Shown piece after piece: positions 1-41,234 of a stretch of DNA of 41,234 bases; the first letter of the stretch is position 1, and each line of letters opens with the position of its first letter. This stretch comes from a virus. Below the pieces are notes generated by a model that saw nothing but the letters and a program-made list of their open reading frames with translations, was not told the origin of the DNA and did not search any database. A program made the translations under genes and the position numbers. The stretch lies in the IMG/VR virus record IMGVR_UViG_3300034375_012070, positions 1-41,234 of that record; one strand, 5' to 3'.

Positions 1-2
1 GT

Positions 3-200
3 TCCGCCTACGGCAGCGTTGGGTTTCAGCGCCCCGACAACTTGATCCCTTACGCCGACCTTACGGAAGACACCGTGATCGGCTGGATCAAGGAAGCCCT
101 TGGCGGCGACGAAAAAGTTTCTGAAATTGAAGCTGCCCTCCAAGCTCAAATCGACGAGCAACGCGCACCGTCGAAGGCTGCTGGTGTGCCTTGGGGCTGA
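3..200 (+). CDS. C-terminal fragment of a conserved cyanophage structural-region protein
   Basis: Frame 3 is open from the window edge to TGA at 198-200, so this is the last 65 residues of a gene that starts outside the window. The end reads ...PYADLTEDTVIGWIKEALGG..., which resembles the C-terminus of the small DUF7936-type proteins common in cyanophage late regions; this family call is from memory. Its stop overlaps the next start (TGATG), so the two are probably co-translated. The function is unknown, but the position among late genes suggests a virion or virion-assembly role. Confidence 0.6.
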   Translation, partial: SAYGSVGFQRPDNLIPYADLTEDTVIGWIKEALGGDEKVSEIEAALQAQIDEQRAPSKAAGVPWG

Positions 201-442
201 TGCACCGCTGGATCGCCACTGCTGGCGCCATCGTCGCAGCGTTGTCTGTGATCATTGGCGCCACTGTGGCGATTGAAACGCGCTATGCCAAAGCGCAAGA
301 AGTCAAGCAGCAGCTTGACGAGTATTATGCTCGACAAATTAAGCTGCGCATTCTCGAGATCGACTTGAAGCCTGCGCCCACTCCCGCTGATCATGCGTTG
401 CGGCAGTATTTAGTGCAAGAGCTGCAGAAAGGCGATAGGTAG
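200..442 (+). CDS. small single-span membrane protein (lysis or virion accessory?)
   Basis: The ATG at 200 overlaps the previous TGA by one base, and this start is preferred over an in-frame TTG at 191. The 80-residue product has a hydrophobic stretch at about residues 5-25 (IATAGAIVAALSVIIGATVAI) followed by a charged, helical, Q/E/K-rich tail. One membrane span plus a cytoplasmic or periplasmic coil, a few genes before the endolysin, fits a holin-like or spanin-like accessory. No family was recognised, so the lysis role is inference. Confidence 0.6.
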   Translation: MHRWIATAGAIVAALSVIIGATVAIETRYAKAQEVKQQLDEYYARQIKLRILEIDLKPAPTPADHALRQYLVQELQKGDR

Positions 443-472
443 GTAAACTCGCCTTAGGTTTCTACACATCGC

Positions 473-607
473 GTGGCAGTCCGCAGTAAAACCGGCACCG
501 GAGCTCTGCAGCATCAAGCAGGCAAGCCAAAGCTCACTCGTCAAGGCAATGGCAAGCGCTCCAAGCCGCGCGGCACTAGGAAGCTTCTGCGTGGACAGGG
601 GCGCTAA
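473..607 (+). CDS. 44-residue basic protein of the cyanophage late region
   Basis: The frame opens at GTG 473 (MAVRSKTGTGALQH...) and ends at TAA 605-607. A TAG at 455-457 lies upstream in frame, so GTG 473 is the only usable start. The product is strongly basic, rich in K, R, G and Q, with no hydrophobic segment and the ending RKLLRGQGR. Similar tiny basic SKTGT...GQGR proteins occur in cyanophage genomes, as far as I recall. An RNA/DNA-binding or virion-internal role is possible but not shown. Confidence 0.6.
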   Translation: MAVRSKTGTGALQHQAGKPKLTRQGNGKRSKPRGTRKLLRGQGR

Positions 608-628
608 TCTGTAGCGAGGAGGTGCGTC

Positions 629-967
629 ATGGCAGTTTCACCCGGCACGTACAACATCAGTTTGCAGCGTCGGGCGGATTACTACGTGACGCTTCAATTC
701 AAAGACAGCACCGAAACCGCTATCAATTTAACTGGCTGGACTGTCGCTGCACAGGTCTGGAACCAAGCTCGTACAACAAAATACGCAGATTTTTCGGTCA
801 CATATACTAATCGGGCTAACGGAACAGTATCTATTGCCCTAACAGATGAGCAAACAACTTTATTTCCCAGCGAAGCTTGGTACGACGTGTTACTTACAGA
901 CACGGGAGGATTGAAAGAATACTATTTAGAAGGAATAATTTTTGTTTCCGAGGGCTACACATCATGA
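629..967 (+). CDS. beta-rich small virion protein (baseplate/fibre-like)
   Basis: This 112-residue product starts at ATG 629 behind a strong Shine-Dalgarno (GAGGAGGT), unlike most genes of this window. The sequence alternates hydrophobic and polar residues (YYVTLQFKDSTETAINLTGWTVAAQVW...), as in small beta-sandwich domains. The N-terminal pattern recalls phage baseplate-upper-protein-like domains. It overlaps the next gene by 4 bp (ATGA). A structural role in tail or fibre is inferred from fold pattern and position. Confidence 0.65.
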   Translation: MAVSPGTYNISLQRRADYYVTLQFKDSTETAINLTGWTVAAQVWNQARTTKYADFSVTYTNRANGTVSIALTDEQTTLFPSEAWYDVLLTDTGGLKEYYLEGIIFVSEGYTS

Positions 968-1125
968 GCACAGTTAGCGTAAACACAACGCAAAACACAG
1001 TCATTGTTTCAGATGATGAAAAAACTGTAACTATTTTGCGAGGAGATATAAGCAGTGATACGTTCGCTGCCTTGGAGGCACGGGTAACCAACGTTGAAAA
1101 TTCGTTTGATGGCGGAACCTACTAA
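964..1125 (+). CDS. 53-residue fibre-associated hypothetical protein
   Basis: ATG 964 overlaps the preceding stop (ATGA) and the frame ends at TAA 1123-1125. The first 30 residues are S/T/V-rich (MSTVSVNTTQNTVIVSDDEK), followed by a short helix (FAALEARVTNVENSF) that could form a coiled coil. Such short beta-plus-coil proteins often accompany fibre genes in cyanophages. The function is unknown, and coupling to the 112-residue gene upstream is the main reason to regard it as real. Confidence 0.6.
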   Translation: MSTVSVNTTQNTVIVSDDEKTVTILRGDISSDTFAALEARVTNVENSFDGGTY

Positions 1126-1164
1126 CACCAAGGCCGCTAGCCTGTACAAGTAGCCATTGCTGCC

Positions 1165-1416
1165 ATGATTGAAGTCATAGCCGCAGTGGCCGGCGCCTCT
1201 ATTTCTGTTGCGGCCATGGGTGCAATGGGGTTTAGCAGGAAGTCTGACGAGGCGCGAGACGCTGTAATTAGATTAACCAGCGCAGTAGAGCACATTGCAA
1301 CGCAGCTGGAGGTTCTTCACGCTGACATAAAGTCGGACCGCAAGGAATTCTTTACTCGTTTGAATGGTGTCGAGCAGCGCGTGTCTAGACTAGAAGTGCG
1401 TCCACCCTCTTGCTAA
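1165..1416 (+). CDS. membrane-anchored coiled-coil protein (XhlA-like lysis accessory?)
   Basis: The 83-residue product has a hydrophobic N-terminus (residues 3-22, small-residue rich: VIAAVAGASISVAAMGAMGF). It continues as a long amphipathic helix with heptad-like spacing (LTSAVEHIATQLEVLHADIKSD...FFTRLNGVEQRVSRLE). This N-terminal anchor plus coil resembles haemolysin XhlA-like and holin-accessory proteins, and near-identical layouts occur next to cyanophage lysozymes. A role in lysis is inferred from layout and from the endolysin 380 bp downstream. Confidence 0.65.
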   Translation: MIEVIAAVAGASISVAAMGAMGFSRKSDEARDAVIRLTSAVEHIATQLEVLHADIKSDRKEFFTRLNGVEQRVSRLEVRPPSC

Positions 1417-1418
1417 CA

Positions 1419-1559
1419 ATGGACTTCTTGCATCATCCTGCAACGTGGATAGTCGTAGCCGCAGCTTCTGAGCTGATCGCTCTGTCCCCCCTGAAGGACA
1501 ACAGCATCATTCAGCTTGTGTTTCATGCGCTGCGTGCGCTGAAAGGAAAAAAGCTCTGA
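1419..1559 (+). CDS. 46-residue hydrophobic protein next to the lysis genes
   Basis: ATG 1419 follows two bases after the previous stop, and the frame ends at TGA 1557-1559. The product (MDFLHHPATWIVVAAASELI...LKGKKL) has one short hydrophobic helix at about residues 8-23, a proline break, a second amphipathic helix and a basic end. It overlaps the next frame by a few bases. Size and position suggest a membrane-active lysis helper, but no family-level evidence is visible. Confidence 0.55.
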   Translation: MDFLHHPATWIVVAAASELIALSPLKDNSIIQLVFHALRALKGKKL

Positions 1560-1795
1560 TCAGCTTTGGCAAGCCAGGCTGGCAGCGTCGGCTCGAACAG
1601 GCTATACGTCAATGGTGGTTCGAGCTGACCTTGCCTGGCAAGCTTGATCAAGCTGAAAAAGAATGGCACGCTGCACAACCAGCGGAACCAAAACCAGTAA
1701 TCACGCATCACCCAATCGACGAAACGCTGCAAACGAGCGAAAGTCGAAAATTGGGCGGTGCAATGCAAATTAAAGCACCTTGGCTTGATCAATGA
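1556..1795 (+). CDS. 79-residue W-rich protein with a non-ATG start
   Basis: The interval between the 46-residue gene and the endolysin is fully open in one frame, reading ISFGKPGWQRRLEQAIRQWW... to TGA 1793-1795. That stop overlaps the endolysin ATG (ATGA). After the in-frame TGA at 1469-1471 there is no ATG, GTG or TTG before 1556. The start is therefore CTG 1556 or ATC 1559, placed about 8 bases after an AAAGGA ribosome site. Perfect coupling on both sides and protein-like composition argue that it is a real gene. Function unknown. Confidence 0.55.
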   Translation: MISFGKPGWQRRLEQAIRQWWFELTLPGKLDQAEKEWHAAQPAEPKPVITHHPIDETLQTSESRKLGGAMQIKAPWLDQ

Positions 1796-2847
1796 GCACG
1801 ATTCAACTGCGTGATGCCGCAAAGCATTTCAAGCTGCTACCACATCAGTTGGCAGCATGGGATTGGCTGCAGGGTGAACTTTCAGTGGACACGCTGGAGC
1901 AGTTCGCTGAGATGTATCGCGCTGATCCACTGCCAAAAGAAACGCTGCCGCCGGCCTGGCTTGCGCCCGCACTCAGAATCATCAAGAAGTGGGAGGGCTG
2001 CAGGCTGGAGGCTTATTTGTGTCCAGCAGGCGTCCCGACAATTGGCTATGGCTCCACGAGGCTGATTGACGGCCCTGTGCGCATGGGCGACAAGATTACA
2101 CAAAAGATGGCAGACGAGATGCTTCAAAATGAAGTGGAGCATCTTTTTGCGCCCGGTGTGTTTACGTTGCTGCCTATGGCTAAAAAGTGGCGTGGCGAGC
2201 AACAAGCTGCAATTATCAGCTTCGCTTACAATGTTGGGTTGGGCGCGCTAGAGGAATCGACACTAAGAAAAAGATTGCTTGCGGGCGAAAGTGTAAATAA
2301 AGTCGTAATCGAAGAACTGCCTCGCTGGAACAAAGCTGGCAACAAGGTTCTTGAAGGTCTAGTTAATCGCAGGAAAGATGAAGTCGCTTTGTTTGTAGGG
2401 AGTCAGCAAGCTGAGCAGCAGCCTGGCAGAGTTCGTCCAACCTCACCTTTCACCACGCATGTCACCCCTCATATACAGCTTGGTGAATTTGCTTTATACA
2501 AAGAAGAGCGGCGATTTGCTGCTGATTATCAGGTCGCAGTTGCCGCAGAACTTGCAGCTTTTCTAGAAAGAGTTCGCGTTCAGTTTGGTGGCAAGCCAAT
2601 TATTATTACAAGTGGTTATCGCCCAAAGTCAATTAATAAAATGGTTGGCGGCGCTAGCAGTAGTGAGCATTTATTCGACGCACCTGATGTTGGGGCGGTT
2701 GATTTTTACGTGAAAGGCGTTGATATTTACAAAGTTCAGAAATGGTGCGACAAGAATTGGAAATACAGCTTGGGGTATGGTGCGCCCAAGGGATTCTGTC
2801 ATCTGGGAATGCGTCGCGGGCGTCCACGCGTTAGATGGGATTACTGA
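1792..2847 (+). CDS. two-domain endolysin: GH24 lysozyme + M15 D-Ala-D-Ala peptidase
   Basis: This 351-residue peptidoglycan hydrolase would cut both glycan and peptide bonds of the host wall at lysis. An N-terminal helical segment (1-55) is followed by a phage-type lysozyme domain (about 58-200) with the catalytic triad spacing E68-x8-C77-x5-T83. In that triad the Cys replaces the Asp of T4 lysozyme. The C-terminal half (about 225-351) has the M15A zinc ligands H293 (SSEH), D304 (GAVDF) and H337 (CHLGM). No signal peptide is visible, so it needs a holin; candidates are the small membrane proteins at 200, 1165 and 1419. It ends one base from the convergent sigma-factor gene with no classic terminator between them. 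Confidence 0.92.
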   Translation: MSTIQLRDAAKHFKLLPHQLAAWDWLQGELSVDTLEQFAEMYRADPLPKETLPPAWLAPALRIIKKWEGCRLEAYLCPAGVPTIGYGSTRLIDGPVRMGDKITQKMADEMLQNEVEHLFAPGVFTLLPMAKKWRGEQQAAIISFAYNVGLGALEESTLRKRLLAGESVNKVVIEELPRWNKAGNKVLEGLVNRRKDEVALFVGSQQAEQQPGRVRPTSPFTTHVTPHIQLGEFALYKEERRFAADYQVAVAAELAAFLERVRVQFGGKPIIITSGYRPKSINKMVGGASSSEHLFDAPDVGAVDFYVKGVDIYKVQKWCDKNWKYSLGYGAPKGFCHLGMRRGRPRVRWDY

Positions 2848-2848
2848 G

Positions 2849-3736
2849 CTATAGCTCAAATCTGTTTTTAATTCTTAGTAATAGTGCGCAGCGCTGCAAT
2901 GCTGTTCTTTCCATCGACTGAAGTTTGCCTCTACCAAGCCCAGTTACAGCAGACAGGTTTTTCCATGGCGTCGGAGGGTCTTTCATGCGCTCAAGAACAA
3001 TAAATCTACTTGTGCCATCCAAGTATCTGTCTATTGCATCATAGGCATCTTCTATTTTTATTCTACTTTCTGCGTCTTCAATTGTATTCGAGTGTCTCTC
3101 GTCCGGTATAAGTTCAACCATAAAGCTCGAACCATCTGTGTCATTCGCCTTCCTGTCTAGACTTGTGATTACTTTTGGCGCAGTGGCTGCAAGTCTGATT
3201 TCCTCGATACTTAAACCGCTAAACTCCGATATTTCTACAACAGTTGGCTCCCTGCCAAGATCTTTAGATAAGGCTTCAACAGTTTTTGCTATCTTTGCGG
3301 CTGAATCGTGAGCGTTTATCGAGAGCCTTATTGTTAGATCACTGAACTGCATTGATCTTTGTATCGCCTGCCTGATCCACCAATAGGCGTAAGTACTCAT
3401 TGCATATCCACGAGTCGGATCAAACTTTTCAACTGCTCTCGCAAGTCCAACGTTGCCTTCTTGAACCAAATCCATTAGCTCAAGAGTGCTGCATCTTGGA
3501 ACATATTTTCTTGCGATATTGACTACTAGGCGAAGATTGCACTTAATGAACTTCTCTCTTGCTCTCCGTCCCGCCCTTGCAATCTTTCTCTCCTCTTCGG
3601 TATATTCATTCTCGTCTCTGTCTCTTATTGCCATCCATGCTTGCACCTGCGTACCAAGCATCACCTCCTGCGCCTTTGTCAAAAGAGGATAGCGCCCTAT
3701 TTCATTGAGGTATGCCTGTGTCGCGTCGCGGGCCAT
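2849..3736 (-). CDS. phage-encoded group 2 (primary-like) RNA polymerase sigma factor
   Basis: The 295-residue protein would redirect host RNA polymerase. It opens with the region 1.2 pattern [20 protein letters not shown] seen in cyanobacterial group 2 sigma factors. Region 2 follows ([45 protein letters not shown]), including the polymerase-binding and -10-recognition helices. Next comes a region 3 helix set and a shorter, divergent region 4 ([18 protein letters not shown]...), so -35 recognition may differ from the host factor. ATG 3736 (MARDATQ) is chosen because upstream in-frame residues look non-coding. The many TTGACA/TATAAT promoters in this window are natural candidate targets. Confidence 0.92.
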
Positions 3737-3896
3737 TGTCGGTGTTTGTGCCTTGAGAAACTTGCAGATAGTGGAGCTTCCATCGGGCCTGCCACTCCTG
3801 TGCATGATCCCACACCATGCCGATTCCGTAAACGCGCCACTTCCACTGATTTTCTTCGCATGGACTTTCAAGCCATGGCTCGTTACGCTCAGTCAT
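3702..3896 (-). CDS. 64-residue W-rich hypothetical protein upstream of the sigma gene
   Basis: In the 175 bp upstream of the sigma-factor ATG, this frame has protein-like composition, rich in W, E and Y ([20 protein letters not shown]...). The alternative N-terminal extension of the sigma gene in the other frame is S/G/C-rich and looks like non-coding translation. It overlaps the sigma start by 35 bp, in keeping with the crowded coding style here. No family recognised; the call rests on composition and position. Confidence 0.45.
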
Positions 3897-3911
3897 AATT
3901 GTCCACGCGTC

Positions 3912-4151
3912 ATGTCATCACCAAGCTATCGCCCTGAAGATCAATTTCAGGAACGGCTCAATGCGGAACGCCTTAAGGAATTGTTTGGGAATCGTGATTA
4001 TCAGGGGCTTTTAGAGCTTGCCCTGCTTTTGAATCACCAAGCGTCATTCAATAACAGCAGGGCGTATTGGGCAATACTTGAATCAGCAAAAAATATGAGC
4101 GAGGAGTTCTCGCTCGATAAGTACACAAAAATACTAGAAGATTTAGCCTAG
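3912..4151 (+). CDS. 79-residue helical hypothetical protein, plus-strand outlier
   Basis: The gene starts at ATG 3912 (MSSPSYRPEDQFQERLNAER...) and stops at TAG 4149-4151. It is mostly helical and charged (LKELFGNRDYQGLLELALLLNHQ), without membrane segments or metal ligands. It lies alone on the plus strand between two minus-strand genes, divergent from the sigma operon and convergent with the dCTP deaminase. An independently expressed small regulator is possible. I recall similar short proteins in cyanophages without a function. Confidence 0.55.
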   Translation: MSSPSYRPEDQFQERLNAERLKELFGNRDYQGLLELALLLNHQASFNNSRAYWAILESAKNMSEEFSLDKYTKILEDLA

Positions 4152-4157
4152 CTTTAT

Positions 4158-4676
4158 CTAGTTCCAAATGCTAGGCATCACGGTTTCATTCATGTTGTAG
4201 TGTCCCTTCTCTTTGTAACTAACAAGTGGAGCACCAAACATGCGATGAAAGACGATCTGTCCAATCAACATTCCTGGATAGAGCGGGATTGGATGGACCT
4301 GCCTGATGTTATGTAGCTCAAGAGTGAGCCTGCTGCCGTGGAAGCCAGGGTCAATAAAGGCACTGAGAGCATGAGAGTAACCCTCGCGCCCCCTGCTGGA
4401 CTTCAGAGCAAACTGTCCGGCTACGTCCTCCGGCATGTTCAGCAGCTCTTCCGTGGAGGCCAAGCAGAACTGCCCAGGGCGCAGCAACCAAGGATTCTCT
4501 TTTGTGAATCCATTGATGGGAGCACGCACAAAATCAGAGGATGCAGCTGACTCGATCATGATCTGATCCCCGAGTCGCACGTCATAGCTCGCTGGATTGA
4601 GCTGGTCGGGCGAAAAGGGAAGGACCATTGCTTGCTCTTTGCACAAGCGTTCAATCTCTAAATCGTTAAGAATCAC
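4158..4676 (-). CDS. dcd: dCTP deaminase / dUTPase-superfamily protein
   Basis: This 172-residue member of the Dcd/Dut trimeric fold probably deaminates dCTP to dUTP to feed dTTP synthesis. It opens with the typical ILNDLEIERLC helix. The nucleotide-binding KSSRGREG lies at 92-99, the IDPGFHG strand at 108-114, and TLELHN carries the catalytic Glu120. The start is GTG 4676, overlapping the upstream stop. It ends a minus-strand run that also contains MazG, suggesting a nucleotide-pool module. A bifunctional dCTP deaminase/dUTPase cannot be excluded by eye. Confidence 0.85.
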   Translation of the reverse strand: MILNDLEIERLCKEQAMVLPFSPDQLNPASYDVRLGDQIMIESAASSDFVRAPINGFTKENPWLLRPGQFCLASTEELLNMPEDVAGQFALKSSRGREGYSHALSAFIDPGFHGSRLTLELHNIRQVHPIPLYPGMLIGQIVFHRMFGAPLVSYKEKGHYNMNETVMPSIWN

Positions 4677-4831
4677 TGATCCTCTTTCTTGCGCAGTGCT
4701 TCTACCTGCATGATTGCGTATTGCGCAAATGCAACATGTGACGCAGCGGCTTGTTTATTGGCCGGCGCAAAAGGAAAAGATTCTTTCCAATAGCTTTGAA
4801 AGAGTTCTTCAAGGTTGATCGACTTAGGCAT
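4673..4831 (-). CDS. 52-residue hypothetical protein in the mazG-dcd cluster
   Basis: The frame starts at ATG 4831 (MPKSINLEELFQSYWKESFP...) and ends at TGA 4673-4675, overlapping the GTG start of dcd. It has two amphipathic helices and a charged end (RKKEDQ). It is one of four consecutive tiny genes between mazG and dcd, all overlapping or nearly touching, so they are very likely one transcript. No function recognised. Confidence 0.6.
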   Translation of the reverse strand: MPKSINLEELFQSYWKESFPFAPANKQAAASHVAFAQYAIMQVEALRKKEDQ

Positions 4832-4973
4832 CGCCTTGCCCCTCTTTCATGTATTTGTCAGCAAGGTTAGTATAAAGAGCATGGAGGGGATGGCTTTTAT
4901 CGTTGCGCCCGTCTTGCTCATACCAAGCATCAAGGCGATCTTGTCGCCTTTGTTCTTCGATGGGGTTAACCAT
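4824..4973 (-). CDS. 49-residue hypothetical protein (DGRN/HPLH motif)
   Basis: ATG 4973 is preferred over a longer start at 5027, because it places the gene two bases after the stop of its neighbour. The product (MVNPIEEQRRQDRLDAWYEQ...) is charged and helical and contains DGRNDKSHPLHALYTNLA. I recall this pattern as recurrent in small cyanophage and picocyanobacterial proteins of unknown function. It overlaps the following gene by 8 bp. Confidence 0.65.
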   Translation of the reverse strand: MVNPIEEQRRQDRLDAWYEQDGRNDKSHPLHALYTNLADKYMKEGQGDA

Positions 4974-4975
4974 GA

Positions 4976-5131
4976 TCAGCGAGTGAAGTGTTTTTCGATC
5001 CAGCGAGCCGCTTGAGCGCACCGCCACCCGTAACAGGCAGCGGCACGAACAAGAGCCCTCAGATTGGCAGTTAGAGCAGCCTCAGGGCGCCAAACCTGAG
5101 CAATGATGACATCAACCTCGCCGTCTGTCAT
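4976..5131 (-). CDS. 51-residue hypothetical protein (ALTANLRALVRAAA helix)
   Basis: The frame runs from ATG 5131 to TGA 4976-4978 and fills the space between two other tiny genes exactly. The product (MTDGEVDVIIAQVWRPEAAL...) is alanine- and arginine-rich with two helices and a basic end (WIEKHFTR). The repeated finding of such RALVRAAA proteins in cyanophage nucleotide clusters is from memory. No enzymatic motif seen. Confidence 0.62.
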   Translation of the reverse strand: MTDGEVDVIIAQVWRPEAALTANLRALVRAAACYGWRCAQAARWIEKHFTR

Positions 5132-5270
5132 TCGTCCCGAGCAGGATCGCCTGACCGTAGTACGGGGCGAACGGACTGTTGATCAACTGATGCCTTGCGT
5201 CAAGTTCTGACACCGCACGGAAGGTTGCAAGTTGATTGATCAGGGGAAAGTGAAAGAAGAATTTAATCAT
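5112..5270 (-). CDS. 52-residue hypothetical protein downstream of mazG
   Basis: ATG 5270 lies one base after the mazG stop (TGA 5272-5274), making this start the natural one over the longer frame that begins inside mazG. The product starts MIKFFFHFPLINQLATF and contains DARHQLINSPFAPYYGQAIL. The aromatic N-terminus is too short for a clear membrane span. It overlaps the next gene by 20 bp. Function unknown. Confidence 0.55.
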   Translation of the reverse strand: MIKFFFHFPLINQLATFRAVSELDARHQLINSPFAPYYGQAILLGTNDRRRG

Positions 5271-5271
5271 T

Positions 5272-5661
5272 TCAGTTGATAGCGACGAGATCATCAAGCA
5301 CGGGCGGCTTGTAATTCGGCCCCTTTAGTACTTTCCCGTCTTCATTTCTAATTGGGCGCCCGCTGTCATCCAGTTTGCTCAAATTGCTGTCAAGCACTCG
5401 CCGCATCGTTTCATCAAGATCCCAGCCCATGTTCTCTGCTGCTTGATAGCAGACAAAGACGAGATCGGCGAGTTCCTTCAGAAGCGCAGTATGCGTTGAT
5501 AGATCGCTCTGCCTGAATGCGTCGAAAGCCTCTATAACTTCCGTGTACTCTTCAATGATTAGCTTGATCTGCAAATTATATTGATGACTTCCTCGCTCAT
5601 TATTGCTTTTAACTTCAAAAGCTTCTCTCCATAGCCTCGCCTGTTTCTGTAGTGATGTCAT
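5272..5661 (-). CDS. mazG: MazG-like nucleoside triphosphate pyrophosphohydrolase
   Basis: The 129-residue protein has the MazG/dUTPase-like all-alpha signature: EE37-38, E41 and, after a spacer, E63-L-A-D66, which bind Mg2+ and the triphosphate. Such enzymes hydrolyse (d)NTPs to monophosphates. Phage MazG has been proposed to tune nucleotide pools or (p)ppGpp in infected cyanobacteria, although tests of cyanophage MazG favour dNTP substrates. It is followed within one base by a chain of tiny genes and dcd, and preceded by a terminator, so it heads its own transcript. Confidence 0.82.
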   Translation of the reverse strand: MTSLQKQARLWREAFEVKSNNERGSHQYNLQIKLIIEEYTEVIEAFDAFRQSDLSTHTALLKELADLVFVCYQAAENMGWDLDETMRRVLDSNLSKLDDSGRPIRNEDGKVLKGPNYKPPVLDDLVAIN

Positions 5662-5673
5662 TGTTGTGATTAA

Positions 5674-5707
5674 CGAAGAAAAAGAAAGCCCCAGCTTTCG
5701 CTAGGGC
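5674..5707 (-). terminator. rho-independent terminator after cyAbrB
   Basis: On the minus strand GCCCTAGC-GAAA-GCTGGGGC forms an 8-bp stem (one G-T pair) with a GNRA-type loop, followed by a T-rich run (TTTCTTTTTCTT). It lies 20 bp after the cyAbrB stop and just before the mazG start. Confidence 0.85.
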
Positions 5708-5726
5708 ATTGAACCTGATGGGTTGA

Positions 5727-6275
5727 TCAGAGATCCAGGTCGTCGCCGCTGTCATCTGCAGAAGCAGCTTCATCAGCGCAGGGGGTCAGGATGATCTTGC
5801 CTTCCTCGGCTGTGACGCTCACCTTGCTGCCGGGCTCGAAGCCAGCGATGGTGGCATGACGAGAGCCGACGACGCAGTTGCCGGTCTTGCCCACGGTGAT
5901 GATCGGGGCGCGGCCACGACGAGCGGTGTAGGCACGCTTAGCGGGAACAAAGGCGATGCCAGTGCTGGCTTCAGTGACAGCCTTGAAAAACTCGTTCTTG
6001 TGCAGGCGAGTGCTGGTTTCGCCGGTCTCGGAGTCGGTTTCCTTGGTGTAGTAGCCGGCGCCGAATGCAAGATCCTCAGGGGGCAGGCTTTGGTTAGCTT
6101 GCACGTAATCGAGCAGCTCCTGACCAGCTTTGCGCTCGCCGCTCACTTTTACTTTGGTGGACTTGTTGGCTTCGCTGGTTTCAGTTTCCAGGACAGCAGC
6201 TTCAGTAGGCATTTTGGTGTCGTCGAGTTCGATGGGATCAAGGACGGCTTCCGCGTCCTGTTTTTTGCGTGCCAT
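5727..6275 (-). CDS. cyanobacterial AbrB-like (cyAbrB) transcriptional regulator
   Basis: The 182-residue protein follows the cyAbrB layout. An N-terminal helical part has AGQELLDYV (49-58), a GYYT turn (74-77) and a helix FFKAVTEASTGI (96-107). These lead to RRGRAP (119-124) and a C-terminal swapped-hairpin type DNA-binding domain (VGKTGNCVVGS...GFEPGSKV). In cyanobacteria cyAbrB proteins control carbon/nitrogen and stress genes, so a phage copy may adjust host metabolism or phage timing. The acidic tail (DDSGDDLDL) and acidic N-terminus differ from the shorter host proteins. ATG 6275 is chosen over an upstream start that lies inside the promoter. GC content is higher than in its neighbours. 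Confidence 0.82.
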   Translation of the reverse strand: MARKKQDAEAVLDPIELDDTKMPTEAAVLETETSEANKSTKVKVSGERKAGQELLDYVQANQSLPPEDLAFGAGYYTKETDSETGETSTRLHKNEFFKAVTEASTGIAFVPAKRAYTARRGRAPIITVGKTGNCVVGSRHATIAGFEPGSKVSVTAEEGKIILTPCADEAASADDSGDDLDL

Positions 6276-6299
6276 AAAGGCGGGGTGGTTGACTTGTGC

Positions 6300-6328
6300 A
6301 AGATAGCACATTGAGCGCGTTCTTGCAA
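6300..6328 (-). promoter_or_regulatory. sigma70-type promoter of cyAbrB
   Basis: On the minus strand TTGCAA, a 17-bp spacer and TATCTT with an upstream TG (TGTGC before the -10) lie 25 bp before the cyAbrB ATG. The -10 and start region share TGCTAYCTTRCACAAGTC with the ERF promoter at 11227-11256. Confidence 0.65.
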
Positions 6329-6338
6329 GAAGTCGTCG

Positions 6339-6878
6339 TCAGGGCTTCAGAGCAAGCATCATTGCCGATGCTGCCGTTGCATCCAGACGAGAGATTTTGA
6401 TGTGTGCGCCGGGTCCGTCCTTCGGGTCACAAAAAACCTTCATGGATGTGGCGGCGACAATCAAAGCGTCGTCATCGTAACATATTTTTGTCAATGCGTC
6501 GCCACAGGCTCTTAGGAGTTTGTCTGCATCGCCCTTGACCGAATGAAACACTGGTGCGCCCTGCTTCAACTCGCCTCTACTGTTAAAATGAATCTTTGGA
6601 CGTGGCATATAAAATAGTGCGTTAAGCATAAAAATGCCATCTGTCGCCCAATCACGAGGGCGCATAAGCGTTGCCACACGCCCGATAGAAGCCCTCCAGG
6701 CATAGAGGCCCTTGGACTGCTCCACCATTGCTACAGCGACCTTCTGACGGCCCTCCTTGTCGGTGTAGGCGCGGCCAAACGCACTCTTTGAGCCCTGCGT
6801 CTCAGGCTTGCCAGCGACAAAGAAGGAATAGGACTGAACAGAGCACTGCTCAAGCGTTGTGATCAAATTCGCTGTCAT
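6339..6878 (-). CDS. rusA: RusA-family Holliday junction resolvase
   Basis: The 179-residue endonuclease resolves branched DNA made by recombination and replication. It has the RusA core: FFVAGKPETQGSKSAF (19-34), YMPRPK (90-95) and KGDADKLLRACGDALT (115-130) with its acidic metal-binding residues. CYDDDALIV (133-141) supplies further acidic residues. ATG 6878 is chosen, giving 29 bp overlap with the gene before. It sits in the replication/recombination operon with ERF, SSB and a RecB-like nuclease. Confidence 0.88.
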   Translation of the reverse strand: MTANLITTLEQCSVQSYSFFVAGKPETQGSKSAFGRAYTDKEGRQKVAVAMVEQSKGLYAWRASIGRVATLMRPRDWATDGIFMLNALFYMPRPKIHFNSRGELKQGAPVFHSVKGDADKLLRACGDALTKICYDDDALIVAATSMKVFCDPKDGPGAHIKISRLDATAASAMMLALKP

Positions 6879-7587
6879 TCGCAGAGGGCTCTTCTTTGTA
6901 GATTTCAATTAGCTTAGCTATTAAAACGCGCCTCTTTTTTCTGTCAAGACGCTTGCTGAGAGCCTTTGCAAGATCCTCTACTTGCAAGATTGTTGGGTGC
7001 TTGTATAGAGCAAGGGGCTTGAGTCGTTCTTTCTTTTCCCAAAAACCAAGATCTTGTGCGCAGTCTGTTACATCTTTGTATTTTCTTTCTGCGCCGATCT
7101 CTTGCAAAAGCTCAGGATATTGATGATACAATCTGCGAAGAATGTTTATTCGCCTCCACTTTTCTCGTTTATCTCTCTTGTATTTACCATTTATGTAAGC
7201 ATCAATTCTTCTAAATTCAAGATATTCATGCGGCAGGTCATACTTGTCATGCTGTTCACCAAGCCACTTAACAAATCTTGCGGCGCACTGAGCCTGCGTT
7301 CTGTCTTTAGTCGCAGCCTTTGCACAATTTGCCAAAAATGTTGGCATTGTTTCTCTTTTTACACCTAGTCCATAATGAGAATTAAAGATAAAGTCCTTCA
7401 TTCCAGCAAGTTTTATCTCTTTGCCCGTGAATGTTTTATAGCCCAGGTAAAACTCATTTTTGATTATCTTGCACATTGTTACAAAAAACGCCTCGGAGCT
7501 TTCGTTATTCACAATTGCCCCGAGGTGTAAGCGTGCATCAGCTACAAGCCGCGCCCCATAAAATTCGTCACTTTTGTCTTTTAGCAT
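6850..7587 (-). CDS. 245-residue hypothetical protein in the replication operon
   Basis: This is a basic, lysine- and arginine-rich helical protein without a recognised domain. The N-terminal part has conserved-looking segments (FYLGYKTFTGKEIKLAG, FNSHYGLGVKRETMP), and the C-terminal half is highly charged (KYKRDKREKWRRINILRRLY). It overlaps the kinase gene by 7 bp and rusA by 29 bp, so the three are translated together. A nucleic-acid-binding function in recombination is plausible from charge and context only. Confidence 0.7.
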   Translation of the reverse strand: MLKDKSDEFYGARLVADARLHLGAIVNNESSEAFFVTMCKIIKNEFYLGYKTFTGKEIKLAGMKDFIFNSHYGLGVKRETMPTFLANCAKAATKDRTQAQCAARFVKWLGEQHDKYDLPHEYLEFRRIDAYINGKYKRDKREKWRRINILRRLYHQYPELLQEIGAERKYKDVTDCAQDLGFWEKKERLKPLALYKHPTILQVEDLAKALSKRLDRKKRRVLIAKLIEIYKEEPSANDSEFDHNA

Positions 7588-8135
7588 CCTGCGGCTTTGT
7601 CAATCTTCGCCCTGAAGTCAGCAATTGTACCGTCATTGATGATGACTTGATCAAATGACTCCCATTTGTCAAGTGCGCCTTCTGATTCATGAGTCGTATT
7701 TCTTTGTGCTGACGGACGAATAATCATCCACATCTCGCCTCCTATCTTTTTGACTAATTCGGCTTCGTTTTGAAAACGAACGTCATCAATAATAATTTTA
7801 GAGTCGCTGTCTTTTAGATGAGAAGCAACGCGAGACATCATGCAATCTAGCCAGATCTCGCTACCTATACAATTACGCCCCCACTCTGTTCCTAGTGTTT
7901 GCAGTATGTGCCTAGCAGTCGTTTTAATCGCAGGAATTGTCTCTTCTTTGCTCGCCCATACAAATCTGACTGCTTGTTCTTTGGGATAGCCGAAAGACAT
8001 GATAAACTCCGTCGCCATTTTCTTTATTGGTTCGGCGAAGCTCATCGTTTTGTATCCACTTTGCTCCAAAACACTCGCCGTGAATGTTTTCCCCGACTGA
8101 GGGGCGGGACTATAAAGTCCAATGAGCTGAGCCAT
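7581..8135 (-). CDS. phage deoxynucleoside monophosphate kinase
   Basis: A 184-residue P-loop kinase that would phosphorylate dNMPs for phage DNA synthesis. The Walker A motif SPAPQSGKT is at residues 9-17. It is followed by the GYKTMSFAEPIKKM segment typical of phage dNMP/adenylate kinase-like proteins, and a Walker B-like IIIDDVRFQNEAE near residue 115. ATG 8135 (MAQLIGLYS) is preferred to an in-frame TTG two codons upstream. It works with MazG and Dcd in nucleotide metabolism. Confidence 0.85.
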   Translation of the reverse strand: MAQLIGLYSPAPQSGKTFTASVLEQSGYKTMSFAEPIKKMATEFIMSFGYPKEQAVRFVWASKEETIPAIKTTARHILQTLGTEWGRNCIGSEIWLDCMMSRVASHLKDSDSKIIIDDVRFQNEAELVKKIGGEMWMIIRPSAQRNTTHESEGALDKWESFDQVIINDGTIADFRAKIDKAAGC

Positions 8136-8159
8136 TAGCAATTAAGGGTTGAGCGAATT

Positions 8160-8189
8160 ATACAAGAAAACCCCCTTTCGGAGGTTTTC
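8160..8189 (-). terminator. hairpin between the ssb side and the dNMP kinase gene
   Basis: GAAAACCCCC-TTTC-GGAGGTTTTC folds into a stem with one mismatch. On the minus strand TTTTC ends the stem, giving a weak U-tract, so it could end the SSB transcript. T-runs on both arms make a bidirectional terminator possible. Confidence 0.5.
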
Positions 8190-8216
8190 AAGTCTTGGAC
8201 TTACGAGTGGTCTGCC

Positions 8217-8348
8217 TTAATAGAGCCCAGAAGCCATGACTGGCCGGATCCGCTCTACTCCCAGATAAGACCCCAGCTTGCTGATGCTTTTACAGGTGGC
8301 TTCCACCGCATGGTCCGAGCAGTGGCTGTAACAGCATCGGGGAGGCAG
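8217..8348 (-). CDS. possible 43-residue Cys-containing protein, unusual start
   Basis: The 247-bp gap between ssb and the kinase gene holds one open minus-strand frame reading PPRCCYSHCSDHAVEATCKS... to TAA 8217-8219. It has protein-like composition and four cysteines and two histidines that could bind a metal. No ATG, GTG or TTG follows the upstream in-frame stop, so CTG 8348 is the best start. I rate it only as possible; the rest of the gap shows just the hairpin at 8166-8189. Confidence 0.3.
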   Translation of the reverse strand: MPPRCCYSHCSDHAVEATCKSISKLGSYLGVERIRPVMASGLY

Positions 8349-8388
8349 ATATACGAGCCGATAGCGTTAGCTCTACTCTGCCAAGAAA

Positions 8389-8736
8389 TCAGAACGCAAC
8401 TTCCGGGTCAATTGTCTTGCGCTCGGAGTCGCCGTTCATCTTTTCAGGAAGCGTGAAGTCCATGGCATCCATATAAATAGACGCGTACTCACTACCGTCC
8501 TGCTTCTTTTTGCCGCTAATGTTTCGTACACCACCGATAATGGTCACTTGGCGACCATCCATCATGTACTTAGAGGCTACGTCAATCTTCTTGCCGTAGA
8601 AGACTGCGTTGATGTAATGAGTTTGTTTGCCGTTGGTGGTTTTAGAGCGAATGGTGACAGTGGCGCGTTTGCCGTATTCAGTGTCTTCCACCTTGGGTTC
8701 ACCTGTGATGAAACCGCTGGCAGTGATTGTGAGCAT
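8389..8736 (-). CDS. ssb: single-stranded DNA-binding protein
   Basis: The 115-residue protein has a single OB-fold domain (MLTITASGFITGEPKVEDTE..., HYINAVFYGKKIDVASKYM, GRQVTIIGGVRN) and lacks the long acidic tail of bacterial SSB. It ends in DPEVAF, so only a short acidic/aromatic terminus is available for partner binding. It starts two bases before the end of the exonuclease gene upstream and belongs to the same operon as ERF. Confidence 0.88.
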   Translation of the reverse strand: MLTITASGFITGEPKVEDTEYGKRATVTIRSKTTNGKQTHYINAVFYGKKIDVASKYMMDGRQVTIIGGVRNISGKKKQDGSEYASIYMDAMDFTLPEKMNGDSERKTIDPEVAF

Positions 8737-8738
8737 GT

Positions 8739-9500
8739 TTAGATGGCGACGTTAATCGCCCGAGGAAGTGAGACGTTTTCGAGTGAGGTGTAAGCGTTTA
8801 AGCGCTCGATAAACTCTTGCGCTTTTGCTTTCAGCTCTTGCTTGTCCAGAACGTGAATGTGTGGTTCACGCCAGTCATAGCAAACACAGATTACACCCTG
8901 AGTTATCTGATTGTCAAGCTCACCTTTTTTTACGGCAAGATTGTGAGCAAGCGCATATGAAGCAATCTGAACCTCGGCTTCTTTGTAGTGCGACATTGAT
9001 TTTGGTTTTTTCTTCACGCCATCTTCTTTGTATGAGCGTACTGTTTTCCAGTCCCAGATTGTGTATTGACCTTCCCAGGTAAGGCGAAGGTCAGCCGTAC
9101 CTGCATAACCGAGATCGCAAAACAATTCTTCTTCCATCAGGAATGACGGCTTGCTGGCTCCATTCTTGAAGTTTTCGTTTTTGATTAAGTCAAGGACAGG
9201 CGAAAGATGAGTGATGTACTCGTGAATGTTGTATTCCATGATTTCATCCATTGTCGGATGATCCATTTTGTGTTTATCTGCGTCGCCCATGAACGAAAGT
9301 TCAACTTCTGAGTGAATGATTGTTCCCCTTCGTTGCGCCCGTTGCATGATTTCCTGCCAATTTGGCTCCATCTGACGCCAGATCTCCAAGCCCTTCATCT
9401 TGTTCGGATTGAAGAGTTCAGACGTGCGCCCCAGCACCGTGCTGACAGAGACGTACTCGCGGTCGTCTTTTATGTAGAAACCTGAGCGTGGGTGTACCAT
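8739..9500 (-). CDS. PD-(D/E)XK exonuclease, RecB/Cas4-like
   Basis: A 253-residue nuclease of the RecB-like PD-(D/E)XK family. The motif RGTIIHSEVE (58-67) supplies the His/Glu of motif I. YAGTADL (132-138) gives the first metal-binding Asp, WDWKT (149-153) the D-x-K core, and EVQIASYALA (176-185) the Q-x3-Y helix. With the ERF annealase and SSB it forms a phage exonuclease/annealase recombination system that processes double-strand ends. The start at 9500 follows a CTCAGAAA leader instead of a Shine-Dalgarno. Confidence 0.88.
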   Translation of the reverse strand: MVHPRSGFYIKDDREYVSVSTVLGRTSELFNPNKMKGLEIWRQMEPNWQEIMQRAQRRGTIIHSEVELSFMGDADKHKMDHPTMDEIMEYNIHEYITHLSPVLDLIKNENFKNGASKPSFLMEEELFCDLGYAGTADLRLTWEGQYTIWDWKTVRSYKEDGVKKKPKSMSHYKEAEVQIASYALAHNLAVKKGELDNQITQGVICVCYDWREPHIHVLDKQELKAKAQEFIERLNAYTSLENVSLPRAINVAI

Positions 9501-9524
9501 TTTCTGAGAGTGAGATGCGTGTCA

Positions 9525-9553
9525 ATTATCGCGCAGTTGTCTTGAATTTGCAA
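9525..9553 (-). promoter_or_regulatory. sigma70-type promoter upstream of the exonuclease gene
   Basis: On the minus strand TTGCAA, 17 bp and GATAAT lie 25 bp upstream of the exonuclease ATG, with a CTCAGAAAATG leader. The -10 departs from consensus at one position. Confidence 0.5.
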
Positions 9554-9564
9554 GCAAGCTACGC

Positions 9565-10029
9565 TCATTCTTCAAAGTATGGGCAGTCTGAAGCAAATGC
9601 TCCCCCTGCCTCAGGAATGTCAAGGTCGCAGCTTCCTTTCCACCAGTGCTTGCAGTTGCGACAGGACTTTCCATCCCCGCCTACGAGCTTTGGCCTGCTG
9701 CCTGAGTTGTTTCGCGGAAGCTCAGGGAAGAGGTGCTTGTGCGATTGACCTGTTCTGACTTGGCTAATAGTCTGATGTGTGACCTTAAGGATTTTTGCAA
9801 TTTCACCCCCAGGGCGAGGGTCGGTAAGAATTAGATAAATGTCGTCAGTTGATAGCCATTTGTACCTAGGCGGCAGTGGAACTTCTTTTTTTCGCTTTGT
9901 GTCATAATAAACTTTCCATCGATGCCCACAGCACTTGCAGCGAAGAAAGTACGTCCTTATGTTGCGTTGATTTTTCCAGTTGTGTGTTGAGATTATTTTT
10001 CTAAAGGTGTGCGTGCAGTGTTTAGCCAT
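9565..10029 (-). CDS. HTH DNA-binding protein flanked by two zinc-binding motifs
   Basis: The 154-residue product begins with a zinc-ribbon-like part (RCKCCGHRWKVYY, C31/C33/C34 with H5/H7). A helix-turn-helix follows at about 75-95 (EIAKILKVTHQTISQVRTGQ). It ends in a second Cys cluster (C123-x2-C126, C134, C149; SCRNCKHWW...DCPYFEE), a small domain I associate with cyanobacterial and cyanophage regulators. It is probably a transcriptional or replication regulator. It overlaps the membrane-protein gene upstream by 8 bp. Confidence 0.72.
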   Translation of the reverse strand: MAKHCTHTFRKIISTHNWKNQRNIRTYFLRCKCCGHRWKVYYDTKRKKEVPLPPRYKWLSTDDIYLILTDPRPGGEIAKILKVTHQTISQVRTGQSHKHLFPELPRNNSGSRPKLVGGDGKSCRNCKHWWKGSCDLDIPEAGGAFASDCPYFEE

Positions 10030-10198
10030 TCCAGTGACGGATTACACCAGCGATGATAAAGCAGTTCGTCGTTAAATAGCTAAGCAGGATCAGCAGCCTT
10101 ACGAAGGCGACATGATCTGACTCCTGATCGCACGAGCTTGCTTTTTCGCCCAGCGCCTTAGCAGTCAAGCGCCACGCTTTTCGCCTAAAAAACCTCAT
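10022..10198 (-). CDS. 58-residue single-span membrane protein
   Basis: ATG 10198 to TAA 10022-10024, overlapping both neighbours. A basic, W-containing N-terminus (MRFFRRKAWRLTAKALG) and an acidic CDQESDH stretch precede a hydrophobic segment at about residues 33-53 (VRLLILLSYLTTNCFIIAGV). The basic side is predicted to be cytoplasmic. I recall very similar proteins in cyanophages. Its role in an otherwise replication-related operon is unknown; superinfection exclusion is a conceivable job for such proteins. Confidence 0.68.
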   Translation of the reverse strand: MRFFRRKAWRLTAKALGEKASSCDQESDHVAFVRLLILLSYLTTNCFIIAGVIRHWNG

Positions 10199-10445
10199 GA
10201 GATTGAGGCGGCCTAGGAGATGGGCGGCGTTCAGCGCGGAGTGCCATCGCAGCCTCGTAGCCGTCGTTGTCCCTAACCAGCTCGCAGCACGCCTCCAACT
10301 CTTGATCGGCGCCCCATCGGACGGCGTGGTCGATGACGTCGAGCATGGGCTTTTGAAGGGGGATGACTACGGTGTTGCCGTAGATCTCGTGGACCCATTT
10401 AGCCGCCAGTTCTGGCGATGGCCCGGAGATGGGGTGGTCAGTCAT
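10185..10445 (-). CDS. 86-residue conserved hypothetical protein (ADQELEACCE motif)
   Basis: ATG 10445 (MTDHPISGPSPELAAKW...) overlaps the ERF stop by 8 bp. The core GADQELEACCELVRDN and the C-terminal basic ALRAERRPSPRPP match a very common small protein of Synechococcus phages and related cyanobacterial islands, from memory. No function is established that I know of. The double Cys in a helix is the only notable feature. Confidence 0.72.
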   Translation of the reverse strand: MTDHPISGPSPELAAKWVHEIYGNTVVIPLQKPMLDVIDHAVRWGADQELEACCELVRDNDGYEAAMALRAERRPSPRPPQSHEVF

Positions 10446-11193
10446 CACCAAACGCCTCCTCAGCAGCCTTCGCTAGTTCATCAATCGAGTTCGCAGCGCT
10501 CAGTTGATCTTGTACGGGCGCAGGAATAATTTGTGCGCCTTTGCTGTTCTTGCCTTGGTTGAACATCTTGATGTGATCAGCGCCAACCGCTTTCAAGAGT
10601 GCAGTGGCTTTGTTTTCTGCTATCGCATCAATACTTTCGGATTCCGTCAGCGCCAGCACGGTTTTGATGCCGTAGGGGGTGATGCCCAGCTCGTTCAGCT
10701 TGCTCTCCAGCTTGCGCTGCAGAGAGATCTCAGGCGACGCTTCAGCGGGCTCAGGGGCAGAAACAGGAGCGGGAGATGATCGCTTTGCTGGTGTCGCAGA
10801 GCTACGAGCGCCATCGCTACCCAGAACGGCGTCTAGGGCGTCGTGCTCAACGATCTCCATCGCCGTCACCCACAGGTAACGACGTAGGTAGGTCTGCACT
10901 GCGCCGAGATTCTGAATTTCGTGTGCGCCCTTGAGCGCAGCAGACGACATTGGCGAAGAGATCAGAATCTTGTCGTCGGGTTTGTCGCAGTCGTAGACCG
11001 TGAGAACTGCTTGCTCGGTGCCATAGCTGACAACACCGCAAATGCCAAGCTTCAAAAAGATTTCTTGAACAGTTGGGAGGAAATCACCAAGTTCAAAGTA
11101 ATTGTATCCAGCAAATTTGTTTTTGCCGCTTTTCGACAGCTTTTTGCCCTGCAGTGCGATGCGTGCCTGCATGAGCTTTTGATGAACCGACAT
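10438..11193 (-). CDS. erf: ERF-family single-strand annealing recombinase
   Basis: The 251-residue protein anneals complementary single strands during phage recombination. The N-terminal ERF core spans about residues 1-135: LMQARIALQGKKLSKSGKNK, FAGYNYFELGDFLPTVQEIF and NLGAVQTYLRRYLWVTAMEI, followed by EHDALDAV. A P/A/S-rich linker and a helical C-terminal domain come next. It sits upstream of the SSB and exonuclease genes in the same direction, the usual annealase/nuclease partnership. It begins with a TCAGAAAACATG leader and its own promoter. Confidence 0.88.
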   Translation of the reverse strand: MSVHQKLMQARIALQGKKLSKSGKNKFAGYNYFELGDFLPTVQEIFLKLGICGVVSYGTEQAVLTVYDCDKPDDKILISSPMSSAALKGAHEIQNLGAVQTYLRRYLWVTAMEIVEHDALDAVLGSDGARSSATPAKRSSPAPVSAPEPAEASPEISLQRKLESKLNELGITPYGIKTVLALTESESIDAIAENKATALLKAVGADHIKMFNQGKNSKGAQIIPAPVQDQLSAANSIDELAKAAEEAFGDD

Positions 11194-11226
11194 GTTTTCT
11201 GACTGAGATAGTCGAGTGACTTGTGT

Positions 11227-11256
11227 AAGGTAGCATCACGTAGCACGACCCGTCAA
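11227..11256 (-). promoter_or_regulatory. sigma70-type promoter of the ERF operon
   Basis: On the minus strand TTGACG, an 18-bp spacer and TACCTT lie 34 bp upstream of the ERF start. The spacer contains GTGCTACGTGATGC, echoing the ACGTG/TGC pattern of the plus-strand cassettes. The -10 and start region are shared with the cyAbrB promoter. Confidence 0.62.
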
Positions 11257-11271
11257 GCCCTTAGTTGCAAA

Positions 11272-11565
11272 ATGCCAACACGAGCCTCAACGTCCCTGAA
11301 TCGCATCTTGCGCGTTTGTGTCAACCTGCTTTTTGAAAAAGGCGAGAGTGTACAAGCTATTGCAAATTTAATGCAGGGCTTTGTTGATAGAAGAATGATT
11401 CAAGAGTGGTATGAGAAATACTGCGAGATCAACGGGATTGCAACTGAAGAGAACTCTGACAACAAACATTTAACAAGAAAGATTCCTGTTGCGCCGATTG
11501 ATTTTGAAAAAGTGACACTCGATGAGTTTGAGAAACGCAAGGGGTCTAATTGGGATGACTTTTAA
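11272..11565 (+). CDS. 97-residue hypothetical protein, divergent from ERF
   Basis: The gene starts at ATG 11272 (MPTRASTSLNRILRVCVNLL...) and ends at TAA 11563-11565. The first half looks like a small helical bundle with a possible HTH (SVQAIANLMQGFVDRRMIQEWYEKY), and the C-terminal half is charged and probably disordered. It is one of only two plus-strand genes in the minus block and lies divergent from the ERF promoter, a position typical of regulators. It converges on the next gene with a 4-bp overlap. Function unproven. Confidence 0.6.
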   Translation: MPTRASTSLNRILRVCVNLLFEKGESVQAIANLMQGFVDRRMIQEWYEKYCEINGIATEENSDNKHLTRKIPVAPIDFEKVTLDEFEKRKGSNWDDF

Positions 11566-11762
11566 GCTTTTTCGTTTCGCCCCAGCTTTTTCTTTTTCTT
11601 TTTCTCAGCGGCTTTTTCTTTTTCAACTTCATTGGGTTTGATGTAGGGATTCTCGTGGATGTCAATAAACACTTCTGCAAATCCTGGAGGGTCTAAATCA
11701 GGGCGCAGTGTGAAGATCTGAGTCCAGTTTGGCGCTGGAGATATTTTCTTGTTTGTCGTCAT
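11562..11762 (-). CDS. 66-residue hypothetical protein with lysine-rich tail
   Basis: ATG 11762 (MTTNKKISPAPNWTQIFTLR...) is chosen, inside the end of the upstream frame. The PNWTQIF..RPDLDPPGF..V segment is a recurrent small cyanophage/cyanobacterial motif as I remember it. The C-terminus is a long EKEKAAEKKKKKK run, probably disordered and nucleic-acid binding. It overlaps the zinc-ribbon gene by 65 bp in another frame, which is unusually long. Confidence 0.6.
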   Translation of the reverse strand: MTTNKKISPAPNWTQIFTLRPDLDPPGFAEVFIDIHENPYIKPNEVEKEKAAEKKKKKKLGRNEKA

Positions 11763-12339
11763 ACGTCTGATTGAAATGCAGGCGCTCAAAATCATAGATT
11801 GAACTCAGCGTCTCCTCCAATTTTTCCGCACGCTCCATCACTTCTTTGACTTGCCCAAGATAATCAACAACGTATCTTTTGTTAGCAGCGGCAAATTTAG
11901 AAAGAGCGGCGACTAGATAAATTGCTTTTTTAGTGCAGCGCTTGTTTGCGTAAAACTCATCAAGTCGCATCTCGTGAAAAACGCATTCATCGCGTAGCGC
12001 ATTTACGAACGCAAACACTTTGTCTCGCTTTTTGATAAAAGTGCGTGTAATGTTAACGCACTTTTTTCTAAAAGCTCTTTTGTCCTCATAGCGCAAGAAT
12101 CTGTAATCGAAGTCATCAACTAAAGCGAACCCATAAGAGTTATTTGCAAATCCACACGCTTGCGAGAATAGAGCATAACTGTCCAAACCAACTTTTACTT
12201 TATCGCCCAACTTCAAGTATTGAGGCGGTGCAAAAGATGTTCCGTCGTAGCAAAATATCACTTCATCGTTCCACCTACATTTGTCGTCTGTATTGCGTCC
12301 GCAGATTGGGCAAGATTCACGGCGAGAGGAATGCTTCAT
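11698..12339 (-). CDS. zinc-ribbon protein next to DnaB (primase-like?)
   Basis: The 213-residue product starts with a Cys4 zinc ribbon: C10-x2-C13, C21 and C30 in CPICGRNTDDKCRWND...FCY. This arrangement resembles the zinc module of phage primases. The rest is helical and basic without a visible TOPRIM or primase catalytic motif. It overlaps the DnaB start by 4 bp. A helper of the helicase, such as a loader or primase accessory, fits the context but is inferred. Confidence 0.65.
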   Translation of the reverse strand: MKHSSRRESCPICGRNTDDKCRWNDEVIFCYDGTSFAPPQYLKLGDKVKVGLDSYALFSQACGFANNSYGFALVDDFDYRFLRYEDKRAFRKKCVNITRTFIKKRDKVFAFVNALRDECVFHEMRLDEFYANKRCTKKAIYLVAALSKFAAANKRYVVDYLGQVKEVMERAEKLEETLSSIYDFERLHFNQTYDDKQENISSAKLDSDLHTAP

Positions 12340-13763
12340 AGTTGACTCATCGAATCAAGCATTGCATAAAACTGTGCAGCAAACGTTGCATTGCATGTTC
12401 CCGTCGCACCTTGTCTATTTTTCACAACGGCGTACTCATAAAGAAGTGGGTCGGCTTCTTTGTCGTAGTAATACGGCCAGAAATTCATAATTACAACATC
12501 AGCATCTTCTTCGATGCGACCTGATTCACGTAGATCAGAAAGCATTGGACGCTTGTTGTCACGCATTTCCACGCCCCTGTTGAGCTGGCAGACGGCGAGG
12601 ATGTCAACACCTGTCTGAAGGGCAACTGTCTTGAGGCGTCGCGTTGCCTTGCCAACAGCAAGTGCTCTGTTTTCGCTTGAAACTTTTTCTGAGTCGAGAT
12701 CAAGCAAAGTAAGGTAATCTATAACGACAAGCCCAAGATCTTTATTTTTACGCTTCTCTGTTTTGATTTTAGAAACAACTTGATCGGGTGTAACGTCGTA
12801 AGTTTTTGCAAAGATCAGATTCTTTGCTATTTCTTCTAATTGCATTTCACGCAGGCGTTCTTCTTGATCTTTGTCGCGTGCTTGTCGAATGACATGCGCA
12901 TAAGACAAAGGATTGCGTGCGTTGTTCTCGATGCAATTAAGATAGTCCATGCAACTTATCATTCTATCGCAGACTTCTTTTTCTGACATCTCAAGCGTGT
13001 AGAACAGTACTTTGCACTTTTTCATTGCAACGTCAAGTGCAAGATTCATTGCCCAGGTTGATTTGCCAGAGCCCGGTCGCCCTGCCACAACGATGAGCCT
13101 GCCCTTGTCTGCGCTGTCCGGGTGACGGATGCCTCCACCCAAGCAGCTGTTCAGCCCGCTGAAACGGGTCTGCAAGACCCTGTTGATCAGCTTCGGGCCT
13201 AGGAGTATCTCCCGAGAGGCGAGGAGGGGGTGTAGGGCCTCCTGAGCGAGGTCATTCCCGTCGAGCAGTTCGGCGGCATGAAGAACATTCGCAAGAGCAA
13301 CTTTTGATTCGGCTTGACTGCAGCTTTTATTTACAAGATCAAGCGACGTTGCAAGATAATCTTTGATCAGACGGCGAGAACGATGAAACTTCCAGATGGG
13401 CAGAATTTGAAAGCGCCAGGTGTCTAGATCATTTTCAATCGGCAAACTAGCAATACTTTGCACATATTCCTCAGCAGCTCTTAGCTCGCAAGAGGATGCG
13501 TTTTTTAGGCGAGTCGAAAATGTAATGTCATTGATGGGCGCATGTGAAAAGTTAGTGAACTCTTCATATAAGCAGCTGTATGCGTATCTGTTAAATGGGT
13601 CGCTGAATAGCTCAGTAGATTTTGGTAGATCCATGAATTCACAGATCCAATCATTATCGCCTACGTCAAAAGAAAGATGATTATATGCGGCGGCAAGAAA
13701 GTGTTTTTCAATTGCTGATGAGTCAGCAGCAGTTTCAAAATTGGCGAGGTCGAGAAGAGTCAT
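12336..13763 (-). CDS. dnaB: DnaB-type replicative helicase
   Basis: A 475-residue hexameric 5'-3' helicase that unwinds the phage fork. An N-terminal helical domain (about 1-170) is followed by the RecA-like motor with Walker A GRPGSGKS (228-235), FYTLEMS (254-260) and Walker B LVVIDYL (345-351). DILAVCQLNRGVE and RESGRIEEDADVVI cover the sensor/H4 region. The upstream gene encodes a probable initiator, so this is the core replication module. The start at 13763 has a GGAAAC sequence just before it. Confidence 0.95.
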   Translation of the reverse strand: MTLLDLANFETAADSSAIEKHFLAAAYNHLSFDVGDNDWICEFMDLPKSTELFSDPFNRYAYSCLYEEFTNFSHAPINDITFSTRLKNASSCELRAAEEYVQSIASLPIENDLDTWRFQILPIWKFHRSRRLIKDYLATSLDLVNKSCSQAESKVALANVLHAAELLDGNDLAQEALHPLLASREILLGPKLINRVLQTRFSGLNSCLGGGIRHPDSADKGRLIVVAGRPGSGKSTWAMNLALDVAMKKCKVLFYTLEMSEKEVCDRMISCMDYLNCIENNARNPLSYAHVIRQARDKDQEERLREMQLEEIAKNLIFAKTYDVTPDQVVSKIKTEKRKNKDLGLVVIDYLTLLDLDSEKVSSENRALAVGKATRRLKTVALQTGVDILAVCQLNRGVEMRDNKRPMLSDLRESGRIEEDADVVIMNFWPYYYDKEADPLLYEYAVVKNRQGATGTCNATFAAQFYAMLDSMSQL

Positions 13764-13795
13764 GTTTCCGAGCAGAGTGGTTGAGTTTGTAGATC

Positions 13796-14650
13796 CTACA
13801 CCATGTCTTCCGCAAAAGCAACAGAGATCATGGGGAGCTGTGGACTTTGAAACTTAGAGTTATTTGCATTACTCTGCCCATAACGCTGCCAGTTGTCATA
13901 CGTGATCGACGCCCATTTCTTTTCACCCATCTCAGATCGCTTAATTGCAACAGCAAGTTGACTTTGTACTGCTTTGATGCCGCCGCTTTTGTCAAGTTTA
14001 ATTTGCAGCAGTTCTTTGATTAGCCCATCGAAAGCGCGTTTTGTTTTTGCGCCCGACTTGTGCAAGTTGAAAAATGCACAAACGTCGTCAGCGACATTTT
14101 GCAAGTCAAATGGAATGTGTTTCGTCTCGGCGGTGAAGCGTGCGCTGCTCGTCGATGCCGCTGGAGGCGTCGCCGGGCGCTGGGCTACTTGGTTTTCTAG
14201 AGATTGGTTTTCTGGATTTATTGGTCTTCTTATAGTCACTGGTTTTCCGTCTGACGGGTTATCCGTCTGACGGGTTTTCAGGGAGACGGTGGAACCGTCT
14301 GACGGGTTTTCAGGGAGACGGCCCTTCTTTGGCTCACTTGGACGATCTTTGAAAATAAGACCCCAGCCAACTATTATTCCAGTTTTCTCGCACCTATTTA
14401 TTTTGTCTTCTAGGTATCCGTATTTGCGAAGTTCGTTCAATGCGTTATTTACTGCGTCTCGCCCTTCTGTTCCATGATCAATAATCCAGGACTTGTTGAA
14501 TTGAAAGTTGCCTGCATGGCTCATGCAGCCAGCAAGTATTCCTTTTGCACGCCAGCTAATACGATCATCTCTGATCGCATCGTTTAAGATCATTGTGAAA
14601 CGAGCTGACTCGTTTTCAGCTTTTGCATACTGCGTGGTTTCGTTCGTCAT
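13796..14650 (-). CDS. replication initiator / replisome organiser (lambda O-like layout)
   Basis: The 284-residue product has an N-terminal winged-helix-like domain (RFTMILNDAIRDDRISWRAK..., TEGRDAVNNALNELRKYGYLED; about 17-85). A low-complexity linker (about 105-165) follows, then a C-terminal helical domain (about 180-260) ending in WASITYDNWQRYG. This is the layout of phage replication organiser proteins that bind the origin and recruit DnaB. The linker codons contain three copies of a palindrome (14247-14321), as in lambda O where the origin lies inside the gene. It directly precedes dnaB. Confidence 0.75.
   Translation of the reverse strand: MTNETTQYAKAENESARFTMILNDAIRDDRISWRAKGILAGCMSHAGNFQFNKSWIIDHGTEGRDAVNNALNELRKYGYLEDKINRCEKTGIIVGWGLIFKDRPSEPKKGRLPENPSDGSTVSLKTRQTDNPSDGKPVTIRRPINPENQSLENQVAQRPATPPAASTSSARFTAETKHIPFDLQNVADDVCAFFNLHKSGAKTKRAFDGLIKELLQIKLDKSGGIKAVQSQLAVAIKRSEMGEKKWASITYDNWQRYGQSNANNSKFQSPQLPMISVAFAEDMV
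14189..14321. repeat. candidate replication origin: palindromic iterons plus AT-rich repeats in the initiator gene
   Basis: Three copies of CCGTCTGACGG (palindrome around a central T) occur at 14247-14257, 14263-14273 and 14295-14305. The last two belong to an identical 27-bp direct repeat (14263-14289 and 14295-14321). Just beside them lies an AT-rich tract with TTGGTTTTCT-type repeats at 14189, 14204, 14221 and 14239. Iterons plus an AT-rich flank inside an initiator gene match the lambda ori arrangement. The repeats could instead only encode a repetitive linker (NPSDG). Confidence 0.55.
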
Positions 14651-14663
14651 GGTTTCTGAAAAG

Positions 14664-14852
14664 TCAGTTGGCGTTGGAGTCTAGCACTTCTTGCAAAATA
14701 AGCAAGCCCCTCTTTGCTGCTTCTACTTGCTGCTTGTAGATACGTGCAAAGCCGTGCGAGTCTTCTTTTGCTGCAAGCTGCAATTTAAGAGCTGCGAGTG
14801 AGATGATAATTTCTTCTATCGCATGTGATCTTTTACGTTGCGCTGTCGTCAT
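14664..14852 (-). CDS. 62-residue helical hypothetical protein
   Basis: ATG 14852 (MTTAQRKRSHAIEEIIISLA...) is chosen because the longer frame up to 15050 lies inside another gene and reads like non-coding sequence. The product is one long helix rich in A, K, E and Q, probably a coiled coil. It overlaps the upstream gene by 20 bp and lies 13 bp before the initiator gene. Function unknown. Confidence 0.6.
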   Translation of the reverse strand: MTTAQRKRSHAIEEIIISLAALKLQLAAKEDSHGFARIYKQQVEAAKRGLLILQEVLDSNAN

Positions 14853-15228
14853 AATCGGGTGCATTTCCTGAAGCTGTATAGCGATAGAGATCGGATCCGA
14901 AGTGTTGCTGAACAAGTCGTGCAACTGATTCATTGATTTCTTTGTCAGCAGCTTGAAGAACTTTTTTGAGTTTTGCGTGAAGCTCGTACTCTTGTTGATC
15001 AAGTACGTCAATTTGTCGTTCAAGGTTTTCGTATTGAACTGACTCATCATCGCATGTTGTCATTTGCAGAAGAAGTTTGTTGCGTTGATCTTTGATTTGT
15101 TGCAGGCGTTCTTTGTGTTTTGCGCGAGACGTGACTAGGATGTTCCTGGCACGCACGGCACGCTCTAGGTCTGTGAGCATCGAGGGTGTCCAGTTTTTTG
15201 CAAGTGTGTACCAGTGCCACTCGTACAA
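14833..15228 (-). CDS. 131-residue coiled-coil hypothetical protein
   Basis: The start is TTG 15228 (YEWHWYTLAKNW...); an alternative ATG lies at 15180 (MLTDLERAVRARN). Residues 25-100 form a long charged coiled coil (KERLQQIKDQRNKLLLQ, LERQIDVLDQQEYELHAKLK). The TTG start codon falls in the loop of a 7-bp hairpin. The gene overlaps its downstream neighbour by 20 bp. No function recognised. Confidence 0.6.
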   Translation of the reverse strand: MYEWHWYTLAKNWTPSMLTDLERAVRARNILVTSRAKHKERLQQIKDQRNKLLLQMTTCDDESVQYENLERQIDVLDQQEYELHAKLKKVLQAADKEINESVARLVQQHFGSDLYRYTASGNAPDYDDSAT

Positions 15229-15236
15229 AGTGGCAC
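15214..15236 (-). repeat. inverted repeat enclosing a TTG start codon
   Basis: GTGCCAC (15214-15220) and GTGGCAC (15230-15236) pair perfectly around a 9-base loop that contains the TTG start of the 131-residue gene. In RNA this could control access to the start. Confidence 0.5.
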
Positions 15237-15244
15237 ATGCAGTC

Positions 15245-15625
15245 TTACTTTGCAGTCAGCGCCTCGCTCGGGTGAGCCTTGACGATCTTTTTCGTCTTCT
15301 GCTTCGCCTGCGTTTCTTCTTTTTCGGCGTGAAGTGCAAGATGTTTTTCTAGGGCGTTAAGATGCGGGCACTTGCTGCCGACTGCGTGACGCTTGAAGAA
15401 TTCGCGCAGCTCTTCTAATTTGCCAAACTCGTACGCAGCCTGTTCTTCACCCCATTTGCCAAAGGTTCTATCTAGTACGAAAAGTTCGTACCATTCCTGA
15501 TCGTCGAGATAACGACGCTTTGCCGCCCAAAGCAGATCCTTGTGTCGCAGTTTATTTTTCCTGCGATCTTCTTTTTCTTTACGTGCTTTTTCCTGGGCCT
15601 CGCGGCGAGAAAGAAAAGTTGCCAT
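15245..15625 (-). CDS. 126-residue charged hypothetical protein
   Basis: ATG 15625 follows a TTTCAGAAAA leader. The product is highly charged and helical (SRREAQEKARKEKEDRRKNK), with a central region KLEELREFFKRHAVGSKCPH and a lysine-rich tail. Single Cys-Pro-His elements do not make a complete zinc site. Composition suggests nucleic-acid binding. It is part of the minus-strand run of small genes in front of the replication genes. Confidence 0.62.
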   Translation of the reverse strand: MATFLSRREAQEKARKEKEDRRKNKLRHKDLLWAAKRRYLDDQEWYELFVLDRTFGKWGEEQAAYEFGKLEELREFFKRHAVGSKCPHLNALEKHLALHAEKEETQAKQKTKKIVKAHPSEALTAK

Positions 15626-15648
15626 TTTTCTGAAAGTGAAAGAGTTGA

Positions 15649-15891
15649 TCAGATGAGAGAGAGCTGCTTGCGATTTGCTTCTTTGATAAGAATCTCAATC
15701 GCAGTTCGTGAAAGATGAATTTGCGGAAAAATCCAGTAATCATATTTTTTCCCGCCCCAGATCTTGCATTTGTAATGCGGGAGAAAAGAATTACAGGCGA
15801 CTTCTTCGACGATCTCAAACTCGTCGGAGCCATGCCACCGGGCGAAGACCACCTCCCCCGGCTTGAATCGCAGCCTCTCTGGCCTTGCCAT
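15649..15891 (-). CDS. 80-residue conserved hypothetical protein (WHGSDEFEIVEEVACNS)
   Basis: ATG 15891 (MARPERLRFKPGEVVFARWHG) is preferred to the codon just upstream. The protein has a small SH3/Tudor-like beta pattern (FKPGEVVFARW..EIVEEVACNSFLPHYKCKIW) ending in a helix (AIEILIKEANRKQL). It resembles a small protein I know from cyanophage replication regions; function unknown. It is served by the promoter 30 bp upstream, whose -10 lies inside an inverted repeat. Confidence 0.68.
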   Translation of the reverse strand: MARPERLRFKPGEVVFARWHGSDEFEIVEEVACNSFLPHYKCKIWGGKKYDYWIFPQIHLSRTAIEILIKEANRKQLSLI

Positions 15892-15910
15892 CACAAGGTT
15901 TTTGCATAGA

Positions 15911-15947
15911 ACCTCTTAAGTATAAGGTAAGAGGTGTCAGGCGTCAA
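15911..15947 (-). promoter_or_regulatory. promoter with -10 framed by an operator-like inverted repeat
   Basis: On the minus strand TTGACG, 17 bp and TATACT (15919-15947) precede the 80-residue gene. ACCTCTTA (15911-15918) and TAAGAGGT (15928-15935) form an 8-bp inverted repeat centred on the -10 box, as expected for a repressor operator. Confidence 0.65.
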
Positions 15948-15976
15948 TGCAAGTCAGCAAATGAACAGCAGTTTCG

Positions 15977-16234
15977 CTACGGTGCAGAAATAATTCTTTC
16001 TTTGCGATTATTCATTCTCGCAGTTTGCACATTTAATCTCCAGGCGAATGAATCTATTTCCATCATGCTTTCAAGAAGTTGCTTTCTATATTTTTTGTCA
16101 ACTGCAAGATGATTGTCAAGCAGCAGATCTTCAAGCTCTCTTGCGGACTCCGCAGTTGCTTCAAGATTTTCTTTGAGCTTGCGCACAAATAAATGCACAA
16201 GCTGTTTTTCTTTGTCAGATGCGGGAAACTGCAT
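15977..16234 (-). CDS. 85-residue helical hypothetical protein
   Basis: ATG 16234 (MQFPASDKEKQLVHLFVRKL...) is chosen, giving a 20-bp overlap with the gene upstream. The product is helical with probable coiled-coil stretches (LKENLEATAESARELEDLLL, KYRKQLLESMMEIDSF) and a basic end. No motif recognised. It ends 30 bp before the promoter of the next minus-strand gene. Confidence 0.6.
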   Translation of the reverse strand: MQFPASDKEKQLVHLFVRKLKENLEATAESARELEDLLLDNHLAVDKKYRKQLLESMMEIDSFAWRLNVQTARMNNRKERIISAP

Positions 16235-16391
16235 GACTCTTTTCTTTGCGCACGTGGATTTCCGTGGCGTCTGGGTGCATTTGCTCAAGCGCTCTGATTG
16301 CTTCGCTAGCGTTTTCCTGCTGGATTCGACCCGAGAAGATTTTCTCACTCGCGCCGAATGGCACGATTACGGCGTAGAAGAAGCGAGACAC
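16215..16391 (-). CDS. 58-residue hypothetical protein, first gene of the minus block
   Basis: GTG 16391 (SRFFYAVIVPFGASEKIFSG) is preferred to the upstream TTG because a GAGGG ribosome site lies 8 bases before it. The product has a beta-alpha pattern (FYAVIVPF...NASEAIRALEQMHPDATEIHV) like small ferredoxin-type folds. It is divergent from the plus-strand accessory block; the 64 bp between them contain the outward promoters of both arms. Function unknown. Confidence 0.6.
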   Translation of the reverse strand: MSRFFYAVIVPFGASEKIFSGRIQQENASEAIRALEQMHPDATEIHVRKEKSHAVSRI

Positions 16392-16455
16392 GACATGAGC
16401 CCTCAAAAGCTTATGGCGATTTTAACGTATCATCTTTCTTGCACGCAATAGATTT

Positions 16456-17004
16456 GTGTCTAGCGCTACGAAAAAAGCTTTTAAGCATCGCATTCAGCTT
16501 GCGCCGCAAGAGTTCCTGCCAAGGCAGAAAGCTGTCAGGAAGCACGCATCAATCAAGTGGAAAGAGAATGCTTTGTATGTCATGCGTCGCAGATATTACT
16601 TTCAAGTATTGAAGGCGAATGTTAAACTAAAGCAAAGGTGGTGGAATAATTACTGTATTACTCGTATTGGCGCACCCGAAGTTGGTGAATTTCTTTGTAG
16701 TGAAACTTTCTACGTTGCGCAGATTTCTTTGCCTGCAGACGCTGTAAGGTTTCGCTCTTATTGGTACTGGTGTCGTTTGCGTTCTTTTCAAATACTCGAA
16801 TGGCTGTGGGAGCTTGATGAGAAAGATTACTGTTGGAAGCTGCATCAGTACTTGAAAGGGTTTATAGTCACCAAGCGCCCAATACTTTCAGAGGTCGAAA
16901 GATATGACACAAAGGCGAGTGAAGAAATTGTGCTTCAAATATTCGGAGACTGGGGCGCTGCTATTTACAGAAACACAAACGAAGAAACGCTTCGCGCTTT
17001 GTAA
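16456..17004 (+). CDS. 182-residue basic W/Y-rich hypothetical protein
   Basis: The start is GTG 16456 (MSSATKKAFKHRIQLAPQEF...). The protein is basic in its first third and very rich in W, Y and F (RRRYYF, QRWWNNYC, SYWYWCRLRSFQILEWLWEL). It is soluble-looking and without metal sites. It is the first gene of the plus-strand accessory block, so it may be expressed immediately after entry. The following frame overlaps it by 101 bp, so either start of the second gene is internal or the two belong together. Confidence 0.6.
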   Translation: MSSATKKAFKHRIQLAPQEFLPRQKAVRKHASIKWKENALYVMRRRYYFQVLKANVKLKQRWWNNYCITRIGAPEVGEFLCSETFYVAQISLPADAVRFRSYWYWCRLRSFQILEWLWELDEKDYCWKLHQYLKGFIVTKRPILSEVERYDTKASEEIVLQIFGDWGAAIYRNTNEETLRAL

Positions 17005-17449
17005 AGAAGCTCTTACGAATAAAAAGCGTTATTCCCTGCGCATCAAGGATATTTATGAGAGCCAAGAAGATGTTGAACGCAATGCAATGAAAGAGTTTCA
17101 GATTCTAGGGTTATTTACAGATAGGTATTTTCAACTTCAACAGCGTGCATGGGGTGGGGTTTATTTCGATTACAACAACTTTGCAGCAGCAGAGGGGGCA
17201 TTTTTTCCATTTGTCCGCACTAGATTTAATTCGCATCAGGCGATTGATGAAGGTTGTATTTGGATTGGCAACAGAAGCGAGTACCCATTGATTTATGTTC
17301 AAAACTGTGTAGCGAAATGGGTGTGCCCTTATTCAAAGTGTGGATTTGTGCGTACTGAGCCTTTTCTTCCAGTTGATGAGGCGAGAAAGATTTTGCCTCG
17401 TTTAATGAACAAGGTAATTTATCCTGACTTGGAAGTTTCTTTTTTCTAA
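16904..17449 (+). CDS. 181-residue hypothetical protein with a CPYSKCG motif
   Basis: The frame opens at ATG 16904, within the previous gene, and ends at TAA 17447-17449. The only later in-frame ATG gives a much shorter product. The central part reads QRAWGGVYFDYNNFAAAEGA and ends with a possible half zinc knuckle (CPYSKCG). Good coding composition begins after about residue 35, so the true start may be later or non-canonical, or the protein may arise by frameshifting from the previous gene. Confidence 0.55.
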   Translation: MTQRRVKKLCFKYSETGALLFTETQTKKRFALCKEALTNKKRYSLRIKDIYESQEDVERNAMKEFQILGLFTDRYFQLQQRAWGGVYFDYNNFAAAEGAFFPFVRTRFNSHQAIDEGCIWIGNRSEYPLIYVQNCVAKWVCPYSKCGFVRTEPFLPVDEARKILPRLMNKVIYPDLEVSFF

Positions 17450-17468
17450 CACTGAATCAGGTTTTTAC

Positions 17469-17532
17469 TTGACAGGTAACATGGTAGCTGCTATACTATG
17501 CAGGTACTTCGATCAACTTTGCACAGTGCAAA
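17469..17532 (+). promoter_or_regulatory. accessory cassette promoter 1 with start-codon hairpin
   Basis: TTGACA (17469-17474), 17 bp, TATACT (17492-17497), with TGC before the -10. The spacer GGTAACATGGTAGCTGC fits the family pattern. TTTGCACAGTGCAAA (17518-17532) is a perfect inverted repeat whose last base is the A of the ATG. Confidence 0.8.
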
Positions 17533-17993
17533 TGATGCAAATTATTAGCAGGCAAGAACCTGTTAAACGTATTCTGCGAAATAAAACACTTCACGAATGG
17601 ATGTGTTTTGAAGCGGAAGATGTTGTTAAGTACAACTGGACTGACGTTGCTATTCATGATCGAAAGATTTTGAATAAAATGCGCGAGGGAGACACTCGCT
17701 TGTGGATGATTAGCGAGCTGGGTAGTTTGTTTCTTCCCATGTATTGCAAGCTTTACGAAAAGCGCAAACAAGAAGAGTCTGAATATGATTTCTCGTCAGT
17801 CGAGATTCACATGCTGCGCTTGATGAAAGATGATCGTCTCGCCAGCGTTCAAAACAAAATTATTCGTGAAACTGCAAGATTTTATTTCATCACTAAAGGT
17901 AGTGGCGATTATGATTACAGCATTGCTCCCGCTAATTTTCACGGTGTCATGGATCTTGTTTTCTGCGGCAAGGCTTCCCGTTATCTCGATTGA
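17532..17993 (+). CDS. 153-residue hypothetical protein of accessory module 1
   Basis: ATG 17532 (or 17535) lies just after the cassette promoter; the longer frame would begin inside the -35 box. The product (MMQIISRQEPVKRILRNKTL...) is mixed alpha/beta and charged, with an aromatic C-terminus (ARFYFITKGSGDYDYSIAPA). No known domain recognised. It is followed after 3 bp by the next gene. Like most proteins of this block it is a candidate host-takeover or defence-related protein by position only. Confidence 0.62.
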   Translation: MMQIISRQEPVKRILRNKTLHEWMCFEAEDVVKYNWTDVAIHDRKILNKMREGDTRLWMISELGSLFLPMYCKLYEKRKQEESEYDFSSVEIHMLRLMKDDRLASVQNKIIRETARFYFITKGSGDYDYSIAPANFHGVMDLVFCGKASRYLD

Positions 17994-17996
17994 ATC

Positions 17997-18302
17997 ATGA
18001 AAATCAAATCAGAGCTTTACATTCAAGAGCTGAACGCAATTTTACATGGACTTAATCTTCAGGTTGAGGATTGCGTTAAAACACTCAAGAGAGAGAAGCG
18101 AAAAGCTCAAATTGCTGTGTTCTTGACGCCTTGGCTGAGTCGTGAGATTTGGACAACTCTTGCGGTAAAGGGCGACATTTTAATGAAGTACGTGAATACT
18201 CTTTCTGAACTGCGAGAAAAGATTATGCAAGCTGAGGGCATTGACGATGACATGAAATGTATTACATTTCAGCAGATGTGTAAAAAAGCTCAGCAAGATT
18301 AG
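17997..18302 (+). CDS. 101-residue helical hypothetical protein
   Basis: ATG 17997, stop TAG 18300-18302, the stop lying 3 bases before the next cassette -35 box. The product is almost entirely helical (MKIKSELYIQELNAILHGLN...) with a basic segment KTLKREKRKAQ and a C-terminal acidic stretch. It is the second and last gene of module 1. Function unknown. Confidence 0.62.
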   Translation: MKIKSELYIQELNAILHGLNLQVEDCVKTLKREKRKAQIAVFLTPWLSREIWTTLAVKGDILMKYVNTLSELREKIMQAEGIDDDMKCITFQQMCKKAQQD

Positions 18303-18305
18303 TAC

Positions 18306-18367
18306 TTGACAAGTCTTGTGCAACATGCTACAATACAAAGACCGTTCAACACAGAGCGGTCTTTTTT
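18306..18367 (+). promoter_or_regulatory. cassette promoter 2 with terminator-like stem-loop
   Basis: TTGACA (18306-18311), 17 bp, TACAAT (18329-18334). Stem GACCG (18340-18344) pairs with CGGTC (18357-18361) and is followed by six T, so this copy looks like an attenuator directly behind its own promoter. Confidence 0.82.
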
Positions 18368-18381
18368 ATTGCTCAGAAAAA

Positions 18382-18699
18382 ATGTCAACAGCAAAATTGC
18401 GTGATGAAAGCGGAAAGTTTCTGCTATTTCTTGAGAATCACGACGGCAATTCATTTAACACAATGATGCGTGATCTTTGTAAGATCTATGCGTTATCGCA
18501 AGAGGGTCATTTTGATTTTCTGCCCAGCGCTGTTAGTCGCGCCACAACTTTTACTGACTCGCACTTCTCTGTTTATTGGGCAAAGTTTGCAGAAAGCAGG
18601 GATTACTTCTTTGCTAACAAGCCTGAGATTGTTGCTTTTGTTGCGACGGAGCTAGCAATTTCAGCATTAAAAGAATTTGAAATTGGTAATCTTTACTGA
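18382..18699 (+). CDS. 105-residue hypothetical protein of module 2
   Basis: ATG 18382 follows a CTCAGAAAA leader rather than a Shine-Dalgarno. The longer frame upstream would run through the stem-loop and is rejected. The product (MSTAKLRDESGKFLLFLENH...) is helical with several aromatic residues (SHFSVYWAKFAESRDYFFAN). No domain recognised. Confidence 0.6.
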   Translation: MSTAKLRDESGKFLLFLENHDGNSFNTMMRDLCKIYALSQEGHFDFLPSAVSRATTFTDSHFSVYWAKFAESRDYFFANKPEIVAFVATELAISALKEFEIGNLY

Positions 18700-18704
18700 A
18701 GATC

Positions 18705-19115
18705 ATGACTGTTCACGTGAACCCAACAGCTCAAGCACTCGCCGAGACAATTCTTTACACAGAATGTGACGATGATGGAACTCCACTTGATAGAAATTAC
18801 AGCATCGCAGACTTTGATGAAAAATCCTTAGAGACTCTTTATCGAGAGTTTCAAGAGTTTGTTCAAGTTGTCGAAAAACAGATTACAGAAAAAGTTGGCG
18901 ATAGCTGGGATTGTATTGATGATTTTTATGATTTGATGCAGCCTAGTGAAAATCAAACCGAATACGATTACATACTTACCAGGAATCGTCACGGCGCAGG
19001 ATTTTGGGACGGCGACTGGGCGTCTGAAGTTTCACAGATTCTTACAGATGCAGCGCATGATCAATCTGACATTTGCGCTTATGTCGGTGATGATGGAAAA
19101 ATTTATTTAGACTGA
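18705..19115 (+). CDS. 136-residue conserved phage protein with TRNRHGAGFWDGDW motif
   Basis: ATG 18705, six bases after the previous stop. The C-terminal part DYILTRNRHGAGFWDGDWAS followed by ...YVGDDGKIYLD is a motif I know from many phage hypothetical proteins of different hosts, always in accessory regions. The N-terminal half is acidic and helical. The G-H-G-A-G-F-W core suggests a ligand-binding or catalytic loop, but its function is not known to me. Confidence 0.75.
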   Translation: MTVHVNPTAQALAETILYTECDDDGTPLDRNYSIADFDEKSLETLYREFQEFVQVVEKQITEKVGDSWDCIDDFYDLMQPSENQTEYDYILTRNRHGAGFWDGDWASEVSQILTDAAHDQSDICAYVGDDGKIYLD

Positions 19116-19127
19116 ATTCATTTCTAC

Positions 19128-19179
19128 TTGACAAGTCAGCGCTCATCGACTACAATGCAAACAGCAGCGCAGAGCTGCT
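19128..19179 (+). promoter_or_regulatory. cassette promoter 3 with stem-loop
   Basis: TTGACA (19128-19133), 17 bp, TACAAT (19151-19156). AGCAGC (19163-19168) pairs with GCTGCT (19174-19179) over a 5-base loop. The spacer is the most diverged of the family. Confidence 0.75.
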
Positions 19180-19199
19180 ATCGCTTCTTTTCACAGAAA

Positions 19200-19403
19200 A
19201 TGACTAACGACGATTTTTACATTCTCACCGAAACTATGCAAAAGTTTGGTGGGCATTTCTGCACAAAGCTCGCTGACGCAATTCGCGCAGCAGATTCAAC
19301 AAACAAGCACAGGATTCTTCGCGCATTTCCTGAGATGATTCGTGATTACGGCCCCGAATCTCGTTTTGCAAAAGCCATGCTCGCTGACAAAGTAAATGTC
19401 TGA
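19200..19403 (+). CDS. 67-residue conserved phage protein (LRAFPEMIRDYGP)
   Basis: ATG 19200 follows CACAGAAA. The longer frame starts in the promoter and is rejected. The helical product (MTNDDFYILTETMQKFGGHF...) contains a segment that recurs in small phage proteins of many hosts: CTKLADAIRAADSTNKHRIL followed by RAFPEMIRDYGP. Its role is unknown. It overlaps the next start by 8 bp. Confidence 0.7.
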   Translation: MTNDDFYILTETMQKFGGHFCTKLADAIRAADSTNKHRILRAFPEMIRDYGPESRFAKAMLADKVNV

Positions 19404-19944
19404 TTTTATTAACGATCCACGCCCCATTGATCCACCTGATTATTTCGATCAAGAAATGTCAAACACTGCCTCTTGGGTTGTCAACACGTATCAGCTTGGC
19501 TACAATAAGCAGACGAAAAAATTCACGAAGAATGTTTCACAAAAGCGCGGCGAAGACAGCATGAAAGATGTCTTGCAGTTAATCGCAGAAATTCATGGTG
19601 GCGACAAACCCGAATACTGTGAAATCTTTATTGATGCTACGCAGATTGTTTCGCGTTCAGAAGTTACACAGCCTGTTCATTATCAAGTAAATTATCACGA
19701 TGGACATGATGTTTATTGGGAAATCAAAGAAGACAGCGAACTGGTTGATTCAGGCACAGACTCTGATGAGTTTTTTGCAACAGCAGAATACTTGATGAAC
19801 GAACAGCGTCAATTTGCGATTGAGTTTGGCACGGTTGATCCTACGCCGCAATTTCTTTATGATCACAGCGGCGGAGAAGCACCTGTGACTGCTGATGAGA
19901 TCTATGCTCGTGCATTTCAAGAAAAAATGGAGGCAAAAGGATGA
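19396..19944 (+). CDS. 182-residue acidic hypothetical protein
   Basis: ATG 19396 overlaps the previous gene by 8 bp, and the stop overlaps the next ATG (ATGA). The protein is strongly acidic (DGHDVYWEIKEDSELVDSGT, DSDEFFATAEYL) and looks globular alpha/beta. A very acidic surface is typical of DNA-mimic and anti-restriction proteins, but that is a composition-based guess only. No motif was recognised. Confidence 0.6.
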   Translation: MSDFINDPRPIDPPDYFDQEMSNTASWVVNTYQLGYNKQTKKFTKNVSQKRGEDSMKDVLQLIAEIHGGDKPEYCEIFIDATQIVSRSEVTQPVHYQVNYHDGHDVYWEIKEDSELVDSGTDSDEFFATAEYLMNEQRQFAIEFGTVDPTPQFLYDHSGGEAPVTADEIYARAFQEKMEAKG

Positions 19945-20267
19945 TGCAAGAGATCTCAGTTTCTGACAGACTTGTGATGAATTACATGTCGCTTAAAAAT
20001 GGCGACAGAGATTCATCTAAACTCACAGCAGAAGAAATTCTGCATTGTCATGTTCTTGAGGCGGAGCTGCTAACTACAGCAGTTCTGCTTTTTTATCAAG
20101 AAATGAATAGTGGAAAGTTTAACGAGATGCAAGTATTTTGCTCGCCATTGAAGATTATTGAAGCACTCGATGACGAACAGCTTTCAATGCTGTGCGAAAC
20201 ATTTGCACAAAGCGCAGTTGCACAAGCAAACAGAATTATTCGTGAGATGAGTGATGTCGTTGAGTAA
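19941..20267 (+). CDS. 108-residue helical hypothetical protein
   Basis: ATG 19941 (or ATG 19944) coupled to the previous stop, with an AGGCAAAAGG ribosome-site-like sequence. The product (MMQEISVSDRLVMNYMSLKN...) is helical and slightly acidic. It overlaps the next gene by 14 bp. No family recognised. Confidence 0.58.
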   Translation: MMQEISVSDRLVMNYMSLKNGDRDSSKLTAEEILHCHVLEAELLTTAVLLFYQEMNSGKFNEMQVFCSPLKIIEALDDEQLSMLCETFAQSAVAQANRIIREMSDVVE

Positions 20268-20433
20268 GAAAGAAAAGATTGCTTTGCTAAGTGCAATTAG
20301 TTTTATGCACAATTACGGAGAGAACTTTGTTCCTTTGATTAAAGATGGCGACAAAGAAGAAAATCAACAGGCGTGGAAAGAAGCAAAAGTGATCTACAAA
20401 GATTTGCACGCTCGCATTAAGAAAACGTTATGA
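20254..20433 (+). CDS. 59-residue helical hypothetical protein
   Basis: ATG 20254 (MSLSKKEKIALLSAISFMHN...) lies inside the end of the previous gene, and the stop overlaps the next start (ATGA at 20430). It forms two amphipathic helices and has a basic C-terminus. Such tight coupling with the next gene suggests joint expression with the methylase-like protein. Function unknown. Confidence 0.58.
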   Translation: MSLSKKEKIALLSAISFMHNYGENFVPLIKDGDKEENQQAWKEAKVIYKDLHARIKKTL

Positions 20434-21032
20434 GAGTTCTTGTTGCATGTGAATTTTCAGGAAGAGTGCGTGAAGCATTTGCGAGTCGTGGGAACTATGC
20501 GGTTTCATGTGACTTGCTTGAGACGGAACTCCCCGAATCACAAAATAGTAAACATTACCTAGGAGATGTTCGTGACATTCTCAGTGATGATTGGGACTTG
20601 ATTATTGCGCACCCACCTTGCACTTATTTAGCGCAGTCAGGTGTTCAGTGGCTGAAAAAAGTTCCTGGGCGCTGGGAGCAAATGATTGATGCTGTTGAGT
20701 TTTTTAATCTTTTTCTCTCTCATCCGTGTGAAAGAATTTGTATTGAAAACCCAATCATGCACTCGCACGCAAGGCAAAGATTACTTATTAAAGATTACAC
20801 GCAAAAGATTCAACCTTATTTCTTTGGACACCCAGAAAGAAAGCAGACATGTCTTTGGCTTAAGAACCTACCCAGACTTAAAGTGACAAACAATGTTGAA
20901 GAGCAGGTTTTATTTATGCACAAGGCGGATAAAGATAAAGTTCATTGGGAGCCTCCCGGTCCTGAACGACAAAAGAATCGTTCAAGAACTTATTTGGGAG
21001 TTGCCGAAGCCATGGCGGCTCAGTGGGGATGA
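20430..21032 (+). CDS. DNA cytosine methyltransferase-like protein of phages
   Basis: The 200-residue protein opens with a SAM-binding-like strand and loop (MRVLVACEFSGRVREAFASR). A D residue follows at strand 2 (CDLL), then AHPPCTYLA (60-68) with a possible catalytic Pro-Cys, and IENPIM (105-110) in place of the ENV motif. FFGHPERKQTCLWL and RSRTYLGVAEAMAAQWG complete a widely distributed phage family often annotated as DNA methylase. It is much shorter than a full C5 methyltransferase and has no obvious target-recognition domain, so activity on DNA is uncertain. It could protect phage DNA from restriction. Confidence 0.78.
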   Translation: MRVLVACEFSGRVREAFASRGNYAVSCDLLETELPESQNSKHYLGDVRDILSDDWDLIIAHPPCTYLAQSGVQWLKKVPGRWEQMIDAVEFFNLFLSHPCERICIENPIMHSHARQRLLIKDYTQKIQPYFFGHPERKQTCLWLKNLPRLKVTNNVEEQVLFMHKADKDKVHWEPPGPERQKNRSRTYLGVAEAMAAQWG

Positions 21033-21045
21033 TTTCTGCGCCCTG

Positions 21046-21132
21046 AGCCCCTGTTTCCTGCCTCTGCAGCAGGTTTCTAATCGCTCGCTGGATATTCGTG
21101 CGTCGAGCAGATTTCTGAGCGCTGCAGGGGCT
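21046..21132 (+). repeat. long-range inverted repeat after the methylase-like gene
   Basis: AGCCCCTG (21046-21053) and CAGGGGCT (21125-21132) can pair over about 70 bases in the 151-bp gap before the next gene. There is no U-tract, so this is not a standard terminator. Nothing else is recognised in this gap. Confidence 0.35.
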
Positions 21133-21183
21133 TCTGGGTGAAGCAGAAGATTGACGAGCAACTAACTTAATTTCAAATAAGTA

Positions 21184-21492
21184 ATGAGTTCAAAGAGTTT
21201 TTCATTGCGCACAGCTGACATTCTTGCATCGCAGTTTTTGACAAGTAAAAAACATGCGAGAACAAGATACGTTTTAACGAAGGGTAACTTTGTTGCTTGC
21301 GCACAATGCTGTCATACGTTCAGAGAGAGATTTGCAACGATGGACGCCTGGATTGTTAAAACAGATTGCGTGAATAAAAACGACAGATTTCTTAAGTGCG
21401 ACGTTTGTGAGCAAAGGATATTTGCTAAAGAATTGATCAGATTAGTACTTGACAAGCAAGGTGATAAGTGCTATAATAGTCACATGCGATGA
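21184..21492 (+). CDS. 102-residue zinc-finger protein whose end overlaps a promoter
   Basis: ATG 21184 to TGA 21490-21492. Two Cys pairs, CAQC (with a third Cys) and CDVC about 30 residues later, form a probable zinc ribbon, so a DNA or RNA-binding function is likely. The last 14 codons (LVLDKQGDKCYNSHMR) are the DNA of cassette promoter 4 and its hairpin 5' arm. The ancestral stop was therefore probably lost when the cassette came to lie there. It closes module 3. Confidence 0.62.
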   Translation: MSSKSFSLRTADILASQFLTSKKHARTRYVLTKGNFVACAQCCHTFRERFATMDAWIVKTDCVNKNDRFLKCDVCEQRIFAKELIRLVLDKQGDKCYNSHMR

Positions 21493-21518
21493 GAGGGATC
21501 TAATTTCTTTTGTCGCAT
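21449..21518 (+). promoter_or_regulatory. cassette promoter 4 with stem-loop
   Basis: TTGACA (21449-21454), 17 bp, TATAAT (21472-21477), extended -10 TGC. ATGCGA (21484-21489) pairs with TCGCAT (21513-21518); the loop holds GAGAG and TTTCTTTT, shared with other copies. Confidence 0.88.
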
Positions 21519-21543
21519 CGTTTCATTTTTATTTTTCAGCAAA

Positions 21544-21822
21544 ATGTCTAAGTTTCGTGATTGGCAAGAAACTCGTAAAGAGATTTCTTTGCAACGCCTT
21601 GAAGAATTACATCCGGGTACTTCGGATACTTTCGGGTATGACGAAGCTCCGCCCGAAAAGATTTTTGAGTATGAAGGCGATTGTTGGATTACTCAACAAA
21701 ATGATGGAGATGGTAGTTATTTCTGGACATTTATTGAACGAGAAGATTACGCATCGGAAGACATCGAAATGCTTGAGATGCGTTTATTTCTTTGGATGAA
21801 CGAAGACGGACATTCTTTCTGA
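21544..21822 (+). CDS. 92-residue acidic hypothetical protein of module 4
   Basis: ATG 21544 follows TTTTCAGCAAA. The product (MSKFRDWQETRKEISLQRLE...) becomes acidic and aromatic (DGDGSYFWTFIEREDYASED) with a W/F-rich strand. No motif known to me. It is separated from the next gene by 9 bp. Confidence 0.6.
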   Translation: MSKFRDWQETRKEISLQRLEELHPGTSDTFGYDEAPPEKIFEYEGDCWITQQNDGDGSYFWTFIEREDYASEDIEMLEMRLFLWMNEDGHSF

Positions 21823-21831
21823 TTTTTAATC

Positions 21832-22119
21832 ATGCAACTCACAAAAACTGACATCATGAATTTTCGCACTCAATTCAAGTGCAAGCAGGACATTCTTGAT
21901 TACGCACTAGAAATCAATCAGGAGATCGCAGATTGCTATGACAGCGGTGCAATTAATTTGTACGCACAAGCAGAAGCGTTAAAGCTTCACATGTATTTGT
22001 TTGGGAACACTCCTGCGGATACTTTCAGAGAATACGTCAGCTATGTGCATAAAAAATTAGATCGCCCAAACTTTCTTTGCGGTATGCCGGGCGTTACTTA
22101 CTCGGAGGTTGAAGGTTAA
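21832..22119 (+). CDS. 95-residue helical hypothetical protein
   Basis: ATG 21832 after TTTTAATC, a pyrimidine-rich leader without Shine-Dalgarno. The product (MQLTKTDIMNFRTQFKCKQD...) is helical with YAQAEALKLHMYLFGNTPAD. The stop TAA (22117-22119) lies 3 bases before the next -35 box. Function unknown. Confidence 0.6.
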   Translation: MQLTKTDIMNFRTQFKCKQDILDYALEINQEIADCYDSGAINLYAQAEALKLHMYLFGNTPADTFREYVSYVHKKLDRPNFLCGMPGVTYSEVEG

Positions 22120-22122
22120 TAC

Positions 22123-22187
22123 TTGACAAGTAACATGATAACTGCTACAATGCCCTTGTTGCGACGAGAGCGTTAGTTTTTGTCGCA
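22123..22187 (+). promoter_or_regulatory. cassette promoter 5 with stem-loop
   Basis: TTGACA (22123-22128), 17 bp, TACAAT (22146-22151), TGC before the -10. TGCGAC (22160-22165) pairs with GTCGCA (22182-22187); the loop contains GAGAG and a T-run. Confidence 0.86.
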
Positions 22188-22212
22188 CTTTTGTTCATTT
22201 GCATTTATTTTC

Positions 22213-22398
22213 GTGACAAACAAGCAAGCCATTTCGATGTTTAATGATGAATGGGCGCATTACATTAAGTTTCGCTGCCCAGAATACAAAAACGATGTTG
22301 CTGCAAAACGACAAGCATTTGTTGATTTTATTGATGTATTACATCGTGATGGCGAGATAACTGATCGCCAAGCAAATTCCTGGGCAAACCCTTTTTAA
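22213..22398 (+). CDS. 61-residue conserved phage protein (DGEITDRQANSW)
   Basis: GTG 22213 (MTNKQAISMFNDEWAHYIKF) is chosen because the product then aligns with a widespread family of short phage proteins. These start with an xKxQAIxxF motif and end in LHRDGEITDRQANSWANPF. The earlier TTG lies in the hairpin. Function of the family is unknown to me, although it recurs in accessory regions of phages of many hosts. First gene of module 5. Confidence 0.7.
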   Translation: MTNKQAISMFNDEWAHYIKFRCPEYKNDVAAKRQAFVDFIDVLHRDGEITDRQANSWANPF

Positions 22399-22407
22399 TT
22401 TCAGAAA

Positions 22408-22665
22408 ATGGACTTCGACAATTTTCAAGACGATCCACGCGATTACGCGATGCAGTTACTTGAAGAGGAACACACAACGGAAAACAATTTACTTCTTGCG
22501 TGTCTTAAATTCATGAGTCACGATCAAATTCGTGACATGCTCGAATGGAATGAACTGTCGCCAGACTGGATTGATTCAGCATACGGCGAAGAAGAGATTA
22601 GTAATGAAGAAAAATACGCTTGCGATTTATACAACGAACGCTATGCTTTGTCATACCCTGATTGA
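22408..22665 (+). CDS. 85-residue conserved acidic phage protein (FMSHDQIRDMLEWNELSP)
   Basis: ATG 22408 behind TTTCAGAAA. The protein is acidic and helical. Its central LLLACLKFMSHDQIRDMLEW resembles small phage proteins that follow the 61-residue gene elsewhere, so the pair may be an old module. The stop lies 7 bp before the next -35 box. Function unknown. Confidence 0.68.
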   Translation: MDFDNFQDDPRDYAMQLLEEEHTTENNLLLACLKFMSHDQIRDMLEWNELSPDWIDSAYGEEEISNEEKYACDLYNERYALSYPD

Positions 22666-22672
22666 TTTGTAC

Positions 22673-22744
22673 TTGACACGTAACGTGTAACGTGCTATAA
22701 TGTAGACATGCGACGAGAGAGAACTACTTTCTTTTTCGTCGCAT
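22673..22744 (+). promoter_or_regulatory. cassette promoter 6 with 9-bp stem-loop
   Basis: TTGACA (22673-22678), 17 bp, TATAAT (22696-22701), extended -10. The spacer holds CACGTAACGTG and a second TAACGTG. ATGCGACGA (22708-22716) pairs perfectly with TCGTCGCAT (22736-22744). Confidence 0.92.
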
Positions 22745-22772
22745 TTGTTTCTTTCGCTTCTCAGAAATTTTC

Positions 22773-23039
22773 ATGATTGCTTGCCCGGATGCAATTACGT
22801 CAACTGACGACGTTAAAAAGTTTTTCATTTATCTCTACAGGGTAGAGAAACTTTGTTTTCATCCTGACGACCCGTTTGACGATTACATTGATTTTTTTAC
22901 AAAAGAGAAGACATTCTCTGATGAGCAATGCAAGCGTTATGACGATTTAATGCGTCAATCGTTTGATGTTTGCAATAAAGTCGATGCTGACTTTATCTAC
23001 GAAATCGGTATGCAACTTTGTGAGGAGCATTTCTCGTGA
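22773..23039 (+). CDS. 88-residue conserved phage hypothetical protein
   Basis: ATG 22773 after TCTCAGAAATTTTC. The product (MIACPDAITSTDDVKKFFIY...) contains LCFHPDDPFDDYI and YEIGMQLCEE, segments that recur in small phage proteins. It is acidic with four Cys scattered and no clear metal site. It overlaps the next GTG start by 4 bp (GTGA). First gene of the six-gene module 6. Confidence 0.66.
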   Translation: MIACPDAITSTDDVKKFFIYLYRVEKLCFHPDDPFDDYIDFFTKEKTFSDEQCKRYDDLMRQSFDVCNKVDADFIYEIGMQLCEEHFS

Positions 23040-23305
23040 CACGTCTCGCATTACTTGATCAAAACGGAATTTACATCCCGCAGCTTTATTGCAATCACAT
23101 CGACGAGAAGATTGCAAAAGAGATGAACATTCTGATGGAGGATGTTTTGATTTGTCAAAGCGGCCCAGATCATGAATGGTACTGGGAATCTTGGGATGCA
23201 ATTATTTCCAACGCAGAATGGATTGAAGACGGCGTGAAATGGGGATTACATCAAGATGGTGATTTGTGGGAAGTCCCCGAAGATTTTTATTTTAATGAGG
23301 AGTGA
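23036..23305 (+). CDS. 89-residue conserved phage protein (DHEWYWESWDAI)
   Basis: GTG 23036 overlaps the previous stop. The core GPDHEWYWESWDAIISNAEW...LHQDGDLWEVPEDF is a W-rich pattern seen in hypothetical proteins of unrelated phages, as I recall. Its biochemical role is unknown. It ends shortly before the next gene (3 bp gap), with TGACCT between. Confidence 0.7.
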   Translation: MTRLALLDQNGIYIPQLYCNHIDEKIAKEMNILMEDVLICQSGPDHEWYWESWDAIISNAEWIEDGVKWGLHQDGDLWEVPEDFYFNEE

Positions 23306-23308
23306 CCT

Positions 23309-23632
23309 ATGAAGACGAACACTTATTTAGTCAAGGCGGGTTTTTGCGCCGGTGCTTCATCTTTTTTGCAAGATGGAACAACTAAAGAAGATGCTATTGC
23401 AACAGTTCATTCCACTGGTGCAAGAGTTATTTCAATTAGTGGCCCACTTTCAGACAGCGAAATTCTTATGATTAAAGAAAAGCGTACTTACATTTTCTTC
23501 AATAAATTTAGCGACATTTATCGAGTAAAAGCATCATCGCTAGAGTCTGCGATTAAATCAATCCCAAAGGATTTTTACTATGAATACTTTGAGATTAGTG
23601 ATAGCAAATTTTCAGGAGTTCCCGAAGCTTGA
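23309..23632 (+). CDS. 107-residue alpha/beta hypothetical protein
   Basis: ATG 23309 behind GAGGAGTGACCT, one of the few clear Shine-Dalgarno sites in the block. The protein shows two repeated-looking halves (TYLVKAGFCAGASSFLQDGT and YRVKASSLESAIKSIPKDFY) of beta-alpha type. No motif recognised. It overlaps the next frame start region by a few bases. Confidence 0.6.
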   Translation: MKTNTYLVKAGFCAGASSFLQDGTTKEDAIATVHSTGARVISISGPLSDSEILMIKEKRTYIFFNKFSDIYRVKASSLESAIKSIPKDFYYEYFEISDSKFSGVPEA

Positions 23633-23634
23633 TT

Positions 23635-23832
23635 ATGAACGCAAATGAAATTCGTGCTCTTGTCGATGCTGGCAAGACTGTTTTTTGTGATACGGAATCT
23701 TATGTTGTAGTTAAGCACAAAAAAGTTCCTAGCGAGTATTTAATTAAATGCTTGGATAATGATTACTGTATTGGCTTGACGCATCGGGACAATCAAACTC
23801 TCAATGGCACTTACTTTTTCTGCAAAGACTAA
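23635..23832 (+). CDS. 65-residue conserved phage protein (AGKTV...YCIGLTH)
   Basis: ATG 23635 is chosen over a TTG two codons earlier. The product (MNANEIRALVDAGKTVFCDT...) has the beta-rich pattern AGKTVFCDTESYVVVKH...NDYCIGLTHRDNQTLNG found in small proteins of many phages. It lies 3 bp before the next gene. Function unknown. Confidence 0.66.
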   Translation: MNANEIRALVDAGKTVFCDTESYVVVKHKKVPSEYLIKCLDNDYCIGLTHRDNQTLNGTYFFCKD

Positions 23833-23835
23833 ATC

Positions 23836-24081
23836 ATGAAAGTTCAACAAGTGCAAGAATTTCGTCTTTTTGACAGGCGAGACGAAAAACAATTAGTCAT
23901 TGTGCGATTTTATCGCAATACATTTGTAGGCGGCTTTTTTATGGAGAAGACAACGCAAAAGGGCAAGGTGATTTCTGCTGAGCCTGCGACAGAAGAATTT
24001 GCACAAATTGTTCTTGATCAGGCTTTGCTTTCTTTGTCGAAGCAAGACATTGAAATTACGAAACTTTCTTTAGGCGCTTGA
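23836..24081 (+). CDS. 81-residue hypothetical protein
   Basis: ATG 23836 after TAAATC. The product has a beta-hairpin-like start (MKVQQVQEFRLFDRRDEKQL) and a helical C-terminal half (EEFAQIVLDQALLSLSKQD). No recognised motif. It is the fifth gene of module 6 and is separated from its neighbours by 3 bp on both sides. Confidence 0.6.
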   Translation: MKVQQVQEFRLFDRRDEKQLVIVRFYRNTFVGGFFMEKTTQKGKVISAEPATEEFAQIVLDQALLSLSKQDIEITKLSLGA

Positions 24082-24084
24082 TTC

Positions 24085-24591
24085 ATGACTCCCCAGCCTT
24101 CTTATTTCTGTATCGCAAATCTTGGTGACGCTGATCCATTTGAATACGGCGGTGCATTTGTTTGCATTGATCGCCGTGGCATTTATGACCCAATTATGCT
24201 GATTTATGATCAGGATTTCAAAAAGCGCAGTGAAGTAACTTTAGAGCCGTGTCATCGCATTGTTTCTTCAATAGGAGACATTCTTTCTGTTGGTACAAAT
24301 AAATACCATGCGATGTATCCTGAATGGTTTAGTGAATCTCTCGAACAGGTTGCAGAATTTCACGGGCGAGACTTTGATGATTTCGTCAGTGAATTAGTTA
24401 GTGCGGATGTTGTGATGCGAGCAAGTGTTTATTTGGCACTTGTCAGCTATCACGGCGTTAATGAATTTGATTACTATCCGCACATTTACGAAAACGAAGA
24501 AGATGCCAGGAACTTTTGTGATCAAATGTTAGCGCAGATTGAAGAATCAAAAACTTGGTGGGATGGTTATTCTAGAAAGGAGGTAAATTAG
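24085..24591 (+). CDS. 168-residue conserved phage protein (ANLGDADPFEYGGAFV)
   Basis: ATG 24085, TAG 24589-24591 provided by the conserved cassette flank (TTAGTACTTGACA). The first 60 residues (YFCIANLGDADPFEYGGAFV) match hypothetical proteins seen in several phages, from memory. The C-terminal half is acidic and helical, ending WWDGYSRKEVN. Last gene of module 6. No biochemical function known. Confidence 0.66.
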   Translation: MTPQPSYFCIANLGDADPFEYGGAFVCIDRRGIYDPIMLIYDQDFKKRSEVTLEPCHRIVSSIGDILSVGTNKYHAMYPEWFSESLEQVAEFHGRDFDDFVSELVSADVVMRASVYLALVSYHGVNEFDYYPHIYENEEDARNFCDQMLAQIEESKTWWDGYSRKEVN

Positions 24592-24594
24592 TAC

Positions 24595-24665
24595 TTGACA
24601 CGTAAGGTGATACGTGCTATAATACTAGGGAACAGGCGAGAGAAGTAGTTTCTTTTCTCGCTTGT
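24595..24665 (+). promoter_or_regulatory. cassette promoter 7 with 9-bp stem-loop
   Basis: TTGACA (24595-24600), 17 bp, TATAAT (24618-24623), extended -10. ACAGGCGAG (24632-24640) pairs with CTCGCTTGT (24657-24665) with one G-T pair; the loop holds AGTAGTTTCTTTT. Confidence 0.92.
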
Positions 24666-24692
24666 TTATTTGTTCACACACTCAGAAAGTTT

Positions 24693-25154
24693 ATGACACT
24701 CGATTTGCAAGTTGCAACACGCAACAAACTTAACGCAAAAGCAAATTACGTTTCGACGTATTTGCAATCACTTCTCTCGAATTACTTTGAGAAGAAGGTT
24801 GTTAAGTTCACGCCCTACAAAACATGGACGGCACAGATTAAAAAAGAGATTGACAATTTACAGCAGCAGTTGCAAGACAATAAGTTCAGGATCGTATTCA
24901 ATTTCGGACATGGAAATGTTTACGCTGAATTGGATACAACATTTCCTGTTGATGGTGGCGGTGTTCGATACGTTAAGCAACATTTTTATGTTGCACGATT
25001 TAGTGAAGATACAGGGGCGCTGACAGAGGTTTCATCTGTCGATTCATTTCGTACAGATTACACCGTGCAAGAAATTACAGATAAAGCACAAAAGCTTTCC
25101 GAGCTAGACAAAATTACTCGTGAGCTTAAATCTGAACTCTCGCGTTTCTACTGA
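24693..25154 (+). CDS. 153-residue hypothetical protein of module 7
   Basis: ATG 24693 behind CTCAGAAAG. The N-terminal half is a long helix with coiled-coil character (QIKKEIDNLQQQLQDNKFRI), the middle is beta-rich (GNVYAELDTTFPVDGGGVRY), and a second helix ends the protein. The stop overlaps the next ATG (TGATG). No family recognised. Confidence 0.6.
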   Translation: MTLDLQVATRNKLNAKANYVSTYLQSLLSNYFEKKVVKFTPYKTWTAQIKKEIDNLQQQLQDNKFRIVFNFGHGNVYAELDTTFPVDGGGVRYVKQHFYVARFSEDTGALTEVSSVDSFRTDYTVQEITDKAQKLSELDKITRELKSELSRFY

Positions 25155-25471
25155 TGCTTAATTATTCAGACGAGTACATGATTGATTTGATCTTCAACAA
25201 AGAAGATCATTCAATCTTTCGTCGCATTTCATTGTTCACGAATCAAGAATGGCAATTTTTGTTCTTAATTGATTCGTGGCAGCCGTGGTGCATTTCGCCC
25301 CGATTTTATTTGTATCTGGGGCGAGTTCGATTACAGATCAACTTTGCGTTGAATTGCTGGTTGCCGCCTATTCATTTTAATGTTTCGTTCAGCAAGTTTT
25401 TTAAGGGCGCAAGATTTACTTTTGCGCGGCGCTCTTGGATTAACAATCTCAAAACTCTTTTCACTCGCTAA
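25154..25471 (+). CDS. 105-residue aromatic, basic hypothetical protein
   Basis: ATG 25154 overlaps the previous stop. The product (MLNYSDEYMIDLIFNKEDHS...) is rich in F, W and R (SWQPWCISPRFYLYLGRVRL, INFALNCWLPPIHFNVSFSK). Hydrophobic stretches are short, so membrane association is possible but not clear. Coupling with its neighbours supports the gene. Function unknown. Confidence 0.5.
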   Translation: MLNYSDEYMIDLIFNKEDHSIFRRISLFTNQEWQFLFLIDSWQPWCISPRFYLYLGRVRLQINFALNCWLPPIHFNVSFSKFFKGARFTFARRSWINNLKTLFTR

Positions 25472-25479
25472 TTTTAATC

Positions 25480-25860
25480 ATGCCTAATTGGTGTCAGAAT
25501 CGCGTTACTTTCTCTGGTGACGCAGAACAAATTAAAGAGATTCGTGAGCTATTCATGAATGATGCACCATTTGAAAAGATTCTTCCTCAGCCCGCTGACG
25601 AAGATTTACCCAAGGCAGAAAGTTCGTTATCTGTGCCCGATTGGTACATGTGGCGAGTAAATAATTGGGGGACAAAATGGGACATCAGCGCACAAGATGT
25701 TAGTTTTGATCAAGATGACGAAGATTACTTACAAATTGAATTTGATACTGCATGGGCACCCGCTGATGGAATTTGCAACAAACTACGTGAAAGGTATGAA
25801 AATGTAGACATTATTTGGTTTTACGATGAGCCCGGCATACAAGATGCTGGTTACATTTAA
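25480..25860 (+). CDS. Api92-like / DUF1281-type phage protein
   Basis: The 126-residue protein starts MPNWCQNRVTFSGDAEQIKE and contains WRVNNWGTKWDISAQDV and IEFDTAWAPADG. These are the hallmarks of the Api92-like ferredoxin-fold family (DUF1281), widespread in phages and plasmids. The molecular role is not established. Proteins of this family are typically accessory and carried in early or variable regions, as here. ATG 25480 after TTTTAATC. Confidence 0.82.
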   Translation: MPNWCQNRVTFSGDAEQIKEIRELFMNDAPFEKILPQPADEDLPKAESSLSVPDWYMWRVNNWGTKWDISAQDVSFDQDDEDYLQIEFDTAWAPADGICNKLRERYENVDIIWFYDEPGIQDAGYI

Positions 25861-25883
25861 TTCACTCACTCGCTAATTTCAAA

Positions 25884-26162
25884 ATGAAACAACTTACATC
25901 ACCCGCCCCTTATGAATGTTATTTGTATGTTTACAACTGTGCATCAGGGGAGGAATTTTTTAGAGAGATCAAAGATGATGACTTGCTTGATTTAGAAACT
26001 CAAGTGATTCATTGGGTGAAAGATCATTTCGGCGATGAAGCCGAAGTTGATTTGCCCATTGTTCATGGTCTTGAGGGCGAATACTTTGCAAGTATCAAGA
26101 CAGATTTTAATGCGCCCGACTCTGTAATTTCCTGGGAATCTGGAGGATTCTATCTCAAATGA
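25884..26162 (+). CDS. 92-residue acidic hypothetical protein
   Basis: ATG 25884 after TTTCAAA. The product (MKQLTSPAPYECYLYVYNCA...) is strongly acidic (REIKDDDLLDLETQVIHWVK, DHFGDEAEVDLPIV). The stop overlaps the next start (ATGA at 26159). High negative charge is compatible with a DNA-mimic type inhibitor, but no specific match was recognised. Confidence 0.6.
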   Translation: MKQLTSPAPYECYLYVYNCASGEEFFREIKDDDLLDLETQVIHWVKDHFGDEAEVDLPIVHGLEGEYFASIKTDFNAPDSVISWESGGFYLK

Positions 26163-26359
26163 AAAACTTTTACAACGAGTACAAAGAGTTCATTTACGCA
26201 TGTATTGCAGTTTCTGCGGGTACGGCGATTGGGTTTGTATGTGCTAGATTTATCAACGAAAAGCTGAGTAATCACGCTTTTCGTAATTGCCCAGCAGAGC
26301 AACTTGTTTTTATGAAAGATGCTCTTGTTGGTGGAAAGTACATTTGTTTTAAAAAATGA
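26159..26359 (+). CDS. 66-residue single-span membrane protein
   Basis: ATG 26159 overlaps the previous stop, and the stop overlaps the next start (ATGA at 26356). A hydrophobic segment at about 11-31 (FIYACIAVSAGTAIGFVCAR) follows a short charged N-terminus. The C-terminal part is polar with two Cys. It could be a superinfection-exclusion or membrane-acting early protein by size and layout; this is inference. Confidence 0.6.
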   Translation: MKNFYNEYKEFIYACIAVSAGTAIGFVCARFINEKLSNHAFRNCPAEQLVFMKDALVGGKYICFKK

Positions 26360-26628
26360 GCGATCTGAACGAGTTTGTTGACGAGCAAGTTATTGACATT
26401 GTTCGCAGGTCAATGATTTACAAGCATCTTCTTAAGTCAAAAGATCACGAAAGTCTTACTGACATAAGTTTGGGTACTTGTTCTATAAACATTCTATGTT
26501 ATCTAAAAACTAAATACAAGAAAAAGTTATTTACTCAGCGCACTTTATGCGACATTACAAAACTTGCTGCGAAACAAATTCTTGTTCAGAAGGGCATTTA
26601 TCAAAAGCCCGAACAGATTAGTACTTGA
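26356..26628 (+). CDS. 90-residue basic hypothetical protein
   Basis: ATG 26356, TGA 26626-26628 located inside the next cassette -35 box (ACT TGA CA). The product (MSDLNEFVDEQVIDIVRRSM...) is basic in its second half (YLKTKYKKKLFTQRTLCDIT) and helical. It is the last of six genes of module 7. Function unknown. Confidence 0.58.
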   Translation: MSDLNEFVDEQVIDIVRRSMIYKHLLKSKDHESLTDISLGTCSINILCYLKTKYKKKLFTQRTLCDITKLAAKQILVQKGIYQKPEQIST

Positions 26629-26694
26629 CACGTAACGTGCAACGTGCTATAATAGCAATGTCAGCGGGGGAGAGACTTGTTTCTTTCTCGCTGA
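26625..26694 (+). promoter_or_regulatory. cassette promoter 8 with stem-loop
   Basis: TTGACA (26625-26630), 17 bp, TATAAT (26648-26653), extended -10; spacer with CACGTAACGTG. TCAGCG (26661-26666) pairs with CGCTGA (26689-26694), extendable by G-T pairs; 3' flank TTTATTTGTTCA is shared with copy 7. Confidence 0.92.
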
Positions 26695-26730
26695 TTTATT
26701 TGTTCACTGTTGTTTCTTTTTCGCAGATTC

Positions 26731-27030
26731 ATGACTGTTTCAACTGACAAAACAACTGACGCAATTTTTGAGCTGATCGAAAAGTTTAATTTCGAGCGTG
26801 TTGAAAAATTGATGCACGCGATTGATTGGAAATGGGCGATGTATGACGGACTGCGATTTGCGACGATTGATGAAATGCGTGATAAGTGCATCAATCTTTT
26901 ATTTTCTGCAAAGCGTGATTATGACGTAGTTTCGTCTGGAGGTTTTCAAGCGAGCTACAAATTTAATTGCGACGGTGAAGAGATTTTCACACTGCGCTTT
27001 ATTGCTGCAGAAAATTACGTTCGCTTCTGA
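26731..27030 (+). CDS. 99-residue conserved phage protein (FNFERVEKLMHAIDWKW)
   Basis: ATG 26731 (MTVSTDKTTDAIFELIEKFN...) after TCGCAGATTC; the longer frame is rejected as leader. The segment FNFERVEKLMHAIDWKW plus TIDEMRDKCINLL is shared with small phage proteins I know from several hosts, of unknown function. The C-terminal part is beta-rich (ASYKFNCDGEEIFTLRFIAA). First gene of module 8. Confidence 0.68.
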   Translation: MTVSTDKTTDAIFELIEKFNFERVEKLMHAIDWKWAMYDGLRFATIDEMRDKCINLLFSAKRDYDVVSSGGFQASYKFNCDGEEIFTLRFIAAENYVRF

Positions 27031-27062
27031 TTTTTACCTCACGCACACACGCTTTTTAGAAA

Positions 27063-27293
27063 ATGCAAACCGCTTCACAGGCTGAGTCAATCGACAAAAT
27101 TGTTGATTATGTTATCAATAATGAATACATCTTTGTTATCGAAGAAATGGCAAGCTACGAAACATTTGACGAATGGAAGAATTTTGTTCTCAATGATTCA
27201 GTTTATGGGGCTGCGTTGAAAATTCAATTCAGCAATCTTTCTGAAAGTGAAATGATTCGTGATCTTGAGCAGGACTGGGAAAAACATTATTGA
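27063..27293 (+). CDS. 76-residue acidic helical hypothetical protein
   Basis: ATG 27063 behind TTTTTAGAAA. The product (MQTASQAESIDKIVDYVINN...) is helical and acidic, ending MIRDLEQDWEKHY. It lies between genes with 32-33 bp pyrimidine-rich leaders on each side (ACGCACAC repeated), which look duplicated. No motif recognised. Confidence 0.58.
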   Translation: MQTASQAESIDKIVDYVINNEYIFVIEEMASYETFDEWKNFVLNDSVYGAALKIQFSNLSESEMIRDLEQDWEKHY

Positions 27294-27326
27294 TCTTAAT
27301 TTCACGCACACTTTTCTTTTTCAGTC

Positions 27327-27722
27327 ATGACAATTACTTGGGAGGATTTTTCACGTGGATTTCACGGCGGGAGAATTGAATCTGATGAACTCTGTGTTTT
27401 TGAAGACGGAGGCGAAAAACAATTTGTTCAATTCGCTGTTCAAGAATACACAAGCGATGAAGAAGATTTCTTTGGGGCTTGCGTTTCTAAGTGGGAGATT
27501 ATTTTAACACTAACGGACATTCGTGAAAATGAATACAAAGCTCAACGGGAAGATTTTCCTGAGAGAGTTCGCTTAAATGAATACAAAATGGAGCGACAGT
27601 ATTTAATCGGGCGAGATTATGCACGTCCAAATTACGCGCAAGATTTCTGCGAGTATGTCGTAGAATCAATTACAAAATACGGGAATCTTTCACGCTTGCC
27701 CTTTTCCAAACTTATTGATTGA
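27327..27722 (+). CDS. 131-residue acidic hypothetical protein
   Basis: ATG 27327 after TTTTTCAGTC. The product (MTITWEDFSRGFHGGRIESD...) is acidic and mixed alpha/beta, with QEYTSDEEDFFGACVSKWEI and a helical end containing FCEYVVESITKYGNL. No family recognised. The next gene starts 3 bp after its stop. Confidence 0.58.
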   Translation: MTITWEDFSRGFHGGRIESDELCVFEDGGEKQFVQFAVQEYTSDEEDFFGACVSKWEIILTLTDIRENEYKAQREDFPERVRLNEYKMERQYLIGRDYARPNYAQDFCEYVVESITKYGNLSRLPFSKLID

Positions 27723-27725
27723 CTT

Positions 27726-27923
27726 ATGAAAGTAAATCTTTCCGCAAGCTATCGCAAGCAGCGATTACAAAAGTATCGCATCTTATTTGAAGACATTAAA
27801 GCAAGAGGATTTATTGGGTGGACAATTATTGAAGAATGTATTGATCGTGATGATGCGTTGAATTACTTTCAAAAACATTTCTCAGACAAGGAGATTATTC
27901 AGATTTCTGAGCTGAGAGATTGA
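27726..27923 (+). CDS. 65-residue basic hypothetical protein
   Basis: ATG 27726 after GACTT. The product (MKVNLSASYRKQRLQKYRIL...) starts basic, with GFIGWTIIEECIDRDDALNY and a helical end. It is the last gene before a strong terminator at 27949, so it closes that transcript. Function unknown. Confidence 0.58.
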   Translation: MKVNLSASYRKQRLQKYRILFEDIKARGFIGWTIIEECIDRDDALNYFQKHFSDKEIIQISELRD

Positions 27924-27948
27924 TTCTGCGCCCCAGAAGATTCGTGAG

Positions 27949-27984
27949 CCCCCTCCAGAAGCCTCTGGAAGGGGGTTTTTATTT
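27949..27984 (+). terminator. strong rho-independent terminator within module 8
   Basis: CCCCCTCCAGA (27949-27959) pairs with TCTGGAAGGGGG (27964-27975), with a one-base bulge and loop AGCC, followed by TTTTTATTT. The next 112 bp up to 28096 hold no gene but do contain repeated GGGGATTC motifs. Confidence 0.92.
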
Positions 27985-27985
27985 G

Positions 27986-28064
27986 CGCTCAGGGGATTCA
28001 TGCCAGAGGGGATTCGAGAGGGCTTGCAGGGGCATTTGTGCGAGAGGGGGATTCATGCGCTCAG
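27986..28064 (+). repeat. short direct repeats GGGGATTC(ATGC) after the terminator
   Basis: GGGGATTC occurs at about 27992, 28008 and 28047. Two of the copies are followed by ATGC, and GCGCTCAG flanks the block on both sides (27986 and 28057). No coding frame or promoter was recognised here. Confidence 0.4.
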
Positions 28065-28096
28065 TCGAATAGATTTACACGCAAAACAGATTTGCT

Positions 28097-28582
28097 ATGA
28101 GCAGAGTTGCACGCACTGATGAATTTAGTTTGATTGAAGTCAAACGTAGATTAAAGTATGCGAAAGAGTATTTGCAAAGATTTAAGACGCAGAGAGTTTT
28201 ATTTCTCGCCCCTGACAATCCTGCGTCGCTCCCATTTATTTCATTGCAGAATTATGATTGCGATGATGAGTATAATTTTGTTAGCGCAGTTGAATTAAAA
28301 GAAGAGTACGTGCGAGAATGTGTAAGAAGCAATCGAGATTTATTTGTTGATAACAGTAATTATAAGTTTTATCATACGACGAGTTATGTTGATGATTATT
28401 TTTATTCGCTACGCAGATTGTTTAGCGTTACGTGCATGTGTTTAATTGATAAGTATCAACGTATTGATTTCAAAGTAGTTGTTTGCCTGGGGAGTTTACA
28501 TCATGCGCCGAGATTGTTTTATCGCAATCGACAAGGAAGATATTTGTATGAAAGATTAGTTGCGTATGATGATTTGCAATGA
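28097..28582 (+). CDS. 161-residue Y/R-rich hypothetical protein
   Basis: ATG 28097 (MSRVARTDEFSLIEVKRRLK...). The protein is basic and rich in Y and R (YAKEYLQRFKTQRVLFLAPD, YFYSLRRLFSVTCMCLIDKY). Base composition is more AT-rich than its neighbours, with GAT/TAT-type codons preferred. It lies after the terminator without a recognised cassette, so its promoter is unclear. Function unknown. Confidence 0.58.
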   Translation: MSRVARTDEFSLIEVKRRLKYAKEYLQRFKTQRVLFLAPDNPASLPFISLQNYDCDDEYNFVSAVELKEEYVRECVRSNRDLFVDNSNYKFYHTTSYVDDYFYSLRRLFSVTCMCLIDKYQRIDFKVVVCLGSLHHAPRLFYRNRQGRYLYERLVAYDDLQ

Positions 28583-28601
28583 AACTCGTTTTGATTAGTA
28601 C

Positions 28602-28667
28602 TTGACAAGGAAGGTGATACGTGTTATAATACTGTTATGAACAGGGCAAGGAGTACTTGTTTTGTTC
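28602..28667 (+). promoter_or_regulatory. cassette promoter 9 with 12-bp stem-loop
   Basis: TTGACA (28602-28607), 17 bp, TATAAT (28625-28630). GAACAGGGCAAG (28639-28650) pairs with CTTGTTTTGTTC (28656-28667): 12 consecutive pairs including three G-T, with loop GAGTA. Confidence 0.92.
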
Positions 28668-28692
28668 GTGTTGTTTATTTAATTTAAGATCA

Positions 28693-28887
28693 ATGTTTTT
28701 TACTCGCTACACTGTTCGATTTGCTTCGCACGAAGAAATTACTGTTGTTGAGGTTGATGATTGTGAGTCGCTTGCGATTAAAAAAGCGCAAAACATTATG
28801 CGTCGCAACAAACGCATTTTGAATGAAGATGTTTTAGCTACTGCAAAAGTTGTTTATGTGGAGGGCACAAATCCGTTAGTTTGCTGA
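28693..28887 (+). CDS. 64-residue beta-alpha hypothetical protein
   Basis: ATG 28693 after AAGATCA; the longer frame would include the hairpin. The product (MFFTRYTVRFASHEEITVVE...) shows a beta-beta-alpha-beta pattern with a basic helix (SLAIKKAQNIMRRNKRI). No family recognised. First gene of module 9. Confidence 0.58.
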   Translation: MFFTRYTVRFASHEEITVVEVDDCESLAIKKAQNIMRRNKRILNEDVLATAKVVYVEGTNPLVC

Positions 28888-28929
28888 TTTGTTTGTTGCA
28901 TCAATTTTTTGTTCACTCGCATTTTTCTC

Positions 28930-29181
28930 ATGACTGCTCAATTTGTTACGCAAAACATTAAGGACTGCTCATTTCTTTTCTGGCAGGCTGTGATGTTTAA
29001 CGATAATTGTGTAGGACATATTTGCAAGAATTTAACTATCCCTGATGATTTTTATTTCTGCGCGTATAAAGAAGTTTCTGTTGGGCGCACAGTGTATGAC
29101 ATGAACTTCTCTGGATCATTTGAGAGCTTGAAAGATGCGCAAGCGCAAGCGCATAAATTCGTTACTCGCAAATTCGCTTAA
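28930..29181 (+). CDS. 83-residue hypothetical protein
   Basis: ATG 28930 (MTAQFVTQNIKDCSFLFWQA...) after TTTTTCTC. The product is mixed, with VGHICKNLTIPDDFYFCAYK and a helical, basic end. Three Cys are dispersed. It sits 6 bp before the next gene. No motif recognised. Confidence 0.58.
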   Translation: MTAQFVTQNIKDCSFLFWQAVMFNDNCVGHICKNLTIPDDFYFCAYKEVSVGRTVYDMNFSGSFESLKDAQAQAHKFVTRKFA

Positions 29182-29187
29182 TTTATC

Positions 29188-29361
29188 ATGATTGCATCAT
29201 TTGCAAAAGTTTGTGCGTGCGCAGCAGTTATTATCGGCGCCCCTTTGATTGTTGCGAGCGCATCAGATTTGTATCGCATCGAAGTTGAAAAGTATTTAGA
29301 TTACAAGGCGTGTTTGATTATTGCTGAGCAGTATAATACAGGAGCTGACTGCAAGCTTTAA
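29188..29361 (+). CDS. 57-residue exported or membrane-anchored small protein
   Basis: ATG 29188 after TTTATC, TAA 29359-29361. The N-terminus (MIASFAKVCACAAVIIGAPL followed by IVASASD) looks like a signal peptide or membrane anchor, with a possible cleavage after ASA. The remaining 30 residues carry two Cys (YKACLIIAEQYNTGADC) that could form a disulfide in the periplasm. An envelope-acting function, such as exclusion of other phages, is conceivable. It closes module 9, just before a terminator. Confidence 0.62.
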   Translation: MIASFAKVCACAAVIIGAPLIVASASDLYRIEVEKYLDYKACLIIAEQYNTGADCKL

Positions 29362-29390
29362 TTTGTAGATAAAGTTAGTTTTATTTATTC

Positions 29391-29423
29391 GCCCCTTTGC
29401 TATTCGTAGCGAGGGGCTTTTTT
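29391..29423 (+). terminator. rho-independent terminator with UUCG loop
   Basis: GCCCCTTTGCTA pairs with TAGCGAGGGGC (one bulge) around TTCG, followed by six T. It ends the accessory block. The 180 bp after it hold no gene, only the hairpin at 29512 and a degenerate promoter. Confidence 0.9.
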
Positions 29424-29511
29424 GTATCTGCGCATAGAGCTTTTATTTATTACGTCACCTGGATTTATTCTTTGCGCCCCATTACATCTTTGTTTGATTT
29501 CTTTTATGTGT

Positions 29512-29529
29512 CGCTCACGTTAGTGAGCG
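29512..29529. repeat. 7-bp hairpin CGCTCAC-GTTA-GTGAGCG
   Basis: Perfect inverted repeat with a 4-base loop and no U-tract, 26 bp before the promoter of the small-terminase-like gene. It may be an operator or RNA element. Confidence 0.5.
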
Positions 29530-29554
29530 CTCGAATGCGACTGAAGAGGAGCAT

Positions 29555-29583
29555 TTGATTAGTGATTTGTAGCGTGCTATTAT
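29555..29583 (+). promoter_or_regulatory. degenerate copy of the cassette promoter
   Basis: TTGATT (29555-29560), 17 bp, TATTAT (29578-29583) with GTGC before the -10, as in the cassette family. It is preceded by TTTGATTAGTGATT, an echo of the TTAGTACTTGACA flank. No clear hairpin follows. Confidence 0.6.
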
Positions 29584-29604
29584 TTCGTCGTTGCAGTATT
29601 TCTT

Positions 29605-30261
29605 ATGCAAGAAATTCATTCGTCGCAGTTTGATGAAAGTGATGACTTAATTGATGATGAATCATCCGCATCTTTAGATGCGCTTGCACACGATGAGAAT
29701 CTCGCGCATTTTGACGCCGATGCAATTCTTAACTCTCGCGCTATTCATTCTAAATCGTATTTCATTAGACAAGGCGGTGCTAACTCTGAAACGGAAAAAG
29801 AATTTGAAATTTTTAAGTTTTGGCTTAATTGTGGGTCGGGTAGATCTATCCCTTATCTAGCAAATATATTTAATTTACAAGAAACTAGACTACATTCGCT
29901 TGCAAAAAAGAATAATTGGGCGACTCGTACAAGTGATTACGACATAGATACTTTGCACGAGAAGCTTAAATTAGAGCAAGACGCTAGAGCTATTGAACAT
30001 AAAAAGCGATTAGAAGATTATCGCTTGCAGCAAGAATATCTTGGGCGAAATTTATCTGTGAATGCTGCGAAGTTAGCTGCATTATCGCAAAGAACACTTG
30101 ATGAGTATTTAGATTCTAATCGCGCTGTCGATATTCGTGACATCCCGTCGATACTTAACAGCGCTGCAAAAATTGCCGAGGTGGGCAAGAATTTGCAATC
30201 GGGCGCATTAGGTGTTGAACAATTGCTAGTTGCATTAGAGGAGGCGGATTTTGATGAGTAA
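29605..30261 (+). CDS. terminase small subunit-like HTH protein
   Basis: The 218-residue protein has an acidic N-terminus and an HTH at about 79-103 (GRSIPYLANIFNLQETRLHS, then LAKKNNWATR). A long helical region follows (KLEQDARAIEHKKRLEDYRL and onward) that would oligomerise. This order (recognition HTH, then coiled oligomerisation helices) is typical of terminase small subunits that bind the packaging site. It is 3.3 kb upstream of terL, separated by the Rep-like gene and the moron-like cassette. A transcription regulator of similar build cannot be excluded. Confidence 0.62.
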   Translation: MQEIHSSQFDESDDLIDDESSASLDALAHDENLAHFDADAILNSRAIHSKSYFIRQGGANSETEKEFEIFKFWLNCGSGRSIPYLANIFNLQETRLHSLAKKNNWATRTSDYDIDTLHEKLKLEQDARAIEHKKRLEDYRLQQEYLGRNLSVNAAKLAALSQRTLDEYLDSNRAVDIRDIPSILNSAAKIAEVGKNLQSGALGVEQLLVALEEADFDE

Positions 30262-30446
30262 GCGATAAGTTTAATTTCCTGGGCGTCAGAGATTTGTTAT
30301 TTGGCGCCCGTGATTTCTTCCCGCTGGCGATTCGTGATTCCTCTCCCCATACCCCTAAAGGGGGATTTTCAAAACACCCCCAAATCCATTGCGCCGCAAG
30401 GGATCTCATTTCGTGAGATTTGTGGACGCAAAATAAGAAATCCAGT

Positions 30447-30467
30447 CCCTGACAGGGTTCTTTTTTT
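30447..30467 (+). terminator. short rho-independent terminator after the terS-like gene
   Basis: CCCTGACAGGG (CCC/GGG stem, extendable) followed by TTC and seven T. The T-run overlaps the -35 box of the next promoter. The rest of the 272-bp gap (30262-30533) contains small hairpins (CCCCTAAAGGGG near 30354, ATCTCA...TGAGAT near 30403) and no convincing gene. Confidence 0.6.
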
Positions 30468-30493
30468 GAGACTCATTAGATTCGTGGTAAAAT
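30466..30493 (+). promoter_or_regulatory. promoter of the Rep-like gene
   Basis: TTGAGA (30466-30471), 16 bp, TAAAAT (30488-30493), 40 bp before the ATG at 30534; an AGGAG lies between at about 30517. Confidence 0.5.
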
Positions 30494-30533
30494 TTACACC
30501 TGCTTAGGGTCGATTCAGGAGCCCCATTCATTC

Positions 30534-30971
30534 ATGTCTCGCCGTGATTTTCATTCACTTTTACGCGCAAATCTTACAAGTTCTGAGCTGCTAATTTTGT
30601 TTTATTTAACAGATATGTGCAATGAATGGGGATTTACGACGCAGTGTGAAAAAACAATTTCAGCGTTTTTTGATGCAGACTTAAGCAATACATACAGAAG
30701 AATTGCAAAATTAAAAAAGCTAGATGTTGTTAAAAAAGTTGAATACAATGGCAGAATTGGATTCATGATTAACCCTATTTATTGCTATCAGGGTGATTTG
30801 AAACTTAAGCGATTTAGAGCGAGATTATGGAAAGAGGAGAAAATTTATACGAATGCAGTGCCAGGTAGATTTTATGGGCCGCCCATTCATTCACAACAAA
30901 CATTCAAAAACACTGCAATTAAATCTGCGAGAAATGGTAGATTTGCTTGGGTTAGAAGAATGAATAGATAA
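30534..30971 (+). CDS. winged-helix replication protein (RepL-like)
   Basis: The 145-residue protein starts MSRRDFHSLLRANLTSSELL and has a winged-helix core: FTTQCEKTISAFFDADLSNT for the recognition region, then YRRIAKLKKLDVVKKVEYNG for helix and wing. The end of the domain, GRIGFMINPIYCYQGDLK, resembles the MxNPxxxxxG segment of RepL-type plasmid replication proteins. The C-terminal 50 residues are basic. Directly downstream lies about 600 bp of AT-rich repeats, which would be a logical binding target or origin. A MarR-like regulator is the alternative. Confidence 0.55.
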   Translation: MSRRDFHSLLRANLTSSELLILFYLTDMCNEWGFTTQCEKTISAFFDADLSNTYRRIAKLKKLDVVKKVEYNGRIGFMINPIYCYQGDLKLKRFRARLWKEEKIYTNAVPGRFYGPPIHSQQTFKNTAIKSARNGRFAWVRRMNR

Positions 30972-31522
30972 TTTGCATTTATCGCATTCATTCATGATTT
31001 GCATTCATTCGCGCATTCACAACATTCATTTACGCGTGTCATTCAAATTGCATATATTTGTGCATACATTAGATTTGCACACTAAGTGACATTCTTTTAG
31101 CGTATTAGATTTATTTGTTAATTACATTTATTTGCTATTTGCATTTGTTTGTTATTTAGATTTGCGCGAAACTTTATTTATTTGCAATTTAGATTTATTT
31201 GTAATTTGCAAAGATTTATTATTCCAGGTGATTTGTTAAATGTATTTATTTGTTAGCGATTGCTATTTGTTAATTAACGATTGCTATTTATTATTTAGCA
31301 AATGTTATTTATTTGCAATACACAGTGATTTGTTAAATATATTATTTGTTGCGAATGTGTTAAATGTTATTTAACGATTGCAATGTATTTGTAACTAGCA
31401 AGGATTCCTGATAGATAGAAATACTTTGCAGGTGTGACTTATTTGTAATTGATAGTATTTCCTGGAGAATAGTATTTAACAACAAATGCTAGTTATTTGT
31501 ATTTGCGTTGAATCGTTACTTT
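30972..31522 (+). repeat. AT-rich, repeat-filled non-coding region (candidate origin or pac region)
   Basis: This 550-bp stretch has no gene. It begins with CATTCATT repeats (30978-31030) and continues with many TTATTTG/ATTTGTTA units. Longer exact repeats are GTGATTTGTTAAAT at 31228 and 31325, and CGATTGCTATTT at 31257 and 31278, with a variant at 31375. Extreme AT content next to a Rep-like gene suggests an origin or a DNA-unwinding element. A packaging-site function is the alternative, because terS and terL genes flank it. Confidence 0.55.
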
Positions 31523-31566
31523 ATACTTTATAGTTAGTTAAATGTCAAAGTATAACTATAAAGTAT
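31523..31566. repeat. 14-bp perfect inverted repeat
   Basis: ATACTTTATAGTTA (31523-31536) and TAACTATAAAGTAT (31553-31566) are exact inverse complements with a 16-base centre. No U-tract follows. It marks the boundary between the AT-rich region and the GC-rich cassette and could be a protein-binding dyad, an origin element or a recombination site. Confidence 0.75.
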
Positions 31567-31606
31567 TCTGATCGGTCGGAACCTACAAAGTCGGTGGCCT
31601 GTCGGC

Positions 31607-31638
31607 TACAATCAAAGACAAGCGAGCACAGTGCTCGC
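31607..31638 (+). promoter_or_regulatory. promoter -10 and stem-loop of the GC-rich gene
   Basis: TACAAT (31607-31612) with a poor -35 (TACAAA at 31584). The following GCGAGCAC (31622-31629) and GTGCTCGC (31631-31638) form a hairpin. The layout and CTACAATCAAAGAC resemble cassette 2, 13 kb upstream. Confidence 0.6.
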
Positions 31639-31662
31639 CTTTTCACTTACAACCACAGATCA

Positions 31663-32271
31663 ATGACCCGCACCACTAAGACCGCCAACACCGCCAACAC
31701 CGCGAACGATCCCGCAGCACTACTGGCCGCCGCGCTTCAGGCCATGGCCGCCCAGCAACCCCAGACCAACGCCAGCCGCCGCACCGCAGCCACCAGAGCC
31801 GAGACCCTCGCGCAGCCACTCACCACACGCGACCGCGCGGCCCTGGAGCGTATGGGCTGGAGTGGCAAACTGTCCAGCAACAAGCCAGCAGAACCGAAGC
31901 CCCGCGCCAACGTGAAGCCCGGCCCCAACGTGAAGGTGGCCACCTTTGCCGACCTCACACCCGAGCGCCGCGCGTCCGCCCAGTTCTGGGCAGGTATCTG
32001 TAGCACGCTCAGCCGCAGCAACGGCAGGATCTGGATTCCAGAAGCCGCCGCAGTGGCCTGCCAGCTGAGCGTGAAGCTGGACAGCCCGGCCCAGCTGGCA
32101 ACACGACTGTCAGCCCTCACAGGCTGCACCGTCACGCGTCCCGCAGACAATGCCGGGTGGTTGCACTGTGAACTGCCGGGAGAGATGCCAGCCGCCAACG
32201 TATGGGCTCAGCTATGGGTCGCCCACTTGCAGGCGTTCTCTGATCTCATCGCGCAGGAGTCTGCCGACTGA
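31663..32271 (+). CDS. 202-residue protein of a GC-rich moron-like cassette
   Basis: ATG 31663 is chosen; upstream in-frame codons overlap the promoter hairpin. The N-terminus is a low-complexity A/T/N/P/Q region (TANTANTAND, LLAAALQAMAAQQPQTN), so probably disordered, followed by a basic P/K stretch. A folded C-terminal half (FADLTPERRASAQFWAGICS, RIWIPEAAAVACQLSVKLDS, WLHCELPGE) ends the protein. GC content is far above that of the surrounding genes and codons prefer C/G ends. With its own promoter and terminator it fits a recently acquired moron. Function not recognised. Confidence 0.7.
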   Translation: MTRTTKTANTANTANDPAALLAAALQAMAAQQPQTNASRRTAATRAETLAQPLTTRDRAALERMGWSGKLSSNKPAEPKPRANVKPGPNVKVATFADLTPERRASAQFWAGICSTLSRSNGRIWIPEAAAVACQLSVKLDSPAQLATRLSALTGCTVTRPADNAGWLHCELPGEMPAANVWAQLWVAHLQAFSDLIAQESAD

Positions 32272-32284
32272 TCCCCAACCCCTA

Positions 32285-32340
32285 GGGTCCGGCCACCACA
32301 CCGGACCCCCACCGGGGGTGCCCCTCGCTGCGAAGCGGGG
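32285..32340 (+). terminator. tandem GC-rich hairpins after the moron-like gene
   Basis: Three adjacent stems: GGGTCCGG/CCGGACCC (32285-32308), CCCCC/GGGGG (32306-32318) and CCCCTCGCT/AGCGGGG (32321-32340). No T-run follows directly (TTTTTTT only at about 32363), so termination may be partial. Confidence 0.65.
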
Positions 32341-32406
32341 TGCTCTTATCCCACTTCCCAAATTTTTTTCCCCTATTCCAGCAGGCTACTTACAAAATAA
32401 ACAGAC

Positions 32407-32454
32407 TTGACACATTGCGCCCAACAGTGCTACAATCAAATTGATTTTTTTGAT
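32407..32454 (+). promoter_or_regulatory. promoter with stem-loop before the packaging gene cluster
   Basis: TTGACA (32407-32412), 18 bp, TACAAT (32431-32436), TGC before the -10. ATCAAA (32435-32440) can pair with TTTGAT (32449-32454). It is a variant of the accessory cassettes that leads the genes running into terL. Confidence 0.75.
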
Positions 32455-32457
32455 CGC

Positions 32458-32661
32458 ATGTCAAGCAAAAAAGAGCGAATTGCCGCACTAGAGACTCTTG
32501 TTGCTGAATTGAAAGAAGAAAATAAAGAGCTAAATGCTGCAATTAACGCAATTTTGAAAGATATTCGTGATTTGCAGCAATTTAAGCGTTTTGTTGAGCT
32601 TTCTCAAGCCCCAAGACACCCTAATATTCCTGTTAGCACTGCTAGTGATTGTGTCACGTGA
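32458..32661 (+). CDS. 67-residue coiled-coil protein
   Basis: ATG 32458 lies 4 bases after the leader hairpin; the longer frame starts in the -35 box. Residues 5-45 form a coiled coil (RIAALETLVAELKEENKELN, then AAINAILKDIRDLQQFKRFV). The stop overlaps the next GTG (GTGA). A scaffold-like or adaptor function is possible. No family recognised. Confidence 0.62.
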   Translation: MSSKKERIAALETLVAELKEENKELNAAINAILKDIRDLQQFKRFVELSQAPRHPNIPVSTASDCVT

Positions 32662-32939
32662 CTGAAGCACTCTCGAAACATGATTTAGTCGCGTTTTTGC
32701 AAGAGCATTTACGCCCCGATGACTTCAATCGTATATGTTATTTATCTAGGAATAAAACAAATTGCCGATTACTGTTACGCATGACTCAAAAAATTAACGA
32801 TGTTGAGCATATTATCGTTACTTTCAAAGATAATAACATGATGCTTTACTTTATTCCTGACGCACTTGCTCAAAAACCGTTTCATAGCTTGACAGATGCT
32901 GATATGATTCCTGACAGTTTTGTTTTTATCGAGGATTGA
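32658..32939 (+). CDS. 93-residue hypothetical protein
   Basis: GTG 32658 overlaps the previous stop and is preferred to the TTG three codons earlier. The product (MTEALSKHDLVAFLQEHLRP...) is alpha/beta, with HIIVTFKDNNMMLYFIPDAL. The stop overlaps the next ATG (TGATG). Function unknown. Confidence 0.6.
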   Translation: MTEALSKHDLVAFLQEHLRPDDFNRICYLSRNKTNCRLLLRMTQKINDVEHIIVTFKDNNMMLYFIPDALAQKPFHSLTDADMIPDSFVFIED

Positions 32940-33187
32940 TGCAACAAGTTGTTTCTTCTACGCATGTCGCCCCTGCAATTCTTGCTGCGCTGAAGCTTGA
33001 TTTGAAATTCGTTAAGCGCATTGAGATTGATTTTGATGTTGACAAGCTTGCGTTTTGTCGTGTTGAGTTCTACCCAACACTTGAGCAACTTGAAGACGTA
33101 TCGCAAGCGCTTGAAACAAAGATGAAGAGCTATGCTTTAGTCGAAGTGTCTGACGAGACGCAAAATGTCGAAAAATGTCCCCGTTGA
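32939..33187 (+). CDS. 82-residue hypothetical protein
   Basis: ATG 32939 coupled to the previous stop. The product (MQQVVSSTHVAPAILAALKL...) has a beta-rich middle (FVKRIEIDFDVDKLAFCRVE) and a helix. It overlaps the next gene by 23 bp. No known family recognised. Confidence 0.58.
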   Translation: MQQVVSSTHVAPAILAALKLDLKFVKRIEIDFDVDKLAFCRVEFYPTLEQLEDVSQALETKMKSYALVEVSDETQNVEKCPR

Positions 33188-33320
33188 TAAGACTCTCTAC
33201 GCTCGCGTTAAAGCAGCTGCTAAACGCAAATTCAAAGTCTATCCAAGCGCATACGCAAATGCTTGGTTAGTGCGTGAATACAAAAAGCGTGGTGGGCGTT
33301 ATCGTGTAGAGAAGAGCTGA
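33165..33320 (+). CDS. 51-residue basic protein (YPSAYANAWLVREYKKRGG)
   Basis: ATG 33165 (MSKNVPVDKTLYARVKAAAK...) to TGA 33318-33320. The core KRKFKVYPSAYANAWLVREY followed by KKRGGRYR is a widespread small basic phage protein, which I know from cyanophages next to packaging and head genes. It is probably DNA-binding by charge. The exact role is unknown. Confidence 0.75.
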   Translation: MSKNVPVDKTLYARVKAAAKRKFKVYPSAYANAWLVREYKKRGGRYRVEKS

Positions 33321-33326
33321 CTTGTT

Positions 33327-33602
33327 ATGCCTCGCCCTCGCTCAAGCAGCTCTCGTCGTGCCTCTTCGGGTCTCTCTCGCTGGTTCAAAGAAGAATGGGT
33401 TGACATCAAAACAGGCAAGCCCTGTGGGCGTTCTGACGGCGAGAAGCGTCGTGGCTATCCTGCTTGCCGCCCGTCTAAACGAGTTTCTGCTGACACGCCG
33501 AAAACAAGCAAAGAATTGACACCCGAAGAGAAGAAACGCTTCAAGCGTGCAAAAACAAGCAGCAAGCGCATAAAGTATCAACACAAACGCAAGAAGAAGT
33601 AA
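33327..33602 (+). CDS. DUF5872-like basic protein (KEEWVDIKTGKPCGR)
   Basis: The 91-residue basic product has the pattern WFKEEWVDIKTGKPCGR...GEKRRGYPACRPSKRVSADTPKT typical of the phage DUF5872-type family, followed by a lysine-rich tail. The paired Cys could bind zinc. The gene is coupled to terL (TAATG overlap), so it is made together with the packaging motor. Function unknown. Confidence 0.78.
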   Translation: MPRPRSSSSRRASSGLSRWFKEEWVDIKTGKPCGRSDGEKRRGYPACRPSKRVSADTPKTSKELTPEEKKRFKRAKTSSKRIKYQHKRKKK

Positions 33603-34999
33603 TGCCAGCCAAAGCACGCAGTAGTCGCTACGCAGATCGAGCAGCACTGCAGTCGCTAGGACTATTTAGCGACACGTCAAAAATGCGTGCAATCGCAAAG
33701 CGCGGCAATAATAGCTTTGATTATGAAAACTGTGAGATAAGAATATCGTCTGATCTACTCCCGCATCAAAAAGATTTTGTAACTGACTTTGATCATCGTA
33801 TGGTCGCATTGTGTGGGGGCTTTGGTAGCGGGAAAAGTTTTGCAGCGGTTACAAAGTCAATTCTGCTTTGTTTTCGCAGTCAGGGCTTCACGCACTTATT
33901 CCTGGAACCCACAATCCCGTTGCTCCGTGACGTTGCAATTCCCGCTTGGCAGAATGTTCTTGATCGCTACAGCATACCCTATGAGTTTAGGACTAGCCCA
34001 CTCCCAGTATTTACGCTAAAACTCCCCAAGGGCGATACTCCTGTTCTTCTGCGCTCATTTGAAAACTACAATAGAATTATCGGCGTTAATGCTGCAAGTA
34101 TGGTTGTTGATGAAATTGATACAGTTTCGACGCAAACAGCTGAGGCGGCAATTGTAAAACTACAAGGGCGCGTTCGTGTAGGCAAGTGCCCTCAGCTTTG
34201 CTTTGCATCTACGCCCGAGGGTCACAAAGCTCTCTACAACATGTTTGTGCGCGAATCATCAGAAGAGAAAGCGCTCTATAAAGCAAAAACTGCTGACAAC
34301 CCCTATCTTGATCCGGGCTTTATTGAAAACCTACGTGCAACATACCCAGCAAATTTAATTGAAGCCTATTTGAATGGCGAGTTCGTTAATCTTGCGCAAG
34401 CAACAGTCTTCCATGAATTTGATCGTCAAAAGCATTGCACGAGCGTTTTCCATCCAGAACCTCACGAAAGAATTATTTTTGGCGCCGACTTCAACATTGG
34501 GAACAGCATGTCTTGCTACGCCGTTGTTCGTCCCTCGCCGACTGGGCAGGCGGTTCACATATTTGAAGAGCACATGTGCCGCACAACATTCGATCTCGTC
34601 GAACACATCAAGCGTCGATTCCCCAGGCAGATAGCGAATGGCATGGTGACCTGCCATCCAGATGCCAGTGGCAGCCATGCCAGCACCAGCGCAACCGAGA
34701 GTGATCACGACATCTTGCGTAATGCGGGCATCAAGGTTGTTGCAGAGCGCCGCAACCCACCCGTTGCAGAAACAATTGCTCACACCAATCTTCATATTCA
34801 CGCATGTTCTGTTCTCGTTAACCCAACAGCGTGCCCAGAAACCTTACAAAGTCTTGAGAACTGGGGTTACGATGAAAGTTATCGTCCAATGAAGGGCGGC
34901 AAGCATGACCTTTCTCACGCAGGTGACGCTTTGCGTTATTTGATTTGGCATACAATGCCACGTGCAACTGCTCATTTCAGTCGCCCACGTTGGCGTTGA
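33602..34999 (+). CDS. terL: terminase large subunit
   Basis: The 465-residue packaging motor has an ATPase domain with Walker A GGFGSGKS (72-79) and Walker B MVVDEID (167-173). A coupling/hinge region (ASTPEGHKALYNMFV) and an RNase H-like nuclease domain follow. The nuclease acidic residues are in FGADFN (D296), HPDASG (D354) and SHAGDALRY (about D442). It cuts concatemers and pumps DNA through the portal encoded next. It starts by TAATG overlap with the small basic gene. Confidence 0.95.
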   Translation: MPAKARSSRYADRAALQSLGLFSDTSKMRAIAKRGNNSFDYENCEIRISSDLLPHQKDFVTDFDHRMVALCGGFGSGKSFAAVTKSILLCFRSQGFTHLFLEPTIPLLRDVAIPAWQNVLDRYSIPYEFRTSPLPVFTLKLPKGDTPVLLRSFENYNRIIGVNAASMVVDEIDTVSTQTAEAAIVKLQGRVRVGKCPQLCFASTPEGHKALYNMFVRESSEEKALYKAKTADNPYLDPGFIENLRATYPANLIEAYLNGEFVNLAQATVFHEFDRQKHCTSVFHPEPHERIIFGADFNIGNSMSCYAVVRPSPTGQAVHIFEEHMCRTTFDLVEHIKRRFPRQIANGMVTCHPDASGSHASTSATESDHDILRNAGIKVVAERRNPPVAETIAHTNLHIHACSVLVNPTACPETLQSLENWGYDESYRPMKGGKHDLSHAGDALRYLIWHTMPRATAHFSRPRWR

Positions 35000-35041
35000 A
35001 CGCCATAGAGCTACACTGCTTGTATTGCAGGCGCAAAAACA

Positions 35042-36763
35042 GTGGCTATCGTCCCCAATTCTCTTGTACCAGCGGCTGACAACCTCGTATTGCCTTTTGA
35101 AAGGCGTTATCCAGAGTACGAGCAGTCATTTGAAGAGGTATCGGGCGTTGATGCTTACTCGTTAGAGCAAGCAGAGCAGTTTTCACGTCTTGCGCCGATT
35201 CGTTTTTGTACGCTGCCCGAGTTCTATCTTTTTGAAGCATCTGACGAATATCTACCTCAAGATTATTTAGAAGAAGACAAAAGCTATCAAGTTCGCAAAA
35301 CACGTTCGCAAAGCAGCTTTCAGAACTATTATTGCCACCTTCGTGATTTGGTTTGCGGGACGGCCTTGCGAAAAGGTGTTGGCATTCCTGAAAATATTGC
35401 ACCGGGATGGGGTAATTTTTTTGAAGATGTAGATCTTGAGGGGCATTCTGTACTTTCCTTCGCCAAAGAAGCTTTTACAGAAGCGCTTGACGGGGGCGTT
35501 TCTGGGATTTGGGTTGAGTACCCCAAGCTCCCAGAAAATCTGAGTGCCGCAGAAGAGCGTCGTCTCAATCCTCGCCCCTACTTTGTGCTGATGCGCATGG
35601 AGCAGGTGCTCGAATGCCGCTACGACGTGTTCAACGCACAGATAGGGGCGCAGAGTGTATTTGGCGCGTTCCCGACTTACTTGCGAATTAAGACCGAAGT
35701 TCGTCGTCAAAGCGAGCAAAACGAGTTCTTTGAAGAAGTCATCCCCGCTGTACGTGTTTATGACATTGCAAATCTTGCAGATAACAGCGTTTCTGAGCTT
35801 TCTGATGAGCCTGAACCTGCAATTCCTCAACAACGCGTTCGTTGTCGCTTGTACACAAAGAAAAATGAGCCGGGCAATGTAGATAAATACCTGCTTGAAG
35901 AGACGACTTACCTTTCAATCCCGTTTATCCCGTTTGTGCCCGTCTTTGGCGGCAAGAAAGAAGCATTTTTCCGTGCTCGCCCCTTACTTTTTGACATCGC
36001 ACGTCTTAATTTGAATCATTGGAGTATCTCTGCTGATCTTGCAGAGACCATCCACCTCACCTCGTCGCCGATCCTGACGGGTACGGGCGTACGCCCTGAT
36101 GACGAGATCAAAGCTGGCGCCGGTCGCGCTCTGTTCTCGCAGAACCCTGATGCCAAGTTTGATCTGATGAGCGCTTCGATGGAGGGCGCATCGGTCACGC
36201 TGGAGAATCTGAGGCGCATTGAGCAGGCCATGGAGCGCCTTGCTGCTGTTGCCATGACAACGGGCAAGACGCAGGCGGAAAGTGGCTTTGCGAAGCTCTT
36301 GGACCGTTCTCAGAGCGATTCGCAACTAGCTGTGCTCGTGCAAGGGCTTGAGGATGCGTTGAATCGAGCCTTGCTCTACGCCTCCGCCTATCGCAGTATC
36401 CCTGAGGTGCGCGTGACGATTAGCAAGAACTTCATCCCTGTCAAGCTGCACTCTCAGCAAGTGATGGCACTCAGTTCGTTGTTCAAGGACAGCAATGCGA
36501 TCACCATCGAGATGTTCCTGCGGATGTTGGAGGCGGGCGAGATGTTTGAAGGTCTGCCCGACTTCAGCGTGAAGCAACTGCTGAGCGACATGGATCTTGA
36601 TGGAACTGAGACCGCACGTGAGCTGGGACTTGCCGGTGGGGCGCAGATGATAAATCGTGGGCAAATGCCAGTGGATAACACGTCTCCGATGAGCGAGGGA
36701 CGTGATCTTGAGATCATGGAGGCTTCTGTTGAGCTAAACGAAGCAGGTAGTGCTACTATTTAA
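35042..36763 (+). CDS. portal protein (DUF4055 type)
   Basis: This 573-residue protein starts at GTG 35042 (MAIVPNSLVPAADNLVLPFE). It shows the DUF4055 portal layout: an N-terminal helical part with NYYCHLRDLVCGTALRKGVG, and a middle portion FIPFVPVFGGKKE...RPLLFDIARLNLNHW. The conserved stem/crown region is MTTGKTQAESGFAKLLDRSQ and beyond. As a dodecamer it would form the DNA channel. It follows terL by 43 bp and precedes the scaffold, the normal head order. Confidence 0.9.
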   Translation: MAIVPNSLVPAADNLVLPFERRYPEYEQSFEEVSGVDAYSLEQAEQFSRLAPIRFCTLPEFYLFEASDEYLPQDYLEEDKSYQVRKTRSQSSFQNYYCHLRDLVCGTALRKGVGIPENIAPGWGNFFEDVDLEGHSVLSFAKEAFTEALDGGVSGIWVEYPKLPENLSAAEERRLNPRPYFVLMRMEQVLECRYDVFNAQIGAQSVFGAFPTYLRIKTEVRRQSEQNEFFEEVIPAVRVYDIANLADNSVSELSDEPEPAIPQQRVRCRLYTKKNEPGNVDKYLLEETTYLSIPFIPFVPVFGGKKEAFFRARPLLFDIARLNLNHWSISADLAETIHLTSSPILTGTGVRPDDEIKAGAGRALFSQNPDAKFDLMSASMEGASVTLENLRRIEQAMERLAAVAMTTGKTQAESGFAKLLDRSQSDSQLAVLVQGLEDALNRALLYASAYRSIPEVRVTISKNFIPVKLHSQQVMALSSLFKDSNAITIEMFLRMLEAGEMFEGLPDFSVKQLLSDMDLDGTETARELGLAGGAQMINRGQMPVDNTSPMSEGRDLEIMEASVELNEAGSATI

Positions 36764-36784
36764 CGAGTCAACTCATGTTTTTAC

Positions 36785-37633
36785 ATGCCTGCCCAGGTAC
36801 CCGAAACCCTCGAAGAGGCGCTTGCTGCTATTCAAGCACTAGAGAAGCGCACTGAGAGTCTTGAAAGCGAGAGCACAAAGCTAAAAGCAACAAATCAAGG
36901 ACTTCTCAAGGATCTTAAAAAAAAGAAGACGGTTGACAGCTTTTTGAAAGTCGCTGGTATTGAGCTGAGTGACGATCTTGATGAAGATGCAATTGCTGAG
37001 CGCATTGCAGGATTGCGCAAGAAAGAGGACGGCGATGATGGACAGTCCGAATCTCAGGCTCAGCCGCAGCAGCAGGCTCAAGGCCAAACGCCTGCTGACG
37101 CAATGAACGAAGCGATGAAAGCGCAGTTTGCATCGCTGCGCAAAGAGCTGACTGATTTGCGCAAAACAAACGAGCAGCTTGAAAATGAGCGCAATCAAGA
37201 ACGCGAGAAACGTCGTGAAAGTAAGCTTGAGCGCTTTGTGACAGACGAGCTATCAAAAGCCGAATGTCGTCGCCCTTCGCATCTTTACAAGTTGATGAAG
37301 GAGAAGTTTCGTCTTCTTGACGACGAAAGCACCGTTGTTTTTGGGTCTGAAGACGATCCCGTTTCTTTGCGTGACGCCGTTACAAAATTGCGTGACGACG
37401 AAGAATTTGCAGTTTACTTCGCCGGTAGTGGTGCAACCGGGTCGGGTATGACAACAACTCGCGCTGCAACGACCACTTATTCAAACAATCCCTTCAGCAA
37501 AGACAGCGTAAATGCAACCAAGGCAGCTGAGTTGCTGCAAAAAGATCCTGACAAGGCGAAGCGTTTGATGAACGAAGCTCGTCTCGCTGGCAAGCTTGAT
37601 CCGGTTCTGGGCAGAGCAGTGCAGTCGATGTAA
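36785..37633 (+). CDS. head scaffolding protein
   Basis: The 282-residue protein consists of coiled-coil segments (EEALAAIQALEKRTESLESE, RKELTDLRKTNEQLENERNQ) around a Q/A-rich acidic linker. A C-terminal TTTYSNNPFSKDSVNATKAA plus a helical end (KAKRLMNEARLAGKL) follows. This layout, between portal and capsid genes, is that of Gp20/DUF4355-like scaffolds that guide capsid assembly and then leave. The C-terminus probably binds the capsid protein. Confidence 0.85.
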   Translation: MPAQVPETLEEALAAIQALEKRTESLESESTKLKATNQGLLKDLKKKKTVDSFLKVAGIELSDDLDEDAIAERIAGLRKKEDGDDGQSESQAQPQQQAQGQTPADAMNEAMKAQFASLRKELTDLRKTNEQLENERNQEREKRRESKLERFVTDELSKAECRRPSHLYKLMKEKFRLLDDESTVVFGSEDDPVSLRDAVTKLRDDEEFAVYFAGSGATGSGMTTTRAATTTYSNNPFSKDSVNATKAAELLQKDPDKAKRLMNEARLAGKLDPVLGRAVQSM

Positions 37634-37660
37634 GCTGAACTTGGTTGACGAAGACCTCAA

Positions 37661-37695
37661 GCCTCTCGGGAGCGTGCCTCGGGAGGCTTTTTATT
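37661..37695 (+). terminator. rho-independent terminator after the scaffold gene
   Basis: GCCTC (37661-37665) pairs with GAGGC (37683-37687), with further pairing inside (TCGGG...CTCGG region), followed by TTTTTATT. Confidence 0.85.
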
Positions 37696-37724
37696 GCTAC
37701 GCTGCGGCTAGAGTATTTTGTAAA

Positions 37725-38060
37725 ATGTCTGTCACTTACAGGGGTGAAACATTTTCCGGCTACAACAAACCAAAAAGAACCCCGAATCACCCAACCAAGT
37801 CGCACGCTGTTCTTGCAAAAGAAGGCGACAAGATTCGACTGATTCGTTTTGGGCAGCAGGGTGTTAGCGGTGCTGGTAGCAATCCAAGGTCAGAGAAGGA
37901 GAAGGCGCGTCGTCGATCATTTAAGGCGAGACATGCAAAGAACATTGCACGAGGGAAAATGAGTCCTGCATATTGGAGTTCCGTTACCAAATGGGTCTTT
38001 TGGGGTGCTATGCTAAGTGGTGAGTTGACAGCACTTCTTCGACATGCTTCCAATACATAA
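37725..38060 (+). CDS. DUF6321-like phage protein with altered C-terminus
   Basis: ATG 37725 is chosen; upstream in-frame codons lie in the terminator. The 111-residue product contains NKPKRTPNHPTKSHAVLAKE, IRLIRFGQQGVSGAG and RRRSFKARHAKNIARGKMSP, hallmarks of a small basic phage family (DUF6321) common in cyanophages. Family members usually end near YW..xxKW. Here about 20 extra residues (VFWGAMLSGELTALLRHASN) lead into the HNH gene, which overlaps by 17 bp. The end was probably altered when that gene was inserted. Confidence 0.75.
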   Translation: MSVTYRGETFSGYNKPKRTPNHPTKSHAVLAKEGDKIRLIRFGQQGVSGAGSNPRSEKEKARRRSFKARHAKNIARGKMSPAYWSSVTKWVFWGAMLSGELTALLRHASNT

Positions 38061-38697
38061 TGAAAATGTTGTAGCCCTTGGCGATTGTTGGATGGCAATG
38101 TGCAAATGCGGCGCCATCAACAAGTATTCCACTAAGAATTCGGCGCTAAATATGGCTAAACGCGGCAGTTGCCGCCATTGCAAAAAAGATTACAGAAGCG
38201 TTGGTGAGGGTGAAGCTCGTATATATAAAAACGAAAAAGGTAAATGGTGCTCAGTTTGCAGTGGCTGTGGAGCTGAACAAGCTTACACAAGAAAGGATCA
38301 CGCCAAGCAAAGCTCTTTGTCCGACTGGCAGTGCAAAAAATGCGTTTCTGCCGCAAGAGCATTCTCAGCAAATGCAAGCATTGGAGCATTTAAGCGTTTG
38401 TTCAATAAATTTGAAAAATCTGCAAAATCAAGACAAATTGAATGGGCGCTGGAGTACGATTACTTTTGTTCTATTTTTGATGGAAAATGCGCATTGACTG
38501 GTTGGCCTATAACTACTGACTACGGAAATGGAACAGCCAGTCTTGATAGAATAGACAGTAAAATTGGCTACTGCGTTGGAAACGTAAGATGGGTTCACTC
38601 AATGGTAAATATGTCAAAAAATAAATATGATGAAGACTTGTTTGTTGAAATGTGCATCGCCATTGCAAATAATTACTCCGATCGTGAAAAATGGTGA
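38044..38697 (+). CDS. HNH homing-type endonuclease
   Basis: The 217-residue protein has several Cys pairs (C20/C22, C43/C46, C72/C75, C97/C100) for DNA-binding zinc ribbons. The C-terminal HNH-like nuclease includes CALTGWPI (149-156), SLDRIDSKIGYCVGNVRWVH (166-185) and N189/K192. Free-standing phage homing endonucleases of this type cut cognate sites in related phages to spread. It lies between head genes, is more AT-rich than its neighbours, and overlaps the altered end of the preceding gene, all signs of recent insertion. Confidence 0.88.
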   Translation: MLPIHNENVVALGDCWMAMCKCGAINKYSTKNSALNMAKRGSCRHCKKDYRSVGEGEARIYKNEKGKWCSVCSGCGAEQAYTRKDHAKQSSLSDWQCKKCVSAARAFSANASIGAFKRLFNKFEKSAKSRQIEWALEYDYFCSIFDGKCALTGWPITTDYGNGTASLDRIDSKIGYCVGNVRWVHSMVNMSKNKYDEDLFVEMCIAIANNYSDREKW

Positions 38698-38774
38698 GTA
38701 GCCTTTCATTCTAGCACTGCAAAGTAGCTCTTGCGTCTTGCCTAGCATGTAGGTGAGCGCTCAACTCATTCGCC

Positions 38775-39065
38775 ATGCCCTTCAAGACCGACCGCAACAT
38801 CATTGGCCGCCAGATCACCTCGGCAGTCGAAGAGGCCATCACCGCTCTGCGTGTCTCCTATGACGCCGGAATGGCCAGTGGCAGCATCTACGTGATTCCT
38901 GCTGCTTTCACCCGCGAGAACCTTGTGGAGCTGTTTGCTGGCCTGCCCACCGTGACCGGGACTCAAACCCTGGACATTAGTGGAACTGCTGGTAACGCCA
39001 CTGTGTCTGCGGGCGAAAAAGCCGTTGCCACTGGCAAGGGCTGGACTCTCGACACTACCCCCTGA
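38775..39065 (+). CDS. small virion-associated protein with LRR/BspA-like end
   Basis: The 96-residue protein begins with a helix (MPFKTDRNIIGRQITSAVEE). It ends with FTRENLVELFAGLPTVTGTQ...LDISGTAGNATVSAGEKAVATGKGWTL, a short repeat resembling the BspA/LRR-like ends seen in phage and bacterial surface proteins. GC content matches the capsid gene. Located between scaffold and capsid, it may be a head decoration or small structural protein. That role is inferred. Confidence 0.65.
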   Translation: MPFKTDRNIIGRQITSAVEEAITALRVSYDAGMASGSIYVIPAAFTRENLVELFAGLPTVTGTQTLDISGTAGNATVSAGEKAVATGKGWTLDTTP

Positions 39066-39084
39066 TTTACTTTTCAGGTGCAGC

Positions 39085-39110
39085 GCCCCGCTTCGGTGGG
39101 GCTTTTTTAT
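39085..39110 (+). terminator. rho-independent terminator with UUCG loop
   Basis: GCCCCGC (39085-39091) pairs with GTGGGGC (39096-39102) through one G-T pair around TTCG, followed by six T. Confidence 0.92.
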
Positions 39111-39128
39111 TAAATCGCTCTACGTGTA

Positions 39129-39323
39129 ATGAAAAAGTCCAAGAAGCAGGCCAAGTTTGAATACGTGATGAAAGAATTCAAAGAGGGTAAGTTGAAATCC
39201 TCTTCTGGGCGCAAAGTTACAAGTCGTGCGCAAGCAATTGCAATTGCTGCTAGCGAAAGTGGAATGCGCAAGAAAAAGGAGGAAGATAAGAAAAAGCGCA
39301 AGTACACCACTAAAAAGCGCTAG
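39129..39323 (+). CDS. DUF6496-like small basic protein
   Basis: The 64-residue protein MKKSKKQAKFEYVMKEFKEG...LKSSSGRKVTSRAQAIAIAASESGM... matches the DUF6496 pattern (VM.EF..G.LKSSSG.KVT.R.QAIAIA.SE.G). It is extremely basic and ends in KKRKYTTKKR. The function is unknown; nucleic-acid binding in the head is plausible. It sits between the terminator and the capsid leader. Confidence 0.8.
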   Translation: MKKSKKQAKFEYVMKEFKEGKLKSSSGRKVTSRAQAIAIAASESGMRKKKEEDKKKRKYTTKKR

Positions 39324-39357
39324 AGCCCCCTTGTCTCTTGCTATTCTTTGACTGTTA

Positions 39358-39433
39358 GAGGCTGTGCCTCGTGAAGTCGAGCCTTGCTCGCATCGCGGTT
39401 GTACCGCAACCCTTTGCTTGGCAGCTGTGCTGC
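39358..39433 (+). other. four tandem triloop hairpins in the capsid gene leader
   Basis: Four perfect 5-bp stems with 3-base loops follow each other: GAGGC-TGT-GCCTC (39358-39370), CGAGC-CTT-GCTCG (39378-39390), GCGGT-TGT-ACCGC (39395-39407) and GCAGC-TGT-GCTGC (39421-39433). They end 36 bp before the major capsid ATG. No U-tract is present, so they are not terminators. They may stabilise or regulate the capsid mRNA. Confidence 0.75.
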
Positions 39434-39469
39434 TAGCACTCGTTCATACTTTCACTTGAGGCAAAGACA

Positions 39470-40453
39470 ATGCTCCTCGCTGGCATTCCTTTTATTCCTC
39501 AGCTTTTCCTGGAATATCAGCAGGAGGAGCTGCAAAACCGTAACGCTCTTGTTACGTCCGGTCTGATGGTGACTAACTCTGCCATCCAGGCTGAGTTTGC
39601 CAAAGGCGGCAAAACCATTGATCTGCCGTTCTTCGGTGATCTGACTGGTGATTCTGAAATCCTTGATGACACTTCTGGTCTGACCGCCGCCACTCTGGCT
39701 GGTGATGTGCAGACCGGCGTGCGCAACATGCGTGGTAAGGCTTGGAAAGCCTCGGATCTGGCTGGTGAACTGGCTGGTTCTGACCCCATGCAGGCCATTG
39801 CTCGTCGCACTGGTCAGTACTGGGTGCGCGACATGCAGACCACTCTGATCTCCACGATCAAGGGTCTGTTTGCAACTGGCGGTCCCCTGATTTCCTCTCA
39901 CGCCGTTGGCGGTACCTCCACCCAGCTTTCTCAGAGCGTGATGGTGGACGCTATCGCCAAACTGGGTGATGCAGGTCAGGAACTCACTGGTGTGCTGATG
40001 CACTCCCGTGTGTATTACGCCCTGATGAAGCTGGATCTGATCGAGCCCGCCTCGACCACCTCTCAGCTTGACACCCGCCTGTCTGCTCAACGTCTTGAGC
40101 TGGGCACCTATCTGGGTCGCCCGGTGTTCGTTGACGACACCCTGCCGGTTGATGCTGGCGCTGGTACTGGCGGTGCTGATGTGCTGCACACCTACTTCTT
40201 TGGCCCTGGCGCATTTGCTTTTGCAACTGCTCCTGCCAAGACCCCGCTGGAAACCGACCGCGATTCCCTGAAGGGCATCGATTATCTGATCAACCGGACG
40301 CACTATCTTGTGCATCCGAATGGGATCAGCTGGACCGGCAATGCTGCTGGCAATGCTCCTACCAATGCTGAGCTTGCTACTGGCACCAACTGGGACAAGG
40401 TGTTCACCGATGATCGCAACATTCGGATTACGCAGCTTCGCTGCTACATCTGA
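39470..40453 (+). CDS. major capsid protein (HK97 fold, Gp13-like family)
   Basis: The 327-residue protein has the layout of HK97-fold major capsid proteins of the Gp13-like type. The N-terminus LLAGIPFIPQLFLEYQQEEL is followed by TIDLPFFGDLTGDSEILDD, a spine-helix region, VLMHSRVYYALMKLDLIEPA and a P-domain-like strand YLGRPVFVDDTLP. Its place after the scaffold gene, high-GC biased codons and strong leader fit the most abundant virion protein. The start has GAGG ten bases upstream. Confidence 0.9.
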   Translation: MLLAGIPFIPQLFLEYQQEELQNRNALVTSGLMVTNSAIQAEFAKGGKTIDLPFFGDLTGDSEILDDTSGLTAATLAGDVQTGVRNMRGKAWKASDLAGELAGSDPMQAIARRTGQYWVRDMQTTLISTIKGLFATGGPLISSHAVGGTSTQLSQSVMVDAIAKLGDAGQELTGVLMHSRVYYALMKLDLIEPASTTSQLDTRLSAQRLELGTYLGRPVFVDDTLPVDAGAGTGGADVLHTYFFGPGAFAFATAPAKTPLETDRDSLKGIDYLINRTHYLVHPNGISWTGNAAGNAPTNAELATGTNWDKVFTDDRNIRITQLRCYI

Positions 40454-40470
40454 TCGCTGTTGTGATAACA

Positions 40471-40492
40471 GCCCCTCTTCGGAGGGGCTTTC
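40471..40492 (+). terminator. hairpin terminator after the capsid gene
   Basis: GCCCCTC (40471-40477) pairs perfectly with GAGGGGC (40482-40488) around TTCG, followed only by TTT. The short T-run suggests partial read-through to the next genes. Confidence 0.8.
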
Positions 40493-40510
40493 CACTATCA
40501 AGTAATCGCC

Positions 40511-40678
40511 ATGTCGATCACTACTTTCCGACTTGCACGTGAGCAAGAAGAAGCAAAGCTCAAGGCTGAGGCCAAGGTTGAAGCTGTTGCTTGTCCTGCT
40601 CCTGTTGAACCCGCTCCTGAGCCCAAGAAGGCCCCTGTGAGCGCCCCCAAGACCAAGACCACTACTGTCAAGGGCTGA
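40511..40678 (+). CDS. 55-residue A/P/K-rich small protein after the capsid gene
   Basis: ATG 40511 to TGA 40676-40678. The first part is a charged helix (MSITTFRLAREQEEAKLKAE). It is followed by a disordered tail of repeated PAPVEPAPEPKKAPVSAPK. Comparable small proteins often follow capsid genes in phages and may help head maturation. No specific family is certain. Confidence 0.65.
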   Translation: MSITTFRLAREQEEAKLKAEAKVEAVACPAPVEPAPEPKKAPVSAPKTKTTTVKG

Positions 40679-40697
40679 GCCCTAGAGAGGCACGCGC

Positions 40698-41234
40698 ATG
40701 GCCTTCGTATCGACACTGGGAGCTGCTGATGCCAACTCCTTCCTGAGCGTTGCGAGGGCCACGTCGCTTCTTGGGGATTTGCCTGCTAGCGCAGGTATTA
40801 CAGCTTGGCTTGCGTTGACCAGCACTCAAAAAGAGCAGACGCTTGTTGCTGCAACAATGACGATCAACCCCTTGAAGTGGAAGGGGCGGATCATTGACGA
40901 CACGCAGTCTCTCTCTTGGCCGCGTTTGATCAAGATTGATGGGCGTCAGCTTTCTACGGAGGAGCTGCCCATTGACTTTGAAATTGCTGTTGCTTATATG
41001 GCGGCATTTCTTGGAAGCGGTGGCGGCTATACAGCAGTAGCTACAAATGATGGCGGTGCTTCGTTGCGCAGTACAAATCAATACGAAGAGGTTGACCTTG
41101 GCGATGGGGCGCTACGTGTAAAGTTCAAGCAGGGTGATATTCCGCAAACCGGAATTGACTACATTCCGCCATTTGCGATGGATATTCTTTATCGCTTTAT
41201 GATTGATCCGAGCTTTAATCAACCTTATGTAAGC
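40698..41234 (+). CDS. head-completion (DnaT-like) protein, cut by the window edge
   Basis: ATG 40698 (MAFVSTLGAADANSFLSVAR...) opens a frame that runs to the last base, so 179 residues are seen and the stop is missing. The sequence ANSFLSVARATSLL...LVAATMTINPLKWKG...SWPRLIKIDGRQL...VAYMAAFL fits the phage family annotated DnaT-like. In tailed phages this family usually follows the capsid gene and is thought to act in head completion or the head-tail connector rather than replication. Confidence 0.78.
   Translation, partial: MAFVSTLGAADANSFLSVARATSLLGDLPASAGITAWLALTSTQKEQTLVAATMTINPLKWKGRIIDDTQSLSWPRLIKIDGRQLSTEELPIDFEIAVAYMAAFLGSGGGYTAVATNDGGASLRSTNQYEEVDLGDGALRVKFKQGDIPQTGIDYIPPFAMDILYRFMIDPSFNQPYVS

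Follow-up and report, generated by a model that had tools for sequence, protein, structure and literature searches.

Origins nested within the gene of their own initiator are a kind already known, since such plans are shown by the phages TP901-1 and Tuc2009, by pPR9 and by the O gene of lambda. In the lactococcal P335 phages TP901-1 and Tuc2009, the initiators ORF13 (Rep) and ORF16 (Rep2009) bind repeat-rich regions in their own genes, which serve as ori according to the summary in a later paper (PMC8965321). The RepA_N initiator of pSK41 has a winged-helix N-terminal domain that binds boxes located centrally in its own gene, and the ori-encoded central linker of this Rep is dispensable; in a chimeric initiator of pPR9, a PF13730 (HTH_36) N-terminal domain was swapped together with the origin and autonomous replication was supported (PMC5703833). 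The lambda O gene contains four 18-bp palindromic iterons that are read in different frames. Lambda loads the DnaB of its host through P.

The window analysed here spans an entire IMG/VR virus record (41,234 bp), in which a row of palindromic repeats followed by an AT-rich tract lies within a replication initiator gene. We propose that array and tract together constitute the cis-acting replication origin of this phage, situated within its own initiator gene where the linker is encoded, and give this reading a probability of roughly 0.86.

The initiator gene and its described counterparts

The initiator gene (13796–14650, minus strand) encodes 284 aa and matches PHROG replication-initiation and DnaD-like families (E to 8e-14), with weak matches to PHROG O-like families (E 3.5e-4 and 1.1e-3). 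Pfam alone gives the protein no name, PF13730 not being reached at E 0.01. The product consists of a winged-helix domain (approximately aa 17–107), a linker, and a C-terminal helical domain (approximately aa 181–263). The next long gene, directly downstream, is dnaB, encoding a replicative helicase with a DnaB C-terminal domain (12336–13763, minus strand; PF03796, E = 3e-55; phrog_19, E = 1.5e-54). A preliminary description of this DNA had placed the palindromes in the linker-coding part of an initiator gene next to dnaB, and the two open reading frames bear this out.

Among 20 related loci, the next long ORF after the initiator encodes a helicase or primase/helicase in five, a loader in three, and neither in 12. 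At four of 20 loci found by DNA alone (L069, L073, L090 and L092), it belongs to the transcription-antiterminator family phrog_6386, which suggests a recurring initiator–antiterminator pairing. Elsewhere in the window, a phage-encoded RNA polymerase sigma factor (2849–3871; phrog_351, E = 6e-52) adjoins an endolysin gene, and a leftward replication and recombination block (4158–11193) comprises genes for dCTP deaminase, nucleotide pyrophosphohydrolase, a RusA-like resolvase, dNMP kinase, an exonuclease and an Erf-like annealing protein. By comparison with a 70,688-bp relative (G001), the record is a circularly permuted fragment that lacks some 23 kb of that genome (about 37.7–60.7 kb).

TP901-1/Tuc2009 and the plasmid initiators of the RepA_N / HTH_36 kind are closer parallels than lambda. 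An HMM made from relatives of the present protein matched TP901-1 Rep with E = 2e-33; this comparison covers the N-terminal part, where the two proteins have homologous winged-helix domains. Both genes have repeats of 15–16-bp period in linker-coding DNA and, after them, a CTA and an AT-rich tract: TP901-1 has TTCCAGATGTGG twice at 15 bp and then GAAATCAGCAG-CTA, with the CTA 11 nt on. The iterons themselves differ (CCAGATGTGG at 15 bp in TP901-1, CCGTCAGACGG at 16 bp here), and dnaB adjoins the initiator gene here, unlike in TP901-1. As in pSK41 and pPR9, a winged-helix N-terminal domain is predicted here and candidate boxes lie in mid-gene. RepA_N is, however, another Pfam family, borne by plasmids and not phages, and the C-terminal domain of the pSK41 protein contacts DnaG primase; the RepA_N domain PF06970 gave no match at E <= 0.1 in the present protein, nor at E <= 0.01 in 50 relatives.

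The lambda plan of iterons and AT-rich DNA within the initiator gene, invoked in the preliminary description, holds as an analogy. Palindromic iterons and A-rich or AT-rich DNA are found in both initiator genes between the two domains, and in both the reading frames of the iterons differ. The lambda iterons are four 18-bp elements of the ATCCCTCAAAACGAGGGA type with other spacing, as against CCGTCAGACGG with a 16-bp period, and this phage has its own dnaB whereas lambda uses that of the host. Lambda O had no significant match to the HMM of the winged-helix family (E = 0.24), and we regard it as an analogue with no detectable homology.

The iteron array, its boundary and the AT-rich tract

The palindrome CCGTCTGACGG is an odd-length dyad, CCGTC-A-GACGG, with one central base unpaired. 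All three copies that had been described were found, at 14247, 14263 and 14295, with no further copy in the 41,234-bp record, and two of them do lie in an exact 27-bp direct repeat (14263–14289 = 14295–14321). With one mismatch allowed, the palindrome has five sites where 0.30 are expected, a number reached by none of 100 shuffles, and an exact direct repeat of more than 16 nt appeared in none of 500 synonymous-codon shuffles of the initiator gene. A chance origin of the array is excluded.

The array extends over 14242–14321 with a 16-bp period and has five units, of which three are full dyads and two are variants, CCGTCTCCCTG; Tandem Repeats Finder independently reported period 16 with 4.2 copies at 14241–14308. 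On the coding (minus) strand, from 14321 to 14242, the units read CCGTCTCCCTGAAAAC, CCGTCAGACGGTTCCA, CCGTCTCCCTGAAAAC, CCGTCAGACGGATAAC and CCGTCAGACGGAAAAC. Unit 1 (14306–14321) is a variant CCGTCTCCCTG followed by AAAAC, is in the 16-bp register and holds a 15-nt run that is invariant among relatives. It is followed by a full dyad (unit 2, 14290–14305) and by the second variant with AAAAC, again in register (unit 3, 14274–14289), which resembles variants found in Paracoccus phage Pyei1 and Arthrobacter phage Wheelbite. Units 4 (14258–14273) and 5 (14242–14257) are full dyads, the former in the other reading frame, where it encodes TRQTD and not NPSDG, the latter with AAAAC. A variant unit CC...CCTGAAAA followed by a full dyad occurs in the initiators of a Paracoccus phage, an Arthrobacter phage and a Fluoribacter plasmid (L012, L024 and L048), likewise here, and is apparently a conserved two-unit module.

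The array is bounded by the half-site unit CAGTGACTATAAGAAG (14226–14241, minus strand), whose CTA (14233–14235) starts 11 nt past the last CGG. The AT-rich tract, a candidate DNA-unwinding element of 67–68% AT, covers 14189–14241 on the minus strand and has AGAAGACCA / AGAAAACCA repeats; these are the TTGGTTTTCT repeats of the plus strand, present at 14189 and 14204 and thus adjoining the palindromes as originally reported. Ranked by AT content among 58-bp stretches, 14189–14246 (67% AT) falls in the top 0.75% for the gene but only in the top 7.5% for the record, and a 21-nt run within the tract (14210–14230) is invariant in relatives. In other loci (L060–L077), the tracts after the iterons carry 13–16-bp repeats of their own, e.g., AAGTAATACTGA or AAGAACACCATC. 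The AT-rich tracts of some members of the initiator panel described below contain CTACTAATAATA, which resembles DnaA-trio DNA.

Constraint on the DNA and recurrence in the initiator family

Seven close relatives with 76–100% protein identity were available among the viral contigs, one of them a fragment and one identical over the initiator gene; a profile search of genome contigs with the close-relative alignment found no relative. Loss of the repeats from relatives that keep the protein had been set beforehand as a check on the origin reading, and all seven retain the three dyads at identical positions. Among codons with an invariant amino acid and a degenerate code, synonymous variation was seen at three of 36 within aa 111–156 and at 92 of 140 elsewhere (Fisher p = 2e-10). 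Neither of the spacings, 16 and 32 bp, is divisible by three, and the same DNA word is read as NPSDG, TRQTD and NPSDG; selection therefore acts on the DNA. The identity of the 27-bp copies is incidental, because in most relatives one base differs between them. An overlapping or antisense gene was considered as the cause of the constraint and rejected, since the relatives have no other frame that runs through the array, apart from one of 89 aa in a single relative.

Recurrence of the arrangement was seen at larger distance. Blastn of 12000–16500 against 50,697 phage records gave one match, 124 nt of linker in Paracoccus phage Pyei1 at 75.8%. With the 151-bp array region as query, the Pyei1 match had E = 3e-15 and weaker matches (E about 0.01–0.04) came from Microbacterium phage Nicole72 and a Deinococcus plasmid. 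Each of the three lies within an initiator-type HTH gene; for the weaker matches, one of these genes is annotated as HTH and the other is a long hypothetical one with a product similar to this initiator in tblastn. Protein similarity served to assemble a panel of 26 initiators, drawn from phages and plasmids of Actinobacteria, Proteobacteria, Firmicutes, Bacteroidetes, Cyanobacteria and Deinococcus. In this panel, CCGN4-5CGG dyads cluster at gene nucleotides 290–440, with a spacing of 15 or 16 bp in most members, and are followed by AAAAYCCG-type DNA and an AT-rich tract. Some members, e.g., a Scytonema plasmid and PaV-LD, lack the layout, and PaV-LD has other strong repeats.

When run gene by gene, a codon-shuffle test for CCGN4-5CGG has little power at high GC content, and for this reason we relied on position and on scans that used DNA alone. 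A search of 2.9 million IMG/VR viral contigs, made with no protein information, for a run of three CCGN5CGG dyads separated by NNAAN spacers (period 16) found 22 contigs, in 20 of them within a winged-helix initiator ORF. The period-15 scan found at least 120 contigs, with 112 of the 120 among the matches listed inside such an ORF and a GC content of 27–70% among these listed loci; the period-17 pattern occurred in none of the IMG/VR viral contigs. Taken together, the scans at periods 15 and 16 found at least 142 contigs, and 132 of the 142 among the matches listed are inside an initiator-type gene, compared with 0 of 570 random positions in the same loci within a winged-helix initiator ORF. 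Several of the ten misses resemble truncated or diverged initiators and about three resemble GC-rich chance or protein repeats. The 132 genes are not all independent, 103 being left at <80% identity in the domain; among the matches listed, their dyad density is 13.1/kb in the linker and 0.7/kb elsewhere. The sequence past the last dyad has the consensus AAAAYCCGNCAC, with CTA starting at +11 in 43 of 134 distant loci among the matches listed. A scan with swapped half-sites was of little use as a control, since the swapped pattern is present, in another phase, in any 16-bp array whose spacers are 5 bp long; its single match was itself an initiator. As judged from these sequences, the layout is family-wide, and the initiator genes that have it belong to phages and plasmids of many bacteria unrelated to one another.

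An AlphaFold2 model based on an alignment of 50 initiators gives a confident winged helix, with block means >90 for most of aa 21–100, predicted helices at 33–43, 53–59 and 64–76, and strands at 80–86 and 93–100; the linker has low confidence, and the C-terminal domain is helical with moderate confidence. A first model from close relatives only had a mean pLDDT of 43 and was discarded. PF13730 (HTH_36) is matched by 32 of the 50 aligned relatives. Foldseek of the model against the PDB gave no match at E <= 0.001, and phmmer against PDB sequences gave nothing relevant. VIA-align Z-scores reached 8.3, a level common to many unrelated winged helices, so that the fold does not decide the family. 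The scores of 4pql (Z 8.2, rmsd 3.4, 85 aligned) and 5kbj (Z 7.4, rmsd 3.8, 86 aligned), which we take to be RepA_N proteins, are likewise tied with those of many unrelated winged helices.

In a set of 103 non-redundant initiators, no column of the HMM tells more about the dyad core than column 63 (z = 4.4), which keeps this rank after stratification of pairs by overall identity (0.087, with a spread of 0.018). At dyad position 5, Arg63 is accompanied by C in 24 of 35 cases and Tyr63 by A in 10 of 13 (p about 1e-5). The column corresponds to N68 in the present protein, inside the predicted recognition helix 64–76, and this particular case (N68 with core TC) is poorly predicted by the residue-63 rule. 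Part of the covariation may come from shared ancestry, the correction for phylogeny being incomplete. As independent, statistical evidence, the covariation hints that the winged-helix domain reads the dyads.

Proposed mode of action, rival explanations and significance

In the mechanism we envisage, the N-terminal winged-helix domain would bind the row of 16-bp iterons, each dyad probably taking an initiator dimer, to judge from its symmetry. The row of iterons could thereby organize a nucleoprotein complex against the conserved boundary of half-site and CTA, and this complex would melt the adjacent AT-rich tract. DnaB from the adjoining phage gene would then be delivered, possibly via the C-terminal domain of the initiator. 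The encoded linker would be a spacer only, a passive translation of the origin of the kind reported for the pSK41 Rep (PMC5703833), and the DNA word could therefore be read in any frame.

The repeats would be a by-product at the DNA level if the linker needed NPSDG-like peptides, and the 15-bp period of many family members, which gives in-frame pentapeptide repeats, suits such an account. It is nevertheless extremely improbable: dyads in more than one frame encode different peptides (NPSDG and TRQTD) here, and more than one frame is used in 27 of the 132 genes among the matches listed; synonymous positions are frozen; and scans keyed to DNA land in the initiator gene nearly every time. We also consider it very unlikely that the array is an in-gene operator or an mRNA hairpin controlling expression of the initiator and dnaB, and not an origin. 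Palindromes would suit a repressor dimer, and neighboring dyads can pair into an RNA hairpin, the transcript of the array being more stably folded than its shuffles (z -3.7 to -4.7), which tandem palindromes would lead one to expect. Against this, little or none of the stem comes from the AAAAY spacers, the CTA boundary or the AT-rich tract, promoter-like sites are no commoner in the region than in shuffles, and the homologous repeats of TP901-1 are reported as ori (PMC8965321). The array may have a second role in mRNA, and autoregulation via the same sites could exist alongside an origin.

Another site may be sought at 31105–31313, a long non-coding AT-rich stretch between the small and large terminase genes with tandem repeats of 17 bp (six copies) and 21 bp (3.4 copies). 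The rise in cumulative GC skew ends near 31 kb, and relative G001 has similar 21-bp repeats. That the main origin is at such a place, with the in-gene array secondary, is unlikely in our view: the position between terminase genes and the ends of the G001 contig, which fall in the corresponding region, fit a packaging site or genome end equally well, and no initiator gene adjoins this stretch. Possible roles for it are a packaging site, a genome end or a second origin. The cumulative GC skew of the record is lowest at 8.6 kb; that of the 70.7-kb relative, once detrended, is lowest at 14.3 kb (p = 0.07, not significant), with the iterons of this relative at 16.5 kb. As the minimum of the relative falls at a gene-strand switch, GC skew is uninformative as an origin test and neither supports nor refutes an origin within the gene. 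On balance, the interpretation of the palindromes as part of an in-gene origin is supported by the comparisons of sequence.

It is somewhat probable that the arrangement amounts to a single portable origin grammar, embedded in the genes of a very large HTH_36-related initiator family whose phages and plasmids come from many bacterial phyla. In such a grammar, CCGN4-5CGG dyads would recur at 15 or 16 bp and lead to a last half-site AAAAYCCGNCA, then CTA and an AT-rich tract, with specificity coming largely from one recognition-helix residue that would read the dyad core. In the open-access literature, to which our search was confined, we found neither the family-wide signature nor the residue-63 relation described, and both look new.

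To our knowledge, the origin has been mapped in only a minority of environmental phages. With the present signature, a probable origin and initiator site could be read from sequence in many phages and phage-like plasmids with winged-helix initiators. The locus is also a clean natural case of DNA-level selection within a coding sequence, one word being kept in different frames. Because residue 63 covaries with the dyad core, a recognition code, and with it replicon compatibility, can be tested directly. If true, the combination of a portable grammar and one-residue specificity would make origins and replicon compatibility groups predictable from sequence.
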